Origin: Crenobacter caeni
Lineage (GTDB): Bacteria; Pseudomonadota; Gammaproteobacteria; Burkholderiales; Chromobacteriaceae
NCBI RefSeq assembly: GCF_010435965.1
Contig: NZ_JAAGAA010000004.1
Location: 1 to 64,000 of the forward strand
Length of the DNA stretch: 64,000 bases
Direction: 5' to 3'
Program-made: the position numbers and the translations under genes
Part shown: positions 1 through 64,000 of the stretch, piece by piece
Layout of the letters: each line of letters opens with the position of its first letter
How positions within the stretch are numbered: position 1 is the stretch's first letter
The notes under the pieces: generated by a model
The model's database searches: none
Told to the model about the DNA's origin: nothing
The model's input: the letters and a program-made list of their open reading frames with translations, nothing else

Positions 1-248
1 ACTGATGACGACAACCGGCCCACGGCCTGACGGACAACCTGATATCCACAACAGTCTTCAAGACTGAGGGGCTTTTGAGGACCGTCAGGAGCGGCTCACA
101 TCATGGATCGGGCATAGCTGCCCATCAGGAATCCGGATAGATTAGAGCAAGCCTTCCCTGTCATTGTTCATCACGATTCTGTCCTTGCAAAGTTCAGGCT
201 GACCATAGATTGTGGCGACAAGCCCCTTGCATCCCAAGCGCCCCCGAA

Positions 249-376
249 GGCTCGCGACTTCCCCGGCAACAAAGACGCTGGCGAGGCGCTGGCCAACTCG
301 CGATTCGCTACCGTCGAATCGCTCGGACAAGGGCCAGCTTAAGACCTCGCCAGCGCCTTTGTTGCCGGCGCGAGCC
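249..376. repeat. Long interrupted inverted repeat (cruciform or MITE-like)
   Basis: Four nested complementary arm pairs can be read directly: 249-256 with 369-376 (8 of 8), 263-286 with 345-368 (23 of 24), 288-294 with 332-338 (7 of 7), and 300-307 with 315-322 (8 of 8). The whole 128-base unit could fold into one long hairpin. It lies outside any gene and has no U-tract, so it does not resemble a terminator. A miniature inverted-repeat element or a degenerate recombination site is possible. No flanking target duplication is obvious. Confidence 0.6.
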
Positions 377-458
377 TACGCGGGAGGGTGGCTGGCGCAA
401 GGACGTCGCATCTTGGCGGCCGTCGTATCCGTATTTAATTACGACAGCGCCAAACAAA

Positions 459-483
459 AAGGGCCGGCGCGCGGCCGGCCCTT
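459..483 (-). terminator. Rho-independent terminator of the TRAP operon
   Basis: A 10-bp GC-rich stem (459-468 with 474-483) has a five-base loop. Read on the minus strand it is followed by a T-rich stretch (TTTTTGTTT). It lies 15 bases beyond the stop codon of the distal TRAP binding-protein gene and probably ends that transcript. Confidence 0.85.
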
Positions 484-498
484 GGCGTGGGGCTGGAT

Positions 499-1584
499 TT
501 ACTTCTTGTTGGTGTACATGAAGGTTTCCATGCCCAGCTCGGCGAGGTTGAACCAGCCGTGCTCGAGCGCGCGGAATTTCTTCCACGGCGCGTAGATCTT
601 GGCGAACGCCGGGTTCTTGGCCGCCTCTTCCTCGTACAGCTTGAACGCCTCGGTGTGCGCGGCCTTCATGATGTCTGCCGGGTACTTCTTCAGCTTGGTG
701 CCCTTTTGCAGCAGCGACACCAGCGCCTGTGGGTTCTTCGCGTCGTACTCGGCGAGCATCAAGAGGTTCGCCTCGGCGGCGGCGGTTTCGAACGCGAGCT
801 GGTAGTCCTTCGGCAGCTTCGCCCATTCCTTGCTGTTCACGTAGAACGACAGGTTCGGGCCCGGTTCCCAGAAGCCCGGGTAGTAGTAGAACTTGGCGAC
901 CTTGTAAAAGCCGAGCTTCTCGTCGTCGTACGGGCCGACCCATTCGGTCGCGTCGATGGTGCCTTTTTCCAGTGCCGGGTAGATGTCGCCGCCCGGGATG
1001 GACTGCGGGATCGCGCCGAGCTTGGCCATGATCTCGCCGCCGAAGCCCGGGATGCGCATCTTCAGGCCCTTGAGGTCGGCGAGCGACTTCACTTCATTAC
1101 GGAACCAGCCGCCCATCTGGCAGCCGGTGTTGCCGCCCGGGAAGTTGACGATGTTGTACTGCGCGAACAGTTCGCGCATCAGCTTCATGCCGCCGCCGTA
1201 GTAGAGCCAGGCGTTCTGCTGGCGCGCGGTCAGGCCGAACGGCAAGGACGTATCGAAGGCGAACGCCTTGTTCTTGCCGACGTAGTAGTAGCTGGCGGTA
1301 TGGCCGCACTCGACGGTGCCGTTCTGCACCACGTCGAGCACCTGGTTGCCCGGGGCGATCTCGCCGCCCGGGAATACGCGGATCTGGAACTTGCCGCCGG
1401 TCAGCTCGGCAACGCGTTTGGACAGTTGTTCGGCGCCGCCGTAGATGGTGTCGAGGCTCTTGGGGAAGCTCGACGCCATGCGCCAGCGTACGGTCGGGCC
1501 GTCGGCGGCCAAGGCGGGTGCGCTGACGGCGGCAGCGGTGGCGCCGGCGACACCGGCTTTCTTCAGGAAGGAACGTCTCTCCAT
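499..1584 (-). CDS. TRAP transporter substrate-binding protein (TakP-like), copy 1
   Basis: 361-residue periplasmic solute receptor of a tripartite ATP-independent transporter. The N-terminus has a twin-arginine signal (RRSFLKK followed by a hydrophobic Ala-rich stretch ending APALAA), so Tat export is likely. The body carries motifs that I recall from alpha-keto-acid-binding TakP proteins: SSFPKSLDTIYGGAE, FPGGNTGCQMGGWFR and ATEWVGPYDDEKLGFYK. This suggests a keto or hydroxy acid ligand, but the ligand is inferred. An AAAGGAG ribosome binding site sits just before the ATG. The gene is the last of the operon and a close paralog of the gene upstream; a terminator separates the two. Confidence 0.9.
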   Translation of the reverse strand: MERRSFLKKAGVAGATAAAVSAPALAADGPTVRWRMASSFPKSLDTIYGGAEQLSKRVAELTGGKFQIRVFPGGEIAPGNQVLDVVQNGTVECGHTASYYYVGKNKAFAFDTSLPFGLTARQQNAWLYYGGGMKLMRELFAQYNIVNFPGGNTGCQMGGWFRNEVKSLADLKGLKMRIPGFGGEIMAKLGAIPQSIPGGDIYPALEKGTIDATEWVGPYDDEKLGFYKVAKFYYYPGFWEPGPNLSFYVNSKEWAKLPKDYQLAFETAAAEANLLMLAEYDAKNPQALVSLLQKGTKLKKYPADIMKAAHTEAFKLYEEEAAKNPAFAKIYAPWKKFRALEHGWFNLAELGMETFMYTNKK

Positions 1585-1678
1585 GGTCTTCTCCTTTGGG
1601 GCTGCGCTCTGCTGGCGCTCTTTGTTGCCCGTTTTACGTTGCTGTCGGTGGTGCGGACGGGAGTGATTGCGACAAAAA

Positions 1679-1700
1679 AGCGGAGCCCGAGGGCCCCGCT
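1679..1700 (-). terminator. Terminator between the two TRAP binding-protein genes
   Basis: The stem (1679-1688 with 1691-1700) pairs with one wobble or mismatch and a very short loop. On the minus strand it is followed by TTTTTTG. It lies 7 bases past the stop of copy 2 and would partly uncouple copy 1 from the upstream genes. Confidence 0.75.
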
Positions 1701-1707
1701 GCCGGGT

Positions 1708-2796
1708 TTACTTCACGCGGTTGCTGTACATGAACGAATCCATGCCCAGTTCTGCGAGGTTGAACCAGCCATGCTCGAGCGCGCGGAACTTCTTCCACGG
1801 GCCGTAGATCTTGGCGAAGGTCGGGTTCTTCTTCGCCTCTTCCTCGTAGAGCTGGAACGCGATGGTCTGCGCGGCCTTCATGATGTCCGCCGGGTACTTC
1901 TTCAGCTTGACGCCCTTTTGCAGCAGGCGCACCAGGGCCTGCGGGTTCTGCGCGTCGTACTGGGCGAGCATGGTCAGGTTAGCTTCGGCTGCGGCCGCCT
2001 CGAACGCTTCCTTGTACAGCTTGGGCAGCTTTTCCCACTGCGCCTTGTTGACGATGAAGGACAGCGTCGGGCCCGGCTCCCAGAAGCCCGGGTAGTAGTA
2101 GTAAGGCGCGACCTTGTAAAAGCCGAGCTTCTCGTCGTCGTACGGGCCGACCCATTCGGTCGCGTCGATGGTGCCTTTTTCCAGCGCCGGGTAGATGTCG
2201 CCGGCCGGCAGCGACTGCGGGATCGCGCCCATCTTGGCCATGATCTCGCCGCCGAAGCCCGGGATGCGCATCTTCAGGCCCTTGAGGTCGGCGAGCGACT
2301 TCACTTCCTTGCGGAACCAGCCGCCCATCTGGCAGCCGGTGTTGCCGCCCGGGAAGTTCACGCAGCCATACTGCGCGTAGAGTTCACGCGTCGCCTTCAG
2401 GCCGCCGCCGTAGTAGAGCCACGCGTTCTGCTGGCGCGAAGTCAGGCCGAACGGCATCGAGGTGTCGAAGGCGAACGCCTTGTTCTTGCCGACGTAGTAG
2501 TAGCCGGCGGTGTGGCCGCACTCGACGGTGTTGTTCTGTACGACATCCAGCACCTGGTTGCCCGGGGCGATTTCGCCGGCCGGGAACACGCGGATCTGGA
2601 ACTTGCCGCCGGTCAGCTCGGCGATGCGGCGGGACATGCGCTCGGCCGCGCCGTAGATGGTGTCGAGGCTCTTGGGGAAGCTCGACGCCAGGCGCCAGCG
2701 GATGGCCGGCAGGTCGGCCGCCAGCGCGGGTGCGCTGACAGTCGCGGCGGCAGCGCCGGCGACGCCGGCTTTCTTGAGGAAGGAACGTCTTTCCAT
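1708..2796 (-). CDS. TRAP transporter substrate-binding protein (TakP-like), copy 2
   Basis: 362-residue periplasmic receptor with the same twin-arginine signal (MERRSFLKKAGVAG) and family motifs as copy 1; the two differ at scattered positions along their whole length. I chose the ATG at 2796 rather than the in-frame one 7 codons upstream, because AGGAG lies 5 bases before it and the alignment with copy 1 starts there. The gene directly follows the large permease gene, the usual arrangement for a DctP subunit. Different residues between the copies (for example QYGCVNFPGG versus QYNIVNFPGG) could mean a shifted ligand range. Confidence 0.9.
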   Translation of the reverse strand: MERRSFLKKAGVAGAAAATVSAPALAADLPAIRWRLASSFPKSLDTIYGAAERMSRRIAELTGGKFQIRVFPAGEIAPGNQVLDVVQNNTVECGHTAGYYYVGKNKAFAFDTSMPFGLTSRQQNAWLYYGGGLKATRELYAQYGCVNFPGGNTGCQMGGWFRKEVKSLADLKGLKMRIPGFGGEIMAKMGAIPQSLPAGDIYPALEKGTIDATEWVGPYDDEKLGFYKVAPYYYYPGFWEPGPTLSFIVNKAQWEKLPKLYKEAFEAAAAEANLTMLAQYDAQNPQALVRLLQKGVKLKKYPADIMKAAQTIAFQLYEEEAKKNPTFAKIYGPWKKFRALEHGWFNLAELGMDSFMYSNRVK

Positions 2797-2820
2797 GTTT
2801 TTCTCCTGGTTATGCAAAGC

Positions 2821-2845
2821 AGCGCGCAGGATGGGGCTGCGCGCT
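2821..2845 (-). other. Intercistronic hairpin between dctM-type and dctP-type genes
   Basis: A perfect 9-bp stem (2821-2829 with 2837-2845) and a 7-base loop lie in the 60-base gap between the permease and binding-protein genes. No T-run follows. Such hairpins often stabilise mRNA so that the binding protein outnumbers the permease; that role is inferred. Confidence 0.5.
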
Positions 2846-2856
2846 TGAATCGGGGC

Positions 2857-4386
2857 TTACTGGCCTGTCAGCGCCTTGAGGGCGGCGTCGCTCTCGTCGG
2901 GGGTGCTGGCGGTTGCGCCGCTGGCGTCGCCGCCTTCACCGGTCAGCGACGAGAGCGCGGCGGCGCTTTCGTCGGCCGCACCGGACGCGTCGCCGTAGCT
3001 CTCGCTGTCGGTCGAGAGCTGTTCGAGCACCATTTCGGCCTTGCTCTCGTCGACGACGATTTCCTTGTCACGCAGCGCGGTGGTCAGCTGCGGGAAGGCG
3101 ATCACGATGCCGATCATCACGATCTGGATCAGCACGTAGGGGATGGCGCCCTTGTAGATGTTGCCGCTGCTGACTTCCTTGGGCGCGACGCTCCTGAGGA
3201 AGAACAGCGCGAAGCCGAACGGCGGGTGCATGAACGAGGTCTGCATGTTCACCGCGAGGATCACGCCGAACCAGACCAGGTCGATGCCGAGGCTCTCTGC
3301 AACCGGCGCCAACAGCGGCACCAGGATGAAGGCGATCTCGAAGAAGTCGAGGAAGAACGCGAGGAAGAACACCAGCACGTTGACCGCGATCAGGAAGCCG
3401 ACCTCACCGCCTGGCAGCGAGGTCATCAGGTGTTCGACCCACTTGTCGCCGTCGACGCCCAAGAAGGCGATGCGGAAGACGCGCGCGCCGATCAGGATGA
3501 ACACCACGAAGGTGGTCAGCTTCAGCGTCGAGTCCATCGCCTGCTTGAGCAGGCCCATGTCCAGCTTGCGGTTGATCACGGCGAGGATGATGGCGCCGAC
3601 CGCGCCCATCGCACCGCCCTCGGTCGGGGTCGCGATGCCGAGGAAGATGGTGCCCAGCACCAGGAAGATCAGCAGCAGCGGCGGCACCATCACCAAGAGC
3701 ACGCGGGCGAACAGTGCGCCGCCGCGCAGGGTGCGCGCCTCTTCCGGCAGGGCAGGCGCCCACTGCGGCTTCACCATGGTTACGCCGAAGATGAACATCG
3801 CGTAGAGCGCGCACAGGCCCAGACCCGGCAGCAGCGCGGCCGCGTACATGTCGCCGACCGAAGTGCCCAGCTGGTCGGCCAGCACGATCAGCACCAGGCT
3901 GGGCGGGATGATCTGCGCGAGCGTGCCGGAGGCGGCGATCACGCCGGTGGCGATCTTCTGGTCGTAGCCGTAGCGCAGCATGATGGGCAGCGAGATCAGG
4001 CCCATCGAGATCACCGACGCGGCGACCACGCCGGTGGTTGCGGCGAGCAGGGCGCCGACGAAGATCACCGCGTAGGCGATGCCGCCGCGCACGCGGCCGA
4101 ACAGCTGGCCGATGGTCTCGAGCATCGCCTCGGCCATGCCGGAGCGCTCGAGGATCAGGCCCATGAAGGTGAAGAAGGGGATCGCCAGCAGCGTGTCGTT
4201 ACGCATGATGTCGAACACCTGGCGCGGCAGGGCCTGCAGGAGTTCGGGGCGCAGCAGTTCAAAGTGGATGCCGACCCAGCTGAAAAACAGGCCGACCGCG
4301 GCGAGCGCGAAGGCAACCGGGTAGCCGATCAGCAGGAACAGGATCAGCGACCCGAACATGATTGGGGCCATCAATTCGAGGCTCAT
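2857..4386 (-). CDS. TRAP transporter large permease (DctM family) with acidic repeat tail
   Basis: 509-residue inner-membrane protein, about a dozen hydrophobic segments, the substrate:sodium symport subunit of a TRAP transporter. Family features include the N-terminal LILFLLIGYPVAFAL segment and AASGTLAQIIPPSLVLIVLADQ in mid-protein. The start overlaps the stop of the small subunit gene by ATGA. Unusually, the last ~60 residues form a non-membrane Ser/Asp/Ala-rich tail with two imperfect copies of a unit containing GDASGA, DES and AL-x-x-LTG. This tail is not part of the conserved DctM core, and its function is unknown. Confidence 0.93.
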   Translation of the reverse strand: MSLELMAPIMFGSLILFLLIGYPVAFALAAVGLFFSWVGIHFELLRPELLQALPRQVFDIMRNDTLLAIPFFTFMGLILERSGMAEAMLETIGQLFGRVRGGIAYAVIFVGALLAATTGVVAASVISMGLISLPIMLRYGYDQKIATGVIAASGTLAQIIPPSLVLIVLADQLGTSVGDMYAAALLPGLGLCALYAMFIFGVTMVKPQWAPALPEEARTLRGGALFARVLLVMVPPLLLIFLVLGTIFLGIATPTEGGAMGAVGAIILAVINRKLDMGLLKQAMDSTLKLTTFVVFILIGARVFRIAFLGVDGDKWVEHLMTSLPGGEVGFLIAVNVLVFFLAFFLDFFEIAFILVPLLAPVAESLGIDLVWFGVILAVNMQTSFMHPPFGFALFFLRSVAPKEVSSGNIYKGAIPYVLIQIVMIGIVIAFPQLTTALRDKEIVVDESKAEMVLEQLSTDSESYGDASGAADESAAALSSLTGEGGDASGATASTPDESDAALKALTGQ

Positions 4387-4937
4387 ACGTGTTCATCCTC
4401 TTTCGGGTCGATTGCCTTGTCGAGCGGGTTGGGGGCGATGCCCGCCAAGAAGCCGACGCGCTTGATGATTTCGGAGACGCCCTGCAGGGTGAGCAGCGTG
4501 AAGCCGATGGGGATCAGCACCAGCACCGGCCAGCGGATCAGGCCGCCGTTGTCGGCCGACATCTCGCCGCTGATCCACGCGTCCATGAACATTGGCCAGC
4601 CGAAGTAGACGAGCAGGGTGCTAAAGGGCAGCAGGAACAGCACGGTGCACACGATGTCGAGCAGCGCCTGGCCGCGCGCCGACAGCTTGCTGGAGAGCAG
4701 GTCGATGCGGATGTGTTCGTTCTTCTGCAGCGTGTACGCGCCGGCGAACAGGAACATCGCCGAGAACAGATACCACTGGATTTCGAGGAAGCCGTTTGAG
4801 CTGACGTGGAATATTTTGCGGACGACGGCGTTGCCGGCGCTGATGAGCACGACAATCAGCACGATCCATGATGCGGACCGGCCTATGCGCGCGTTGATCG
4901 CGTCGATCAGACGCGACAGGGCGAGCAGGGTGTGCAC
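4383..4937 (-). CDS. TRAP transporter small permease (DctQ family)
   Basis: 184-residue inner-membrane protein with four hydrophobic segments, the small subunit that pairs with the DctM-type protein. The family-typical tract FLEIQWYLFSAMFLFAGAYT is present in mid-protein. It is the first gene of the operon and overlaps the large subunit by four bases, so the two are translationally coupled. A good ribosome binding site (AGGAGA) precedes the ATG. Confidence 0.9.
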   Translation of the reverse strand: MHTLLALSRLIDAINARIGRSASWIVLIVVLISAGNAVVRKIFHVSSNGFLEIQWYLFSAMFLFAGAYTLQKNEHIRIDLLSSKLSARGQALLDIVCTVLFLLPFSTLLVYFGWPMFMDAWISGEMSADNGGLIRWPVLVLIPIGFTLLTLQGVSEIIKRVGFLAGIAPNPLDKAIDPKEDEHV

Positions 4938-4978
4938 GATTTCTCCTGAGTGTGGAAGGCCTGAGGCTTGTTATCGTT

Positions 4979-5003
4979 ATCCGGGTATTATTCCGGATGA
5001 CAA
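4979..5003 (-). promoter_or_regulatory. Candidate promoter and operator of the TRAP operon
   Basis: On the minus strand TTGTCA (5003-4998) is followed after 16 bases by GATAAC, a plausible sigma-70 pair about 45 bases before the first TRAP gene. An inverted repeat, ATCCGG with CCGGAT (4979-4984 and 4993-4998), lies between and overlaps both elements, as a repressor site would. Read by eye; no regulator is encoded nearby. Confidence 0.4.
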
Positions 5004-5150
5004 AATACTAATCCTTTGGCATTTCAGAAGAAAGGGTGCGCCCCTCAGGGATTCCCCGCATGGGCGGTAGAGCAGGAGGGCGTGCCTGCGCTTGCCCGGG
5101 CGGGGCGGGAGGCTTGCGCGGTTGGGAAGGGCTGCGTGTGTCGGCGGCTG

Positions 5151-5195
5151 GCGCGCACTGCTACGCCAGCATGAATGCGGCGTAGCAGTGCGCGC
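5151..5195. repeat. Perfect 17-bp hairpin downstream of the NlpC/P60 gene
   Basis: 5151-5167 is exactly complementary to 5179-5195, with an 11-base loop. It begins 7 bases after the stop of the minus-strand NlpC/P60 gene. There is no T-run in either direction, so it is not a classical intrinsic terminator. It could protect the 3' end of the mRNA or be a REP-like element. Confidence 0.6.
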
Positions 5196-5201
5196 AGGCC
5201 C

Positions 5202-5702
5202 TTACTGGAACAGGGTGCGCCCGCCCTGGTAGCGGGCCTGGAACCAGGGGTTGCTCAGCGATTCGACGCGGATCTGGCTGTTGGTGCGCGGCGCGTGAAC
5301 GAACTTGCCGTCGCCGATGTAGATCCCCATGTGGGAGAACGGGCGGTCCATGGTGTTGAAGAACACGAAGTCGCCGACGCGCAGCCGCGTGTCGGATACC
5401 GGACGGCTCGCTTCGGCGATTTGCGCGGCGGTGCGCGGCAGCTCGACTCCCAGCGCCTGCCGGTAGATGTAGCCAGCCATGCCGCTGCAGTCGAGCCCGG
5501 CCTCGGGGTTGCTGCCGCCGAAGCGGTAGTCGATGCCCAACAGGCTCATCGTCACCATCAGCACTTCGCGCCCCGCGCCTTCGGCCTTGAGCGAGGAGAG
5601 CGCGAGCGAAGGCCTGGGGCGCGGCGGCTTTTTCGGCGGCGTGCTCGAGCATGCCGCGATGAGCAGGATCAGGCCGAGGGTGGCAAGACGGTGGGTCTGC
5701 AT
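5202..5702 (-). CDS. NlpC/P60-family lipoprotein endopeptidase
   Basis: 166-residue cell-wall hydrolase of the C40 family, likely cleaving peptidoglycan stem peptides. It has a lipoprotein signal (LLIAAC, Cys18), so it should be membrane-anchored in the periplasm. The catalytic set is visible: Cys72 in DCSG, His124 in SHMGIYIG and His136 in VHAPRT. It follows uup by 3 bases on the same strand and is probably co-transcribed, though the two products have unrelated roles. Confidence 0.92.
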   Translation of the reverse strand: MQTHRLATLGLILLIAACSSTPPKKPPRPRPSLALSSLKAEGAGREVLMVTMSLLGIDYRFGGSNPEAGLDCSGMAGYIYRQALGVELPRTAAQIAEASRPVSDTRLRVGDFVFFNTMDRPFSHMGIYIGDGKFVHAPRTNSQIRVESLSNPWFQARYQGGRTLFQ

Positions 5703-5705
5703 GGC

Positions 5706-7610
<1,905 letters not shown>

Positions 7611-7914
7611 GGGGTCGATATCGGTGAGAGCTTACAATGGCGCGTATTGTAGCAGGGACGGCCAGCCTGCCGTGCGCCTTGGGGCCTGTCACGATCTGCT
7701 GCGCGCGGGCGCAAGGCGTTTAAAACGGCCTCGAAGTGCAGGTGTTTCCGTGTGCATGCCGGTTTCCCAGCCGTTTTTGCCTTGTCTAGCCCTTGCCCGC
7801 GAGCGCGGGAACGCGCGCTTAGCGCGCCGGGCGCGCAGCATGTACAATGCGCGCGGGCGCAGGCCGTGCCTTGGCGGCCCGCATCATTTGCATCCCAGAC
7901 CTGAAGGTGAGTCC
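7611..7914. promoter_or_regulatory. Divergent intergenic region upstream of uup
   Basis: About 300 bases without a gene. A palindrome of two outward-facing -10-like hexamers, TACAAT and ATTGTA (7633-7638 and 7646-7651), lies just upstream of uup. A further TACAAT lies near 7849-7854, upstream of the plus-strand gene at 7915. No convincing -35 partners are visible. Confidence 0.3.
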
Positions 7915-8271
7915 ATGTATTTCGTCGACCGTTCCGTAGCCATCATCAAGCCGCGCCAGCCCTTCCTCGACTGGCTGACCAGCGTCGCCGGGGACGATAT
8001 GGTCGACCTCACCCTGGACAACCTGCGCGCCGACTGCACCGCCTTGCTGGTGCCCGAGTACGACGAGCCGGAAGAGGCGGTCGCCTGGATCGACGAGCGC
8101 GCCGAGCAGCTGTTCCGCCAGGAACTCGCCAGCTGGCACGAGGACGAGGCCGCCTGGCCGGCCGACCGTTCGCTGATGGTGTTCTGGCAGTGGTTCGACG
8201 TCGAGTTCCACTCGCTGGTGCTCGACTCGGTCGACGCGCCGATCGAGAACAGCCCGGCGCTCGACGCGTAA
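7915..8271 (+). CDS. Conserved hypothetical protein, 118 aa
   Basis: 118-residue acidic soluble protein starting MYFVDRSVAIIKPRQPFLDW, with many Asp, Glu and Trp residues and no signal or membrane segment. The ATG at 7915 has GAAGGTGAG ahead of it. I know of similar small proteins in betaproteobacteria but cannot assign a function. It is the first gene of the run leading to folC. Confidence 0.75.
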   Translation: MYFVDRSVAIIKPRQPFLDWLTSVAGDDMVDLTLDNLRADCTALLVPEYDEPEEAVAWIDERAEQLFRQELASWHEDEAAWPADRSLMVFWQWFDVEFHSLVLDSVDAPIENSPALDA

Positions 8272-8294
8272 GCGCGGGCGCGCCGCTGGTGGCG

Positions 8295-8726
8295 ATGCGC
8301 CCCTTCGTGCTGCTGGCGCGCCCCTCGCGCCTGGCACGCTTGCTCGCCACGTTGTTCGCGGCCGCCTTTGCCTTGGCTGTCTTTTTTTACGCGCTGCCGG
8401 TCTGGTTGCTGCCGGTCCTGTTTGCCGCGTGGCTGATGGTGCTGGCGAGCGAGGGCTATTTGCCCTGGCGGCGTCCGGTCATCGGCGTGCGCGTCGACGC
8501 CGCGGGCGGCCTTTACCTGCTGCCCGGCGGTGAAGGGCCCTGTATCGTGTCGGAGGCGTCGCTCGCCAGCCGCTACCTGACCGTGCTGGTGTGCCGCACC
8601 GCGCATCGCCGTTACCGGCTGGTGCTGTGGCCGGACAGTACCGACCCCGAATCCCTGCGCCGCCTGCGCGTGCATTTGCGCTGGCAACGCCCCCTGCTAG
8701 ACGGAGATCCCGATGCACAAGCCTGA
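8295..8726 (+). CDS. YgfX-like membrane protein
   Basis: About 143 residues. Two hydrophobic segments near residues 12-50 are followed by a soluble domain ending LVLWPDSTDPESLRRLRVHLRW. This arrangement matches the YgfX (CptA) family, a small inner-membrane protein paired in enterobacteria with the flavinylation factor SdhE. No sdhE lies next to it here. The start is uncertain (ATG 8295 or GTG 8289); neither has a strong ribosome binding site. It overlaps folC by 14 bases, so the two are probably co-translated. Confidence 0.65.
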   Translation: MRPFVLLARPSRLARLLATLFAAAFALAVFFYALPVWLLPVLFAAWLMVLASEGYLPWRRPVIGVRVDAAGGLYLLPGGEGPCIVSEASLASRYLTVLVCRTAHRRYRLVLWPDSTDPESLRRLRVHLRWQRPLLDGDPDAQA

Positions 8727-9987
8727 CCGCCACGCGCCGCTCGTAGAGTGGCTTGCCTACCTGGAAGCCATCCACCCGGTCGTGATCGATATGGGGCTTA
8801 GCCGTGTCGACGCGGTCAGGCAGGCGATGGGCCTCTCGCCGGATTTTCCCGTGGTGCTGATCGGCGGCACCAACGGCAAGGGCTCGGTCGCGGCGATGGT
8901 GTCGACCATCCTCAAGTGTGCGGGCTACAAGGTCGGCACCTATACCTCGCCGCACATCCTGCATTACAACGAGCGGGTCGCCATCGACCTCACGCCGGCG
9001 GGCGACGCGACCATCGTCGACGGTTTGGCGGCGGTCGAGGCGGCGCGCGGCGACGTCTCGCTCACTTATTTCGAATATGGCACGCTGGCGGCGATGAAGA
9101 CCTTCGTCGACGCGAAGGTCGACGTCGCGGTGCTCGAGGTGGGGCTGGGCGGTAGGCTCGACGCGACCAACGTGTTCGACGCCGACGTCAGCGCCGTGGT
9201 CAGTGTCGACCTCGACCACCAGGCCTTCCTCGGCGACACCCGGGAGGCGATCGGCTTCGAGAAGGCCGGCATCTACCGCGCAGGGCGCACCGCGATCTGC
9301 GCCGACCCCAACCCGCCCGCGTCGCTGGTCGCGCAGATCGGCAAGGTCGGTGCGCGTGCCATGCTGCTGGGGCAGGACTACCGCTACGAACGCCTGGACG
9401 CACAGTGGAACTTCCGCGCAGGCGAACGCGCACGCTTCGCGCTGCCGCTGCCGGCGCTGCGCGGCGCGTACCAGCTGGGCAACGCGGCGTGTGCGCTGGC
9501 GATCATCGACGCGCTGCGCGAACGCCTGCCGGTCGACCTGGGTGCCGTCAAGCGCGGCCTGTTGGAAGTGAGCTGGCCGGGGCGCTTCCAGGTGCTGCCC
9601 GGCCGCCCGCAGGTGGTGCTCGACGTCGGCCACAACCCGCACGCGGCACGCGCGCTGTCGGCCGGTCTGCGCCAGTTGCCGTTCGCGTCCCGTCGCATCG
9701 CGGTGTTCTCGATGCTCGCCGACAAGGACATGAAGACGGTGGTCGATACCCTGCGCGACGACTTCGACGCGTGGTACGTGGCGCCGCTGGAAGGCTCGCG
9801 TGCGCTCAGTGCAGAAGAACTCTCGGCGCGGCTCGCCGACAGCGGGGTCGACGGCGTGCGCCGTTTCCCCGACATTGCAAGCGCCTGGCATGCCGCCTTA
9901 TCGGAGGCGGGCGACGATGGTAGAATCTGCGTCTTCGGATCGTTCCATACCGTCGCCGCCGTGATGGCGGCGCGCAGCGAGGCTTGA
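8713..9987 (+). CDS. folC: Dihydrofolate synthase / folylpolyglutamate synthase
   Basis: 424-residue cytosolic Mur-ligase-type enzyme that adds glutamate to dihydropteroate and to reduced folates. The ATP-binding loop GGTNGKGSVAAM is near residue 55, and YTSPHILHYNERV, LEVGLGGRLDATN and DVGHNPHA all follow as in FolC. GGAGATCCCG precedes the ATG. It sits in the conserved betaproteobacterial order folC / SPOR / cvpA / purF. Confidence 0.96.
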   Translation: MHKPDRHAPLVEWLAYLEAIHPVVIDMGLSRVDAVRQAMGLSPDFPVVLIGGTNGKGSVAAMVSTILKCAGYKVGTYTSPHILHYNERVAIDLTPAGDATIVDGLAAVEAARGDVSLTYFEYGTLAAMKTFVDAKVDVAVLEVGLGGRLDATNVFDADVSAVVSVDLDHQAFLGDTREAIGFEKAGIYRAGRTAICADPNPPASLVAQIGKVGARAMLLGQDYRYERLDAQWNFRAGERARFALPLPALRGAYQLGNAACALAIIDALRERLPVDLGAVKRGLLEVSWPGRFQVLPGRPQVVLDVGHNPHAARALSAGLRQLPFASRRIAVFSMLADKDMKTVVDTLRDDFDAWYVAPLEGSRALSAEELSARLADSGVDGVRRFPDIASAWHAALSEAGDDGRICVFGSFHTVAAVMAARSEA

Positions 9988-9994
9988 AATCGAC

Positions 9995-10810
9995 ATGGCA
10001 GGACTCTCCCAGCAGCAGGAACTCGTGCAGCTCAGGAAGCGTGCGCGCCGGCGTCTGGTCGGCGCGATCGTGCTGGTGCTGGTGTCGACCGCTGTGCTGT
10101 GGAACGTGGTCGGCGCGATCCCCGACCAGAAGATGAAGCCCGAGGCGATCGAGATCGTCGGTCTCGAAACCAGCCAGCCGGCCGCCGCGCCGGTGCCGGC
10201 GCAGCCGGCGTCCGCGCCGCAGGCGGATGCAGCCTCTGCGCCCCTCGAAGCCTTGCCGCCTGCCGGTGCGACCGAACTGCCGGCCGCGCTGCCCGAGGAC
10301 GGCACGGTAGTGCCGCTGCCGGCGACGCCGGCGCCCGCCCAGCCTTCTGCCGCGGCCAAGCCCGTGCTGCCGCTGCCGTCAGTCACGGCGGCGGTCGCGC
10401 CACAGCCTGCCCCCAAGCCCGCGCCGAAACCCGAACCCAAGCCGGTGCCCAAGCCCGCACCGAAGCCCGAGCCCAAACCCAAGGCAGCGCCCGAGCGCGA
10501 CCCCTTGGCCATCCTCGAGGGACGCGCGTCGTTCGACGAGCACAAAGCGCCCGCCAAGGCGGCCGAGGCAAGCCCGCAGGGCACGCGCTACATGGTGCAG
10601 CTGGCGGCACTGTCCGACCCGGCCAAGGTCGACGCGCTGCGCGCGCGCCTGGCCTCCAACGGCCTGTCGGCTAGCTTCAGCAAGGTCACCACCAGCAAGG
10701 GCGAGGTGGTACGGGTGCGCATGGGGCCGTTCGCCAGCCGGCAGGAAGCCGACGCGGCGCTCGCGCGCCTGTCGCGCGCCGGGGTGAGCGGCATCGTCGT
10801 GAGCAAATGA
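9995..10810 (+). CDS. SPOR-domain cell-division/cell-wall protein
   Basis: 271 residues: a cytoplasmic N-terminus, one membrane segment near residues 26-44, a long Pro/Ala/Lys linker with repeated KPxPKPEPKP units (about 145-165), and a C-terminal SPOR domain (about 193-270) that should bind denuded glycan strands at the septum. This DedD/FtsN-like architecture and the position 7 bases after folC match the gene often called dedD here. The linker length is likely variable. Confidence 0.88.
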   Translation: MAGLSQQQELVQLRKRARRRLVGAIVLVLVSTAVLWNVVGAIPDQKMKPEAIEIVGLETSQPAAAPVPAQPASAPQADAASAPLEALPPAGATELPAALPEDGTVVPLPATPAPAQPSAAAKPVLPLPSVTAAVAPQPAPKPAPKPEPKPVPKPAPKPEPKPKAAPERDPLAILEGRASFDEHKAPAKAAEASPQGTRYMVQLAALSDPAKVDALRARLASNGLSASFSKVTTSKGEVVRVRMGPFASRQEADAALARLSRAGVSGIVVSK

Positions 10811-10811
10811 C

Positions 10812-11297
10812 ATGACGAGTTTCGATTACGTGATGCTGGCGATCGTCGCCGGCTCGATGCTGGTCGCGCTGATGCGCGGTCTGGTCGCAGAGATCCTGTC
10901 GCTGACCTCGTGGCTGGTCGCGTTGTGGGTCGCCAAGGAGTACGCGGCCGTCGCCGCGCCCTTTTTGCCCTTGCCGGGCGAGGGTCTGCAGCTTATCGGC
11001 GGCTTCGTCGTGCTCTTCTTCGGCTGCTGGCTCGCGACCGCGCTGTTGCGCACGACGCTCACCGGGGTGCTCGGCGCGACCGGGCTCTCCGGCGTCGACC
11101 GTTTTTTCGGCGTGATCTTCGGCCTAGTGCGCGGCCTGCTGCTCGCGACGGTACTCGTGCTCGTCGGCGGCCTGTCGACGCTGCCGCAACAGCCGGTGTG
11201 GCGGGATGCGGTGTTCGCCGAGCCCCTGCAGTCGGTCGCTCTCTCTCTCAGGCCCTGGCTGCCGCAGGCGCTCGCCAGCCGCATCCGTTACGGTTAA
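10812..11297 (+). CDS. cvpA: CvpA-family membrane protein
   Basis: 161-residue inner-membrane protein with four hydrophobic segments, starting FDYVMLAIVAGSMLVALMRG as in CvpA. The family is required for colicin V production in E. coli and is linked to envelope homeostasis. It lies one base after the SPOR gene and 57 bases before purF, the same neighbour as in E. coli. Confidence 0.92.
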   Translation: MTSFDYVMLAIVAGSMLVALMRGLVAEILSLTSWLVALWVAKEYAAVAAPFLPLPGEGLQLIGGFVVLFFGCWLATALLRTTLTGVLGATGLSGVDRFFGVIFGLVRGLLLATVLVLVGGLSTLPQQPVWRDAVFAEPLQSVALSLRPWLPQALASRIRYG

Positions 11298-11354
11298 AGG
11301 CGGCGTTGCCGCCCGGATTACAACAAGCAGTACTTCAATCGGGGAAGTTTGAAT

Positions 11355-12881
11355 ATGTGTGGAATTCTCGGCGTCGTGGCGGCCTCGCCCGTCAACCAGC
11401 TCCTGTATGACGGGCTGCAGGTGCTGCAGCACCGCGGGCAGGACGCGGCGGGCATCGCGACGGCCCACGGCAAGACCTTTCACATGCACAAGGGCAGCGG
11501 GATGGTGCGCGACGTGTTCCGCACCCGCAACATGCGCTCCTTGCAGGGCAACGCCGGGATCGCGCACGTGCGCTACCCGACCGCGGGCTCGGCGTCCAAC
11601 CTGGCCGAGGCGCAGCCCTTCTACGTCAACTCCCCGTTCGGCGTGGTGCTCGCGCATAACGGCAACCTGACCAATACCGAGGCGCTGAAGGCGGAGATGA
11701 TCCGCCACGACCTGCGCCACATCAACACCAACTCCGATTCCGAAGTGCTGCTCAACGTGTTCGCGCACGAATTGTCACAGCGCGTGGTCGACTTCGAGCT
11801 GTCGGTCGACGCGATCTTCGACGCGGTCGCCGCCGTGCACCGTCGCGTCAAGGGTGCGTACGCGGTGGTCGCGATGATCGCCGGTTACGGCCTGGTCGCG
11901 TTCCGCGACCCCAACGGGATCCGTCCGCTGGTGATCGGCACCGCCGAGAACCACGGTCGCACCGAATACATGTTTGCCAGCGAGTCGGTCGCGCTCGACT
12001 GCTCGGGCTTCTCCATCCTGCGCGACGTTCAGCCCGGCGAGTGCGTGTACGTCGACTTTGCCGGAGACTTCAACGCGCGGGTGGTCACCCCGGGCCACGT
12101 GCACGCGCCTTGCCTGTTCGAATACGTGTATTTCGCGCGGCCGGACAGCGTGATCGACGGCGCGTCGGTCTACCAGGCGCGCCTGGTGATGGGTGACATG
12201 CTGGCCGACAAGGTCCGCCGCGCGCTGCCCGAACTCGACATCGACGTGGTGGTGCCCATCCCGGACACCAGCCGACCGAGCGCCCTGCAACTGGCGACCA
12301 GCCTCGGCCTGCCGTACCGCGAGGGCTTCATCAAGAACCGCTATATCGGCCGCACCTTCATCATGCCGGGGCAGGCGGTGCGCAAGAAGTCGGTGCGCCA
12401 GAAGCTCAACCCGGTCGCCTGCGAGTTCAAGGGCCGCAACGTGCTCTTGGTCGACGACTCCATCGTGCGCGGTACTACCTCCAAGGAGATCGTGCAGATG
12501 GCGCGCGACGCCGGCGCCAACAAGGTGTACTTCGCGTCGGCCGCGCCGGCGGTGCGTTTCCCCAACGTGTACGGCATCGACATGCCGACCCGCGCCGAAC
12601 TGCTGGCGACCGGCCGCGACGAGCGCGAGATCGCCGCCGAGATCGGCGCCGACGCGGTGTTCTATCAGGACCTCGCCGCGCTGGAAGAGGCGGTGCACAC
12701 AGTCAACGCGCAGCTGACCCGCTTCGAGAACTCCTGCTTCTCCGGCGAGTACGTGACCGGCGACATCGACGACGCCTACCTCGACCGCGTCGAGGCCGCC
12801 CGCAAGGCGGGCAAGGGTGCCGACGGCAGCGAGCAGATGCTCGACCTCAACCTGAATGTCGCCGAGCAGAACCTGATGTAA
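11355..12881 (+). CDS. purF: Amidophosphoribosyltransferase
   Basis: 508-residue enzyme of the first committed step of purine synthesis, transferring the glutamine amide to PRPP. The ATG at 11355 gives MCGILG, leaving Cys2 as the N-terminal nucleophile; an in-frame TTG two codons earlier would destroy this. GGGGAAG is the ribosome binding site. The glutaminase half has the typical AHNGNLTN, and the PRPP-binding motif VLLVDDSIVRGTTSKE is in the second half. A terminator follows. Confidence 0.97.
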   Translation: MCGILGVVAASPVNQLLYDGLQVLQHRGQDAAGIATAHGKTFHMHKGSGMVRDVFRTRNMRSLQGNAGIAHVRYPTAGSASNLAEAQPFYVNSPFGVVLAHNGNLTNTEALKAEMIRHDLRHINTNSDSEVLLNVFAHELSQRVVDFELSVDAIFDAVAAVHRRVKGAYAVVAMIAGYGLVAFRDPNGIRPLVIGTAENHGRTEYMFASESVALDCSGFSILRDVQPGECVYVDFAGDFNARVVTPGHVHAPCLFEYVYFARPDSVIDGASVYQARLVMGDMLADKVRRALPELDIDVVVPIPDTSRPSALQLATSLGLPYREGFIKNRYIGRTFIMPGQAVRKKSVRQKLNPVACEFKGRNVLLVDDSIVRGTTSKEIVQMARDAGANKVYFASAAPAVRFPNVYGIDMPTRAELLATGRDEREIAAEIGADAVFYQDLAALEEAVHTVNAQLTRFENSCFSGEYVTGDIDDAYLDRVEAARKAGKGADGSEQMLDLNLNVAEQNLM

Positions 12882-12902
12882 GCGCAGGTATGCGCCAAAG
12901 CC

Positions 12903-12934
12903 GGCCGCCGTCGTATGACGGCGGCCATTTTTTT
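12903..12934 (+). terminator. Terminator after purF
   Basis: A perfect 10-bp stem (12903-12912 with 12917-12926), a GTAT loop and seven consecutive T residues. It ends the folC-purF transcript and separates it from metZ. Confidence 0.92.
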
Positions 12935-12990
12935 GGTAAGTTGTCAGCGGCATGCGCGTGCGTGCCGCCTAGAACGACAAAGAGACTCCC

Positions 12991-14163
12991 ATGAGCGAAG
13001 CCCAATACCACCCCCAGACGCTGGCGATCCGTGCCGGCCGCGAGACATCTGCCTTCGGCGAACACAGCCAGGCGCTGTTTTTGACCTCCAGCTTCACCTA
13101 CGCGAACGCGGCCGAGGCCGCCGCGATGTTCTCGGGCGAGCAGGACGGCTACACCTATTCGCGTTTCACCAACCCGACCGTCGCCGCGTTCCAGGCGCGG
13201 CTGGCCGCGCTCGAGGGCGGCGAGCGCGCGCAGGCCACCTCCAGCGGTATGGCGGCGATCCAGGCGGTGATGCTGACTTTCCTCAAGTCAGGCGACCATG
13301 TCGTCGCCTCGCAAAGCCTGTTCGGCTCGACCACCAACCTGCTGCTCGGGCTGGCAAAGTTCGGCATCGAGGTGAGCTTCGTCGAGGGGGGGAGCGTGGA
13401 CGCCTGGCGCGCGGCGGTGCGCCCGGCCACCCGCCTCTTTTTCCTCGAGACGCCGTCCAACCCGCTGACCGAGATCGTCGACATCGCGGCGGTCGCCGCG
13501 CTCGCGCGCGAAGCCGGGGCCTTGAGCGTGGTCGACAACTGCTTCTGTACGCCGGCGTTGCAGCGTCCGCTCGAACTGGGCGCGGACCTGGTCGTGCATT
13601 CGGCGACCAAGTCGCTAGACGGGCACGGCCGCGTACTGGGCGGCGCGGTGGTCGGCGCCGACGCGCTGGTCGAGCAGGTCTACCTGCATGTGCGCACCGC
13701 GGGGCCGACGCTCTCGCCGTTTAACGCGTGGGTGCTGCTGTCGGGCCTGGAGACGCTTCATGTGCGGATGGCGCAGCAGTGCGCGAGCGCGCTTGAGCTG
13801 GCGCGCTACCTGGAGACGGTGCCGGGCGTCGAGCGCGTGTATTACCCGGGCCTCGAAAGCCACCCGCAGCACGCGCTGGCCGCGCGGCAGCAGTCGGGCG
13901 GCGGCGCGGTGGTGTCCTTCGTGGTGGCGGGCGGCCGCGCCGCGGCGTGGGCGGTGTACGACGCGTGCCGCCTGATTTCTCGTACCGCGAACCTGGGCGA
14001 CGTGAAGACGACGATCACCCACCCGGCGTCGACCACGCACGCGCGCATCAGCGCCGAAGCGCGCGAGAAGGCGGGGATAGGCGAGGGTCTGCTGCGCGTC
14101 GCGGTCGGCCTCGAACACGTGGACGACCTGAAGGCCGACCTTGCGCGGGGTTTGCTGGGGTAG
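12991..14163 (+). CDS. metZ: O-succinylhomoserine sulfhydrylase
   Basis: 390-residue PLP enzyme of the Cys/Met metabolism family, making homocysteine from O-succinylhomoserine and sulfide. The PLP lysine is in VVHSATKSLDGHGR near residue 209; the substrate region SGMAAIQAV and the C-terminal ISRTANLGDVKTTITHPASTTH match MetZ rather than MetB. purF-metZ adjacency is common in betaproteobacteria. The ATG has GAGACTCCC ahead of it. An O-acetylhomoserine substrate cannot be excluded. Confidence 0.9.
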   Translation: MSEAQYHPQTLAIRAGRETSAFGEHSQALFLTSSFTYANAAEAAAMFSGEQDGYTYSRFTNPTVAAFQARLAALEGGERAQATSSGMAAIQAVMLTFLKSGDHVVASQSLFGSTTNLLLGLAKFGIEVSFVEGGSVDAWRAAVRPATRLFFLETPSNPLTEIVDIAAVAALAREAGALSVVDNCFCTPALQRPLELGADLVVHSATKSLDGHGRVLGGAVVGADALVEQVYLHVRTAGPTLSPFNAWVLLSGLETLHVRMAQQCASALELARYLETVPGVERVYYPGLESHPQHALAARQQSGGGAVVSFVVAGGRAAAWAVYDACRLISRTANLGDVKTTITHPASTTHARISAEAREKAGIGEGLLRVAVGLEHVDDLKADLARGLLG

Positions 14164-14177
14164 AACGATTGCTCGAA

Positions 14178-14189
14178 AAACATACGTTC
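14178..14189. promoter_or_regulatory. PsrA-like operator 1
   Basis: AAACATACGTTC matches the G/C-AAAC-N-GTTT-G/C half-site layout known for the fatty-acid regulator PsrA. It is the reverse complement of the core of operator 2, which lies 86 bases downstream. Confidence 0.45.
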
Positions 14190-14194
14190 TTATC

Positions 14195-14221
14195 AAACGG
14201 CAGCTAGAATGGCTGCCGTTT
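14195..14221 (+). terminator. Hairpin terminator after metZ
   Basis: A perfect 10-bp stem (14195-14204 with 14212-14221) and a 7-base loop. The T-run is only three bases, so termination may be partial. Confidence 0.55.
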
Positions 14222-14245
14222 CCAGTTATGCGATGTGCAAAATGC

Positions 14246-14275
14246 TTGACATCATTCAAGGCAAAACGTATGTTT
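14246..14275 (+). promoter_or_regulatory. psrA-fadE promoter with embedded operator
   Basis: TTGACA (14246-14251), 17 bases, then TATGTT (14269-14274). The palindrome AAACGTATGTTT (14264-14275) covers the -10 box, so a bound TetR-type protein would block RNA polymerase. The site fits the known PsrA operator pattern, and the next genes are a TetR regulator and fadE. Confidence 0.7.
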
Positions 14276-14343
14276 CAAACGCCTGTTCGAAAGCCCGCAA
14301 GGACTTCGCGGACCGGGCATCCCACAACAAAGGCCAGAAAAAC

Positions 14344-14976
14344 ATGGAAGCGAATCGCCCGGATACCGCCAGCCGCATACTCGAGGTTTCCGAACTCCTG
14401 TTCGTGGAGCACGGCTTCGAGGCGACTTCGCTGCGCATGATCACCCAGCAGGCGGGGGTCAACCTCGCGGCGGTGAACTATCACTTCGGCTCCAAGGACG
14501 CGTTGTTCGAGTCGGTGTTCATGCGGCGCTTCACGCCGCTGATCGCCGCCTGCCTGTCCGAGCTCGAAGCAGTCGAAGGCAGGGGGGAGGGCGACAAGAT
14601 CGAGGCGGTGGTGATGACCTTCATCCGCCCCTGCCTTGCCTTGTCTCGCGACCCCAGCGGCGGCGGCGCGCTGTTCGTGCGGCTGCTCTCGCGCGCGCTG
14701 GTGGAAAACCACCGCCTGCTGCGCGAGGCGCTGTCGCGCGAGTACAGCCAGTTCGTCGAGCGCTACACGCGGGCGTTTTCGCGCGCGCTGCCCGGCCTCT
14801 CCGAGCAGGAGCTGTCCTGGCGGATGCACTTCGCGTTCAGCCTGATGTTCAACGCCTTCGCCGGCAACGACGTCCTCAAGATCTTCCGCAAGAGCCAGGT
14901 GGTGACTGCGCGCGACCCCGAGGCGATCGTCCGCCATCTGCTGCCCTTTGTCGTGGCGGGCCTGGTCCAGTCCTGA
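14344..14976 (+). CDS. psrA: TetR-family regulator, PsrA-like
   Basis: 210-residue DNA-binding repressor. The N-terminal TetR helix-turn-helix (about residues 8-55) includes ASRILEVSELLFVEHGF and NLAAVNYHFGSKDALF. The C-terminal half resembles the ligand domain of PsrA-type regulators, which release DNA on binding long-chain fatty acids or acyl-CoA. I chose the ATG at 14344 because the longer frame runs through the promoter and operator. It lies 38 bases before fadE and is surely co-transcribed with it. The symbol rests on context plus the operator. Confidence 0.75.
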   Translation: MEANRPDTASRILEVSELLFVEHGFEATSLRMITQQAGVNLAAVNYHFGSKDALFESVFMRRFTPLIAACLSELEAVEGRGEGDKIEAVVMTFIRPCLALSRDPSGGGALFVRLLSRALVENHRLLREALSREYSQFVERYTRAFSRALPGLSEQELSWRMHFAFSLMFNAFAGNDVLKIFRKSQVVTARDPEAIVRHLLPFVVAGLVQS

Positions 14977-15014
14977 GACGGGCGTAAACGGGGTTAACAC
15001 GAGGAAAAAACCCT

Positions 15015-17468
15015 ATGCTATACGCCATTTCCCTGATCCTGGCCGTCGGCGTGCTCGCCTACTGGCGCGCGCCGGTGCTGCTGTGGACGATCGCGCTCGG
15101 CCTGTGGCTCGCAGCGCTTGAGTTCATCGGCGGCTGTGCCGTTCCGGTCGCCGTGTGGGCGGTGTTCGCGGCCGTCGCGGCCGTGCTCAACGTCGCGCCC
15201 TTGCGCCGCCTGGTGTTCACCGGCCCGGTGTTCGCCATCTTCAAGAAAATCACCCCGGCGATGAGCCAGACCGAGCAGGAGGCGATCAACGCCGGCACCG
15301 TCTGGTGGGACCGCGACCTGTTCTCGGGCAAGCCTGACTTCAAGCGCCTGCTGTCCTTCCCCGCGCCCAAGCTCTCGGCCGAAGAGCAGGCCTTCATCGA
15401 CGGGCCGACCGAACAGCTGTGCCGGATGATCGACGACTGGAAGATCACCCACGAACTGAAGGACCTGCCGCCGGAAGTGTGGCAGTTCATCAAGGACCAG
15501 GGCTTCCTCGGCATGATCGTCAAGAAGCGCTACGGCGGCCTCGAGTTCTCCAACTACGCGCACGCCAAGGTGGTCACCAAGATCGCGACCCGCGGCGGCT
15601 CGGCGGCCGTGTCGGTGATGGTGCCCAACTCCCTGGGCCCGGGCGAGCTGTTGCAGCACTACGGCACCGAAGAACAGAAGGACTACTACCTGCCGCGCCT
15701 GGCCAAGGGCCTGGAGATTCCGTGCTTCGCGCTGACCAGCCCGTCGGCAGGGTCGGATGCGGGTTCGATCCCGGACTACGGCGTCGTCTGCCGCGGCAGC
15801 TACACCCACCCGCGCACCGGCGAGCGCCATGAGAATGTGCTGGGTATCCGTGTCAGCTGGGAGAAACGCTGGATCACGCTGGCGCCGGTGGCGACCATCC
15901 TCGGCCTCGCGTTCAAGATGTACGACCCGGACCACCTGCTGGGCGAGCAGGAAGAGCTGGGCATCACCTGCGCGCTGGTGCCGACCGAGCACGAGGGCGT
16001 TTCGATTGGCCGCCGCCACTACCCGGGCGGTGCCGTGTTCATGAACGGCCCGACCTGGGGCCGCGACGTGTTCATCCCGATGGACTGGATCATCGGCGGG
16101 CAGGCGATGGCCGGCAAGGGCTGGCGCATGCTGGTCGAATGCCTGTCGGTCGGCCGCTGCATCTCGCTGCCGGCGATGTCGGTGGCGACCGGCAAGTTCA
16201 CCTCGTTCACCACCGGCGCGTTCGCCCGCGTGCGCGACCAGTTCGGCCTGCCGATCGGCAAGTTCGAGGGCGTCGACGAGGCGATGGCACGCATCGGCGG
16301 TTACACCTACCAGATGGAAGCCGCGCAGGACCTGGCGCTAGTCGGCCTCGACACCGGTGAGAAGCCATCGGTGCTGTCGGCGGTGCTGAAATACCACAAT
16401 ACCGAGCGCATGCGCAAAGTGCTGAACGACGCGATGGACGTGCACGGCGGCAAGGCCGTAGTGCTCGGGCCGCGCAACTACCTGGGCCGTGCCTACCAGG
16501 CGATCCCGATCGGCATCACCGTCGAGGGCGCCAACATCCTGACCCGTTCGATGATCATCTACGGCCAGGGCGCGATCCGTTGCCATCCCTTCGTGCTGCG
16601 CGAGATGAAGGCGTCGATGGCGAACGACGCGCGCGAGTTCGACGACGCGTTCACCGGCCATATCGGCTTCGTGCTGAGCAATGTGGTGCGTTCGCTGTGG
16701 CTGGGCGCGACCGGCGCCCGCTTTACCGGCAGCCCGAAGGGCCGCGAGGTGGCGGCCTACTACCGGCAGGTGACCCGCCTCTCCAGCGCGTTCGCGCTGC
16801 TCTCTGACATGGCGATGTTCAGCCTCGGCGGCACGCTCAAGTTCCGCGAGAAGCTGTCGGCCCGTCTGGGCGACATGCTCTCCGGCCTCTATATCGCCAC
16901 CGCTTCGCTCAAGCACTACGAAGACCAGGGGGCGCAGAAGGACGACCTGCCGCTCGTGCGCTTTGCCGCCGGCAACGCGCTTTATGATGTGCAGCAGGCG
17001 ATGGACGGCTTCCTCTCCAACCTGCCCAGCCGGCCGCTTGCCTGGGTGCTGCGTCGCGTGATCTTCCCGTGGGGCCTGACGCTTGCTCCGGCCTCCGACA
17101 AGGACGGCACCCGCATCGCCCGCTTGCTGATGACCCCGGGCGGCAGCCGCGACCGCCTGGTGCACGGCGTGTTCAAGCCCGAAGACGCGCGCGACGCGGT
17201 TGGTGTACTCGAGCCTGCGATGCGCGCGATCATCGAGACCGAGCCGCTGGAGGGCAAGCTCAAGAAGCTCGCCCGCGAGGGTCGCTTCAAGACGATCACC
17301 GCGCGCGAACGCCTCGCCGAAGCGCTCGCAGGCGGCTTGATCAGCCAGGCCGAGCACGACGAGCTCGAGACGGCACGCCGCCTCAAGCGCGAGGTGATCA
17401 TGGTCGACGACTTCGACTTCCCGCTTCGCGAGCACGACGACAAGATGCTCGAGCGCGTGGTGTTCTGA
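15015..17468 (+). CDS. fadE: Acyl-CoA dehydrogenase FadE
   Basis: 817-residue FAD enzyme catalysing the first step of fatty-acid beta-oxidation. Two N-terminal membrane segments lie near residues 3-20 and 30-65, the acyl-CoA dehydrogenase core follows (about 90-510, with CFALTSPSAGSDAG and AMDVHGGKAV), then the extended C-terminal domain (DUF1974 type) that marks FadE. The length equals E. coli FadE (814). AGGAAAAAACCCT precedes the ATG. It is controlled with the adjacent TetR gene. Confidence 0.93.
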   Translation: MLYAISLILAVGVLAYWRAPVLLWTIALGLWLAALEFIGGCAVPVAVWAVFAAVAAVLNVAPLRRLVFTGPVFAIFKKITPAMSQTEQEAINAGTVWWDRDLFSGKPDFKRLLSFPAPKLSAEEQAFIDGPTEQLCRMIDDWKITHELKDLPPEVWQFIKDQGFLGMIVKKRYGGLEFSNYAHAKVVTKIATRGGSAAVSVMVPNSLGPGELLQHYGTEEQKDYYLPRLAKGLEIPCFALTSPSAGSDAGSIPDYGVVCRGSYTHPRTGERHENVLGIRVSWEKRWITLAPVATILGLAFKMYDPDHLLGEQEELGITCALVPTEHEGVSIGRRHYPGGAVFMNGPTWGRDVFIPMDWIIGGQAMAGKGWRMLVECLSVGRCISLPAMSVATGKFTSFTTGAFARVRDQFGLPIGKFEGVDEAMARIGGYTYQMEAAQDLALVGLDTGEKPSVLSAVLKYHNTERMRKVLNDAMDVHGGKAVVLGPRNYLGRAYQAIPIGITVEGANILTRSMIIYGQGAIRCHPFVLREMKASMANDAREFDDAFTGHIGFVLSNVVRSLWLGATGARFTGSPKGREVAAYYRQVTRLSSAFALLSDMAMFSLGGTLKFREKLSARLGDMLSGLYIATASLKHYEDQGAQKDDLPLVRFAAGNALYDVQQAMDGFLSNLPSRPLAWVLRRVIFPWGLTLAPASDKDGTRIARLLMTPGGSRDRLVHGVFKPEDARDAVGVLEPAMRAIIETEPLEGKLKKLAREGRFKTITARERLAEALAGGLISQAEHDELETARRLKREVIMVDDFDFPLREHDDKMLERVVF

Positions 17469-17491
17469 GCCTCACCGCCAGCGTGTAAGCA

Positions 17492-17515
17492 AAAGCCGCC
17501 CTTCGGGGCGGCTTT
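17492..17515 (+). terminator. Terminator after fadE
   Basis: A 10-bp stem (17492-17501 with 17506-17515) around a TTCG tetraloop, with the T-run in the stem end and TTTGTTG after it. Confidence 0.85.
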
Positions 17516-17719
17516 GTTGCATTTGGGCAACGGTTTTTACGTGGAAGGCGGGGGTTGGGCAGATGTTTTGCATTTTTTTGGCATCGGCCGGCTGCTTTTC
17601 GCGGTTTGGGCAACACAAAGGCGGCAAACCCGCATGCGGTGTGCCATTACTGGTACTGAGGTGCGCGCAAATCATTTTCCGGCGCTGCCCGCGTTCCCCT
17701 TATCTTGTGGAGACTAAAA

Positions 17720-18748
17720 ATGAAACATCCCCTGCGTTCCCTGCTTGCCGTCGCAGTCGCTGCAGCGCTGCCCGCCATCGTCCACGCGGCCAATGTCGAC
17801 GAGCCGTGGTACGTCGGCGGCAAGGTGGGCTGGTCCGACTTCTACAGCAAGGACTATGCAAAAGACTTTGGTTCGGCAGACACCAGCAACGGTGACAAGG
17901 TCGGCGCCGGCGCCTTTGTCGGCTACCAGTTCAACGACTGGTTCGCGCTGGAAGGCGGCTACGACTGGCTGGGCAAGGAAGGCATCCGCAACGCCTTGGG
18001 CGAGGAAGGCAAGCAGCGCTTCCAGGGCATCCAGCTCTCCGGTAAGTTCAGCACCCCGGTCACCGACAAGCTTGATGCCTATGCGCGTCTGGGCGTGATG
18101 GGCTACCGCGCGAGCGGCTTTGGCGACAAGCACGACGGTGCCGCACCGTTGGCCGCCCTCGGCCTTGAGTACAACATCGACCGCAACTGGTCGACCCGCT
18201 TCGAATACCAGTACACCAATCACCTGGGCAAGACCGGCGACAACGGTTTGCGCGCCGACAACGGCCTGCTGTCGCTGGGTGTCGCCTACCACTTCGGCGG
18301 CGCGCCGGCACCGGTGCCGGTCGCCCAGCCCGCGCCAGCGCCGGTACCGGCTGCACCGCAGGTGATGGAGTTCAAGCTCAACGGTGACGTGCTCTTCGCG
18401 TTCAACAGCGCCAAGCTCAACGACGCGGGCCAGGCCGAGCTTGCGACCATCGTCCAGCAGATCAAGACCGCGCAGCCGCAGCAGGCCGCGATCAATATCG
18501 CCGGCTACACCGACCGCATCGGCTCGGACGCGTACAACATGAAGCTCTCCAAGGAGCGTGCGGCGTCGGTCGGCGACTTCCTGGTCAGCCAGGGCATCCC
18601 GGCTAGCATCATCACCGCCGAAGGCTTCGGCAAGGCCGACCCGGTGGTCGCATGCGACAACGTGGCACCGCGTGCCGAGCTGATCAAGTGCCTGCAGCCG
18701 AACCGCCGCGTGGTCATCCGCGCCGTTGGCCAGGCCGTGCAGCAGTAA
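17720..18748 (+). CDS. OmpA-family outer-membrane protein
   Basis: 342 residues. A signal peptide (MKHPLRSLLAVAVAAALPAI, cleaved near IVHA) is followed by an eight-stranded OmpA-type barrel (about 25-195), a Pro/Ala linker (APVPVAQPAPAPVP) and an OmpA C-terminal peptidoglycan-binding domain (about 220-335, with GYTDRIGSDAYNMKLSKERA). Two Cys near the end (VVACD, IKCLQ) match the OmpA disulphide. The ATG at 17720 follows TGGAGA; the in-frame TTG upstream is not needed. It anchors the outer membrane to the cell wall. Confidence 0.93.
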   Translation: MKHPLRSLLAVAVAAALPAIVHAANVDEPWYVGGKVGWSDFYSKDYAKDFGSADTSNGDKVGAGAFVGYQFNDWFALEGGYDWLGKEGIRNALGEEGKQRFQGIQLSGKFSTPVTDKLDAYARLGVMGYRASGFGDKHDGAAPLAALGLEYNIDRNWSTRFEYQYTNHLGKTGDNGLRADNGLLSLGVAYHFGGAPAPVPVAQPAPAPVPAAPQVMEFKLNGDVLFAFNSAKLNDAGQAELATIVQQIKTAQPQQAAINIAGYTDRIGSDAYNMKLSKERAASVGDFLVSQGIPASIITAEGFGKADPVVACDNVAPRAELIKCLQPNRRVVIRAVGQAVQQ

Positions 18749-18766
18749 GCCCGGGCTTGCCCGATA

Positions 18767-18790
18767 AAATGCCCGCCTAGGCGGGCATTT
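18767..18790. terminator. Bidirectional terminator between OmpA-like gene and 18804 gene
   Basis: A perfect 11-bp stem (18767-18777 with 18780-18790) has a 2-base formal loop, with T-rich sequence on the plus-strand side and A-rich sequence on the other side. It suits the two convergent genes. Confidence 0.88.
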
Positions 18791-18803
18791 TTGTTGGTGG
18801 GCG

Positions 18804-19103
18804 TCAGGCCAGTTGTGCCGCGAGGTTTGCGCGCTGTTGCTGGCCTGCGAGGGTGATTTTCAGCGTCCCCCCGCACTCGGCGATCAGTCCCTGCGCGGTG
18901 AGTTCCGAGAGGAAGCGTCCGGCGTCGGGTGGGCGCAGCCCGTAAGGCGTGCACGCGTTGATGAACAGGGTGGCGGGCATGCCGTGGACGGCGCACTCGT
19001 CGAGTGCCTCGAGCAGGGCAAGGGTGAACTTCTGGCGGCGCAGCCGCGTCGCTTCGTCCGGGCGCTGTTGCCCGGCGATCAGGGTGTCAACGAAGTAGGG
19101 CAT
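18804..19103 (-). CDS. Small hypothetical protein, 99 aa
   Basis: 99-residue soluble protein without signal or membrane segment. I chose the ATG at 19103 (MPYFVDTL) because GGAG lies 8 bases upstream. The middle, with FLSELTAQGLIAECGGTLKITLAGQ, looks like a winged-helix fold with a beta hairpin, but no family is recognised. It stands alone, convergent with the OmpA-family gene. Confidence 0.65.
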   Translation of the reverse strand: MPYFVDTLIAGQQRPDEATRLRRQKFTLALLEALDECAVHGMPATLFINACTPYGLRPPDAGRFLSELTAQGLIAECGGTLKITLAGQQQRANLAAQLA

Positions 19104-19316
19104 GCCAGCTTCTCCGGCAAGGATTGCGCATGTCATTGTACGCGCGCACCCAGGCGTGCGTCATCCGGCAGTCCCGAGGACCCGCGCCGACCAAATCATT
19201 AACGGATGTTAGCGACTGGGCAAAATTCAACAGATTGCAACGGCTGTGCGCTGGCGGCGCGAATTTGGAACAAGTGTCAGGTGTGTAATGGGCGGGTCGC
19301 CATCCGGGAGCCTGCC

Positions 19317-20594
19317 ATGAAGAAATATCCGTTGACCCTCACCCTGCTGCTGGGCGTACTTGTGCCGCTTGCTTGCTGGTTTGCCGTGAAGGGGGTGCCT
19401 GCCGACTACTGGGCCTGGCGCCGCGCTATCGTGATGGTCAGCGGTGTCGGGCTCGCCGCGCTGATCGGAGTGTGTGTCTTGCTGGCGGTCAGGCCCGGCT
19501 GGCTGGAGCGCGGCCTGGGCGGTCTCGACAAGCTCTACGTGCTGCACAAGCGCTTCGGCATCGCCTGCGCGCTGATGCTCGGCGTGCACTGGCTCGCCGA
19601 ACTCTCGCCCAAACTGTTTCTCGCGCTCGAGTGGGCAGCGCCCAAGGTGCGCCAAGCGGGCGGCGTGAAGGATCCGCTCGTCTCGCTGGCCAAGGACATG
19701 GGCGAATGGGCAGCGTGGGGGATGCTTGCGATGGTGCTGGTCGCGCTTTTGAGCGCCATCCCGTACCGCTGGTGGCGGCCCAGCCACCGCCTGTTCGCGC
19801 CCCTGGTGCTGATGGGCGCGTGGCACAGCCTGATGCTGTTCGACGAGCGCCTGTGGGCCGGGCCGGCCGGCGTGCTGCTTGCCGCCATCCTGGCCGTTTC
19901 CGTGTATGCCGCGCTGCTGTCCTTGTTCGGGCTGATCGGCCGCAAGCGCCGGCATCCGGGGAAGATCGTCTCGCTCGAACGCCTGCCAGGCGGCGCACTG
20001 GAGATCCTGTGCAAGGCCGAAGGCTGGCCCGGGCACGCCGCCGGCCAGTTCGCGCTGCTGACTTTCGACAGGCTCGAGGGCGCGCACCCGTTCACCATCG
20101 CCAGCGCGCCGCGCCCGGGGGGCGAGCTGCGCTTCATCGTCAAGGCGCTGGGTGACTACACCTCGACGCTGGCGGACACGCTGCAGGCAGGCGATGCGCT
20201 GCTCGTCGAGGGGCCGTACGGCGGCTTTGTCGCCGGACAGGGGCAGGGCCGGAGTGCCTGGGTCGCCGGCGGCATCGGTGTGACGCCGTTTTTGGCTTGG
20301 CTGGAAGCGCGCGAACGCGCCGGCGGCACGGGCGAGGTCGATTTCTACTATTGCGTGAAAAGCGCCGGCGAGGCGGCCACCTTGGAAGAAGTGCGCGAGC
20401 GCGCCTGCGCTTCCGGCGTGCGCCTGCACCTAGTCGAGAGTGCGCAAGGCCAGCGCTTCGACCCGGCCTGTCTGGCGGACGAGTGCGACGTGTATTTTTG
20501 CGGGCCGCAAGGGCTGGGCGACGCGATCGAAGCCGCGCTCAAGGCCCGTGGCCGCGCGGCGCACTTCCACCACGAGGCGTTCGCGATGCGCTAG
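19317..20594 (+). CDS. Ferric-reductase-like membrane flavoprotein
   Basis: 425 residues: about six N-terminal membrane helices of the ferric reductase type (to ~residue 210, with His in GVHWLAE and GAWHSLM as probable haem ligands), then an FAD-binding domain (HPFTIAS near 262) and an NAD(P) domain (AGGIGVTPF near 318, CGPQGLGD near 400). It would move electrons from NAD(P)H through FAD and haem across the membrane to iron or another acceptor. The ATG follows CGGGAG. It converges with the photoreceptor gene with a 4-base gap. Confidence 0.88.
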   Translation: MKKYPLTLTLLLGVLVPLACWFAVKGVPADYWAWRRAIVMVSGVGLAALIGVCVLLAVRPGWLERGLGGLDKLYVLHKRFGIACALMLGVHWLAELSPKLFLALEWAAPKVRQAGGVKDPLVSLAKDMGEWAAWGMLAMVLVALLSAIPYRWWRPSHRLFAPLVLMGAWHSLMLFDERLWAGPAGVLLAAILAVSVYAALLSLFGLIGRKRRHPGKIVSLERLPGGALEILCKAEGWPGHAAGQFALLTFDRLEGAHPFTIASAPRPGGELRFIVKALGDYTSTLADTLQAGDALLVEGPYGGFVAGQGQGRSAWVAGGIGVTPFLAWLEARERAGGTGEVDFYYCVKSAGEAATLEEVRERACASGVRLHLVESAQGQRFDPACLADECDVYFCGPQGLGDAIEAALKARGRAAHFHHEAFAMR

Positions 20595-20598
20595 CGCA

Positions 20599-21513
20599 TC
20601 AGCCGTGTTCGGCGCGCCAGCGCGCGATGAGGGCTGGCAGTGCCGCGAGCGTCAAGCCGGTGTGGACACGAGGCGCATCAAGCGCCGCGCGGCTGCCCGC
20701 GCCGCCGACCCACAGCTCGCAGTTGCCGGGCAAGGCGGCGATCAGCGGGGGCAACTCGCGCTCGGGCGCGCCTGTGTAGGCGGCCGAGAACGACAGGCAC
20801 AGCACGTCGATGCGGTGCTCGGCGCAGGCGGCGGCCATCTCGGCGAAGGGCATCGACACGCCGAAGGGGACGATCTGGCAGCCTTGCAGCCGCAGCTGTG
20901 TCTCGGCGAGCATCAGCCCCAGCGCGTGTGCTTCGCCCGGTGCGGTAGTCAGCATTACCCTCGGCGGCGCGCTCCCTTCGGGCAAGAGCGCCATCGCTTC
21001 GCGCAGCACGCGGCCGACGTGCTCGCTATAGAGGTGCTCGTGGCGCACGCCCAGCAAGCCGCGCGCCCACGCGTCGCCGACCTGGTAGCCGGTATGCGGC
21101 AGGTAGTCGCCGGCGAAGCGCGCCAGACCCAGCTCGGCCAGGCGGCGGCGCAACAGCGCGCGCAAGGCTGGCGCGTCGTGCGCGGCGAGCACGGGCAAGA
21201 GCTCGGTCTCGTCGTTCTCCTGGATGCGCGGCGCGGGCAGCGTGTCCTCGACCAGCGCGTCGAGTTCGGCGGCGGTCAGGGCGACGATGCGGCCCGGGCG
21301 CAGGCCCAGGTCGAGTAGACGGCGGATCTGGCGCAGGCGTTCGACCTGCTCGGGCGGGTAGACGCGGTCGCCGTGCGCGTCGCGCAGCGGCGAGGGGAAG
21401 CCGTAACGGCGTTCCCACATGCGCAACAAGTCGCGCGGCACGCCGGTTTCGCGTTCGACTGCGGCGATCGGCAGCCCGTGCGGAGGGAGACTCTGGCTCG
21501 TTTGCGTATTCAT
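20599..21513 (-). CDS. MerR-type cobalamin-dependent photoreceptor regulator (CarH/LitR-like)
   Basis: 304 residues. The N-terminal MerR helix-turn-helix (about 14-80, with RMWERRYGFP) is followed by a helical cap and a B12-binding Rossmann domain (about 105-304). The CarH/LitR signature is exact: Trp149, nine residues, then Glu159-His160, plus E194-x-H196-x-x-G199, where His196 would be the lower cobalt ligand. Known family members bind DNA in the dark with adenosylcobalamin and release it on light. It is the last gene of the nine-gene operon, 10 bases after the NTF2-like gene, and probably represses its own operon. Confidence 0.9.
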   Translation of the reverse strand: MNTQTSQSLPPHGLPIAAVERETGVPRDLLRMWERRYGFPSPLRDAHGDRVYPPEQVERLRQIRRLLDLGLRPGRIVALTAAELDALVEDTLPAPRIQENDETELLPVLAAHDAPALRALLRRRLAELGLARFAGDYLPHTGYQVGDAWARGLLGVRHEHLYSEHVGRVLREAMALLPEGSAPPRVMLTTAPGEAHALGLMLAETQLRLQGCQIVPFGVSMPFAEMAAACAEHRIDVLCLSFSAAYTGAPERELPPLIAALPGNCELWVGGAGSRAALDAPRVHTGLTLAALPALIARWRAEHG

Positions 21514-21523
21514 TGGGCGCGGA

Positions 21524-21934
21524 TTATGCCATGCGCCGCTTGATCAGGCGCAGCAGGGAGCCGACCAGCGGCAGGGGGGCGAGCGCGTCGGCGCTGTCCC
21601 AGTAGTCTTGCTGGTGCGCGATCAGGCCGGCGTCGTCCATGTCCAGCACGCTTGCGCCGTCAAAGCCAAACGCTCGGCCGCGGTAGCGGTAGTCGAAACG
21701 CCACGCGACGAAGGCGCTGTCGCCCTCGGCGATCACGCGGTTGATGGTGAAGCGCGGTGTCTCCAGCGTGTCGAACATGCGCGCGTAGAGCACCTGAATC
21801 GCGTCGCGGCCGGTGAGCGCGTGCACCGGGTCGGCAAAGCGGGCGTTGGCCGCGTAAACCGTTTCGATGCGCGCGAGTGTCGAGAGCGTCAGGCCCGAGA
21901 ACCACGCGAGGTGCTGTTCAAGTGGTGTGTTCAT
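21524..21934 (-). CDS. NTF2/SnoaL-like protein
   Basis: 136-residue small protein of the nuclear-transport-factor-2-like fold, starting MNTPLEQHLAWFSGL. Typical features are YAANARFADPVHALTG near residues 27-42 and the conserved strand region AFVAWRFDYRYRG. The family includes isomerases, cyclases and binding proteins, so the reaction is unknown. It overlaps the SDR gene by ATGA. Similar SnoaL-like genes are found with cyclopropane-synthase and DUF1365 genes in other proteobacteria. Confidence 0.8.
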   Translation of the reverse strand: MNTPLEQHLAWFSGLTLSTLARIETVYAANARFADPVHALTGRDAIQVLYARMFDTLETPRFTINRVIAEGDSAFVAWRFDYRYRGRAFGFDGASVLDMDDAGLIAHQQDYWDSADALAPLPLVGSLLRLIKRRMA

Positions 21935-22704
21935 AGTCCGGTCGTCTTGTGCATCAGCCAGAACCAAGCGCGCCTGGGCAAGAGGGCGGCGAGTTTGAGC
22001 ACCGTGGTGAAGCGGCGCGGGAAGTGGATGTCGAAGGCGCCTTGCGCGAACCCTGCGACGATGGCGTCGGCGGCCTCCTCGGGCGAGATCAGCGCGGGCA
22101 TCGAAAAGTCGTTGCCGGCGGTTAGCCGGGTGCGCACGAAACCGGGGTTGATCACCCACACGCCGACGCCCAACGGCGCGAGGTCTAGGTAGAGCGTCTG
22201 CGCGAGGTGGTTGACGGCGGCCTTGGTCGCGCCGTACACGGTGGCCTTGGGCATGCCGCCGACGCCGGCGACGCTGCCGGTCAGCGCGATGCCGCCCTTG
22301 CCGCGTTGCCTGAAGATCGGCGCGCACGCGGCGACCAGGTAAAACGCCGCCATCAGGTTGACGTCGGTGAGCGCGCGCGCGGCCTCGGGCGTGACTTCCC
22401 AAGCGCGCAGCGGCCGGTAGTCGCCGGCGAGCAGCACCACCAGGTCGACGCCGCCCTGTGCGTCTAGCCGCGCTGCCACGTCTTGCCAGGCGGCGTCGTC
22501 GGTCGCGTCGAACGGCTCGCAGTGCGCTTGCCCCCCGCAGCGCGCCGCCACCGCCTGCAGCGCGTCCGCGTTGCGCCCGGACAGGGTGAGGCGCGCGCCA
22601 AGCTTGGCAAGCTTCACCGCCAGCGCTTCGCCGATGCCGTGCCCGGCGCCGACCAGCCACACATGCTTGCCCTGCCACTGCCTGATCGGCGTGTTGGCGC
22701 TCAT
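21931..22704 (-). CDS. Short-chain dehydrogenase/reductase
   Basis: 257-residue NAD(P)-dependent oxidoreductase. The cofactor loop is GAGHGIGEA near residues 18-26, and the catalytic YxxxK is YGATK near 159-163, after SVAGVGG with the catalytic Ser. A hydrophobic C-terminal stretch (residues about 225-257) could associate with membrane. The substrate is unknown; context suggests a lipid-derived alcohol or ketone. ATGA overlaps join it to both neighbours. Confidence 0.88.
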   Translation of the reverse strand: MSANTPIRQWQGKHVWLVGAGHGIGEALAVKLAKLGARLTLSGRNADALQAVAARCGGQAHCEPFDATDDAAWQDVAARLDAQGGVDLVVLLAGDYRPLRAWEVTPEAARALTDVNLMAAFYLVAACAPIFRQRGKGGIALTGSVAGVGGMPKATVYGATKAAVNHLAQTLYLDLAPLGVGVWVINPGFVRTRLTAGNDFSMPALISPEEAADAIVAGFAQGAFDIHFPRRFTTVLKLAALLPRRAWFWLMHKTTGL

Positions 22705-23246
22705 GGCGCGCGCCCCTGTTTTTGCAAGAGCAGGGTAATGTCGCCGACGCGGACGCCGAATTTCTTCATTTCCGAGCGGTTGATCAGGTTGTTGTCGTCG
22801 ACCAGATACATCCAGTCGTCGATGGTCAAATCGATTTCGCGGCCGTCGATGGGCACCTTCAGCGTGTACCCGAAGTTGAACGCGTAGCCCGCGCCGCGCC
22901 CTTGCGCTTCGCCGACCACGTCGTGCGCGCGGCCGGTATAGCTGCCGTTGGCCTCACGCGTCAGCGTCCACACCCTGCGCTGGCGCTCGCCGTCGTCGAA
23001 CACGAAGTGCTCGTCCAGCGTGCCGGTGCTGCCTGCCCAGCGCGCGTCGATGTCGACGACGAAGCGGCGCAACACCTTGCCAGAGCGGTCCTGCACCGTG
23101 CCCCAGCCCTTGAGCGGCCCGTCGAAGAAGCGTTCGAGCGCGAGGGCGGGTTTGCCGCCCTGATAGGTATCGACGCCGGGGGTCGAGCAGGCGGCGAGCA
23201 GCATGGCGAGGCAGGCGACGAAAGTTCGGGTCAGGGTGCGGGTCAT
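22701..23246 (-). CDS. DUF3833 lipoprotein
   Basis: 181 residues with a lipoprotein signal (MLLAAC, mature Cys near residue 20) and the DUF3833 core: YQGGKPALALERFFDGPLKG, then FVFDDGERQRRVWTL and DDWMYLVDDNNLINRSEM. I chose the ATG at 23246, which has GGAGG upstream and overlaps the MFS stop by ATGA. The function is unknown. The family recurs beside cyclopropane synthase and SDR genes, so it may act on or carry modified lipids in the envelope. Confidence 0.87.
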   Translation of the reverse strand: MTRTLTRTFVACLAMLLAACSTPGVDTYQGGKPALALERFFDGPLKGWGTVQDRSGKVLRRFVVDIDARWAGSTGTLDEHFVFDDGERQRRVWTLTREANGSYTGRAHDVVGEAQGRGAGYAFNFGYTLKVPIDGREIDLTIDDWMYLVDDNNLINRSEMKKFGVRVGDITLLLQKQGRAP

Positions 23247-24478
23247 GGTGCGTCCTCCAGAAGCGGGCGCACGCGTGCGAGCAGCGCCCAGGCAAACAGC
23301 TTGAACAGGCAAGGCAGGCCGGCGTACATCAGGGTGAGCGCGGCCAGCCCTTCATCGCCGCCGGGCACATAGCCCGCGGCCGCCGCGAGCGGCAGGGCGA
23401 CGCCGGCGCCCAGCGCCAGCGCGAGCTTGTTGACGAGGCTGACCCCGCCGAAATAGCTGCCGCCGTCTTCCTCCACGCCGTGGCCGATCACGTCGGCGAT
23501 CAGCGCGGTCGAATACGCGAGGTCGGCGCCCAGTGCCGCGCCGGTGGCGACGCACACCAGATAGAACCAGTAGGCGTTGGCAGGCGAGAGCCAGGGCACC
23601 AGCACGAAGCCGGCGAGCGCGAGCGCCATGCCGGCGTACCACGCGCGCACCCGGCCCAGCCTTCGGGCAAGCACAAGCCACGCCGGCAAGGACAGCAGCG
23701 CCGCGCCGAAGTAGGCGAGCAGCCAGGGGCCGATCAGGCCCGGCGCACCCAGCGCGTCGGCGGCGAAGAAGTTGAACAGCGTCGCCGGCAGCGCCATCGC
23801 CAAGGAGTTTACGAGCACTACGGCGAGCAGCGCGAGGTAGCGGCGGTCGGCCAGGACGCGGCGCCAGTTGCCGCGCGCGATGCGGGCAGGCGGTGCTGCC
23901 GGCGCACGCGTGAACAGCAGCAGGCTTGCGACGGTGAGTGCGGCGAACAGCGCAAAAAACAGCGCGAGCCCGTGCTGCTGGCCGAGCGCGTCGGAGAGCA
24001 GCGGCGGCAGCGCGGCGGCGAGCATCACGCCGACCACGCCGAGCGCTTCGCGGCTGGCGACCACGCGGCCGCGTTCGTCGACGTCCTGGCTTAGCGCCGC
24101 GCCGTAACGCAGCAGTGCGATGCCAAGCCAGCCGTGCGCGGTGAAGATGAGCGCGAGCGTCGCGCCCAGTTGCCAGGTGAGCGGCAAGCCTTGCACGGGC
24201 AGCAGCAAGAAGTAAAACGCGGCGGCGCCGACGACAGCGAGGGCGACGCTGAGTGAGCGCAGGACGCTTGGGCTGCAGTGGTCCTGCAGGTAGCCGATGA
24301 GCGGGTCCTGCGCGGTGTCGTACAGCCTAGCAAACAGCAGGATGGCACCGACCGTCGACAGCGGCAGGCCGTAGCCGGCGGTGTAAAGCGCGGGGGTGAG
24401 CACGTAGACGGGCAGCGCGACCATCGCCAGCGGCAGGGCGGGGCTGGCGGCCAGCCATAAGGCGCGCGTGCCGGGCAT
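23243..24478 (-). CDS. MFS transporter, GPH-like
   Basis: 411-residue carrier with about 12 membrane segments. Motifs such as RLYDTAQDPLIGYLQDH early in the protein resemble the glycoside-pentoside-hexuronide cation symporter group. Its place inside a lipid-modification operon suggests a lipid or lipid-precursor substrate rather than a sugar. A comparable MFS gene lies in the singlet-oxygen-induced operon of Rhodobacter, as I recall. It starts one base after the upstream gene ends. Confidence 0.87.
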   Translation of the reverse strand: MPGTRALWLAASPALPLAMVALPVYVLTPALYTAGYGLPLSTVGAILLFARLYDTAQDPLIGYLQDHCSPSVLRSLSVALAVVGAAAFYFLLLPVQGLPLTWQLGATLALIFTAHGWLGIALLRYGAALSQDVDERGRVVASREALGVVGVMLAAALPPLLSDALGQQHGLALFFALFAALTVASLLLFTRAPAAPPARIARGNWRRVLADRRYLALLAVVLVNSLAMALPATLFNFFAADALGAPGLIGPWLLAYFGAALLSLPAWLVLARRLGRVRAWYAGMALALAGFVLVPWLSPANAYWFYLVCVATGAALGADLAYSTALIADVIGHGVEEDGGSYFGGVSLVNKLALALGAGVALPLAAAAGYVPGGDEGLAALTLMYAGLPCLFKLFAWALLARVRPLLEDAP

Positions 24479-24479
24479 G

Positions 24480-25007
24480 CTAGCGGCCCTCGCCGATCAG
24501 CGCGCGGCGCAGCGCGGGCTCGCGCGTGGTCGGCGCAAGCCAGATGTCGAAGAAGCGCCGCGCGAACAGCGCGTCGGCTATGCGCCCCACCGGGCGGCCG
24601 TTGTGCCAGAAACTGGCGCCGCCGTCTGCCAGGCGTGCGCCGACGATCACGTCGCCCGCCGCCACATCCGGGAACACCCCGCGCAACACTTCGACGTAGC
24701 GCTCGATATCCGCTGGCGGCACGCCCTGACGCGCCATCTCGTCGCCGCTCGAGCGCGCGAGCGCCTCGCCTTCGAAGGCGCGCGCGTAGCGCAGCTCCAG
24801 CGCGTACGGCGCGCCGGCCTGCCACGGCGCACCGGCCGGCGTAAAGAGCGCCGCGTCGTACAGCTTGAGGCCGAACCAGCGCATGGTGCCGCGGCCGAGC
24901 GCCTCGAGGGCGGGGGTTTGCGCCAGCGCCGGCGGCAGTGCGTGGGCGAGCCCGGTCATCAGCGCAAGGCAGGCACTAAGGACGAACGAATTGAATTTGG
25001 CAGACAT
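24480..25007 (-). CDS. Chalcone-isomerase-like periplasmic protein
   Basis: 175 residues: a signal peptide (about 1-23, ending GLAHA) and a chalcone-isomerase-like domain with RWFGLKLYDAALFTPAG and LRYARAFEGEALA. Bacterial members of this fold bind fatty acids or haem and rarely isomerise chalcones. GGAG precedes the ATG at 25007, so the start lies 32 bases inside the upstream synthase gene. It probably binds or modifies a fatty acid in the periplasm; that is inference. Confidence 0.8.
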   Translation of the reverse strand: MSAKFNSFVLSACLALMTGLAHALPPALAQTPALEALGRGTMRWFGLKLYDAALFTPAGAPWQAGAPYALELRYARAFEGEALARSSGDEMARQGVPPADIERYVEVLRGVFPDVAAGDVIVGARLADGGASFWHNGRPVGRIADALFARRFFDIWLAPTTREPALRRALIGEGR

Positions 25008-26190
25008 CGGTGCGCTCCGTTTCAAAGCCGGCGATGCAGTAGTCGAGGTAAAAGCGCCAGATCCGCTGGAAGGGCGCGTCAAAACGCGCGTCCAGCATCG
25101 GCAGCGCGGCCGAAAAGCGGTGGCGCCACGCGCGCAGCGTCAACGCGTAGTCGCGGCCGAAGCGGAACACGTCGTCCATGCTAAGGCCGGCGGCGCGGCT
25201 TTCCTCTTCCAGCCTTTGCAGGCTCGGCAGCATGCCGCCGGGGAAGATGTACTGCTGGATGAAGTCGGTGCCGCGCCGGTAGCGCGCGAAGTGCGCGTCA
25301 TCGATGGTGATCACCTGCACCAGCGCCTTGCCGCCGGGTTTGAGCCTGTCGCGCAGCGTCGCGAAGTAGGTCGGCCACCAGCGCTCGCCGACCGCCTCGA
25401 GCATCTCGATCGACACGATATGGTCGAACTGTCCCTTGATGTCGCGGTAGTCGGTCAGCGTGAGCGACGCTTGCCCTGCGAGGCCCGCGCGTGCGAGCCG
25501 TGCCTGTGCGTAGGCGAGCTGTTCGGTGGAGAGGGTGACGCCGGTCACGTGCACGCCGCGGGTGCGGATCGCGTATTCGGCAAAGCCGCCCCAGCCGCAG
25601 CCGATCTCGAGCAGGCGCTCGCCGCGCGCGGGGTTCAGCCTTTGCAGGATGCGTTCGTACTTGGCGGTTTGCGCGTCTTCCAGCGTGCGCGTGGCGTCTC
25701 CGTCAAACAGCGCGGCGGAGTAGGTCATGCCCTTGTCCAGCCACAGCCGGTAAAAGTCGTTGCCCAGGTCGTAGTGGGCCTGGATGTTGCGGCGGCTGCC
25801 TGCGCGGGTATTGGCGTTGAAGAGGTGGCGCAGCCAGTAAAGCAGGGTGCCGGCGACGCTGCCGTGCACCGCGCGCTCGAGCGCCGCCTCGTTGGCGAGC
25901 GCGAGCCGGATCAGCGCGACCGCGTCCTGCGTATGCGCACGCTCGTCGCGCAGCGCCTCGGCCAGCGCGATGTCGCCGCCCTTGGCGATCCTGGCGAGCA
26001 CCTCCCAGTCCCGGATCGCAAGGTGGGCGCTCGGCCCGGCGGCCTGGCCGTGGAAGAGTCGCGCGCTGCCGTCCGGGCATTCGAGCAGCAGGCTGCCCGC
26101 CTGCAGCTTTTCCAGCGCGCTGATCAGCGTGCGCGCCAACAGCGGCGGGCGCGGCGCCATCAGCGTGCGGGTGGGGCTGTGTCCGTTCAT
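24976..26190 (-). CDS. Cyclopropane-fatty-acyl-phospholipid synthase family methyltransferase
   Basis: 404-residue SAM-dependent enzyme of the Cfa family. The SAM loop is LEIGCGWGGFAEYA near residue 195; GNDFYRLWLDKGMTYSAALF and SIEMLEAVGERWW are the usual CFA-synthase signatures. It would add a methylene or methyl group to double bonds of membrane phospholipid acyl chains. Relatives in such operons make methylated or furan fatty acids in alphaproteobacteria. It overlaps the DUF1365 gene by ATGA. Confidence 0.92.
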   Translation of the reverse strand: MNGHSPTRTLMAPRPPLLARTLISALEKLQAGSLLLECPDGSARLFHGQAAGPSAHLAIRDWEVLARIAKGGDIALAEALRDERAHTQDAVALIRLALANEAALERAVHGSVAGTLLYWLRHLFNANTRAGSRRNIQAHYDLGNDFYRLWLDKGMTYSAALFDGDATRTLEDAQTAKYERILQRLNPARGERLLEIGCGWGGFAEYAIRTRGVHVTGVTLSTEQLAYAQARLARAGLAGQASLTLTDYRDIKGQFDHIVSIEMLEAVGERWWPTYFATLRDRLKPGGKALVQVITIDDAHFARYRRGTDFIQQYIFPGGMLPSLQRLEEESRAAGLSMDDVFRFGRDYALTLRAWRHRFSAALPMLDARFDAPFQRIWRFYLDYCIAGFETERTDVCQIQFVRP

Positions 26191-26924
26191 GTCGTGCTCC
26201 TGTCGTCGAATCCCTGTGTGCGGGGGCGGCCGTCACGGCCAAAGAAGGGTGCGCCGCGGCGCCAGAGCCGCCACGCCTGCAAGTGGATGTGCAGCCACAC
26301 GCCGAAGCCCAATAGCCAGTGGCGCGCACCGCTCGCGAGCCAGTCGGTGCTGCGTGCGCGGGCGCTTAGGCCGTCGAGCCCGGCGGTGAAAACGCGGGTG
26401 CCGTCCGGGTCCAGGTAATCGATGCGCACGGCAAAACGATCCTTGTCCGCGACGTCGAACGCGAAGCGGTAGCCGCCCTCGACCTTGAAGAACGGCGAGA
26501 CGTGCAGCGCCTTGGCGATCTCGGTGTCGCTCGCAGGCGGGACGAAGTAGTCGTGCCGCTCGCCGAAGGTATTGCGCACCTCGACCCAGAAACCGAGCAG
26601 CGCGCCTTGCTCGCCGCGCACCACGTAGAAACTCGCCGGGTTGAACACCCTGCCCAGTACGCAGGGCAGGGTGTGCAGTTCGGCCGACAGCGCGCCGGTT
26701 ACGCCGTGCTGGGCGAGCCTCGCTTGAAGCCACGGCAGCAGCGCGCTGCCGTCTTCGGCGCCGTGGCGCTTGCGCTGCCAGGCGACCATAGGCGCCAGGT
26801 GCACGCTGGGCCGGTCGCACTCGGGCAGTGGCAGCGCCAGCCACGCGTGCGGGTAGGCGAAGCGGTGTTCGACGGGCGCGTGCCGCGCGTGCCACACGCG
26901 GCCGACGAAGCGGCGCGCGCTCAT
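26187..26924 (-). CDS. DUF1365-domain protein
   Basis: 245 residues with the DUF1365 hallmarks RVWHARHAPVEHRFAYPHAW at the start, FNPASFY (near 104), EVRNTFGERHDY and KALHVSPFFKVEGGY. The ATG at 26924 overlaps the FAD gene stop by ATGA; the longer upstream frame is a shadow. The biochemical role is unknown, but DUF1365 almost always sits between an FAD amine-oxidase-like gene and a Cfa-like gene, so it likely works with them on acyl chains. Confidence 0.9.
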   Translation of the reverse strand: MSARRFVGRVWHARHAPVEHRFAYPHAWLALPLPECDRPSVHLAPMVAWQRKRHGAEDGSALLPWLQARLAQHGVTGALSAELHTLPCVLGRVFNPASFYVVRGEQGALLGFWVEVRNTFGERHDYFVPPASDTEIAKALHVSPFFKVEGGYRFAFDVADKDRFAVRIDYLDPDGTRVFTAGLDGLSARARSTDWLASGARHWLLGFGVWLHIHLQAWRLWRRGAPFFGRDGRPRTQGFDDRSTT

Positions 26925-28234
26925 GCCGGGCACGCCTGGGCCGGCGAGGGCGCTGGCCGCGCAACGGGGGCGACGCCATGTGCCCACGGCACCGTGGCGC
27001 CCAGCGCAAGGGCGACGCGCATGCCGGCCTTTAGGCCGTCCTCGTGGAAGCCGTAGCCGCACCACGCGCCGGCGAGCCATACGCCGCCTTGTCCCTGCAC
27101 GCCGTCGAGCGCGTTTTGCGCCGCGATGGCGGCGGCGTCGAGCCGCGGGTGCGCGTAGTCAAAGCGCGCGATCAACTGGTCGGGTTCCTGCGCAGGGTTG
27201 AGGCTGACGATGACCGGCGCCTTGAACGGCAAGGGCTGCAGGCGGTTGATCAGGTAGTGCACCGATACCGGCGCCTCGCCCGCCTCGCCCGCTTCGGCAC
27301 GGTAGTTCCACGCCGACCACAGCGCGCGGCGCCGGGGCAGCACGCGCGCGTCGCTGTGCAGGTAGGCGCGGTTGGGCGTGTAGCCGATCTGCCCCAGCAG
27401 CGTGCGCGCCGCGTGGTGGCACTCGCCCAGCATGGCGCGGGCTTCGTCACTATGGCAGGCGAGCACCACCTGGTCGTGCCGGCTGACCCCGTGCGCGTGA
27501 TGCAGCTCGACGCCACCGCCGGCGCTCTCGCGGATGGCGTGCACCGGGCAGCCGTAGCGCACGTCGTTAAGGGTTTCCAGCATCGTGCGCACGTACTCGC
27601 GCGAGCCGCCGACAACGGTGCGCCACTGCGGACGGTCGGTGACCTGCATCAACCCGTGGTTGGCGCAGAACTCGAAGAAGGTGGCCGCCGGGAAGTCCAG
27701 CATGTCGCGGGTGGAGGTCGACCAGATCGCCGCGCCCATCGGCAGCAGGTACCAGCGCATGAGTGCCTCGCCAAAGCCGTGCCGCGCGAGCGCTCCGCCC
27801 AGCGTGTCGCCGCGGACGCGAGCTTCGGTAAGGATCGCGGGGGCGAGCCTGTGCAGGCGGTGGATGTCGGCGAGCATGCGCCAGAAGCGGGGGCGCACCA
27901 GGTTGCGTTTCTGCCCGAACAGCGTGGCGACGCTGCTGCCGGCCCACTCCAGATCATCGGCCTCGCTCGCAACCGAAAAGGTCATCTCGCTGTCGCAGGT
28001 CCTGACGCCGAGTGTTTCAAAGAGGGCGATCAGGTTGGGGTAGGTGCGTGCGTTGTGCACCAGAAAACCGGTGTCGACCGGGTGGCGCACGCCTTCGAGT
28101 TCGACGTCGACGGTATGGCTGTGCCCGCCCGCGCGGTGCGCCTTCTCGTACACGGTGACCCGGTGGCCGCTGCGCGCGAGCAACCACGCAGAGGAGAGGC
28201 CGGCGATGCCGGTGCCGACGACGGCGATGTTCAT
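26921..28234 (-). CDS. FAD-dependent amine-oxidase-like oxidoreductase
   Basis: 437-residue flavoprotein starting MNIAVVGTGIAGLSSAWLLA, a Rossmann loop (GTGIAG) for FAD, followed by VTVYEKAHRAGGHSHT and a C-terminal flavin motif (VWLAGAWCGYGFHEDGLKAG). The start at 28234 has AGGAG 8 bases upstream; the GTG three codons earlier overlaps that site. It is the first gene of the operon. It probably oxidises or desaturates fatty-acyl chains together with the Cfa-like and DUF1365 proteins. Confidence 0.9.
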   Translation of the reverse strand: MNIAVVGTGIAGLSSAWLLARSGHRVTVYEKAHRAGGHSHTVDVELEGVRHPVDTGFLVHNARTYPNLIALFETLGVRTCDSEMTFSVASEADDLEWAGSSVATLFGQKRNLVRPRFWRMLADIHRLHRLAPAILTEARVRGDTLGGALARHGFGEALMRWYLLPMGAAIWSTSTRDMLDFPAATFFEFCANHGLMQVTDRPQWRTVVGGSREYVRTMLETLNDVRYGCPVHAIRESAGGGVELHHAHGVSRHDQVVLACHSDEARAMLGECHHAARTLLGQIGYTPNRAYLHSDARVLPRRRALWSAWNYRAEAGEAGEAPVSVHYLINRLQPLPFKAPVIVSLNPAQEPDQLIARFDYAHPRLDAAAIAAQNALDGVQGQGGVWLAGAWCGYGFHEDGLKAGMRVALALGATVPWAHGVAPVARPAPSPAQACPA

Positions 28235-28268
28235 GACGTGCACTCCTGGGCAAGGTGATGTCCGTCGA

Positions 28269-28297
28269 ACTATTGTTTATCGCAGTGAATCTGTCAA
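28269..28297 (-). promoter_or_regulatory. Promoter of the photoreceptor/lipid operon
   Basis: On the minus strand TTGACA (28297-28292), 17 bases, then AATAGT (28274-28269), about 30 bases before the first codon. The -35 box is an exact consensus and the spacing ideal. The region is markedly AT-rich compared with its surroundings. Confidence 0.7.
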
Positions 28298-28300
28298 CTA

Positions 28301-28315
28301 TTTGTACAGTACAAA
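28301..28315. promoter_or_regulatory. TTTGTACAGTACAAA palindrome, candidate CarH/LitR operator
   Basis: A perfect 15-base palindrome ends 3 bases from the -35 box of the operon promoter. TGTACA-type half-sites are what I recall for LitR/CarH-family regulators in other bacteria. Position and symmetry fit a MerR-type dimer or tetramer site controlling the operon that encodes the regulator. Confidence 0.6.
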
Positions 28316-28393
28316 ACATGAACGAAATGGCGGCCTTTCCGGGACGGTCCGGCCGAAGGGGCGGGGTGCAGGCGGGCGGATGCCCGCCCGGGG

Positions 28394-29581
28394 TCAAGCG
28401 GCGGCGTGCGGGTGGTGCGCGGGGAGGAGGGTGGGCAGATTGACGATGCGGCAGCAGGCATCCATGCCGCGCGGGCAGTGCGCTTCGCTGCGGGCGACCG
28501 GGTGGGCGGGGGTGGTGAACCAGACGCCGACTTCGACGTCGAGCGCGTCTTCCAGCGCGTGGCGGTCGGCCTTGAGCGCGGGGTCGACCCACAGCGGGAA
28601 GCGCAGCCACGCAGGCTCGCTGCCGTCGATGGCGTCGAGGTGCCCGATGCCGCGCGCCCCGGCCCAATCTTGCCAGTACGCGGCCTGCGCGCGGCGGCGG
28701 GCCAGCACCGCGTCCAGCCGGTCCAGTTGCGCGTCGGCGATGCGGGCAATGGCCGAGGGCATGCGCTGGCCGTAGCGCGGCGGCACCGAAATGCCGAACT
28801 CTTCCGGCCACATCTGCGGCAGCACCCGCTCGCCCCACAGCGCGCGGGCGCGTTCGGCGCCGGCCGCGTCACCGCTTGCGCGCACCCAGTAGTCGTGCAT
28901 CACGCTGATCAGTTGCGCGTCGATCTCGTCCGCATCCGGCAGCGGCGCCGCCTCGGCGAGCGCCGACAGCCGCTCGGCCGCTTCCGCGTCGTTGGCGAGC
29001 GCGACGCCGCCGTGGATGGTGGTCAGCACCTTGCTGCGCTCGAAGCTGTATACCGCGACGTCGCCGTACACGCCAAGCGGCAGGCCGCGGTGGCGCGCAC
29101 CCAGCGCGTGCGCGCAGTCTTCGATCACCTTCAGGTTGTGCTCGTGCGCAAGTTGCAGGATCGCCTCGAAGTCGCGGCCGACGAGGCCGAAGCTGTGCTG
29201 GATCATGACCGCGCGGGTGGCCGGCGTGATCGCCTGGCGCACCGCATCGACGTCTAGGCCGAGGCCGGCGTGCTCGATGTCCGCGTATTGCGGCTGTGCG
29301 CCGGCGAAGGCAAGCGCGTTGAGCACGCACTGGCAGGTGAACGCCGGCACGACAACGCCGGCGTTGTCCCCCAGGTCCAGCGCGCGGACAGCCATCGCCA
29401 GCGCGGCACGCCCGCCCATGAAGGCGCGGGCGTGGCCGTGGCCGACCCACGTCTCGAAACGCCGCTCGAAGGCGCGTGTCGCGTGGGTGTCCATCGCCTC
29501 GGGCAGCCGCTCGCGCAGCGCGCGCGCGAGCTCCAGTTCGCGCGCGGTGAGGGTGGTACTGAGCAGGGGGGCTAGTGGCAT
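28394..29581 (-). CDS. DegT/DnrJ/EryC1-family aminotransferase
   Basis: 395-residue PLP enzyme. The PLP lysine is Lys184 in FERSKVLTTIHGG, with Asp155 in VIEDCAHALG holding the pyridine nitrogen. The family usually aminates keto-sugars for polysaccharides or antibiotics, and no sugar genes lie nearby. Here it is the last of a seven-gene minus-strand operon, 11 bases after an SDR, so a ketone made by that SDR could be its substrate. A weak hairpin (28371-28388) without a T-run follows. Confidence 0.87.
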   Translation of the reverse strand: MPLAPLLSTTLTARELELARALRERLPEAMDTHATRAFERRFETWVGHGHARAFMGGRAALAMAVRALDLGDNAGVVVPAFTCQCVLNALAFAGAQPQYADIEHAGLGLDVDAVRQAITPATRAVMIQHSFGLVGRDFEAILQLAHEHNLKVIEDCAHALGARHRGLPLGVYGDVAVYSFERSKVLTTIHGGVALANDAEAAERLSALAEAAPLPDADEIDAQLISVMHDYWVRASGDAAGAERARALWGERVLPQMWPEEFGISVPPRYGQRMPSAIARIADAQLDRLDAVLARRRAQAAYWQDWAGARGIGHLDAIDGSEPAWLRFPLWVDPALKADRHALEDALDVEVGVWFTTPAHPVARSEAHCPRGMDACCRIVNLPTLLPAHHPHAAA

Positions 29582-29592
29582 CGCTGTGCTCC

Positions 29593-30345
29593 TTACTTGC
29601 CGCCGTCGACCGAAAGCACCTGGCCGCTGATCCAGCCGGCCTCGCTGCTGGCGAAAAACAGCACCGCGTGCGCGATATCGGCAGGCTCACCCGGCCGGCG
29701 CAGCGCGATGCCGTCCATCAGTCGCGCCTGGCCGGTTTCGCCCATCGCCTGCCACTGGCGCTCGGTGCTCGGGTTGGAGCGAATGAAGCCCGGCGCGACG
29801 CTGTTGACGGTGATGCCGAAGGGGCCAAGCTCGTGGCCGAGCTGGCGCGCGAGCGAAATCTCGGCCGCCTTGGCCGCTGCGTACGCCTGGATGCCGGTCA
29901 GGCTGACGCCCAGGCCCGCGCCGCTGGAAATCAGCACGATGCGCCCGCGCCCCTTCGCCTTCATGCCCGGCGCCACCGCCTGCGCGCACCAGAACGCGCC
30001 GTCGGTGTTGACCGCGAAGATGCGCCGCCAGTCGGCCTCGGTGATGGTTTCCAGCGGGCGGCCGGCCTGGCCGCACACGCCGCCCGCGCTGTGCACCAGC
30101 ACGTCGACGGCGCCGGTGGCGGCGATCAGCGCGTGCACGGCGGCGCGGTCAGTCACGTCGAGCCGCCGCGCCTCGCACTGCCCGCCGCAAGCCGCGACGG
30201 TTTCGGCGAGCGTGTCGCCGTCGATGTCGGCGGCGATCACCCGGGCGCCGGCTGCGGCAAAGCGGCGGCAGATCTCGCGGCCGATGCCTTGCGCGGCGCC
30301 GGTGACGAGCACGGTCTGTCCCGTGTAGTCGTAGGCAAGGTTCAT
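29593..30345 (-). CDS. Short-chain dehydrogenase/reductase (FabG-like)
   Basis: 250-residue NAD(P)-dependent oxidoreductase. The cofactor loop TGAAQGIG is near residues 15-22, the catalytic Ser lies in LISSGAGLGVS and Tyr/Lys in YAAAK near 155-159. The C-terminus GWISGQVLSVDGGK is typical of the classical group. It overlaps the ketopantoate-reductase-like gene by ATGA. The substrate is unknown; probably a hydroxy acid or alcohol in the same pathway. Confidence 0.9.
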   Translation of the reverse strand: MNLAYDYTGQTVLVTGAAQGIGREICRRFAAAGARVIAADIDGDTLAETVAACGGQCEARRLDVTDRAAVHALIAATGAVDVLVHSAGGVCGQAGRPLETITEADWRRIFAVNTDGAFWCAQAVAPGMKAKGRGRIVLISSGAGLGVSLTGIQAYAAAKAAEISLARQLGHELGPFGITVNSVAPGFIRSNPSTERQWQAMGETGQARLMDGIALRRPGEPADIAHAVLFFASSEAGWISGQVLSVDGGK

Positions 30346-31379
30346 GCTGTCGCTCCTTGCGGCATGGCCGCGCGCACCGATTCGAGCAGCTCGAGCCCGA
30401 GCGGCACACCGCCTTCGGCCGCGTGTACCGCGCGTACCAAGGCGTCGGTCAGCGGGGTCGGCACGCCGTGTTCACGGCCGATGTGCGCGATCGGCGCGAT
30501 GATCTCGTCGACCTCGGTCTTGCGCTTGTGTACCGACAGGTCGCGCCAGATGCCAGCGTGCTTCTTGGCCGAGCGCCGGTTATGCGCAGCCAGCCGGTCG
30601 AGCGACGCGTACGCGCCGCCCAGGGGCGCATCCGGTGCGAAGGCGGCCGGCTCGAAGCCGTCGAAACCCTCGAGCGCGACGCCGTGCGCGCGCGCCACCA
30701 GACACACCTCGCGCGCGAGCGCGACCAGCAGCGGGCGGTAGCGGTCGTTTTCCAGCACGCCGGCGATGCCCTCGTCAGTCAGCGCGGTGGCGAACAGCAG
30801 GCTGCCGTAGACGAGCTTGCCCCACAGGTAGCCGTGGATATTGGTGGTGAGTAGCGCGTCGGGGTTAAAGAGGGAGAACAGCGCGTGGATGTCGCGCGCA
30901 CGCTCGGTGAGGCCGCCGTCGATCTCGCCGAGTACGGTCGCGCCCCAGCCGCCGAACATCACCTCGCCCGGCGCCATCAGGTCGGCGCCGAAGTTGACGA
31001 AGCAGCCGAAGGTGCGGGGCGCACCGAGTTCCTCGGCGATCACCGCCTCGTTCAGCCCGTTCTGCACGCTGACCACTACGCCGTCGTCGGTGAGATGGGC
31101 GGCGAGCATGCGGCAGGCGGCGCGGGTGTGCAGCGCCTTGGTGGCGAGCAGGATCAGCGGGTAGCGCCCGGCAAGCGTCTCCGGTGTGCACGCCGGCACC
31201 CGGAAGCGGCCCTCGAGGATGGGGCCGGTCAGCGTGAGGCCGTTTGCGTTGAGCGCGGCGACGTGGGCGGCGTTGTTGTCGACGAGCAGCACTTCGCGGC
31301 CGGCGCGCACGAAATGGGCGGCGAGTGTCGCGCCCATCGCGCCGGCGCCCCAGATCAGGATCGGTTCGCCGGCTGTCAT
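30342..31379 (-). CDS. Ketopantoate-reductase-family protein (ApbA/PanE)
   Basis: 345 residues. The N-terminal NADPH loop is WGAGAMGATLA (about 10-20); the second domain carries GYLWGKLVYGSLLFA, where the Lys corresponds to the catalytic PanE lysine. It may reduce 2-dehydropantoate or, more likely in this operon, interconvert another 2-oxo/2-hydroxy acid. I chose the ATG at 31379 because it overlaps the creatininase-family stop by ATGA. It is somewhat longer than typical PanE (about 300). Confidence 0.87.
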   Translation of the reverse strand: MTAGEPILIWGAGAMGATLAAHFVRAGREVLLVDNNAAHVAALNANGLTLTGPILEGRFRVPACTPETLAGRYPLILLATKALHTRAACRMLAAHLTDDGVVVSVQNGLNEAVIAEELGAPRTFGCFVNFGADLMAPGEVMFGGWGATVLGEIDGGLTERARDIHALFSLFNPDALLTTNIHGYLWGKLVYGSLLFATALTDEGIAGVLENDRYRPLLVALAREVCLVARAHGVALEGFDGFEPAAFAPDAPLGGAYASLDRLAAHNRRSAKKHAGIWRDLSVHKRKTEVDEIIAPIAHIGREHGVPTPLTDALVRAVHAAEGGVPLGLELLESVRAAMPQGATA

Positions 31380-32077
31380 CGCCACGGCCCCTCGATCAGC
31401 GCGCGCGTCTCCTCGACGGCGATCTGCCACATCCGCTCGGTGTCGCCCTCCGGCCGGGTGTAGGCGCCGCCGAAGTTGCCGTCGCCGATATAGTCGCGCA
31501 CAAGTTCAGGGTTCAGCACCGCGTAGCGCGCGAAGTCGATCAGCGGCTTGGCACCTGCAGGCGGGGTCGCGCCGGCGACGCGGGTGAACGGCAGGCTCTC
31601 CATCCACGACGCGTGCGAGCTGTCGGCGTCGCACGCCTTGACGAAGGCAAGCGTGCGCGGCGCGTTCCACCAGTTGTGGAACTTCACCTGCACGTGCGGG
31701 TTTTCGGCCATCCACTCGGTGGCGAGCGCCGAGGCCGGCGCGTTGCCGCCGTGGCCGTTGACGATCACGATGCACCTGAAGCCCTGTCGGGCCAGGCTGT
31801 CCAACAGGTCGCGCACCAGCGCGAGGTAGGTGCCGGTTTTCAGCGTGACGGTGCCGGGGAAGGCGGAAAAATACGGCGCGAGGCCGTAGCTTTGCACCGG
31901 GAACACCGGCACGCCCAAGGGTTCGGCCGCGTCCAGCGCGACCTGCTCGGCGAGCAGCGCGTCGGTGGCGAGGCTCAGGTAGGCGTGCTGCTCGACGCTG
32001 CCCAAAGGCAGCACGCAGCGGTCGTCGTGCTGCAGGTAGCTTTCCACCTGCATCCAGTTCATGTCGGCAATCTTCAT
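31376..32077 (-). CDS. Creatininase-family amidohydrolase
   Basis: 233-residue metal-dependent amide hydrolase. The metal-binding signatures LPLGSVEQHAYLSLATDALL (near 24-43) and VNGHGGNAPAS (about 107-117) are clear. The family covers creatinine amidohydrolase, deformylases of pterin/flavin synthesis and the mycofactocin peptidase MftE, so the name does not fix the substrate. It lies 10 bases after the isoaspartyl peptidase gene, giving two different amide hydrolases side by side. Confidence 0.9.
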   Translation of the reverse strand: MKIADMNWMQVESYLQHDDRCVLPLGSVEQHAYLSLATDALLAEQVALDAAEPLGVPVFPVQSYGLAPYFSAFPGTVTLKTGTYLALVRDLLDSLARQGFRCIVIVNGHGGNAPASALATEWMAENPHVQVKFHNWWNAPRTLAFVKACDADSSHASWMESLPFTRVAGATPPAGAKPLIDFARYAVLNPELVRDYIGDGNFGGAYTRPEGDTERMWQIAVEETRALIEGPWR

Positions 32078-32087
32078 GGTGTCGTCC

Positions 32088-33035
32088 TCAGTCGCGGTAG
32101 ATGGCGACGTCGATCTCGCCGCCGGCGACCACCTGGCCGCGGTACATGCCTTCGGTGTTGAAGGGCAGGCTGATCCGGCCCTGGGCGTCGACCACGATCA
32201 GGCCGCCCTGGCCGCCCATTGCGCCCAGTTCCGCCATCACGGCGGTGGCGGCGGTGGCCGCGTCCTCGTGCAGGAAACGCATGCGCGCGGTGATTTCGTG
32301 CGCGGCGCACGCGCGCAGGAACACTTCGCCGGTGCCGGTGGCGGAGATGGCGACCTCGGTGTCGGCCCAGGTGCCGGCGCCGATCACCGGGCTGTCGCCG
32401 ACGCGGCCCCAGCGCTTGTTGGTCAGTCCGCCGGTGGAGGTGGCGGCGGCAAGCCCGCCGTGCCTGTCCAGCGCGACGGCGCCGACGGTGCCGAACTTCT
32501 TGTCGGCGAAGGCGAGCTTGTGCGCGCCGTCGTGGTCGAGCACCGCGGCGCTGCTGTCGCGCACCGCCAAAAGCTGCCGGTAGCGCGCTTCGGTGTGGAA
32601 GTAGTCGGCCGGCGCGGTCTCCAGGCCCACGCTTTCGGCAAACGCGCGCGCACCGTCGCCGGCGAGCAGCACGTGGTTGGATTTTTCCATCACCGCGCGC
32701 GCCGCGAGCACGGGGTTCCTGATGCCAGTGAGCTGGCAGACGGCGCCGGCGTCGCGGCCCGCGCCGACCATTACCGCCGCGTCCATCTCGTTGCGGCCCT
32801 CGTGGGTGAACACCGCGCCGCGCCCGGCGTTAAAGAGCGGGCTGTCTTCCATCACCGCGACTGCCGCGCACACCGCGTCGAGCGCGCTCTGGCCGGCGGC
32901 GAGGCAGGCTTGCCCGGCGATCAGGGCGTCGGTCAGCGCGGCGCGGTACTCGGCTTCCTGCGCCGGGGTCATGGTGCTGCGGGTGAGGGTGCCGGCGCCG
33001 CCGTGGATGGCCAGCGCGAATTCCGGTCTTTGCAT
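32088..33035 (-). CDS. Isoaspartyl peptidase / plant-type L-asparaginase
   Basis: 315-residue N-terminal-nucleophile hydrolase. Autocleavage before Thr183 (in FGTVGAVALD) would give the alpha and beta chains, close to Thr179 in E. coli IaaA. IHGGAG at the start and AATSTGG after the nucleophile are family signatures. It releases amino acids from beta-aspartyl peptides or asparagine. The ATG at 33035 is preferred because the longer frame enters the intercistronic hairpin. It belongs to an uptake and degradation operon. Confidence 0.92.
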   Translation of the reverse strand: MQRPEFALAIHGGAGTLTRSTMTPAQEAEYRAALTDALIAGQACLAAGQSALDAVCAAVAVMEDSPLFNAGRGAVFTHEGRNEMDAAVMVGAGRDAGAVCQLTGIRNPVLAARAVMEKSNHVLLAGDGARAFAESVGLETAPADYFHTEARYRQLLAVRDSSAAVLDHDGAHKLAFADKKFGTVGAVALDRHGGLAAATSTGGLTNKRWGRVGDSPVIGAGTWADTEVAISATGTGEVFLRACAAHEITARMRFLHEDAATAATAVMAELGAMGGQGGLIVVDAQGRISLPFNTEGMYRGQVVAGGEIDVAIYRD

Positions 33036-33064
33036 GTCTCTGTCCTTGTTATCTTTTTGCTGGA

Positions 33065-33092
33065 AGGCCCGCCGGCGCAAACCGGCGGGCCT
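33065..33092 (-). other. Intercistronic hairpin after the symporter gene
   Basis: A perfect 11-bp stem (33065-33075 with 33082-33092) and a 6-base loop in the 63-base gap between the symporter and peptidase genes. There is no proper T-run, so it may stabilise mRNA or cause partial termination and lower enzyme expression relative to the transporter. Confidence 0.55.
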
Positions 33093-33098
33093 GGTCAC

Positions 33099-34586
33099 TC
33101 AGGCGAAGGCGAAATGGCGGCCAAGCACCTCGCGCTTGACCGGCTGGGTGAACAGGCTGACCACAACCATCAGCACCATGGTCACGCTCCAGCTGACGAT
33201 CAGCGGGTCAAAGCCCAGCGTCAGGCCCTGGCCCCACAGCGCCAGCGACACGTACAGCGCGCCACCGACGATGGCGGCCGCGAAGGCGGCGCTGGTGGTC
33301 GCGCGCTTCCAGTACATGCCGAGGATCACCGGTGCGACCCAGATGCCGAGGCCGCCGAAGGAGAAGCGGATCAGCTCGAAGATCGACGCCGGCTTGGTGA
33401 TGCCCACCACGATGCCGGCGACGCCGATGATCACGGTCACATAGCGCGACAGGCGGAAGATCTCCTCGTCGCTGGCCTTGGGGTTGAAGCCGTGCTGGTA
33501 GATGTCGCGGGTGATGCCGCCGGTGGCGACCACCAGCAGCGCGTCGATGGTCGACATGCCGGCCGAGACGATGCCGGCGATCAGGATGGCGGCGAGATAC
33601 GGGTTGAGGTTCTGCTGCAACAGCATCGGCACGATGAAGTCGGTTTCCTTGCCGGTAAGGCCCGGCAGGCTGACGATGCCCATCACGCCCGACCACTCGA
33701 TCATGGTCGCCGAGATCAGCATGCCCAGCGTGCCCAGGATCACCGCCTTGAACATGGTGCGGTAGTCGCGCATCGCGTAGAACTTGGTGAACAGCGTCGG
33801 CTGGCCGATGGTGAAGAAGCTCCACATCACGATCATCGAGAAGTACGCGCTCCACGGGTACTTGGCGGCGGCACCCGGGTGCGACAGGAACTGTTCACCC
33901 TTGGCCAAGAGTTGCGCGTTGATGTTCTCTAGTCCGCCGCCGGCGTCGACCGATACGATGAAGGTCACGGTCGCGGTGATCACCATCAGGCTGCCTTGCA
34001 GCACGTCGGTCAGCATCGCGCCCTTCATGCCGCCGGCCATGCAATAGAGGATCACGATGATGCCCATGCCGACCACGCCGACCCACTCGGGCAGGCCGGT
34101 GAAGGTGTGGACGATCACGCCGGCGCCGACCGTCTGCGCGCCGATCATGCCGATCAGGAAGATCACCATCATGGTCGCGTGCAGGATGCCCAGCTTGCGC
34201 GAGTCGTAGCGGCTGACCAGATAGTCAGTCATGGTCAGGAGGCCGTGGGTGTGCGAGAGCTGCATCAGCTTGCGGCCGACCAGGAGCGCCGGGATGATCA
34301 TCGAGAAGGCAAGGCCCGGCACCGAAATGGTCAGGCCGGCGTAGCCGTTGGCGTAGGCCACCGCCGGCACGCCCATGAAGGTGCTCATCGAGTACTGCGT
34401 CGCGAAGTAGGCGATGCCGCTGACCACCGCGCCGGCCTTGCCGCCGAGCACGAAGAAGTCCTTGAGGTTCTTGGTGTTGCGCGCGGCGTACCAGCCGATG
34501 CCGCCGATCACCAGGAAGTACAGCGCCAGCGTCACGAAGAAGGGGACGGGCGTCGGTGCGATCAGTTGCGAGACGGGCGAACTCAT
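33099..34586 (-). CDS. Sodium:solute symporter (SSS family)
   Basis: 495-residue inner-membrane carrier with about 13 hydrophobic segments. The start (YFLVIGGIGWYAARNTKNLKDFFVLGGK) and SAGMSTIDALLVVATGGITRDIY near residue 340 are SSS signatures, the latter close to the sodium-binding helix. It resembles the pantothenate/PanF branch more than the proline branch, but the substrate is not fixed. It overlaps the small membrane protein gene by ATGA and leads a set of catabolic enzymes. Confidence 0.92.
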   Translation of the reverse strand: MSSPVSQLIAPTPVPFFVTLALYFLVIGGIGWYAARNTKNLKDFFVLGGKAGAVVSGIAYFATQYSMSTFMGVPAVAYANGYAGLTISVPGLAFSMIIPALLVGRKLMQLSHTHGLLTMTDYLVSRYDSRKLGILHATMMVIFLIGMIGAQTVGAGVIVHTFTGLPEWVGVVGMGIIVILYCMAGGMKGAMLTDVLQGSLMVITATVTFIVSVDAGGGLENINAQLLAKGEQFLSHPGAAAKYPWSAYFSMIVMWSFFTIGQPTLFTKFYAMRDYRTMFKAVILGTLGMLISATMIEWSGVMGIVSLPGLTGKETDFIVPMLLQQNLNPYLAAILIAGIVSAGMSTIDALLVVATGGITRDIYQHGFNPKASDEEIFRLSRYVTVIIGVAGIVVGITKPASIFELIRFSFGGLGIWVAPVILGMYWKRATTSAAFAAAIVGGALYVSLALWGQGLTLGFDPLIVSWSVTMVLMVVVSLFTQPVKREVLGRHFAFA

Positions 34587-34834
34587 GCTTCACCTCCTTC
34601 GCTGTCCAAGCTCTGGTACTCGGGGCGCGCCAGGCACTGGCGCGCGAAGAGGGCGATTGCGACCAGCACGGCGAAGCCGTGGCCGATCCAGCCCCACAGG
34701 AACATCGGTACGCCCAGCGGACCGGGCAGGTAGCTCTCGTTGTAATACCAGGGCAGCGGCAACATGATCAGCCCATAGAGGGCGAAAAAGATGGCGGCCC
34801 ATCGCCGCTCGAAGGCATTGCTCAGACAGTGCAT
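34583..34834 (-). CDS. Small membrane partner of the symporter
   Basis: 83 residues with two membrane segments (about 11-30 and 42-63) and the sequence LPWYYNESYLPGPLGVPMFLWGW between them. Small proteins of the DUF3311/DUF997 kind are regularly encoded just before SSS carriers and may act as accessory subunits. Its overlap with the symporter gene supports this. It is the first gene of the seven-gene operon. Confidence 0.75.
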   Translation of the reverse strand: MHCLSNAFERRWAAIFFALYGLIMLPLPWYYNESYLPGPLGVPMFLWGWIGHGFAVLVAIALFARQCLARPEYQSLDSEGGEA

Positions 34835-35214
34835 GGGTAGGGTCCTTTGTAGGGTGTTGTCGCCTTGAATATCGGCAACTACTTATATAAAAAGCATTTT
34901 TAATGCCTTTTAATTACTTCACGGGATGGGTATTGCACGCATTGATTGATATCAAGCGCTTTCGTTATTGGTGGACGAGCATCCGTGCGTAATCCGCAAA
35001 CGTGGATTGCGGTAGCGGGCCTGTGACGAACGTCTTGTGTGCGGATATGACGTCTTCGTGGCATGCCCCGGATCGGCTGCTATAACGCAAGCACTCACCG
35101 GTGACGCGTGGCAGCGCTTGTCGCAGGTCTGTGCGGCCTTGCTGCGCGGCGCCGGTACCGGTCTGGATTCAACTGGCCGCAGCAAGGCGCTGCGGTGGCA
35201 CACTGGAGGTCGAG
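34835..35214. promoter_or_regulatory. Divergent regulatory region between symporter operon and dps
   Basis: 380 bases without a gene, with a distinctly AT-rich part at 34880-34920. TTATATAAG on the minus strand near 34882-34890 could be a -10 region for the symporter operon. An imperfect inverted repeat, AAAAGCATT with AATGCCTTTT, lies around 34890-34911. On the plus strand GTGGCA (35058-35063), 17 bases, TATAAC (35081-35086) is a plausible dps promoter. The FNR-type box is listed separately. Confidence 0.45.
34942..34955. promoter_or_regulatory. FNR/ANR-type box
   Basis: TTGATTGATATCAA is an exact match to the FNR/ANR consensus TTGAT-N4-ATCAA. Its centre is about 71.5 bases upstream of the start site expected from the TATATA element of the symporter operon, a spacing seen at class I activated promoters. 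It could equally act on dps. Confidence 0.6.
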
Positions 35215-35745
35215 ATGGACAAGAAAATTGGGGAACAGGAACTCATCGCCGCAATCACTACGCCCAACGCGCTGGGCGAGGACGCCAGACGGGACATCAG
35301 CGCCGCGCTGAACCTCCTGCTGGCCGACGTGTTCGCGATGTATCTGAAGACCAAGAATTTTCACTGGCATCTGAGCGGGCCGCATTTTCGCGACTACCAC
35401 CTGATGCTGGACGAGCATGGTGACGAACTGTACGCGATGACCGACGTGATCGCCGAACGCGTGCGCAAGGTCGGCGGCCGCACGCTGACGTCGATCGGCG
35501 CGATCGCGCGCAACCAGCGCGTACTCGACAACGACGCGCCGTTCGTGCAGGCGGCCGACATGCTGGCCGAGTTGTGCGAGGACAACAAGAATCTGGCCCA
35601 GCGCCTGCGCGAAGCGCACAGCGTGTGCGACGAGTACGGCGACGTGGCCGGCGCGAGCCTCCTGGAAAACTGGATCGACGAAGCCGAGCGTCGCACCTGG
35701 TTCCTGTTCGAGGCGAGCCGCCGCGGTGACGGTACCGGCCACTAA
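35215..35745 (+). CDS. dps: Dps-family DNA-protection ferritin
   Basis: 176-residue mini-ferritin that oxidises and stores iron using peroxide and can coat DNA. Ferroxidase ligands follow the Dps spacing: His50, His62, Asp77 and Glu81. The region NFHWHLSGPHFRDYHLMLDEH is typical. I chose the ATG at 35215 with GGAGG upstream; the longer frame has no support. The gene is monocistronic, followed by a strong terminator. Confidence 0.95.
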   Translation: MDKKIGEQELIAAITTPNALGEDARRDISAALNLLLADVFAMYLKTKNFHWHLSGPHFRDYHLMLDEHGDELYAMTDVIAERVRKVGGRTLTSIGAIARNQRVLDNDAPFVQAADMLAELCEDNKNLAQRLREAHSVCDEYGDVAGASLLENWIDEAERRTWFLFEASRRGDGTGH

Positions 35746-35767
35746 GGCTTTTGGTCTTCCGCCAGAC

Positions 35768-35795
35768 AACGCCCGCGTCTTCTGACGCGGGCGTT
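35768..35795 (+). terminator. Terminator after dps
   Basis: A perfect 12-bp stem (35768-35779 with 35784-35795) and a TTCT loop; the T-run overlaps the stem end (TTTTT). Confidence 0.92.
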
Positions 35796-35804
35796 TTTGC
35801 GTGC

Positions 35805-36272
35805 CTAGCCCCCAGGCGACGGTAACTGGCCGATCAGGCGCAAGGTCGCGCGCTGCAGGGCGGCCACGCTGTCGTCCGGCAGGGGCTCGGCCGCCTGCCA
35901 GGCGTCCGCTGCGGGTTGTGCTGTGGCCGGCCGGGCGTCCAGCGTCAGCGTGCGGCGAACGCGCATTTCGCGCGGGTAGCCTCACGGCGCGTAGCCGCCA
36001 CCCCACGCGCCCCAGCCGTCGTGGCCGTAGCCGATGCCCGCGTACGGCACCATCACCACCTCACGTGTTTCTTCCTTGCTGAGGCAGACCGACCACCGGC
36101 CGCCCGACGGCAGCAGGGTGCGGCCGTTCAGGGCGAGCGCGTCGGCGACCCACGCCGCGGACAGCCCTGCCGGCAGCGGGCAATCCAGCGAGACGGTGGC
36201 GGGCGGCTGTGCGGCCGCGAGTGCGGGCAGTGCCAGCACGAGGGTGAACGGGGCAGGGGGGAGTCGTTTCAT
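35805..36272 (-). pseudogene. Exported hypothetical protein interrupted by an in-frame TGA
   Basis: From the ATG at 36272 the frame encodes a signal-peptide-like start ([20 protein letters not shown]) and about 96 residues ending in a Gly/Tyr-rich stretch (GWGAWGGGYAP), then TGA at 35982-35984. The same frame continues for 58 sense codons to TAG at 35805-35807, reading GYPREMRVRRTLTLDARPAT and onward, which looks protein-like. I read this as one envelope protein of about 155 residues broken by a nonsense mutation. A genuine shorter protein is the alternative. Confidence 0.5.
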
Positions 36273-36394
36273 GGTTTTTGCCATCTGATTGTTTGAGCAT
36301 AGGCGGTGTGCACGGCAGTACAGGAGGCATGCTGTTGTATAAAAATAAATGGCTATACAATGACGTGGTCAATAATAAACACGGCGCGCAATCC

Positions 36395-38371
36395 ATGCTC
36401 AAACGTCTCAGTGTCGGCAGCAAGCTTGTCTTGCTGTTGTTGCCTCCCCTGTTGATCGCGCTGGGATTGTCGGGCTGGCTGCTTGCCAAGCGCTACGAGG
36501 CGATGCAGGGCTACCAGTCGGCGCAGGCGCTGGTTTCTGTGTCGCAGGTGGCGAGCAACCTGATGCACACCCTGCAGGCTGAACGGGGGCTGACTAACGG
36601 CTATCTGGCAAGCCAGGCGCCGCTGTCCGGCGCGTTGAAGGAGGCGAGGGCGAAGAGCGATGAGGTGCGCGACGCGTTCGATCAGCATGTGGCCACCGTC
36701 GGGGACGCGGCGCTGCGCGCCGAGGCCGACGCGGTCAAGGCCAAGGTGGCCGCCCTCGCCGGCGCGCGTGCGCAGGTCGACGGCCGCCAGGTCGATGCGA
36801 AGGCTGCGTTCGCCGCCTATTCGCAGGCGGTGGCGGACTTGCTGGAGCTGGTGCGCAAGACCGTCGGTGTCAGCAGCGACGCCGCGCTGATGCAGCGTGG
36901 CCTGGTGCTCGTCAACCTGCTCGAGCTCAAGGAAAGCGCGGGCAAGGAGCGCGGCTTTATCAACGGCCCGTTGGCCGCCGGCGTGCTGATGGCGGACCAG
37001 CAACTGCAGGCCAGGGCGTTCGCTGCCCAGCAGGATGCGTATTTCGGTGCGATGCTCAAGCTGGCCGACCCGGTTACATCTGGGCGGCTGGAGGCTTTTG
37101 CCAAGGCGCCCGAAAACCTGGCGCTGCTCGAGGAGCGAGCGCTGGTGCTGGCCCTGCTGCCCGGCGAGCCGATTTCGATGCCGGCCGAGGTTTGGTTCAA
37201 GAAGGCATCGGCCAGGCTGGGCTTGCTAAAGGCGGAGCAGGACGCTCAGCTTGCCTCGCTGGCCGTCTACGTGGACGAGGCGCTTGAACGCTCTCGCGAG
37301 CTGTTCTGGCTGAACATCGGCTTGAGCGTCGTGGTGGCGCTGGCCATCTGCCTGTTCGCGTGGAGGGTGTGGCTGAACATCGAGCGACCCTTGCTCAAGC
37401 TCGAACGCCTGATGGTGCAGATGAGCGCCGACTTCGACCTGACCCGCCGCGCGCAGATCGACGGTAGCGACGAGCTCGCCCGCATGGGCCGCGCGTTCGA
37501 TTGCCTCGCCGAGTCGTTTGGCACCACGCTGCGCGCGGTGATGAACCAGAGCCAGACGCTGCAACAGGCGGCCGAGGCACTCAAGGGGGTCTCGCAGCGG
37601 GCGGCGCACGCGGCCGAGTTGCAGCGCGACTCGGCGGGCCAGATCGCCGCGGCGGTCGAGGAAATGTCGGAGGGCATCGCGCAGGTCAGCGAGAACGCAC
37701 AGTGCGCGCTGGCGGACGCCGGCCACATGCGCGAGAGCGTCGAATCCGACCGCGGCCGCATGCAGCGAACCAGCGACGCGATCCGCACCACCGCTGACTC
37801 GCTCGAGTCGACTGCCGAGGTGGTGCAGACGCTGACCGAGCGCTCGCAGGAAATCAACCGCATCATCACCGCGATCCGCGAGATCGCCGACCAGACCAAC
37901 CTGCTCGCGCTGAACGCCGCGATCGAGGCGGCGCGCGCGGGCGAAGCCGGCCGCGGCTTCGCGGTGGTCGCCGACGAAGTGAGGAAGCTCGCCGAGCGCA
38001 CCGGCCGCGAGACGGTCGAGATCACCCGCCTGGTCGGTGCGATCGGCGAGGGCACGCAGACGGCGAGCGAACGGATGGTCGACGCACGCCAGTCGATGCG
38101 TGAGGGCACTGTGTTGGTCGACGAGAGTGCGGCAGGCCTTGAAGAGATCCGCCTTAACGTCGCGGACTCCGCGCAAAAGAGCGCCGAGACGGCGGAGGCG
38201 ATGCGCCAGCAGTCGGCGGCGAGCACCGAGGTCGCGGTCAATATCAGCAAGATCGCTTCGCTGGCCGAGGACAACGCGGCCATCGTGCAGGAGGCGGCCG
38301 TGCTTTCCGGGCGGCTGACCGACGCTTCGCGTGCCCTCTCCGAGGAGGTCAGCCACTTCCGGGTGGCCTAG
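36395..38371 (+). CDS. Methyl-accepting chemotaxis protein with nitrate/nitrite-sensing domain
   Basis: 658 residues: membrane helix 1 (about 12-30), a periplasmic four-helix NIT domain (about 45-295, with [23 protein letters not shown] and [16 protein letters not shown]), helix 2 (304-325), HAMP, then the signalling domain with [20 protein letters not shown] near the tip. NIT domains sense nitrate or nitrite in known receptors. The start is uncertain; the ATG at 36395 ([10 protein letters not shown]) fits a receptor N-terminus, and an ATG at 36329 is possible. It signals to CheA/CheW encoded elsewhere. Confidence 0.9.
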
Positions 38372-38425
38372 TACGCTTCCGTCCCTTGGCGTATTGCCGG
38401 GGCGGAGGTCCTCGTGGACAATCGG

Positions 38426-38452
38426 GCGGCCTTCACGCGAAGGCCGCTTTTT
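38426..38452 (+). terminator. Terminator after the chemoreceptor gene
   Basis: A perfect 9-bp stem (38426-38434 with 38439-38447), an ACGC loop, then TTTTTC. It ends just before moeB. Confidence 0.88.
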
Positions 38453-38469
38453 CTTATGGGACCGACCGC

Positions 38470-39234
38470 ATGAACGACAATCAGCTGCTGCGCTACAGCC
38501 GCCACCTGCTCCTGAAAGAGGTCGACCTGGCCGGCCAGGAGCGCCTTGCGCGCGCGCGCGTGCTGGTGGTCGGCTGCGGGGGGCTGGGCGCCGCCGCGAT
38601 TCCTTATCTCGCCGCGGCCGGGGTGGGGGAGTTGTGGCTTGCCGACGACGACGCGGTCGAGCTCTCCAACCTGCAGCGGCAGGTCGCGTACGGTGAGGTC
38701 GACCTTGGCAGGCCCAAGGTCGACGCCGCGGCCGACGCGGTGCACCGCATCGACCCGGCCGTGAACGTGCGTACCTTCGCCGAGCGGCTGCACGAGGCGC
38801 GGCTGGCGGCGCTCGCGCGGGAAGTCGACGTGCTGCTCGACTGCTCGGACAACTACCCGACGCGCCAGGCGGTCAACCGCGCGGCGCTGGCCGCCGGCCG
38901 GCCGCTGGTGGTCGGCGCGGCGGTGCGCTTTGACGGGCAATTGCTGGTAGTCGACCCGCGCCGGGCGGGCACGCCCTGCTACCACTGCCTGTTCGGCGGG
39001 AGCGAGGCGAGCGACGGTGCTTGCGCGACCTTTGGCGTGTTCTCGCCGCTGGTCGGCGTGATCGGCGCACAGCAGGCACTCGAGGCGCTGAAGCTCATCA
39101 TCGGCATCGGCGAGGCGCCCATCGGGCGGCTGATCAGCTACGACGCGCTGTCCGGCGCGTGGCGCGAGCTTGGTTTCGGGCGCGACCCCGAGTGCACGAG
39201 TTGCGCGCCTTACGCGAGGATGGACCAGCCGTAA
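38470..39234 (+). CDS. moeB: Molybdopterin-synthase adenylyltransferase (MoeB/ThiF family)
   Basis: 254-residue E1-like enzyme that adenylates the C-terminal Gly of MoaD. Seen are RYSRHLLLKEVDLAGQERL, the ATP loop VVGCGGLGAAAIPYL (near 32-46), SNLQRQV and DCSDNYPTRQAVN. Two CxxC pairs (CYHC and CTSC) bind zinc. It lies just before the other molybdenum-cofactor genes, whose MoaD (40563-40811) is its likely partner. Its last 25 bases overlap the convergent TauE/SafE gene. Confidence 0.9.
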   Translation: MNDNQLLRYSRHLLLKEVDLAGQERLARARVLVVGCGGLGAAAIPYLAAAGVGELWLADDDAVELSNLQRQVAYGEVDLGRPKVDAAADAVHRIDPAVNVRTFAERLHEARLAALAREVDVLLDCSDNYPTRQAVNRAALAAGRPLVVGAAVRFDGQLLVVDPRRAGTPCYHCLFGGSEASDGACATFGVFSPLVGVIGAQQALEALKLIIGIGEAPIGRLISYDALSGAWRELGFGRDPECTSCAPYARMDQP

Positions 39235-39971
39235 CGGGCGATCTCGACCACCAGCACGCCGATGAACAGCAGGCGGATCAGGTGGCTGTCGCCTTTCTCC
39301 GCCAGCTTGAGGCCGACGAAGGAGCCGGCGATCGAGCACGCGCCCATCAGCAACGCGACCTCGTACAGGCATTGGCCGTGGGCGAGGAACCACAGCATCG
39401 CCGCCGCGTTACAGGTGTTGACGAAAAGCTGCGCGTTGCCGACCGCACGCGCGAACGCCATGCCGCGCGCGCGCACCAGCGCGAGCGTGGTGAAACTGAT
39501 CGCCGCAGGGCCGAACATGCCCTGGTAGAGGCCGAGCAGCGCGCCGCCGGCGGCGCCGGCGACCGGTGCCGCGCGGTCGGGCACGGCAGGGGCAGACTCC
39601 GTTTCGCCCAATTGCTTGTGGGTGAGGATGTAGCCGGCGATCAGCACCAGCACCACCAGCAGCACCGGCTTGAACCAGGCTTCGTTGATCTTGCCGATCA
39701 GCGACGCGCCGAACACCGAGGCGGCGACGCCGACGACAAGCGCGGGCAGCAGCAGCGGCCACTCGATGCGGGTGGTTTGCAGGTAGCGGCGCACGTTGTT
39801 GGCGCCGCTCAAGGCGAAGATCAGCTTGTTGGTGCCGAGAATGAACGGTAGCGGGCTGCCGGGGAAGGCGTTCAGCAGCGCCGGCAACTGGACGAGCCCC
39901 GCGCCGCCGACCGTCGCGCCGGCGACGCCACCGATAAAGGCGACCGCTGCGAGGTAGAAGTATTCGGTCAT
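39210..39971 (-). CDS. TauE/SafE-family membrane exporter
   Basis: 253 residues with about eight hydrophobic segments; GGVAGATVGGAGLVQLPALL near the N-terminus and GLYQGMFGPAAISFTTLALV at mid-protein mark the TSUP (TauE/SafE) family of anion exporters for sulfite, sulfoacetate and related compounds. The ATG at 39971 follows ACAGG very closely. It is inserted on the opposite strand inside the molybdenum-cofactor cluster. A link with sulfite made by molybdoenzymes is only a guess. Confidence 0.87.
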   Translation of the reverse strand: MTEYFYLAAVAFIGGVAGATVGGAGLVQLPALLNAFPGSPLPFILGTNKLIFALSGANNVRRYLQTTRIEWPLLLPALVVGVAASVFGASLIGKINEAWFKPVLLVVLVLIAGYILTHKQLGETESAPAVPDRAAPVAGAAGGALLGLYQGMFGPAAISFTTLALVRARGMAFARAVGNAQLFVNTCNAAAMLWFLAHGQCLYEVALLMGACSIAGSFVGLKLAEKGDSHLIRLLFIGVLVVEIARYGWSILA

Positions 39972-39987
39972 CCTGTAAAATGGGTGC

Positions 39988-39998
39988 GGACAATGTCC
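39988..39998. promoter_or_regulatory. GGACAATGTCC palindrome between TauE/SafE gene and mobB
   Basis: An exact 11-base palindrome is near the middle of the 73-base divergent gap. It could be an operator for one or both directions. I do not recognise the motif. Confidence 0.3.
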
Positions 39999-40044
39999 AA
40001 AGTATAGGTGGCCGGCGCGAGCCTGCCGCCAAAGTGGAGGGGAT

Positions 40045-40566
40045 ATGCCCAAGGTGCTGGGGGTGGCCGGTTTTTCCGGCTGCGGCAAGACGACGCTGAT
40101 CGAGGCCTTGCTGCCTGGCCTGGCTGCGCGCGGCCTGACGGTGTCGGTCATCAAGCACAGCCACCATGTGCTCGAAATCGACGTGCCGGGCAAGGACAGC
40201 GACCGCCACCGCAGGGCAGGTGCCAGCCAGGTGCTGCTGCTGGGCGACGCGCGCTACGCGCTGACGGCAGAGCTTGCCGCGCCGCTCGATCTTACCGCGC
40301 AGCTCGCGCTGCTCTCGCCGTGCGACCTGGTGCTGCTTGAGGGGCAGAAGTGGGCCGACGTCGACAAGGTCGAGGTGTGGCGCCCCGCGCTGGGCAAGCC
40401 GCGGCTGGCCGCTTCGCGCGTGATCGCGCTGGCCAGTGACACGGCAAGCGGGTTCGACGCGGGCGATCTGCCATTGCTGGACCTGAACGACATTCCTGCC
40501 ATCACCGAATTCATCGCCGCCTGGCTTGCGCGCCAGCGCGGCCACGACAAGGAAACCGCCGCATGA
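40045..40566 (+). CDS. mobB: Molybdopterin-guanine dinucleotide biosynthesis protein B
   Basis: 173-residue GTP-binding protein assisting MobA. The P-loop [10 protein letters not shown] lies at residues 9-18, followed by VSVIKHSHH and [10 protein letters not shown], as in MobB. GTGGAGGGGAT precedes the ATG. It is first in the six-gene run mobB-moaD-moaE-mobA-moeA-mog, and overlaps moaD by ATGA. Confidence 0.93.
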
Positions 40567-40811
40567 TCCGCATTCTTTATTTCGGCTTTTTGCGCGAGGC
40601 GCTTGGCCGCGACAGCGAGACGCTCGCCTGGGACGGCGGCGACAGCGACGCGCTGCTCGCCTTGCTGCGCGAGCGCGGCGACAACTGGGCCGCCGCGCTC
40701 GCGCCGGACAAGGTGTTCCGCGTCGTCGTCGACCGCGAGGTGCGCCGCGGCGTGGTGGCCATCCCGGACGGGGCCGAGGTCGGCATCCTGCCGCCGGTGA
40801 CCGGGGGCTGA
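40563..40811 (+). CDS. moaD: Molybdopterin synthase small subunit
   Basis: 82-residue ubiquitin-fold sulfur carrier ending in the required Gly-Gly (PPVTGG). MoeB adenylates this Gly, and the thiocarboxylate delivers sulfur to precursor Z in complex with MoaE. ATGA overlap with mobB and a 4-base gap to moaE show co-expression. Confidence 0.93.
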
Positions 40812-40815
40812 CGCG

Positions 40816-41283
40816 ATGTGGTTAGACATCACCGTACGCGAGGCGCCGTTCGTCGTTGCCTTTGAAGAAGAACGCCTGCTCGCCGAAGCGGGCGACGCCG
40901 GCGCCGTGGTCACCTTCCAGGGGCGGGTGCGCGGGCACGATGGCGAATTGCCGCTGGCCGCGCTGCACCTCGAACACTACCCCGGCGTCACCGAAGACGA
41001 GATCGCGCGCATCGCCCGCGACGCTCAAACGCGCTGGCCGCTCACTGCCTGCCGCGTGCTGCACCGGGTCGGCCGCCTCGCGGTCGGCGAGGGCATCGTG
41101 CTCTTGATGGTCGCCAGCCGCCACCGCGCCGCCGCGTTTGCCGCCGCCGAGTACCTGATGGACTACCTGAAGACCGAGGCGCCGTTCTGGAAGCGCGAGG
41201 AATTCGTCGACGGCAGCTGCCGCTGGGTCGACGCGAAAACGAGCGACGACGAGGCTGCCCGCCGCTGGGAGGCGGACGCTTGA
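40816..41283 (+). CDS. moaE: Molybdopterin synthase large subunit
   Basis: 155-residue catalytic subunit of molybdopterin synthase. Family features include GAVVTFQGRVRGHD near the N-terminus, LHLEHYPGV, HRVGRLAVGE and the C-terminal KTEAPFWKRE with the active-site lysines. Its stop overlaps the TTG start of mobA. Confidence 0.95.
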   Translation: MWLDITVREAPFVVAFEEERLLAEAGDAGAVVTFQGRVRGHDGELPLAALHLEHYPGVTEDEIARIARDAQTRWPLTACRVLHRVGRLAVGEGIVLLMVASRHRAAAFAAAEYLMDYLKTEAPFWKREEFVDGSCRWVDAKTSDDEAARRWEADA

Positions 41284-41873
41284 TCGCCGGGCTGATCCTT
41301 GCCGGCGGCGAGGGCTCGCGCATGGGCGGCGCCGACAAGGGCGCGTGCCAGCTCGCGGGTGAGCCGCTCGCCTGCCATGTCGCGCGCCGCTTCGCGCCGC
41401 AGGTGGACGCCTTGTGGGTGAGCGCCAACCGCGGCGAGGCGCTGTACCGCACGCTGGGCGAGGTGGTGCCCGACCTTGCCGCGTACACCTCGATGGGGCC
41501 GCTCGCCGGCATCGCAAGTTGTGCTCAGAGACTGCCCGCCGGCGCGCTGCTCGCCGTGGCGCCGTGCGACACGCCGTGTTTGCCTGACGACCTTGTCGCG
41601 CGGCTCGCGGCCGGTCTTGCCGCGCAGCCGGCAGCAGGCGCTGCCTACGCGGTGGCGCCGGCCGGCCCCCACTACGCGCTGCTGCTCGCGCGCGAGCGCG
41701 CACTGGCCGCCTTGCCCGTCTACCTTGCGCGCGGCGGGCGCGCAATCCGCCACTGGCTCGCCACCGTTCACGCGATTGCCGTGCCGTTCGACGACGACGC
41801 GGCGTTTGCCAACGCCAACGACGCGGCGGCGCTTGCCGCGCTCGCCGCGCGGCTTGATGCCGCCAAACCCTGA
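41280..41873 (+). CDS. mobA: Molybdenum cofactor guanylyltransferase
   Basis: 197-residue enzyme attaching GMP to molybdopterin to give the bis-MGD precursor. The nucleotide loop LAGGEGSRMGGADKG is at residues 6-20, and APCDTPCLP near 97-105 is the metal region. The start is a TTG overlapping the moaE stop (TTGA); no ATG would keep the nucleotide loop. GGGAGG upstream serves as ribosome binding site. Confidence 0.92.
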   Translation: MIAGLILAGGEGSRMGGADKGACQLAGEPLACHVARRFAPQVDALWVSANRGEALYRTLGEVVPDLAAYTSMGPLAGIASCAQRLPAGALLAVAPCDTPCLPDDLVARLAAGLAAQPAAGAAYAVAPAGPHYALLLARERALAALPVYLARGGRAIRHWLATVHAIAVPFDDDAAFANANDAAALAALAARLDAAKP

Positions 41874-41882
41874 AAGACCGAC

Positions 41883-43085
41883 ATGCTCGACTACCATGAC
41901 GCGCTTGCGACGCTGCTCGCAGGCCTGACGCCTCCCGCAGATGACGAGACGCTGCCACTGTCCGCCGCCGCAAACCGGACGCTCGCGCGCGCGCTGCCGG
42001 CGCGCTTTGACACCCCGTCGTTCGACAACAGCGCGATGGACGGCTACGCGCTGTGCGACCCATCCGGTACCTGCACGACCTTTGGCGTGACCGTGCGTGT
42101 CGCCGCAGGCGACAACGCGGCGGGCGTTGCCCTGCAGCCGGGCGAGGCTGCGCGCATCTTCACGGGCGCGCCGTTGCCGGCGGGGGCGACGGCGGTGGTG
42201 GCGCAGGAAGACACCCGCCGCGACGGGGACAGGCTGCAGCTGGAGCGCCCCGCGCGCGCCGGCGCGCACATCCGCCGCCGCGCCGAGGAATACGCGGCGG
42301 GCGGCGCGCTGCTGGAAGCCGGCGCGAGGCTCACGCCGGCGGCGGTCGCGCTGGCGGCAAGCCAAGGCTACGCGGCCGTGCCGGTGAAGCCCAGGTTAAA
42401 GGTGACGGTGTTCTCCAGCGGCAACGAACTGGTCGAACCGGGCGCGGTGCCGCAGCCCGGGCAGATCTTCGACGCCAACCGCTACCAGCTTGTCGCCTGG
42501 CTCGCCGGCTTCGATGTGGATGTGCGCGACGGCGGCATCCTGCCCGATGACGCCGCGCATACCCGCGCCGCGCTCGCCGAGGCGTCGCTAGCAAACGACG
42601 TGATCCTGACCTCGGGCGGGGTGTCGGTCGGCGAGGAAGACCATGTGCGCGCCGCGCTCGAATCCATCGGCACGCTCACCGCGTGGAAGCTCGCGATCAA
42701 GCCGGGCAAGCCCTTCGCGTGGGGGCAGGCCGGCCGTGCGCGGGTGTTCATGCTGCCGGGCAACCCGGTGGCGACCTTCGTCACCTTCTTCCTGCTGGTC
42801 GTGCCGGCGCTGCGCGCATTGTCGGGGCAAGCGGATGCCATGCCGCGCGCGCTGCCGGTACGTGCCGCGTTTGTAAAAAACAAGGTCGAGCCGCGCCGCG
42901 AGTTCCTGCGCGCGCGATTGCGGGCGGAGGATGGCGCACTATTGGCGGACCTCATGGCCGGGCAGGGTTCGGCCATGCTCTCGGCGTGCGCCGGCGCCGA
43001 CGCGCTGGTCGAGATTCCGCCCGCGACGACCGTCGCCGAGGGAGACCTGCTTAACGCCTACCTGATCAACGGAGCCTTCCAGTGA
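41883..43085 (+). CDS. moeA: Molybdopterin molybdotransferase
   Basis: 400-residue enzyme inserting molybdate into adenylated molybdopterin. Seen are FDNSAMDGYAL (about 46-56), FTGAPLPAGA, the FSSGNELV motif, ILTSGGVSVGEEDHV and LPGNPVATFV, all MoeA hallmarks. It starts 10 bases after mobA and overlaps mog. Confidence 0.95.
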   Translation: MLDYHDALATLLAGLTPPADDETLPLSAAANRTLARALPARFDTPSFDNSAMDGYALCDPSGTCTTFGVTVRVAAGDNAAGVALQPGEAARIFTGAPLPAGATAVVAQEDTRRDGDRLQLERPARAGAHIRRRAEEYAAGGALLEAGARLTPAAVALAASQGYAAVPVKPRLKVTVFSSGNELVEPGAVPQPGQIFDANRYQLVAWLAGFDVDVRDGGILPDDAAHTRAALAEASLANDVILTSGGVSVGEEDHVRAALESIGTLTAWKLAIKPGKPFAWGQAGRARVFMLPGNPVATFVTFFLLVVPALRALSGQADAMPRALPVRAAFVKNKVEPRREFLRARLRAEDGALLADLMAGQGSAMLSACAGADALVEIPPATTVAEGDLLNAYLINGAFQ

Positions 43086-43663
43086 AAGAAACCAACAACA
43101 GCGTGCGCATCGGCCTGGTGTCGGTCAGCGACCGCGCGAGCAGCGGCGTGTACGTCGACGAGGGCCTGCCCGCGCTGCGCGAGTGGCTAGCGGCGGCGAT
43201 TGTCGAGCCGACCGAATTTGTCGAGGCGCTGATCCCCGACGAGCAGCCGCTGATCGAGGCGACGCTCAAGCGGCTGGTCGACGAGGAGGGCTGCGCGCTG
43301 GTGCTGACCACCGGCGGCACCGGCCCCGCGCCGCGCGACGTGACCCCCGACGCGACGCTCGCCGTCGCCGACCGCGAAATGCCGGGCTTCGGCGAGCAGA
43401 TGCGCCAGGTCTCGCTCTACTACGTGCCCACGGCGATCCTGTCGCGCCAGGTCGGCGTGATCCGCGGACAGAGCCTGATCCTCAACCTGCCGGGACGCCC
43501 AAAGTCCATCCGCGAGACGCTGGAAGGCGTGCGCGGCGAGGACGGGGAAGTGCGGGTGCACGGCGTGTTCTCGGCCGTGCCGTACTGCGTCGAGCTGATC
43601 GGCGGGCCGGTGTTCGACACCCGCCCTGAAGTGGTGCGCGCGTTCCGCCCGAAGAAGAAGTGA
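43082..43663 (+). CDS. mog: Molybdopterin adenylyltransferase
   Basis: 193-residue enzyme that adenylates molybdopterin before MoeA acts. VLTTGGTGPAPRDVTPDAT (near 75-93) and NLPGRPKSIRETL are family motifs. The start is a GTG overlapping the moeA stop (GTGA). It ends the cofactor run and converges with the next gene after three bases, with no visible terminator. moaA and moaC are not in this window. Confidence 0.94.
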   Translation: MKETNNSVRIGLVSVSDRASSGVYVDEGLPALREWLAAAIVEPTEFVEALIPDEQPLIEATLKRLVDEEGCALVLTTGGTGPAPRDVTPDATLAVADREMPGFGEQMRQVSLYYVPTAILSRQVGVIRGQSLILNLPGRPKSIRETLEGVRGEDGEVRVHGVFSAVPYCVELIGGPVFDTRPEVVRAFRPKKK

Positions 43664-43666
43664 GGC

Positions 43667-43915
43667 TCAGGCGCCGAGCATGGCGGCGTCGACCGTGAAG
43701 TCGTTGCCGTGCCGGCGCACGAGCCGAGTCAGTGCCGGGCCGAGCTCTGCCCAGTGCGCCGCCAGCGCGGCGGCCGGGTCGGCGAGCGCCGACTGCCCCA
43801 GACGCAGCGCCAGCGCCTGCGGGTCGATATGGAAGAAGGCCGGGTAGCCGTCGAGGCGGCCGTTGACCAGCAACAAACGGCTGCGGTCGATACGCGCGGC
43901 GAGCAATACCAGCAT
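43667..43915 (-). CDS. Small hypothetical protein, 82 aa
   Basis: 82-residue soluble protein, MLVLLAARIDRSRLLLVNGR at the start and a C-terminus rich in Ala/Leu/His. The ATG at 43915 has GGAG 8 bases upstream; the longer frame overlaps the ICMT-like gene and is unlikely. No family is recognised. It lies 56 bases downstream of the methyltransferase gene on the same strand. Confidence 0.55.
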   Translation of the reverse strand: MLVLLAARIDRSRLLLVNGRLDGYPAFFHIDPQALALRLGQSALADPAAALAAHWAELGPALTRLVRRHGNDFTVDAAMLGA

Positions 43916-43971
43916 GGTCAGGCTCCGCTCAAAAGGCGCGAGTGTGCGCGAGCCGACGGGCGCTGGCAAGC

Positions 43972-44460
43972 CTACAGCCAGCGCCTCACCTTGCGGCAAT
44001 ACACCGCGTACGCGTCGCCGAAACGTGAAATCAAAGCCGCTTCCTCGACGCGGATCTGGAAGCGGTTCATCCACCACACGAATAGCGGCACCGGCAGCCA
44101 CGCGGCCCAGTTGCCGAGCTTGAGCGCCCACGCGACCAGCAGCAGCAGGTCGGCGAGATACATCGGGTTGCGGCTAAAACGGTACAGTCCGCTCGTCACC
44201 AGCGTGTTCGCCTTCTTCGGGTGGCGCGGGTCGATGGTGGTGCCCGCGTGCAAAAAGCCCAGCACGGCGACGCCGATGATCAGCACGGCGACGACCGCGA
44301 CGGCGCGTGCGGCGCCGTGCGCGCCGGGCAGGGTGTAGGCGAGCGCGGGCAGCCACTCGGCGGCGCCGTACATCAGCGTGCCGGCGGCCACCACGAGGAC
44401 GGGGGGCGGAAGTTTCAGCTCGAGCAGCATGCGTGTCGGATAGCGGGTCGGGCCGACCAT
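43972..44460 (-). CDS. Isoprenylcysteine carboxyl methyltransferase-like membrane protein
   Basis: 162 residues with about four membrane segments. The C-terminal part, LVTSGLYRFSRNPMYLADLLLL and then EEAALISRFGDAYAVYCRKV, is the signature of the ICMT/PEMT SAM-dependent membrane methyltransferases. The bacterial substrates are mostly unknown. I prefer the ATG at 44460, which has AAGG upstream; 44430 is the alternative. Confidence 0.85.
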   Translation of the reverse strand: MVGPTRYPTRMLLELKLPPPVLVVAAGTLMYGAAEWLPALAYTLPGAHGAARAVAVVAVLIIGVAVLGFLHAGTTIDPRHPKKANTLVTSGLYRFSRNPMYLADLLLLVAWALKLGNWAAWLPVPLFVWWMNRFQIRVEEAALISRFGDAYAVYCRKVRRWL

Positions 44461-44486
44461 GCTGCCTTCAAGTGCAGGAGGAAGCA

Positions 44487-45062
44487 ATGTCTACCGCTTT
44501 TGTCGGCCTCGATTACATCGTCGACGTGATGGGCGAGGGCGGCCATCCGGCGCGCTGCCAGGCCGAGGCCGCGCGGCGCGAGGTGGTCCGCCACGCCAAC
44601 CAGGCCGCCGCTTTTTGCCGCGCGCGCGGCTGGCCGGTGATCTGGGTGAGGGTCGGTTTCTCGCCGGGCTACCCCGAGTGGCCGGCCGCATCGCCCTTGT
44701 TCGGCGGCGCGCGCGACGCCGGCGCCTTCTTGCTCGGCGCGCCCGGCACCGCCTTTGTGCCGGAGCTTGCCGTGCAGGCGGGCGACGTGGTGCTCGCCAA
44801 GCCCAGGGTCAGCGGCTTTTACGGCACCGCGCTCGAGGCGGTGCTGCGCGCGCGCGGCGTTACCCGGCTGATTGTCTCCGGGGTGAGCACCAGCCTTGCG
44901 GTGTCGTCGACGGTGCGCGACGCGCACGACCGCGACTACGCGGTGTACCTGCTGGAAGACGCGTGCGCGGCGGCGAGCGAGGCCGAGCACTCGGCGGGGC
45001 TGCTGCCGCTGCCCGCGATCGCCCGCATCATCCGCTGCGGCACGCTCGCGTCGTTGGCCTGA
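44487..45062 (+). CDS. Isochorismatase-fold hydrolase lacking the catalytic Cys
   Basis: 191-residue protein of the cysteine-hydrolase/isochorismatase fold. Asp9 (GLDY) and Lys105 (LAKPRVSGFYGT) of the usual triad are present, but the usual Cys position in GVSTNxCVxST is Ala138 (GVSTSLAVSST). It therefore cannot work as a standard amidase; like true isochorismatases it might use acid catalysis, or it may be inactive. AGGAGG precedes the ATG. The following cupin gene is on the same strand. Confidence 0.85.
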   Translation: MSTAFVGLDYIVDVMGEGGHPARCQAEAARREVVRHANQAAAFCRARGWPVIWVRVGFSPGYPEWPAASPLFGGARDAGAFLLGAPGTAFVPELAVQAGDVVLAKPRVSGFYGTALEAVLRARGVTRLIVSGVSTSLAVSSTVRDAHDRDYAVYLLEDACAAASEAEHSAGLLPLPAIARIIRCGTLASLA

Positions 45063-45101
45063 GCAGGTACAATGCGCGCGTCACCCACCGGAGCCTTGCC
45101 C

Positions 45102-45461
45102 ATGCACGCTGCCATCGTCCGCGTCGAACCCGTCCACGCACCCGCCATCGACTACCCGCGCGAGGACAGGTTGGTAGAGGGGCGGCCGCGCCGCCAGACC
45201 TGGACGGCCTGCGAGACGCAGGGCGTCGCCTGCGGCATCTGGTCGTGCGAGGCGGGCGCGTGGAAGATCCGCTTCGCCGACAACCGCCAGGAATTCTTCT
45301 GCGTGATCAGCGGGCGGGTGGTGCTGACCGACGAGGCGGGCCGCGCCGAGGTGTTCGGCGCGGGCGAGGCGGGGGTGATCCCGCCGGGCTTTGTCGGCGA
45401 GTTCCGCGTGCTCGAGCCGGTGTCCAAGTACTTCGTGGTCGCCGACGCGAAGCCGGACTAA
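45102..45461 (+). CDS. Cupin-domain protein
   Basis: 119-residue small beta-barrel protein. QEFFCVISGRVVLTD and AGVIPPGFVGEFRVLEPVSK match the cupin group of (S)-ureidoglycine-aminohydrolase-like proteins (DUF861 type). CGGAG lies upstream of the ATG at 45102. It follows the isochorismatase-fold gene by 39 bases, perhaps as an operon. Its 3' end overlaps the convergent gene by four bases. The substrate is unknown. Confidence 0.8.
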   Translation: MHAAIVRVEPVHAPAIDYPREDRLVEGRPRRQTWTACETQGVACGIWSCEAGAWKIRFADNRQEFFCVISGRVVLTDEAGRAEVFGAGEAGVIPPGFVGEFRVLEPVSKYFVVADAKPD

Positions 45462-46264
45462 GCGCCCTCGATCTCGCGGATCGCCTGCTCGATCTCGCGG
45501 ATTGCCTTGTCGGTGTCCGCGTCCTGGTCGCCACGGGCGCCCTGCTTGAGCTGGGCAAGCAGCTGCTTGAGCTTGGCGACCATCTCCTGCAGCGCCGGGT
45601 CGGCCTGCTCTTCCTGCCGGATGCCCTGACTGGCGTCCTTCGCCTGTTCGCCCGGCGTCGTCTCTTCCGCTGGCGTCTTGCCGTCTGCGCCCTCTGTCCA
45701 TCCTGCCTGCGTGCCGCTTTGGGAGGCAGCCTGGCTGTCGGCTGGCGGCGTGGGTGTCTCCTGCAGCGCCTGCGTGGCATCTGTTCCGGCTACCGACTGC
45801 GCGCTGGCGCCAGCCTCGGCGTCGCTCGCGGGCGGCGCGGCCTGGCCGGCCTCTGGCGGTGGCGCGCCCGCCGCCTCGCCCAGCGCCTTCAATTCGCGCG
45901 CGACCTGCGCGAGCTGCTGCGCGATCGCGCGGCGGCTGCCGGCGTCGTTGCCGGCGAGCGCCATCATCTTGCGCAGCATCTCCAGTTTTTCCTTGAGCAT
46001 CGCCTTCTGCCAGCCCTGCGCCATGTCGCTCGCCGCGCTACGTGCGGGCAGCTTGGGCTTGTCCATGCGTTCGCGCATCGCGCGCAGCGCGTCGGAGAGC
46101 GACTGGGAAAGCGCCTGCTCGGGCGTGGTGTCGGCGTTGGCGTGGGTTGGCAGCGGCGCGGCCGCTGGAGTGGGCGACGCTGCCTTGCCGGCGGAGGCGG
46201 GGCCGGCCTCGCGTGCGCCGGTGCGCGGCGAAAGGCTGGCCCAGGGGGAGGCCTGGATTTTCAT
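45458..46264 (-). CDS. Ala/Gln/Glu-rich hypothetical protein with coiled coils
   Basis: 268 residues, no signal or membrane segment. A helical, charged core (about 75-125, with KAMLKEKLEMLRKMMALAGND and QQLAQVARELKALGE) is followed by a long low-complexity Ala/Gln/Pro/Thr linker and a C-terminal helix (LQEMVAKLKQLLAQLKQGARG, then repeated AIREIEQ). It looks like a structural or appendage-associated protein. No family is recognised. The start at 46264 gives MKIQASPWASL. Confidence 0.7.
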   Translation of the reverse strand: MKIQASPWASLSPRTGAREAGPASAGKAASPTPAAAPLPTHANADTTPEQALSQSLSDALRAMRERMDKPKLPARSAASDMAQGWQKAMLKEKLEMLRKMMALAGNDAGSRRAIAQQLAQVARELKALGEAAGAPPPEAGQAAPPASDAEAGASAQSVAGTDATQALQETPTPPADSQAASQSGTQAGWTEGADGKTPAEETTPGEQAKDASQGIRQEEQADPALQEMVAKLKQLLAQLKQGARGDQDADTDKAIREIEQAIREIEGA

Positions 46265-46320
46265 GTTGTTCGCTTCCGGGTGCTTTTTATTTGTATCGGC
46301 CGCCCGGCGCGAACCTTGAG

Positions 46321-46956
46321 TCAGAGCTCGTCGAGCGCGCCGTCCAGGTGTTCGAGCGACGCCCAGTTGTCTACCTGCCAGCGCCCGGCGCGGTGGCTGA
46401 GCGTATTGAGCGCGGCGTTGGGGATGGCTACCTTGCGCGGGGTATCCAGCGGCTCTGCGCTGGCGATCCGCCACACGATGTCGAGCACGCCGCCGTGGCA
46501 CACTACCAGCACGCGGCGCCCGGCGTGGCCGCGCTCGACGCCTTCGAGCGCGGCGTGGACCCGCCCGGCAAAGTCCGCCAGCGACTCGCCGCCTTCGAGC
46601 GGGTGCGCGATCTCGCGCTCGCGGTAGGCGCGCCAGGGCTCCGGTGCGAGCGATGGGGCCTCGTCCAGCGTCAACCCCTGCAGCGCGCCGTAGTGGCGCT
46701 CGCGCCAGTGCGCGTCGAGGCTGATAGGCAGGCCGAGCGCCGCCGAGAGCGGCGCGGCGGTCTGCCGGGTGCGCGCAAGGTCCGACGCGACGAGGGCGTC
46801 GAAGCGTTGGCCCTTCAGCGCGTCGGCAAGCCGGGCCGCCTGCGCGTGGCCGTTGGCGTTGAGCGGGATGTCGAGGTGGCCTTGCAGGCGGCGCTCGACG
46901 TTCCAGTCGGTCTCGCCGTGGCGGACCAGGCAGACGGTGGTGGTGGCGGTTTGCAT
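46321..46956 (-). CDS. Histidine phosphatase family protein
   Basis: 211-residue phosphoglycerate-mutase-like phosphatase. The catalytic His13 is in LVRHGETDWN, with RLQGHLDIPLN following and VVCHGGVLD near residue 154 supplying the second His. It could be an alpha-ribazole phosphatase (CobC) or a general sugar phosphatase; the sequence alone does not decide. It lies 18 bases after the AEC carrier gene on the same strand. Confidence 0.9.
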   Translation of the reverse strand: MQTATTTVCLVRHGETDWNVERRLQGHLDIPLNANGHAQAARLADALKGQRFDALVASDLARTRQTAAPLSAALGLPISLDAHWRERHYGALQGLTLDEAPSLAPEPWRAYREREIAHPLEGGESLADFAGRVHAALEGVERGHAGRRVLVVCHGGVLDIVWRIASAEPLDTPRKVAIPNAALNTLSHRAGRWQVDNWASLEHLDGALDEL

Positions 46957-46974
46957 GGCGCTAGGCTGCGGGGT

Positions 46975-47847
46975 TTACAGGGCGAGCGCAAGCCCCAGCG
47001 GCACGAAGGCGATGCTGGCGAGGTTGCCCACCAGCACCATCGCCGCCATCCGTTCGGGCTCCTGCCGGTAGTGTTCGGCCATCAGGAAGTTGAGCACGGC
47101 AGGCGGCAGCGCGCCGAACAGGATCAGCAACTGCGCCTGCGCGGGGGGCAGGTCGATCAGCCACAGCGCGATGTACGCGCCGATGAGCCCGCCTATCGGG
47201 CAGGCCAGCGCGCCGATGACGCCGGCGCCCAGCGCGGCGCGGCCGACGCTGACCATGCGCACGCCAAGCGCGAACAGCATCAGCGGGATGGTCGCGTCCC
47301 CCAGCATCTTGAGGCCGGTGAGCATGGGTGCGGGCGGGTGCAGGTCCAAGAGGCTCGCGGCGACGCCGAGCGCGGACGCGATCACGATGGGATTGCGGGC
47401 GAGGCCCGCGATGCGGGTGCGCGGGCTGAAGATGTACGCGCCCAGCGTGAAGTGCAGCAGGTTGGAGATGACGAACAGTACGACAAAGCCGGCGAAACCC
47501 TCCGGCCCGAAGGCCAACAGCGCGAGCGGCAGCCCCATGTTGCCGCTGTTGTTGAACATGGCGGCGGGCAAGAGCGTGCGCGCGTTAACGCCGAGGGCGC
47601 GCGCCACCGGCCATGCGATGAGGCCGGAGACGAGGATCACCAGCGTCGCGGCCGGCACCAGGCGCCACTGGGCGGCGAGGTCGAAGCCGCGGTCGGCCAG
47701 CGCCGAGAACACCAGTAGCGGCACGCACACGTCCATGTTGACGCGGTTGAGCGCACGCATGTCGGGTTTGACCGTGCGGCCGTACCACCAGCCGATGGCG
47801 ACGATGACGATGACGGGAAGGATGGTGGCGACAATACGGTCCAGCAT
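46975..47847 (-). CDS. AEC-family transporter (auxin efflux carrier type)
   Basis: 290-residue membrane protein with about ten hydrophobic segments in two halves. MFNNSGNMGLPLALLAFG near residue 97-114 and the C-terminal LFGALPPAVLNFLMAEHY are AEC signatures. Bacterial members carry organic acids such as malonate or malate, so the substrate is open. The start at 47847 (MLDRIVATILP) avoids an upstream extension without a ribosome binding site. Confidence 0.9.
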   Translation of the reverse strand: MLDRIVATILPVIVIVAIGWWYGRTVKPDMRALNRVNMDVCVPLLVFSALADRGFDLAAQWRLVPAATLVILVSGLIAWPVARALGVNARTLLPAAMFNNSGNMGLPLALLAFGPEGFAGFVVLFVISNLLHFTLGAYIFSPRTRIAGLARNPIVIASALGVAASLLDLHPPAPMLTGLKMLGDATIPLMLFALGVRMVSVGRAALGAGVIGALACPIGGLIGAYIALWLIDLPPAQAQLLILFGALPPAVLNFLMAEHYRQEPERMAAMVLVGNLASIAFVPLGLALAL

Positions 47848-47902
47848 GGCGGTGTGCTCGTTTGTTTCTTGCAAGCATGCCGCCATCTTGCCGCTTTGGC
47901 TA

Positions 47903-49255
47903 TCAGTGTATACCCAGCCCCGACACCTCGCGCGCGAGCGCCGCCGCCGCGTTGTCGGTCAGCGCGCCGACGTAGTCGAGGATCTTCATGTAGGCAAGGT
48001 AGGGGCCGTCGGTGGCGTCGATGCGCCCGTCGATCAGCGCGAGGTGCAGCTGCTCGCGGGTGCTGAGGGGGCGGCCGGTCGTCAGCGCGTGCGCGGCGGG
48101 GACCAGGATGTCGAGCAGCGCGCCCATGCACGGGTAAGCGGCGATTTCGGTGACCAGCTTGGCGCGGTGGCGGTAGATGCGCTGGCTCGCCAGCGACTTG
48201 GCGCCGGTGACGGTGTCGCGCACCGCCGGCGCGCATACCTCGATCAGGTCGCGCGCGGGGAAGCACCCTTCGAGCAGTTCGCGCTCGAAGGCCATGCAGC
48301 GGTCGGCTACCTCGGCGACGCACTTGCCGACGGCCGAGCCGCGCAGCGCCGAGCAGCGCTGGCGCGGGTCGGTGATCGGCCACGCCTTCTCGACCTCGAC
48401 CAGCGGGCCTAGTGCCTCCTCGAATTCGGTGACGTCCAGCATGCCGATCTCGACCGCGTCCTCCAGGTCGAGGATGGCGTAGCAGATGTCGTCGGCTGCC
48501 TCCATCAGGTAGGAGAGCGGGTGGCGTGCCCATTCGGTGTCGCCGCGGCGCAGCAGGCCCAGCTCGCTGGCGACCGCCTCGAACATCGCAAGCTCGGTGC
48601 GGTAGACGTTGAACTTGCCGCGCGCGGGGTAGGTGTCGGACGTCCACGGGTACTTGACCAGCGCGCCCAGCGCCGCCGAGGTCAGCCGCATGCCGCCTTC
48701 GCCGACGTAAAGCTCGAGCGAGGCGACCGTGCGCAGCCCGTGTGCGTTGCCTTCGTAGGTCTGGATGTCGGCGCGCTCTTCCGCGGTTAGCGGCGCGAGC
48801 CAGGTGGCGTTGCGCGGCGCGCGGAACCAGTCGCGCAGCGCGTCCTCGCCGGTGTGGCCGAACGGCGGGTTGCCGATGTCGTGGGCGAGGCAGGCCACCT
48901 GCACCACCGCGCCGATGTCGAAGGGGGTGACACCGGCGGGCAGGCGGGAGGTGGCGGCGAGCATCGCGCCGACGCGGTTGCCCAGGCTGCGCCCGACGCT
49001 GGCCACCTCGACGCTGTGGGTGAGCCGGTTGTGGGTGTGGTCGTTCGGCGCGAGCGGGTGGACCTGCGTCTTGCGGCCGAGCCTTCGGAACGCGCTGGAG
49101 AACACCAGGCGGTCGTGGTCGACGTGGAAGTCGGTGCGCAGGCCGGCGCCGCTGTCGCCGGCGGCCAGCGCGCGTGCCGGCACGACGCAGCCGTCCTTGA
49201 GCTTGAAGCGGCGCGTCGACATCAGCGCCGGCCAGTGCATGGTCGCCTCGGGCAT
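47903..49255 (-). CDS. dgt: Deoxyguanosinetriphosphate triphosphohydrolase
   Basis: 450-residue HD-domain enzyme releasing triphosphate from dGTP or other dNTPs. Metal ligands are His80 (RLTHSVEVA), His125-Asp126 (ACLAHDIGNPPFGH) and a later Asp in YLMEAADDICYAI. Length and motifs match type 2 dGTPases. AGGAGG precedes the ATG at 49255. It would help control dNTP pools and replication fidelity. Confidence 0.93.
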   Translation of the reverse strand: MPEATMHWPALMSTRRFKLKDGCVVPARALAAGDSGAGLRTDFHVDHDRLVFSSAFRRLGRKTQVHPLAPNDHTHNRLTHSVEVASVGRSLGNRVGAMLAATSRLPAGVTPFDIGAVVQVACLAHDIGNPPFGHTGEDALRDWFRAPRNATWLAPLTAEERADIQTYEGNAHGLRTVASLELYVGEGGMRLTSAALGALVKYPWTSDTYPARGKFNVYRTELAMFEAVASELGLLRRGDTEWARHPLSYLMEAADDICYAILDLEDAVEIGMLDVTEFEEALGPLVEVEKAWPITDPRQRCSALRGSAVGKCVAEVADRCMAFERELLEGCFPARDLIEVCAPAVRDTVTGAKSLASQRIYRHRAKLVTEIAAYPCMGALLDILVPAAHALTTGRPLSTREQLHLALIDGRIDATDGPYLAYMKILDYVGALTDNAAAALAREVSGLGIH

Positions 49256-49296
49256 GGGGCCTCCTGGTTGGGTAGGCTCCCAGTATGCCCGATGGC

Positions 49297-50175
49297 TTAC
49301 AGGTAGTGGAACGCCGGCGTCCTGCGCTCGTCGGTCGGGATCTCGTAGCCCAGCATAAAGAGCGCCGCCTCGACGCGGTCGGCAGCGTCGTCGTGGGCGA
49401 GCCACGACGCGTCGCACTTGGCGACCGCGTCGCGGATCAGCCAGCTGGCGCGGATCATCCATTCGGCGTGGAAGGCGCCGCGGTTGGAGAGCTGGCGGAA
49501 GTGGTAGCGCTCGTCGCTCGGGTTGCGGTTCATCGACGAGGCACCCGGCGCCCACGGGAAACCCAGCAGCTCGGGCAGGTCGATGCGCGCGCGCCAGCAG
49601 TGCTGGCGGGCGAGCAGGCCGAGTGCGGCGCCGACCCGGCCGTCGTACATGGTCAGGCGGCGGCTTGCCAGCGCGTACACCTTGGTGAAGCCGACGTTCA
49701 TGCGCAACGTCTCGTTGAACGCGGTGACGTCGGGCGTGTCCGACTCCAGCACGGCCAGCGCGTCGCCCAACAGGCGCGGCAACTGTGCGCGGTTGGCTTC
49801 GGCCCATTCGGCGTTCAGCGAGTAGAGCTTGATGCCCTTGCCGCCGGTGCTCCAGCGTAGCGCGGCGTCGACCGCTGCGAGCAGGGCGTCGGCGTCGCCC
49901 TTGGCGAGGGCGGACGACAAGGCTGCGCGCAGGGCGTGGCGCGCGCGCGCGTTTTCTTCGTAATCGAGGCCGTTCCAGTGGTAGTGGCCGAAGCACTCCT
50001 CGAGGCGGGTGACGGTGAATTCGCGCGGCGCGTCTTCCGGCAGCGTCTTGTCACGCAGGCGGAACGGGTGGGCGGCGATGGCCTCGCCGCCGAACCAGCG
50101 TGCGAGGCGCTGGCTGAACGCCGCGACGGCCGGGTCTGCGAGATAGCTTTGTTTGTCCTGGAAGGGAGCTTGCAC
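49297..50175 (-). CDS. Hypothetical protein, 292 aa
   Basis: 292-residue soluble protein, no signal or membrane segments. Visible features are EECFGHYHWNGLDYEENARAR near residue 60, SMNRNPSDERYHFRQLSNRG near 213 and many Trp, Arg and Ala residues, as in a helical enzyme-like fold. I do not recognise the family. A SAP or nucleotide-enzyme role is not supported. It lies upstream of dgt on the same strand with a 41-base gap. Confidence 0.75.
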   Translation of the reverse strand: MQAPFQDKQSYLADPAVAAFSQRLARWFGGEAIAAHPFRLRDKTLPEDAPREFTVTRLEECFGHYHWNGLDYEENARARHALRAALSSALAKGDADALLAAVDAALRWSTGGKGIKLYSLNAEWAEANRAQLPRLLGDALAVLESDTPDVTAFNETLRMNVGFTKVYALASRRLTMYDGRVGAALGLLARQHCWRARIDLPELLGFPWAPGASSMNRNPSDERYHFRQLSNRGAFHAEWMIRASWLIRDAVAKCDASWLAHDDAADRVEAALFMLGYEIPTDERRTPAFHYL

Positions 50176-50319
50176 GCGATTACTCCAATAGATTCCGCTT
50201 GCCGGTCTTGTTTAATCAAAATAGATATATAGCCAAAAAATGCCGGACTGGCGAGCCGGGGATGCTTTGCCGCGGCCGGCGGTGTAGACTCGCCGACCGA
50301 AAAACGACAGGAGGACGCC

Positions 50320-50784
50320 ATGCAATTCGAACATCTGGTCGCCGTCAACCAGCCCGGCAACCCGGGCCTGCGCGCGCTGACCCGCGACGAGCTGTGGCGC
50401 GGCCTGCTCAGGCGCGCGCTGTCCGCACTCGACTTTGTCGAGTCGCTGGAGACCGATATCGAGCACGAAGCTGGCGAGGGCTACAGCGAGCGCAGCTGGG
50501 GCTACGGCAACTTCGAGGTGCGGGTGCGCATCGAGCACGCGGCGCCGGATACCATCGTCGTGCGCACCCACCCGCTGCCCGATGACGAAGGCGGCCGGCT
50601 GACCATTACGGTCGAAGAGCCCGAGGCGGGCCACCTTTTCGTGCGTTTCGCCTACCAGACCCCGTTGCCGGAGGGCGTGGTCGACGGCGTCGACGTCGCC
50701 GCCTACCTGCGCTCGGCGTACCGCGACACCGACGTGGCGATCATCCGCCGCATCCGCGAGATGGTCGAAGCGGGCGAGCTGTAA
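50320..50784 (+). CDS. DUF1857/SRPBCC-family protein
   Basis: 154-residue protein with the AtaL-like DUF1857 layout: MQFEHLVAVNQPGNPGLRAL, DELWRGLLRRALSA, then strands and a C-terminal helix ending IIRRIREMVEAGEL. The SRPBCC fold forms a hydrophobic ligand pocket; the ligand is unknown. AGGAGG precedes the ATG. It has an AT-rich upstream region (50200-50240). Confidence 0.82.
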   Translation: MQFEHLVAVNQPGNPGLRALTRDELWRGLLRRALSALDFVESLETDIEHEAGEGYSERSWGYGNFEVRVRIEHAAPDTIVVRTHPLPDDEGGRLTITVEEPEAGHLFVRFAYQTPLPEGVVDGVDVAAYLRSAYRDTDVAIIRRIREMVEAGEL

Positions 50785-50897
50785 GTCAAAAGTGCCGTTT
50801 GCTGCGTTGCCGCAAGCGGCGCTTTGCGCTAGAGTGCGCGCTCCATAAATCGCGGGCGGCCAGCCCGCGCAACGCCGCAAGAGCGCCTCCATACCCC

Positions 50898-51464
50898 ATG
50901 CAGACCACCATCTTCGATACCAACTTGCCCCGCCGGGCGCTGGCCTGGCTGTCCTGCCGCCTGATGAAGCTCGCCGGCTGGCGCGTCGAGGGGCAGTTTC
51001 CGTCCATCAAGCGTTGCGTGATGATCGCCGCGCCGCATTCGACCAACTGGGACTTCCCGCTGGCCCTGGCGGCGACCTTCATCCGTGGCGGGCGCATCTA
51101 CTGGATGGGCAAGCACACGCTGTTCTGGGGCCCGCTGGGCCCGGTGATGCGCTTTCTGGGCGGCATCCCGGTCAACCGTGGCCGCGCCGGTTCGCTGGTC
51201 GGCCAGATCGTCGACGCGTACGGCCGTGCCGACGAACTGGTGGTGGTGGTGCCGCCGGAGGGGACGCGCGCCAAGGTGCGCGAGTGGAAGACCGGCTTTT
51301 ACCGCATCGCCTGCGGCGCGCAGGTGCCGATCGTGCTCGCCTATATCGACTTTCCGAGCCGTACCGTCGGCTTCGGCCCGGTGTTCGAGCCTTGCGGCGA
51401 CATCGACGTGGACATGCCGAAGATCCGCGACTTCTACAGCGGCTACCGCGGCAAGTACGACTGA
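50898..51464 (+). CDS. Lysophospholipid acyltransferase-family protein
   Basis: 188-residue glycerol-phosphate acyltransferase-type enzyme. The HX4D motif is HSTNWD (near residues 52-57), GGIPVNR near 93-99 is the second motif, and VPPEGTR near 119-125 the third. It probably transfers an acyl chain in phospholipid turnover, though the acceptor is unknown. The start at 50898 gives MQTTIFDTN; an upstream extension is unlikely. Confidence 0.88.
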   Translation: MQTTIFDTNLPRRALAWLSCRLMKLAGWRVEGQFPSIKRCVMIAAPHSTNWDFPLALAATFIRGGRIYWMGKHTLFWGPLGPVMRFLGGIPVNRGRAGSLVGQIVDAYGRADELVVVVPPEGTRAKVREWKTGFYRIACGAQVPIVLAYIDFPSRTVGFGPVFEPCGDIDVDMPKIRDFYSGYRGKYD

Positions 51465-51497
51465 GGCCGGGTTCGCGACCGCGAACCCGCGCAAGGC

Positions 51498-51552
51498 AAA
51501 ACGGCTGGAAATGCGGCACGTACAAACGGTACGTGGGCATCCCGGCCGTTTT
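51498..51552. terminator. Nested hairpin between convergent genes
   Basis: Outer arms (51498-51508 with 51542-51552) pair 10 of 11 and are flanked by A- and T-rich ends, so the structure could terminate both convergent genes. Inside is a second arm pair, CACGTA with TACGTG. Another perfect 10-bp hairpin (51468-51477 with 51480-51489) lies just upstream. Confidence 0.55.
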
Positions 51553-51568
51553 TCACGTGGATGCGGCT

Positions 51569-52300
51569 TCAGGGCAGGGCGGGGAGCGCGCTCAAGGGCA
51601 GCAGCAGGGTCGAGGTCGCCACGGCCTGGGCGCCGCCGATCGCGCTGCGCCGCAGGTGTTCGCCGCTGACGGTCGCCATCAGGAGCGTGCGCCCTATCAT
51701 CTGCCCGAACTCCCGCTCGAAGCTGAGGTTGACCGTATCGGCCGTGCGCTCGTTGGCGACGAGCAGCGGGCGGCCGGTTGTGTCCGTACGGTGGTTGACG
51801 AGCCACGCGGCGACTTCGATGTTGTAGGCGGCGTTGGCGAGCTTTTGCGCGTTGACGGCGTCGGTCAGCGTCGGCGAGCGCTCGCCCTCCCACGCGTCCA
51901 TCAGCATGCTGCCCAGCCCGTAGGCGAGGGCGCCGGCGCGGTCGCCCTCGAAGGCCGGCTCGAACGCGGTCGCGATCGCGTCTTGTGCGCGCACCTTGCC
52001 AAGCGGGGCGAGCGGCAGCCGGCTCTTGATCGCGAACATCACTTCGCCACTCGCCGCCTCGGCGCTGGCGTAGCCGCCCGCGCGCCAGGCTGCGGGGTTG
52101 CGCAGGTAGAGCTTGGCGAGCAACCGCTCCAGACTTTGCAGGTTTTCGGCCATCACCAGTGTCGCCAGCCGTTGCGTCGGCGTCTGGATCAGCTCGCGCG
52201 CGTCGAACGCGTGTTCGGGTACCGCCTTCCTGGCCGGCACCCACGCGCAGCCGGCGAGGCTGAGCATGAGCGCGCCCGAGAGCAGGGCGCTAGCGCGCAA
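51569..52300 (-). CDS. Hypothetical lipoprotein
   Basis: About 243 residues with a lipoprotein signal ending LSLAGC (Cys18). The only fitting start is a TTG at 52300, which overlaps the end of the HD gene and gives MRASALLSGALMLSLAGC. The mature part is helical with no known motif; it includes VAAWLVNHRTDTTGRPLLVA and MIGRTLLMATVSGEHLRRS. Function is unknown. It is translationally linked to the upstream HD phosphohydrolase. Confidence 0.72.
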   Translation of the reverse strand: MRASALLSGALMLSLAGCAWVPARKAVPEHAFDARELIQTPTQRLATLVMAENLQSLERLLAKLYLRNPAAWRAGGYASAEAASGEVMFAIKSRLPLAPLGKVRAQDAIATAFEPAFEGDRAGALAYGLGSMLMDAWEGERSPTLTDAVNAQKLANAAYNIEVAAWLVNHRTDTTGRPLLVANERTADTVNLSFEREFGQMIGRTLLMATVSGEHLRRSAIGGAQAVATSTLLLPLSALPALP

Positions 52301-52877
52301 AGTAGCCCCGCGCCTCGGCGTTTTCCAGCGCGTCTGCCAGCCAGCGCCCGGCGTCCGGGCAGCCCGCGTCGACCTGGCTTGCCGCGCGGCTGCGCACATC
52401 GGATGCGCGCACGCCGTTCTCGCGCCAGCTCTGCCCCTCGCGGTTGAGGTTGAGCAGGATGGGCATCAGCCGGTCCATCGCCCGCGCGAAGCGCGCCTCG
52501 GCGCTTTGCGCGGCCTCGAATTCTTCCCATAGCGCGAACATCTCTTCTGCCTGCGCCGGCGGCAGCAAGGAAAAGATACGCCGTGCGCCCTCGGCTTCCT
52601 CAGCCTTGTCCTCGGCGCTCGCCGCGTAAAACAGGGTGTCGCCGCTGTCGATCTCGCCGATGTCGTGTACCAGCAAGAGGCGGATCACCCGTTCGATGTC
52701 GAGCGCCACCGGCGCGTGCGGTGCAAGGGTGAGCGCGAGCAGCGCGACCTGCCAGCTGTGTTCGGCGGCGTTCTCGTAACGCTCGAGGGTGACCGGCTTG
52801 TTCTTGCGCAGCACGCCCTTGAGCTTGTCGATCTCGACGATGAAGGCGATGCGCCGGGCGAATTCTGTCTGATGCAT
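52290..52877 (-). CDS. HD-domain phosphohydrolase (YfbR-like)
   Basis: 195-residue soluble HD enzyme. ENAAEHSWQVALLAL supplies the first His, LLLVHDIGEID the HD pair, and ARAMDRLMPILLN the last Asp. The layout resembles YfbR-type 5'-deoxynucleotidases of the HD_3 group. It probably removes phosphate from deoxynucleoside monophosphates. The downstream lipoprotein gene starts inside its last codons. Confidence 0.88.
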   Translation of the reverse strand: MHQTEFARRIAFIVEIDKLKGVLRKNKPVTLERYENAAEHSWQVALLALTLAPHAPVALDIERVIRLLLVHDIGEIDSGDTLFYAASAEDKAEEAEGARRIFSLLPPAQAEEMFALWEEFEAAQSAEARFARAMDRLMPILLNLNREGQSWRENGVRASDVRSRAASQVDAGCPDAGRWLADALENAEARGYFAR

Positions 52878-52914
52878 GGTGATGGGGGCGTTGTGGTGGT
52901 TGGACGCTCGGATT

Positions 52915-54150
52915 CTAGCGCGATGGCGCCGCCTCGCGCGCGGCGCGGTACGCGATCGCCTCCAGCACGTCGACCGCGCGTTCCATCGCCTGCACGCTGA
53001 CGCACTCGCGCGTGCTGCCCACGTTGAAGCCGCCGGCGAAGAGGCCGGGGCAGGGCAGGCCGATCCTGGCGCCGAGGCTGCAGTCGCGCAGTTGCGCCGG
53101 GCGTGCGGTGACGCCGGCGTCGGCCATCGCCGCGCGCGCGAGTGCGAGCGCGCGGCGCCCGTTTTCCTGCATGCCGGCCAGGTTGCGGCAGCCGGCGCCG
53201 AGCGTCAGCGTCACCCGCGGCCGGTCGAGTTCCGCGTTGAACGCGGCGGCGCGCTCGCCCAGGAAGCGCTCGCGGCAGGCGAGCCCTTCGGCGACGAAGT
53301 CGCAGAGCTGGTAGTGAAGTTCGGCGTGCCCGGTATTGCCGGCCATCGATTCGAGGTGGAAATAGCCTTCCAAGCCCCGTGTTGCCTCCGGCGTCTCGTC
53401 GCGCGGCATGCCGGCGTGAAACAGTGCGGCCAGCGTAGCCGCGTTGACGAGGCGCCCGTAGCCCGCGCCCGGCGGGCAGTCGTCGCCCTCGAAGGTAAGG
53501 CAAGCGTGCGTCGTGTTGAAGCTGTCGCTGCACAGTTCGCCAAGCGCCCCCGCGTCGACCGTATACCCCCAGCGTGCGCGCACCCGCTCGCGCGGGAAGG
53601 CCGCCGCGGCACGCCCCAGGTGCGCGTCCGGCAGCAGCACGACCCAGATTTCGCCGTGCGGCGCGGCAGGCGCGTGTACGAGGCGCGCGCACGCGCTGAC
53701 GATCTCGGCGATGCCCGCCTTGTCGTCGACGCCCAGCCGTGCGTGCCCGTCGCCGGCGATCAGGTCGTCGCCGCGCGCCAGGCGCAGCGCGGGGGTGTCG
53801 CGCAGGCTCAGGCGTCCGGCGCCGTCCCCCAGTTTCACCGCACGGCCCGGCCAGGCCGGGATTTCCTGCGCGGTGGCGACGCCGGCACCCGCCGCGGGGT
53901 CTGTGTCGAGGTGGGCGATCCAGGCGATGGCGGGCGCGTGTTCGGCGCCGGCCGTGGCCGGCAGGCGGGCGCTGACGCAGCCGGTGGCGTCGTGTACGAC
54001 GTCACTGAGGCCGATGCGCAAGAGTTCTTCGGCGAGCAGCGCGCCCAACGCGCGCTGTCCGGCGCTGCTGGGCTGGCTGGTTGAGGCGGGGTCGGCGCTG
54101 CTGTCGATCGCTGCGTAACGCAGGAAACGCTCGCTGACGGCGGTGGGCAT
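52915..54150 (-). CDS. pepT: Peptidase T (tripeptide aminopeptidase)
   Basis: 411-residue zinc aminopeptidase of the M20B family, cleaving the N-terminal residue from tripeptides. The start MPTAVSERFLRYAAIDSSAD, the zinc motif WIAHLDTDP and GVDDKAGIAEIV with the second metal-site Asp are typical. The late HxE region ESMAGNTGHAELHYQ supports a metallopeptidase. It stands alone between the HD gene and the nucleoside hydrolase. Confidence 0.92.
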   Translation of the reverse strand: MPTAVSERFLRYAAIDSSADPASTSQPSSAGQRALGALLAEELLRIGLSDVVHDATGCVSARLPATAGAEHAPAIAWIAHLDTDPAAGAGVATAQEIPAWPGRAVKLGDGAGRLSLRDTPALRLARGDDLIAGDGHARLGVDDKAGIAEIVSACARLVHAPAAPHGEIWVVLLPDAHLGRAAAAFPRERVRARWGYTVDAGALGELCSDSFNTTHACLTFEGDDCPPGAGYGRLVNAATLAALFHAGMPRDETPEATRGLEGYFHLESMAGNTGHAELHYQLCDFVAEGLACRERFLGERAAAFNAELDRPRVTLTLGAGCRNLAGMQENGRRALALARAAMADAGVTARPAQLRDCSLGARIGLPCPGLFAGGFNVGSTRECVSVQAMERAVDVLEAIAYRAAREAAPSR

Positions 54151-54234
54151 CGCACACTCCTTGGCAGTCGGGTGCGTCCACTATGCACGCGCGGCGCGTG
54201 CGCGACTTTGCGCTGTGTCAGACAAGCGCCCGCC

Positions 54235-55176
54235 TCAGGGCAGACGGCCGATCGATGCGGCCATCAGCGCGAACATCGCGTCGGCGTCGACTTCGGTGAT
54301 CCACAGCGCGTTGGGCGCGCGGCCGGTGCTGCGCCACCAGTCGACCGAAGAGTGGCCGCGGGTCAGCGCGCTGTCGGTCTCGATTTCGACGTTGACCTCG
54401 CGTCCGCCGAACAGGCCGGGTTCGAGCAGCCACGCCACCGCGCACGGGTCGTGCAGGGGCGCGCCCTCCTGCCCGTATTTTTTCACGTCGTGCCGCTCGA
54501 AGCTCGTCATCAGCCGCGCGGCGAGCGGGCCGCAAGCGTTGGGCAGGGCCGCGACGCGCGCGACGCGTTCTGCGCGCGTGCACGCCTGGTGGGTGGCGTC
54601 CAGCGGCAGCACGGTCACGGGCACCCCCGCGTGCAGCACGCGCGCCGCGGCGTGCGGGTCGGCGTAGAAGTTGAACTCTGCCGACGGCGTGATGTTGCCG
54701 CCCTCGAAGTAGGCGCCGCCCATCACCACGACGCGGCCGATGCGCGGCGCGATGTCCGGCGCGATCGACAGGGCCAGCGCAAGGTTGGTCAGCGGGCCGA
54801 CCGCGCACAGGGTGACGCTGCCGGACGCCTCGCAGCGGACAGTGTCGACGATGAACTGCGCGGCGTGGCCCGCCTGCAGCGGCATTGAAGGCTCGTGTTC
54901 GGGTGCGCCGGCCATGCCGCTTTCGCCGTGCACCTCCTCGGCGGTGGCGATGCTCGCGCACAGGGGGGCTGCGGCGCCCGCGTATACCGGCACGTCGGCG
55001 CGGCCGGCCCACTCGCAGACGATGCGCGCGTTGCGCGAGGTCGCGTCGACGCCCACGTTGCCGGCGACGCAGGTGACGCCCATCAGTTCCAGCCGGTCGC
55101 TCGCGCCGAGCAGGAAGAGCAGGGCGACGGCGTCGTCGAGGCCGGGGTCGGTGTCGAAAATGACTTTCTGGCGCAT
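54235..55176 (-). CDS. Inosine/uridine-preferring nucleoside hydrolase
   Basis: 313-residue enzyme splitting ribonucleosides to base and ribose. The calcium-binding motif DTDPGLDDA (residues 8-16) and the late DPCAVAWLLEPGLF are diagnostic. VVVMGGAYFEGGNITPSAEFNFYADP supplies the ribose-binding residues. Base specificity cannot be read. With the permease at 58023 and ppnP it forms a small nucleoside-salvage neighbourhood. Confidence 0.93.
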   Translation of the reverse strand: MRQKVIFDTDPGLDDAVALLFLLGASDRLELMGVTCVAGNVGVDATSRNARIVCEWAGRADVPVYAGAAAPLCASIATAEEVHGESGMAGAPEHEPSMPLQAGHAAQFIVDTVRCEASGSVTLCAVGPLTNLALALSIAPDIAPRIGRVVVMGGAYFEGGNITPSAEFNFYADPHAAARVLHAGVPVTVLPLDATHQACTRAERVARVAALPNACGPLAARLMTSFERHDVKKYGQEGAPLHDPCAVAWLLEPGLFGGREVNVEIETDSALTRGHSSVDWWRSTGRAPNALWITEVDADAMFALMAASIGRLP

Positions 55177-55280
55177 GAGGGCTTACCCGTGGTCGTGGAC
55201 GAGCAGACATTATTGGTCAGGCGAGCGGGTGCCTGCTACACTTGCGGCCTTTTTTGACGCGCTAGAGGCGCCAAGTCATT

Positions 55281-56657
55281 GTGAACACGAAGGATTTTTC
55301 CGCGCTGGCGCTGCCGGCGCCGCTACTGGCCAACCTGCCCTCGCTCGGTTACACCGAGATGACGCCGATCCAGGCTGCCGCCTTGCCCGTCGCGCTCGCC
55401 GGCCGTGACCTGATCGCGCAGGCGGCGACCGGCAGCGGCAAGACCGCGGCGTTCGGCTTGCCCCTGCTTAGCCGGATCAACCCGCGCTGGTTCGCCGTGC
55501 AGGCGCTGGTGCTGTGTCCGACCCGCGAACTGGCCGAGCAGGTCGCGCGCGAAATCCGCCGCCTCGCCCGCGCCGTCGAAAACATCAAGGTGGTCACGCT
55601 GACCGGCGGCACCCGCATGGGCCCGCAGATCGGCTCGCTCGAGCACGGCGCGCACATCGTCGTCGGCACGCCGGGCCGCCTGCACGACCACCTGTGGCGG
55701 CGCACGCTCGACCTCTCCACCGTCAGCACGCTGGTGCTCGACGAGGCCGACCGCATGGTCGACATGGGCTTTTACGAGGAGATCACCGGCATCGTCGACG
55801 CCTGCGGCAAGCGCCGGCAGACGCTGATGTTCTCGGCGACCTACCCCGAGGACATCCAGCGCCTCGCCAAGCGCTTCATGCGCGAGCCCGAGCGCGTCAG
55901 CGTCGACGCCAAGCCCGACGCGGCGAAGATCGAGCAGCGCTTCTACAAGGTCGACCCGGCCGGCCGCATCGACGCGCTGGTGCGCCTGATCGGCCACTTC
56001 CGCCCGGCGTCGACGCTGGTGTTCTGCAACACCCGCGAGGCGGTCAAGGCGTCGGTGCGCGCGCTCGAGGCGCAGGGCATCGGCGCGCTCGCGCTATACG
56101 GTGACCTGGAACAGCGCGATCGCGACGAGACCCTGCTCAAGTTCGCCGCCGGCTGCGCGCCGGTGCTGGTCGCCACCGACGTCGCCGCGCGCGGCCTCGA
56201 CATCCGCGCGCTCGACTGCGTGATCAACGCGGAGCTTGCGCCGAAAGCCGACGTGCACGTACACCGCATCGGCCGTACCGGCCGCGCCGGCGAGACCGGC
56301 CTCGCGTTAAGCCTGGTGGCGCCGACCGACACCGCGCGCCTCGCCCGCATTGAAGAGGTGCAGGGTGCGCGTGCGCGCTGGGACGAGCTCGCCAAGCTGA
56401 CGGTGCAGCCTGCCGGCGCCAAGCCGGCTCCGGTGCTCTTGTGCATCAACGCGGGCAAGCGCGACAAGCTGCGCCCGGGCGATATCCTGGGCGCACTCAC
56501 CGGCGAGGGCGGCCTGCCCGGCACCGCGATCGGCAAGATCCAGCTCTCCGACACCGCAAGCTACGTCGCCATCGCCCCCGACTACGCGAAACAGGCGCTC
56601 GCCTGGCTCGACGGCGGCCGCATCAAGACGCGCAGCGTCAAGGCGCGCATCCTCTAG
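55281..56657 (+). CDS. dbpA: ATP-dependent RNA helicase DbpA
   Basis: 458-residue DEAD-box helicase acting in 50S ribosome assembly. Q motif GYTEMTPIQ, Walker A AATGSGKT, LDEADRMVD, SAT and HRIGRTGR follow in order, and the C-terminal domain (about 385-458, LLCINAGKRDKLRPGDILGAL) is the DbpA RNA-binding domain for 23S hairpin 92. The start is a GTG at 55281. Its last four bases overlap the convergent methyltransferase gene. Confidence 0.93.
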   Translation: MNTKDFSALALPAPLLANLPSLGYTEMTPIQAAALPVALAGRDLIAQAATGSGKTAAFGLPLLSRINPRWFAVQALVLCPTRELAEQVAREIRRLARAVENIKVVTLTGGTRMGPQIGSLEHGAHIVVGTPGRLHDHLWRRTLDLSTVSTLVLDEADRMVDMGFYEEITGIVDACGKRRQTLMFSATYPEDIQRLAKRFMREPERVSVDAKPDAAKIEQRFYKVDPAGRIDALVRLIGHFRPASTLVFCNTREAVKASVRALEAQGIGALALYGDLEQRDRDETLLKFAAGCAPVLVATDVAARGLDIRALDCVINAELAPKADVHVHRIGRTGRAGETGLALSLVAPTDTARLARIEEVQGARARWDELAKLTVQPAGAKPAPVLLCINAGKRDKLRPGDILGALTGEGGLPGTAIGKIQLSDTASYVAIAPDYAKQALAWLDGGRIKTRSVKARIL

Positions 56658-57265
56658 CGCGATAGCCGGTAGGCGACGCCCTGCACCACGGCGGCGCGGC
56701 CGCTGTGGCAGCGCCCTTCGATGACGTCGCGTTCGGTTTCCTGTAGCCATTCCCAGCGCACGCGGGGCAGGTCGGCGACCAGATGCGCGGGCTCGAGCAG
56801 CAGTTCGGCCTCGCGTGGGCCGCCGGTGTCGAAGGCGAGCTGGCGCGGGGTGTACGCCTCGATGAGGAAGACCCCGCCGTCCTTGAGCGCGGCGCTTGCG
56901 CGCGCGAGCACCACCTTGCGCAGCGCGGGGGGCAGGTGGCAGAACACCGACACCACCGCGTCAAACGTGGCCGTATCCGGCAGGAAGCCGGCGAGGTCGG
57001 CGTGCACGACGTCCACTTCTACGCCGCGCACGGCGGCGAGGCGGTGGATCTTGTCGCAGCCGGCGCGCGAGCCCTCGACCGCACACACCTTGTGCCCGAG
57101 CGACGCGAGATACACCGCGTTGCGGCCTTCTCCTTCCCCCAGGCTCAATACCCGCGACGCGGGAGCGAGGCGGTGCGTCTGGCTTGCCAGGAAGTCGTTC
57201 GGCGCGGTGCCGTATACATAGTCTTCCGCCGCATAGCGGCTATCCCAGAAATCGTTTTCCGGCAT
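56654..57265 (-). CDS. SAM-dependent methyltransferase
   Basis: 203-residue class I methyltransferase. It starts MPENDFWDSRYAAEDYVYGT with the TehB-like N-terminus; the SAM loop LSLGEGEGRNAVYLASLG is near residues 40-57, and FDAVVSVFCHLPP near 100-112. The substrate is unknown; similar proteins act on tellurite or thiopurines. It converges with dbpA. Confidence 0.9.
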   Translation of the reverse strand: MPENDFWDSRYAAEDYVYGTAPNDFLASQTHRLAPASRVLSLGEGEGRNAVYLASLGHKVCAVEGSRAGCDKIHRLAAVRGVEVDVVHADLAGFLPDTATFDAVVSVFCHLPPALRKVVLARASAALKDGGVFLIEAYTPRQLAFDTGGPREAELLLEPAHLVADLPRVRWEWLQETERDVIEGRCHSGRAAVVQGVAYRLSR

Positions 57266-57313
57266 GTTGATGTCCTGACGTGGGCGAGGCGCCAGTATAG
57301 CGCCCGCCTGTCT

Positions 57314-57955
57314 TCAGGGCAGGGCGTCCAGCGCGCGCTTGAGGGTCTCGGCGTCGGTCAGGCCGGCGAACAGGCGTTCGCCGACCAGCAGCACCGGCGT
57401 CGAGAAGAGCTGCAACTGGTCGGCGAGTGCCTGGTTGGCGGCAAGCGCCTGCGTGGCACGCGGCTCGCCCGACAGCGCGCGCGTGGTGCCGGTGTCGGCG
57501 GCGACACGGGCGAGGGTGGCCGGACCTAGCGGGCCGCTTGCCTGCATCAGCGCGTGGTGCACCGCCCAGTAGCGCGCGGGGCTTATCTGCCAGACGGCGA
57601 GCGCGTAGCGCGCGGCCGGTGCCGAGCTGTCGTCGATCAGCGCGAGCGGCTTGAAGGCGAAGCGCACGGCGGGGCGTTCGCGCGCGACGCGCTCGAGCAC
57701 CTCGTCGAGCTTCTGGCAGTACGGGCAGTTTAAATCGGTGAAGTAGATGACGGTCTTCGCCGCGCGTGCGGGGCCGAGCGCGGGGTCGGCCGGGTTCGCG
57801 TAGACGGCGGCGGGGCGGCTTGAGGCGAGCGCGTGCAGGCGCTCGCGGTGGCGCTGCCGGTTACGCTCGGCGAGCGCCTCGAGGTCGGGCAGGGTGCGGG
57901 CGGCGCCCAGCAAAGGCATCAGCCCGAGCCCCGCCAGCAGGGTGCGTCGTTTCAT
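57314..57955 (-). CDS. DsbA/DsbC-like thiol:disulphide protein
   Basis: 213 residues: a signal peptide with an arginine pair (MKRRTLLAGLGLMPLLGAA), then a thioredoxin fold with C77-P-Y-C80 and the cis-proline region FSTPVLLVGERLF. It would oxidise or reduce periplasmic disulphides. The CPYC centre resembles DsbC/DsbG-type proteins, but no dimerisation domain is present. The start at 57955 is preferred to a longer frame without signal peptide logic. Confidence 0.87.
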   Translation of the reverse strand: MKRRTLLAGLGLMPLLGAARTLPDLEALAERNRQRHRERLHALASSRPAAVYANPADPALGPARAAKTVIYFTDLNCPYCQKLDEVLERVARERPAVRFAFKPLALIDDSSAPAARYALAVWQISPARYWAVHHALMQASGPLGPATLARVAADTGTTRALSGEPRATQALAANQALADQLQLFSTPVLLVGERLFAGLTDAETLKRALDALP

Positions 57956-58022
57956 CTTGCAGCTTTCAGCGGGGGGCGAGCTTCCAGTAAAGACCGTGCG
58001 CTCGCCCCCTTGCAAGCATGGC

Positions 58023-59330
58023 TCAGTGCGCGTCGTCGACCGCGTCTTCGCGGCCGGGCAGCAGCAGGTTCATCGCCAGCGCGATCAGCGCGCTGACGGT
58101 GATGCCCGAGCCGAACACCTCGCGCACGTAGGCGGGCAGCTTGCCCAAGAGTTCGGGGCGCACGGTGACCGCCATCCCGCAGCCGATGGCCACCGCGATG
58201 ATCACGCCGTTGCGGCGGCTGCCCTTGACCTTGCCCAGCATCTCGATGCCGGCGACGATGATCATCGCGAACATCATCAGCCCCGCGCCGCCCAATACCG
58301 GCAGCGGGATGGTGACGATCAGCGCGCCGAACACCGGGAACAGGCCGGCGCCGACCAGCAGCGCGCCTGCGAGCGCCACCACGTAGCGGCTGGCGACGCC
58401 GGTGAGCGACACCACGCCGATGTTCTGCGCGAACGAGGAGAACGGCGTGGTCGACATCAGCGCGGCGAGCGCCGAACCCAGGCCGTCGCACAGGATGCCG
58501 CCGGCCATCTGCTTGCCGTCTACGCGGGTCTGCGTCGCCTGCCCCAGCGCGAGGAAGTTGCCGGTCGACTCGACGATGGTCACGAGGTAAGCGATCGACA
58601 TGCCGATGATGCCCGAAATCGGGAAGCTCATGCCGAAGTGCAGCGGCTGCGGCAGCGCGAACCACGCCGCGTCCTGCACCGGCTTGAAGTCGATCTTGCC
58701 GAGCATCAGGCAGAGCAGGTAGCCCACCACCATGCCGATCACGATGGCGGCGGCGGAGACGATGCCGCGGCCGAACTGCACCAGGCACACCACCAGTACC
58801 AGCACGAAGCCGGCGATCGCCAGATGGTCGGGGCGCGCGTAGTCGGGCGAACCGACCTGGCCGCCGGCAAACCAGTCGACCGCGACCGGGATCAGCGACA
58901 GGCCGATCATCGACACCACGGTGCCGGTGACCACCGGCGGGAACAGCTTGCGGATCTGCGGCATGAAGAAACTGCCGATGATCATCACCAGCGAGGCGAC
59001 CAGGGACGAGCCGAGGATGCCGGCGACGCCGTGCTCGAAGCCGATCGCGATGGCGGCCGCGACGAAGGTGAAGCTGGTACCCATCACGCAGGGCAGGCGG
59101 ATGCCGACCGGACCCGCGCCGCGGCACTGCACGATGGTGACCGCGCCGGAGACCATCAGCGCAGCGTTGACGAGGGCGACCACGTCGGCGGTGGGCAGGC
59201 CGAGCACGCCGCCGACCACCAGCGGCACGGCGATGATGCCGCCCAGCGCAGCGAGCAGGTGCTGTGCGGCGAGCAGGAGCGAGGTGGGCAGGGGCGGGCG
59301 GTCTTCGACCCGGTACAGCAGCTGTTCCAT
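58023..59330 (-). CDS. Nucleobase:cation symporter NCS2 (xanthine/uracil permease)
   Basis: 435-residue carrier with about 14 membrane segments. SSFAQNIGVVSLTGVASRYV near 295 contains the QNxGxxxxTG-like NCS2 motif, and GTSFTFVAAA near 85 the first substrate helix. The group takes up xanthine, uric acid or uracil by proton symport; specificity is unresolved. It is divergent from ppnP with clear promoters in both directions. Confidence 0.92.
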   Translation of the reverse strand: MEQLLYRVEDRPPLPTSLLLAAQHLLAALGGIIAVPLVVGGVLGLPTADVVALVNAALMVSGAVTIVQCRGAGPVGIRLPCVMGTSFTFVAAAIAIGFEHGVAGILGSSLVASLVMIIGSFFMPQIRKLFPPVVTGTVVSMIGLSLIPVAVDWFAGGQVGSPDYARPDHLAIAGFVLVLVVCLVQFGRGIVSAAAIVIGMVVGYLLCLMLGKIDFKPVQDAAWFALPQPLHFGMSFPISGIIGMSIAYLVTIVESTGNFLALGQATQTRVDGKQMAGGILCDGLGSALAALMSTTPFSSFAQNIGVVSLTGVASRYVVALAGALLVGAGLFPVFGALIVTIPLPVLGGAGLMMFAMIIVAGIEMLGKVKGSRRNGVIIAVAIGCGMAVTVRPELLGKLPAYVREVFGSGITVSALIALAMNLLLPGREDAVDDAH

Positions 59331-59377
59331 GGGGGCTTTCGTCGGTAGTTGAGAGTGCTTGCGCGCTAAAGTCGCGC

Positions 59378-59406
59378 ATCATTCGCGAAGGCTGCCGCCG
59401 CGTCAA
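59378..59406 (-). promoter_or_regulatory. Promoter of the NCS2 permease gene
   Basis: On the minus strand TTGACG (59406-59401), 17 bases, AATGAT (59383-59378), about 45 bases upstream of the start codon. Confidence 0.5.
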
Positions 59407-59460
59407 TGATGTCTTGATTTGATCTGAAAACACCCGGTGTCGCGCGCCGGCGCTCGTGTT

Positions 59461-59489
59461 GTGACAAATGCATTTAATGACGATATCCT
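59461..59489 (+). promoter_or_regulatory. Promoter of ppnP
   Basis: GTGACA (59461-59466), 17 bases, TATCCT (59484-59489). The ATG follows after about 30 bases with AAGGAAG as ribosome binding site. Confidence 0.5.
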
Positions 59490-59522
59490 GTCTGTTTCGA
59501 TTTCGATCCAAGGAAGTCAGCG

Positions 59523-59834
59523 ATGGAACAGTTCGACAACGTCAGCGTCGCCAAGCGCGCCAATGTCTATTTCGACGGCAAATGCGTGAGCCACACCGTC
59601 ACTCTGGCCGACGGCACCCGCAAGTCGGTCGGCGTGATCCTGCCGTCCACCCTGATCTTTAGCACCGGCGCGCCGGAAGTGATGGAAGTGTTGCAGGGCC
59701 AGTGCAAGGTGACGCTCGCGGGCGAGGCGGAGGCGCGCGCGTACGGTGCCGGCGACAAGTTCGAGGTGCCGGGGCAGAGCAGCTTCACCATCGAAGTGGC
59801 CGACACCGTGCACTACGTCTGCCATTTCGGCTGA
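59523..59834 (+). CDS. ppnP: Pyrimidine/purine nucleoside phosphorylase
   Basis: 103-residue cupin-fold enzyme cleaving several nucleosides with phosphate. [20 protein letters not shown] and the ending [18 protein letters not shown] match PpnP (YaiE). It lies divergent from a nucleobase permease, which suggests joint salvage of nucleobases, although an operon link is impossible across opposite strands. Confidence 0.95.
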
Positions 59835-59984
59835 GGAAGCGGTCGCGTGCGATAGCGGATTTGTCATTTTTTTGCAAGGATAAGCGCGTGCGGCTAATAT
59901 TCGGCGCATGAAAATTGCCGTCGCCGCCTCGCGCTCCTGCTGTACCGCCGTCGCACCCGGCGCGGCTTCCTTGGTGGCGAGCCC

Positions 59985-60491
59985 ATGAAGGTTGCCACCC
60001 ACGTCGCCGCCGGCGCCTTTTCGGGTGTCGCCACCGCGTTCTATTTCAAGGCGGACTGGTTGCCGGCGCTGCTCCTGATGGCGGGCGGTATGGTCGGCGC
60101 CTTGCTGCCGGACATCGACCACCCGTCAAGCTGGCTTGGCCGGCGCCTGACGCTGATCTCGCGGCCGATCGCGTGGCTGTTCGGCCACCGTGGCGTCACC
60201 CACAGCCTGCTGGGGCTTGCCGGCGTCTGCTACGCGGCGTTCAGCACGCTGACCCATCCCGAACTCGGCCTGTGGCTGCCGTGGCTGTTCGGCCTGTGCG
60301 TCGGCTACGCCTCGCATATCGCCGGCGACTGGCTGACGCCGGCCGGCGTGCCGCTTTTGTGGCCGGTGCGCCACCATTTCGCGGCGCCCCTGCCGGTGTT
60401 CAACGGCAAGTTTGCCGAGAACCTGATGATGACCGGGCTGTGGTTCGGCGCCGGCTACCTGATGGCGCGCTCGGGCCATGTCCCGTTCTGA
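59985..60491 (+). CDS. YdjM-like metal-dependent hydrolase membrane protein
   Basis: 168-residue inner-membrane protein of the DUF457/YdjM family. MKVATHVAAGAF, LLPDIDHPSSWLGRR and FGHRGVTHSLLG carry the family His/Asp residues, followed by CVGYASHIAGDWLTPAGVPLLWP. In E. coli YdjM is SOS-induced; no LexA box was noticed here. A 26-codon ORF (59908-59988) overlaps its start by ATGA but lacks a ribosome binding site. Confidence 0.9.
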   Translation: MKVATHVAAGAFSGVATAFYFKADWLPALLLMAGGMVGALLPDIDHPSSWLGRRLTLISRPIAWLFGHRGVTHSLLGLAGVCYAAFSTLTHPELGLWLPWLFGLCVGYASHIAGDWLTPAGVPLLWPVRHHFAAPLPVFNGKFAENLMMTGLWFGAGYLMARSGHVPF

Positions 60492-60524
60492 CGGCGTAGC
60501 CGCCTTGCCTTATCATTGCCGCGC

Positions 60525-61439
60525 ATGAGCCAACGCATAGCCCCGATTCCGGTGCGCGACGGGATCGCGCCCAGCTTCCTGCATCTGCCCGCCGGCGACT
60601 GGGAGAGCCTGTTCGCCTTCCTGCTCGCGCGCTTCCCGCACGTGGGCGAGGAGGCGTGGCGCGCGCGCCTGGCAAGTGGCGACGTGTACGACCACGAAGG
60701 CCGGCCGCATTCGCTCGCGAGTCCGTACCCGGCCAACCGCCGCATCTGGTACTACCGCGACGTGCCGCGCGAGACGCCGATCCCGTTCGACGCGCCCATC
60801 CTCTACCACGACGAGCGGCTGGTGGTCGCCGACAAGCCGCACTTCTTGGCCAGCGTGCCGGGCGGGCGCCATGTGCACGAGACGCTGCTGACCCGGCTCA
60901 GGCTGGCGCTGGCCTGCCCGAAGCTGACGGCGATCCACCGGCTCGACCGCGAGACCGCCGGCGTGATCCTCTACTGTGCCGACGCCGATTGCCGCGGCGG
61001 CTACCAGACGATGTTCCAGGACCGCGCGGTGGTGAAGGAGTACGAGGCGATCGGCCGCTACGACCCGGCGCTTGCCTTGCCGCTGATGCGCGAGAGCCGG
61101 CTCATCGAAGAGGCAGACAGCTTCCGCATGCAGGAGGTGGCCGGCGCGCCCAACAGCGTCACCCGCGTCGAGCTGATCGAGCGGCGCGGCGCCTACGCGC
61201 GCTACCGGCTGACGCCCGACACCGGCAAGAAGCACCAGCTGCGCGCGCATCTCTCCGCGCTGGGGATCGGCATCGTCGACGACCCGTGGTACCCCGAGCT
61301 GTTGCCGGACAAGGCCGCCGACGACTTCTCGCGGCCCTTGCGCCTGCTCGCGCGTTCGATCGCGTTCACCGACCCGTTCGACGGCAGCTACCGCGTCTAC
61401 CAGAGCCAACGCACGCTCGCGTGGCCGGACGACGCATGA
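60525..61439 (+). CDS. RluA-family pseudouridine synthase
   Basis: 304-residue RNA-modifying enzyme. The catalytic Asp141 is in IHRLDRETAGVILY, and GKKHQLRAHLSALG near 236-249 is the second RluA motif. There is no S4 domain. The enzyme probably modifies rRNA or tRNA uridines; the target is not clear. The ATG at 60525 is preferred over an in-frame TTG upstream. Its stop overlaps the ferredoxin start by ATGA. Confidence 0.9.
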   Translation: MSQRIAPIPVRDGIAPSFLHLPAGDWESLFAFLLARFPHVGEEAWRARLASGDVYDHEGRPHSLASPYPANRRIWYYRDVPRETPIPFDAPILYHDERLVVADKPHFLASVPGGRHVHETLLTRLRLALACPKLTAIHRLDRETAGVILYCADADCRGGYQTMFQDRAVVKEYEAIGRYDPALALPLMRESRLIEEADSFRMQEVAGAPNSVTRVELIERRGAYARYRLTPDTGKKHQLRAHLSALGIGIVDDPWYPELLPDKAADDFSRPLRLLARSIAFTDPFDGSYRVYQSQRTLAWPDDA

Positions 61440-61771
61440 GCCGGGTGCGCTTCTTCCGCGAGGGCGAGGCCGCGCCGTTTGCCGCGTGCGACGCGTTGCC
61501 GGGCACGCTTCTCTTGGACCTCGCGCGCCTGGAAGACATCCCGCTGCACTGGCGCTGCGGGCAGGGTACCTGTGGCACCTGCCTGGTTCGCCTCGTGCAC
61601 GCGGGGCAGCCGGGCGAATTCTCGCCGGGTAACCGTGAGCGCAACGTGCTGACGCGCTTCGGGCGCGCGCCGTGTGCCGGAAAAGTATGGCCGGATACGG
61701 CCGAAACCTGGCGGCTCGCCTGCCACGTCGAGGTGGGGGAAGCCGACCTCGACGTGTGGCTACCGGTGTGA
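61436..61771 (+). CDS. 2Fe-2S ferredoxin
   Basis: 111-residue electron carrier. The plant-type cluster ligands are Cys41, Cys46 and Cys49 in CGQGTCGTC and Cys96 in RLACHV. It is translationally coupled to the RluA-family gene, an unusual pairing, as pseudouridine synthases need no electrons. Its partner reductase or oxygenase is unknown. Confidence 0.9.
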   Translation: MSRVRFFREGEAAPFAACDALPGTLLLDLARLEDIPLHWRCGQGTCGTCLVRLVHAGQPGEFSPGNRERNVLTRFGRAPCAGKVWPDTAETWRLACHVEVGEADLDVWLPV

Positions 61772-61777
61772 AGGGGC

Positions 61778-62029
61778 TTATTCCTCGCCGTAGTCGGCGC
61801 GGCGCTTGCCGTCGACGCTGATCAGCCGGTCGAGGCGGATTTCGCCGCCGTCGTCGAGCACGGCGAATTCCTGTGCGTCGCGGGTGACGAGGTCGGTGAT
61901 GCGTGCCAGCGTCTCGAATTCGCGGCCGGCGTCGTCGTGGTAGTGGATCGCGCAGCGCTTGCGCGACAGGCAGGTCAGTTCAAGTTCGCTGTAGTAGTCG
62001 CAGGCGACCGGGCGGTAGGTGCTGCTCAT
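61778..62029 (-). CDS. rof: Rho-binding antiterminator (Rof family)
   Basis: 83-residue RNA-binding-like protein starting MSSTYRPVACDYYSELELTC, with the layout of Rof/YaeO, which blocks Rho by covering its primary RNA site: CDYYSELELTC, then the central strands ARITDLVTRDAQEFAVLDDG and RLDRLISVDG. The start at 62029 is the first plausible ATG. It is divergent from an H-NS-like gene, so two gene-expression regulators share one 80-base promoter region. Confidence 0.82.
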   Translation of the reverse strand: MSSTYRPVACDYYSELELTCLSRKRCAIHYHDDAGREFETLARITDLVTRDAQEFAVLDDGGEIRLDRLISVDGKRRADYGEE

Positions 62030-62066
62030 GGTACTTTCCTGAAAAACGGGACTTTTACAGCATAGG

Positions 62067-62087
62067 GGGCGAGCCCTTGTCTCGCCC
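62067..62087. other. Small hairpin in the rof / H-NS-like promoter region
   Basis: GGGCGAG (62067-62073) pairs with CTCGCCC (62081-62087). It could be a 5' UTR element of the H-NS-like gene. No further support. Confidence 0.25.
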
Positions 62088-62109
62088 GCCACCATTAGGG
62101 GAAAACACG

Positions 62110-62421
62110 ATGATTGAAAAAGCAGGCGTCGACCTGTCCTTGCTGGATCTGGACGAACTGCGCGCGCTCGCGCGGGATCTGGGCGACGAGATCGCCCGCC
62201 AGCAGGACGAGGCCGAGCGCGAGGCGCGGCTGCAGATCCGCGCGCTCGCCGAACGCTGCGGCCTGAGCGCCGAGGACTTCGCCGCCGCGCCCGACGCGCC
62301 GAAGTACCACAGCGGCACCAGCCCCGACTTTACCTGGAGCGGCCGCGGGCGCAAGCCCGAGTGGGTGCTGCGCCACCTGGCCGCCGGCGGTGTGCTGGAC
62401 GACCTGCTGATCGAGCGCTAG
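62110..62421 (+). CDS. H-NS family nucleoid-associated protein
   Basis: 103 residues: an N-terminal coiled-coil oligomerisation part (DLDELRALARDLGDEIARQQ and onward) and the C-terminal H-NS DNA-binding core YHSGTSPDFTWSGRGRKPEW. Such proteins silence AT-rich, often horizontally acquired, DNA. AGGGG precedes the ATG. It is convergent with the radical SAM gene with a 4-base overlap. Confidence 0.9.
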   Translation: MIEKAGVDLSLLDLDELRALARDLGDEIARQQDEAEREARLQIRALAERCGLSAEDFAAAPDAPKYHSGTSPDFTWSGRGRKPEWVLRHLAAGGVLDDLLIER

Positions 62422-64000
62422 GCGCGCGAGAGCGCCTTTTCGATGAAGCGGCGCGGCACCTGCGTTTTGGGGACGCGCACGTCGAACCAGCGGCGCACGT
62501 CCCAGTCGAGGCCGATGCCGTGCATGTAGTTGTACAGCGCCTTGGAGAGCGCGCGGCCCATCGCCGCGTGGTCGGTGCCGGTCGGGTCGGTGAAGCCGAC
62601 GTCGTTCTGCGCGAAGCCGGCGAACGGCAGCGGCTGGAGCGTGATGCCGTATTCGGCGGGCTGTTTGCCGACCGGCGAGTGGATGGTGCACGCGAAGCGG
62701 TGGAAGTAGCCGGACTGGATGCAGCCCGCCTCGAAGAGCTGGCGAACGTACTCGAGCGCGTCGACGCTGTCCTGCACGGTCTGCGTCGGGAAGCCGTACA
62801 TCAGGTAGGCGTGCACCAGGATGCCCGCTTCGGTGAAGTCGCGGGTGACGCGGGCGACCTGTTCGACCGACACGCCTTTTTTCATCAGCTTGAGCAGGCG
62901 GTCGGATGCGACCTCCAGCCCGCCGGACACCGCGATGCAGCCGCTTTGCGCCAGCAGCCGGCACAGGCCGGCGTCGAACGACTTCTCGAAGCGGATATTG
63001 CCCCACCAGGTGATCGCCAGGCGGCGGCGGATCAGTTCTTCGGCCAGCGCGCGCAGCATCTTGGGCGGCGCCGCCTCGTCGACGAAGTGAAAGCCGGTCT
63101 GCCCGGTTTCTTCGACGATGCGTTCGATGCGGTCGGCCAGCAGCGACGCGTTGGCCGTCTCGTAGCGCGAGATGTAGTCGAGGCTCACGTCGCAGAAGCT
63201 GCACTTCTTCCAGTAGCAGCCGTGGGCGACGGTCAGCTTGTTCCAGCGCCCGTCCGACCACAGGCGGTGCATCGGGTTGAGCATGTCGATCAGGCTCAGG
63301 TAGTCGGCAATCGGCAGGCCGTCCCAGGTCGGCGTGCCGGTTTCGCTGAACGGCACGTCCGGCTCGGGGAAGTTCACGTAGCGCACGCGCTTGTCGTCGC
63401 GCAGGTAGGTGCGCACCAGCCGCTCGCGCGAACGCCCGCCTGAGAGGTGGTCCATCAGCGCGAGCAGCGGCCGCTCGCCGTCGTCGAGCGTCACGTAGTC
63501 GAAGTAGTCGAATACGCGCGGCTCGGATAGCGAGCGCAGCTCGGTGTTCACGTAGCCGCCGCCGAGCACGATCCTGGCCTGAGGGCGCAGGCGGCGCACG
63601 GTTTGCGCGATGCGGAACGCCGCGTACACCGAGCCGGGGAAGGGTACCGACAGCAGCACCACGTCGGGTGCGTGCGCCTTAAGCGTGGCTGCGACCAGCG
63701 CCTCGAGCGTCTCGTCGACCAGCGTCGGCGGTGCGGCAAGCGCCTGGGCGAGCGGGTCGAACGAGCCCTGGCTCAGCGCGAGGCTCTCGGCGTAGCGGAC
63801 GAACTCGAAGCGGCTGTCGGCGGCGTCGCGCAGCACGTCGGCCAGGTCGTCCAGGTATAGCGTCGCGATATGGCGCGCGCGGTCGTAACTGCCCAGCTCG
63901 CCGAACGCCCAGGCCAGCGGGTCGGCGTCGGGCGCTTCAGGGTCGACGTAGGCGTCGATCGCGGCGAAGCGCGCGCCCTCGGGTAGCAGCGTGCGGCTGG
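62418..64000 (-). CDS. B12-binding-type radical SAM protein (5' end beyond window)
   Basis: At least 527 codons. The frame stays open and protein-like to position 64000 (PDADPLAWAFGELGSYDRA and similar), so the ATG at 63836 is not the true start. An N-terminal cobalamin-binding-like half (VVLLSVPFPGSVYAAFRIAQ, then ARIVLGGGYVN) is followed by the iron-sulphur motif CYWKKCSFC, a CX4CX2C form, and the TIM-barrel core (GGLEVASDRLLKLMKKGVS). The reaction is unknown; the group covers methylations and ring or lipid chemistry. Confidence 0.85.
   Translation of the reverse strand, partial: SRTLLPEGARFAAIDAYVDPEAPDADPLAWAFGELGSYDRARHIATLYLDDLADVLRDAADSRFEFVRYAESLALSQGSFDPLAQALAAPPTLVDETLEALVAATLKAHAPDVVLLSVPFPGSVYAAFRIAQTVRRLRPQARIVLGGGYVNTELRSLSEPRVFDYFDYVTLDDGERPLLALMDHLSGGRSRERLVRTYLRDDKRVRYVNFPEPDVPFSETGTPTWDGLPIADYLSLIDMLNPMHRLWSDGRWNKLTVAHGCYWKKCSFCDVSLDYISRYETANASLLADRIERIVEETGQTGFHFVDEAAPPKMLRALAEELIRRRLAITWWGNIRFEKSFDAGLCRLLAQSGCIAVSGGLEVASDRLLKLMKKGVSVEQVARVTRDFTEAGILVHAYLMYGFPTQTVQDSVDALEYVRQLFEAGCIQSGYFHRFACTIHSPVGKQPAEYGITLQPLPFAGFAQNDVGFTDPTGTDHAAMGRALSKALYNYMHGIGLDWDVRRWFDVRVPKTQVPRRFIEKALSRA

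Follow-up and report, generated by a model that had tools for sequence, protein, structure and literature searches.

A conserved palindrome at the promoter of a furan-fatty-acid-type gene cluster in Crenobacter caeni, predicted as the operator of a LitR/CarH-type regulator

The window, by which we mean the whole stretch of DNA analysed (64,000 nucleotides, positions 1 to 64,000 of contig NZ_JAAGAA010000004.1 of Crenobacter caeni, assembly GCF_010435965.1), carries a minus-strand run of genes that begins with an FAD amine-oxidase-like flavoprotein, possibly of the UfaD type (26921-28234; PF01593). Its start is most likely ATG 28234 and not GTG 28243, because AGGAG lies 8 nt upstream of the former. 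It is followed by a UfaO-type DUF1365 protein (PF07103; 26187-27080 as the reading frame was called, with the true start probably nearer 26920), a cyclopropane-synthase/UfaM-like methyltransferase (24976-26190; PF02353, under the NCBIfam cut-offs), a chalcone-isomerase-like protein (24480-25082; PF16036), an MFS_2 transporter (23243-24478; PF13347), a DUF3833 protein (22701-23312; PF12915), a short-chain dehydrogenase (21931-22704; PF00106) and a SnoaL-like protein (21524-21934; PF12680). The last gene of the operon (20599-21513) encodes a LitR/CarH-type regulator in which MerR DNA-binding and cobalamin-binding domains were recognised through Pfam, motifs and a profile search. Besides, a gene for a ferric-reductase-like membrane flavoprotein (19206-20594) is convergent with litR and ends 4 bases from the litR end. 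A report on Rhodobacter (PMC7380195) describes UfaO as containing DUF1365 and UfaM, UfaD and UfaO as making methylated furan fatty acid. With its UfaD/UfaO/UfaM-like members, the window operon would be of the furan-fatty-acid type with a lipid product, and operons of this type plausibly protect the cell from light-generated singlet oxygen.

The 150-base gap upstream of this gene run holds a palindrome and a promoter. The original prediction had described a perfect 15-base palindrome three bases from a TTGACA, with 17-base spacing from there to AATAGT, and this arrangement is present on the minus strand, where TTTGTACTGTACAAA (28301-28315; TTTGTACAGTACAAA in plus-strand letters) is followed by TAG, TTGACA (28297-28292), 17 bases and AATAGT (28274-28269). 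A simple promoter scan of 20000-36000 returned this promoter as its sole promoter-like match, with 1.0 expected by chance. Among the ten in-family relatives that have the operator, the -10 box at the same spacing reads GATAAA or GATAAC in seven and AATAGT in one, and two have no clear -10. The upstream arm of the palindrome is an inverted half-site, TTTGTAC (28309-28315), which is among the best-conserved positions of the aligned sites and reads TTTGTCC in most loci where litR is divergent from the cluster. Next to it, TGTACA (28303-28308) matches the TnnACA of the published CarH rule, in which repeats of nnnnTnnACAn follow each other at 11 bp and one of them includes the -35 element in Thermus (PMC9304148). 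TTGACA (28292-28297) comes exactly 11 bp after this first direct repeat, so that the window has CarH-type TnnACA repeats in an 11-bp step, one of them overlapping a promoter element. A third direct repeat was considered and rejected, as the hexamer in its place is ACTGCG and does not match; the window thus has two full repeats and not the three or more in tandem of Thermus CarH. Because the -35 hexamer is itself a half-site in phase, the predicted operator reaches beyond the palindrome, which is only its upstream part, a point that the original prediction had overlooked.

The regulator to which the original prediction had pointed, the protein of 20599-21513, does have the Wx9EH and ExHxxG motifs of CarH. 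W149x9E159H160 and E194xH196xxG199 are invariant in 11 orthologues and both motifs occur in all 80 LitR loci surveyed below, and the best solved relatives of a profile built from the 11 orthologues are Thermus CarH structures (3whp, 5c8d; E ~6e-37) over nearly the whole length. The MerR domain (PF13411) has the RxWERRY recognition helix in the form LRMWERRY; agreement of the 80 loci on this peptide is not independent evidence, LRMWERRY and PIAAVERE having been the seeds with which the loci were fetched. Whether base 5 of the site (A or C) covaries with the residue that precedes WERRY was also looked at and is uninformative, because the loci were selected by that very peptide. Of the B12 motif D/ExHx2G/Px41SxT/Vx22-27GG, the elements E194xH196xxG199, S241 and G270G271 are present and SxS (S243) replaces SxT/V; a loosened pattern permitting S at this last position matches 80/80 loci. 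The Pfam B12-binding score is 22.1, below the cut-off of 32.1, and the NCBIfam CarH equivalog cut-off is not reached (120.2 vs 400 bits). By these sequence features LitR is a diverged CarH relative with the key AdoCbl residues and not the named equivalog of CarH. The LitR of Crenobacter intestini is 91% identical to it. A gene of the cobalamin-adenosyltransferase family Cob_adeno_trans (PF01923) is present in all 13 in-family genomes with LitR, the own genome included, and an adenosyltransferase of the CobA type (PF02572) was not found in the own genome.

Taken together with the site, these features suggest a dark repressor. The operator would consist of the inverted half-site TTTGTAC abutting the direct half-site TGTACA, their centres being ~5 bp apart, with the -35 box as a second direct half-site 11 bp later. 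In the dark, an AdoCbl-loaded LitR oligomer would bind here, cover the -35 box and exclude sigma-70 RNA polymerase, so that the operon would be off. Light would cleave AdoCbl and release LitR, and the operon would then be transcribed, litR included; expression of litR would reset repression, and darkness would restore it. The proposal of the original prediction that the regulator blocks the promoter is favoured by the 11-bp TnnACA repeats, which take in the -35 box, and a repressor is preferred to a MerR-style activator because the site includes the -35 box of a promoter with the optimal 17-base spacer. Activation by LitR after the manner of classical MerR proteins, or action in both ways, is nevertheless an alternative to be weighed, as the DNA-binding domain is of the MerR type and the palindrome lies just upstream of the -35 box, where activators can also sit. 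Classical MerR activation works on a spacer of 19-20 bp with the dyad inside it, and the activator untwists this long spacer. Here the spacer is 17 bp and the site lies upstream of -35, with a half-site coinciding with the -35 box, which suits occlusion. PmlR2 of Pseudomonas mendocina, moreover, is described as essentially a repressor (PMC9758184), and we consider activation by LitR unlikely.

The palindrome could not be accepted on its symmetry. The window contains 38 perfect palindromes whose arms are 7 bases or longer, and 20 dinucleotide shuffles averaged 29.6, so palindromicity alone, which the original prediction had not put to this comparison, is not significant and was rejected as evidence; AT-rich ones (at least 70% A+T) are rarer, with 1 in the window vs 0.1 in the shuffles. 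The beyond-chance status of the putative operator palindrome rests on its conservation. The longest palindrome in the window, a perfect 26-base one elsewhere (AAAATGCCCGCCTAGGCGGGCATTTT; 18766-18791), resembles a two-way terminator. A motif scan of the own genome (3.40 Mb), which had been proposed with the original prediction, found the 15-mer to be unique up to one mismatch, the next best two sites having 2 mismatches. With up to 3 mismatches there were 18 matches vs 15 for the reversed control pattern, by which the matches with 2-3 mismatches are at chance level. The palindrome followed by TNNACA occurs once at 0 mismatches, and its sole 1-mismatch match is the same site on the other strand. 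By both scans the own genome has no strong target other than the operon. Genes near three of the weaker sites (2-3 mismatches) include UDG, SSB and a NERD/helicase protein, and near a NERD/helicase gene two degenerate GTAC-rich palindromes stand in tandem (L106, G000:C9:23267-23296).

Conservation was examined in 61 genomes, namely 13 in-family genomes with LitR (LitR+, a relative of the regulator at E 1e-15 or better, found in 13/37 in-family genomes), 24 in-family genomes without it (LitR-) and 24 order-level genomes. The 15-mer TTTGTAYNRTACAAA with at most one mismatch gave 27 sites vs 10 for the reversed control in the LitR+ genomes and 13 vs 16 in the LitR- genomes, and its exact form occurs somewhere in the genome in 9/13 and 3/24, respectively. 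The 24-base pattern TTTGTNYNRNACAAANNNTNNACA, again with at most one mismatch, was present in 11/13 LitR+, 6/24 LitR- and 1/24 order-level genomes, with matches against reversed control of 19 vs 4, 6 vs 1 and 2 vs 7 (27 vs 12 over all 61), and was exact in 8/13 LitR+ and 2/24 LitR- genomes (G032, G035). It was not found in G015, which has LitR. Before the orthologous operon, the operator stands in 11 of the 12 in-family genomes that have both an orthologue of the first gene and a LitR/CarH-type gene. Of 38 first-gene loci found, 30 were examined, and the 15-mer lies within 300 bp upstream of the first gene in 11/16 loci of LitR+ genomes and in 0/14 of LitR- genomes. The five LitR+ loci without it are that of G014, where litR and the cluster are at separate places in the genome and no site precedes the cluster, and those of four order-level genomes with litR divergent near the cluster. 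Among these order-level genomes, G046 carries a site near litR that has one mismatch and lies 1,471 bases upstream of its first gene, the only site of G038 within 1,500 bp of the first gene has 2 mismatches, and in G037 and G048 everything within that distance differs from the 15-mer by at least four. G006 (C2) and G007 (C5) also hold exact 15-mers with no recognised target nearby.

A wider survey covered 80 LitR loci of 333 candidates, metagenome-assembled relatives included, in 67 of which the first gene of the cluster was within reach of litR. The promoter stretch was defined as the 500 bp preceding the first gene; for divergent loci it was everything between that gene and litR (up to 2,500 bp). 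In these clusters litR is either last, as in the window, or divergent from the cluster, and in both gene orders the 15-mer (at most one mismatch) was found in the cluster promoter, in 63 of the 67 evaluable loci; the 17/80 loci without a cluster-promoter site comprise 4 evaluable misses and 13 without a first gene in reach. The earlier motif scan had been trained on 14 sites, and of the first 13 loci 8 were training genomes and 5 close relatives, so the figures that leave out these 13 are the ones to trust. Without them, 49/54 loci had the 15-mer in the promoter stretch, and there were 88 matches in 42,129 bases of promoter stretch vs 4 in 918,238 bases elsewhere. The 24-base pattern with at most one mismatch was present in 51/80 real loci and in none of ten dinucleotide shuffles of all 80. 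The suggestion of the original prediction that a MerR/CarH-type protein binds here is favoured by this comparison, in which the predicted site tracks the LitR gene cluster and its promoter.

The same data bear on the possibility that the palindrome belongs to some other regulator, such as an Fnr/Crp-like or redox one, LitR being merely encoded in the operon. The exact 15-mers in three of the LitR- family genomes speak for such an owner, as does G032, in which an exact palindrome with TTGACA (L132, G032:C1:1459497-1459520) precedes a gene that Pfam assigns as thioredoxin/redoxin-like and no LitR passed the search. The site, however, follows litR through the two gene orders, none of the 14 LitR- loci has it upstream of the first gene, the 15-mer exceeds its control in the LitR+ but not in the LitR- genomes, and the 11-bp phasing is that of CarH TnnACA repeats. 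Apart from these, a 15-mer at the start of the ferrochelatase gene is found in 4/13 LitR+ vs 0/15 LitR- genomes. We therefore give another owner of the palindrome little probability next to a LitR operator.

To compare the architecture of the predicted LitR operators, sites chosen on the 15-mer alone were deduplicated by removing those that differed by at most 8 of 75 bases, which reduced 63 to 51. TnnACA stands at +18 in 26/51 of them and at +29 in 19/31 divergent ones, and at any other offset from 13 to 64 in at most 2 sites. Where a divergent locus had several 15-mers, the one with the fewest mismatches, and then the first, was taken, which is sometimes not the litR-adjacent one and lowers the counts at +18 and +29. 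With T as the central base, repeat 1 itself stands at +7, which makes both steps 11. The +18 repeat TTGACA forms the -35 box in the window, in its nearest relatives and in 4/7 named Vogesella loci, and the other three Vogesella (aquatica, urethralis and oryzae) have TAAACA or TGTACA at +18. In-family sites with TTGACN continue with 17 bases and then GATAAA, GATAAC or AATAGT. Most divergent loci (Zoogloea, Azonexus, Dechloromonas and relatives) have three repeats, with TAGACA at +18 and the -35 box as the +29 repeat. The tail therefore varies by lineage, with none, one or two further repeats, and where it ends in TTGACA the last repeat is the -35 box. Co-directional sites of the Moraxellaceae type have the palindrome and show TnnACA at +18 in 0/10 deduplicated cases. 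Because they keep the palindrome without this repeat, the inverted anchor is the shared core of the predicted operators and the repeat tail a feature of betaproteobacterial loci. Two Moraxellaceae cluster promoters (L175, L186) carry two palindromes ~55 bp apart (near 4970 and ~50 bases on) instead of a repeat tail. That the conservation reflects only a strong promoter with an AT-rich upstream element is highly improbable. TTGACA with a 17-bp spacer is indeed a promoter feature, and RNA polymerase can profit from AT-rich DNA upstream. However, the palindrome is kept at exact phase, as is the middle repeat of divergent loci with -35 at +29 (TAGACA at +18), and neither has a promoter role; several Vogesella-type sites (TATACA/TGTACA/TAAACA) keep TnnACA without TTGACA.

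We thus read the site as the probable operator of the LitR/CarH-type regulator of 20599-21513, with AdoCbl-LitR repressing its own furan-fatty-acid-type operon in the dark and light releasing it, and put the probability of this reading at roughly 0.8. It draws on sequence, conservation, phasing, co-occurrence with litR and the key residues of the protein; from the family we infer LitR binding, AdoCbl dependence, dark repression and the response to light, and a lipid product is presumed. Against the operator reading stand the two full TnnACA repeats of the window, where Thermus CarH has three, and an inverted half-site that CarH operators need not have. The absent tail of the Moraxellaceae-type sites, the LitR+ genomes in which the operator was not found before a cluster or near litR (G014, G015, G037, G048) or has 2 mismatches (G038), the 24-base matches in six LitR- family members, the 17/80 loci lacking a cluster-promoter site, the SxS ending of the B12 motif and the low NCBIfam CarH score also count against it. 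If correct, the reading pins the action of a probable B12-based light sensor to an exactly predicted 24-base site, and it would join light sensing to lipid genes of the furan-fatty-acid type rather than to carotenoids. The related operators, with their lineage-dependent tails, offer a ready-made series in which to study DNA reading by CarH-like proteins and the degree to which green/blue-light switches might be made compact.

Besides the lipid cluster, other candidate targets appeared in related genomes. In the four LitR+ genomes with the ferrochelatase site (L266, L274, L275, L262) the palindrome ends 2 bases before the ATG and has no direct-repeat tail, and at the same place in G021 and G029 it is decayed (2-3 mismatches); the ferrochelatase-start palindrome reads as a minimal form of the predicted site. 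A G006 site that continues with TTGACG, 17 bases and TACAGT precedes a glutathione peroxidase gene and then folE2, away from the lipid cluster, and in L208 the 15-mer precedes gpx, folE2 and then the lipid cluster. Photolyase, folE and ufaM of Pseudomonas putida are light-inducible through LitR (PMC9758184). A site adjoins a photolyase reading frame in G025; it came to light in pattern searches, its position being slightly beyond the stretch retrieved for that gene. The 24-base pattern (up to 2 mismatches) was absent from 15 photolyase stretches of LitR+ genomes, and the photolyase stretch examined in the own genome (L231) had no site. The 24-base operator also precedes genes that Pfam identifies as PAS-domain chemoreceptors (MCP) in G007 and G016, a near-identical site with similar downstream sequence precedes a putative gene of this kind in G029, and a palindrome without tail precedes a PAS-MCP gene near litR in G014 (the loci L091:2078, L096:1983, L102:2011 and L092:5944 cover G007, G016, G029 and G014). 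An energy-taxis receptor may thus be under the control of light. Pfam gave no match on L100 or on the frame called at L102.

Among the open-access literature matches listed, none describes this operator or reports LitR from these genera, and an earlier description may exist. ChrR is an anti-sigma factor. The furan fatty acid operon RSP1091-1087 of Rhodobacter sphaeroides resembles the window operon in that the DUF1365 protein UfaO there shares an operon with the desaturase UfaD; the methylase UfaM is required as well, and the product rises in cells without chrR (PMC7380195), whereas the cluster described here carries its own LitR gene and site. Class II LitR proteins (PplR1 of P. putida, PmlR2 of P. 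mendocina) are comparable in the TGTACA hexamer, a site overlapping the -35 element, repression and a light-inducible regulon of ufaM, folE and photolyase; the site given for them in PMC9758184 is T(G/A)TACA-N12-TGTA(C/T)A, and this N12 spacing was rejected for the window, where inspection by eye of 28285-28326 showed no second hexamer 18 bp to either side of TGTACA.

With CarH of Thermus thermophilus and Bacillus megaterium (class I LitR), the window LitR shares the MerR and cobalamin domains, Wx9EH and ExHxxG, and with the Thermus CarH operator the site shares the 11-bp TnnACA steps and one repeat with the -35 element (PMC9304148). Unlike in those systems, the inverted half-site here abuts the first direct repeat, the repeats are two in the window and three in most divergent loci with no tail in the Moraxellaceae type, and the predicted target is a lipid-type operon and not carotenoid genes. 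The operator of CarA/CarH in Myxococcus xanthus (Pcrt/PB) is similar in that a perfect inverted repeat precedes the -35 and further repeats overlap it, TTGACA lying within a direct one (PMC9304148). It extends over ~55 bp with five repeats or pseudorepeats, in contrast to 24 bp here (35 bp in divergent loci), and its inverted repeat degenerates across Cystobacterineae, whereas that of the present sites is among their best-conserved parts. A hybrid operator may be tentatively proposed for the LitR of furan-fatty-acid-type clusters, with a chance that we place somewhat below even, in which a 15-bp inverted anchor able to stand alone (ferrochelatase, Moraxellaceae) would be joined, in betaproteobacterial loci, to a tail of one or two further direct repeats in 11-bp steps, the last of them being the -35 box. 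If true, a B12 light sensor would act on membrane-lipid chemistry and not on carotenoids. The geometry of oligomer and DNA would then be unlike both that of a MerR dimer on its dyad and that of the head-to-tail CarH tetramer.
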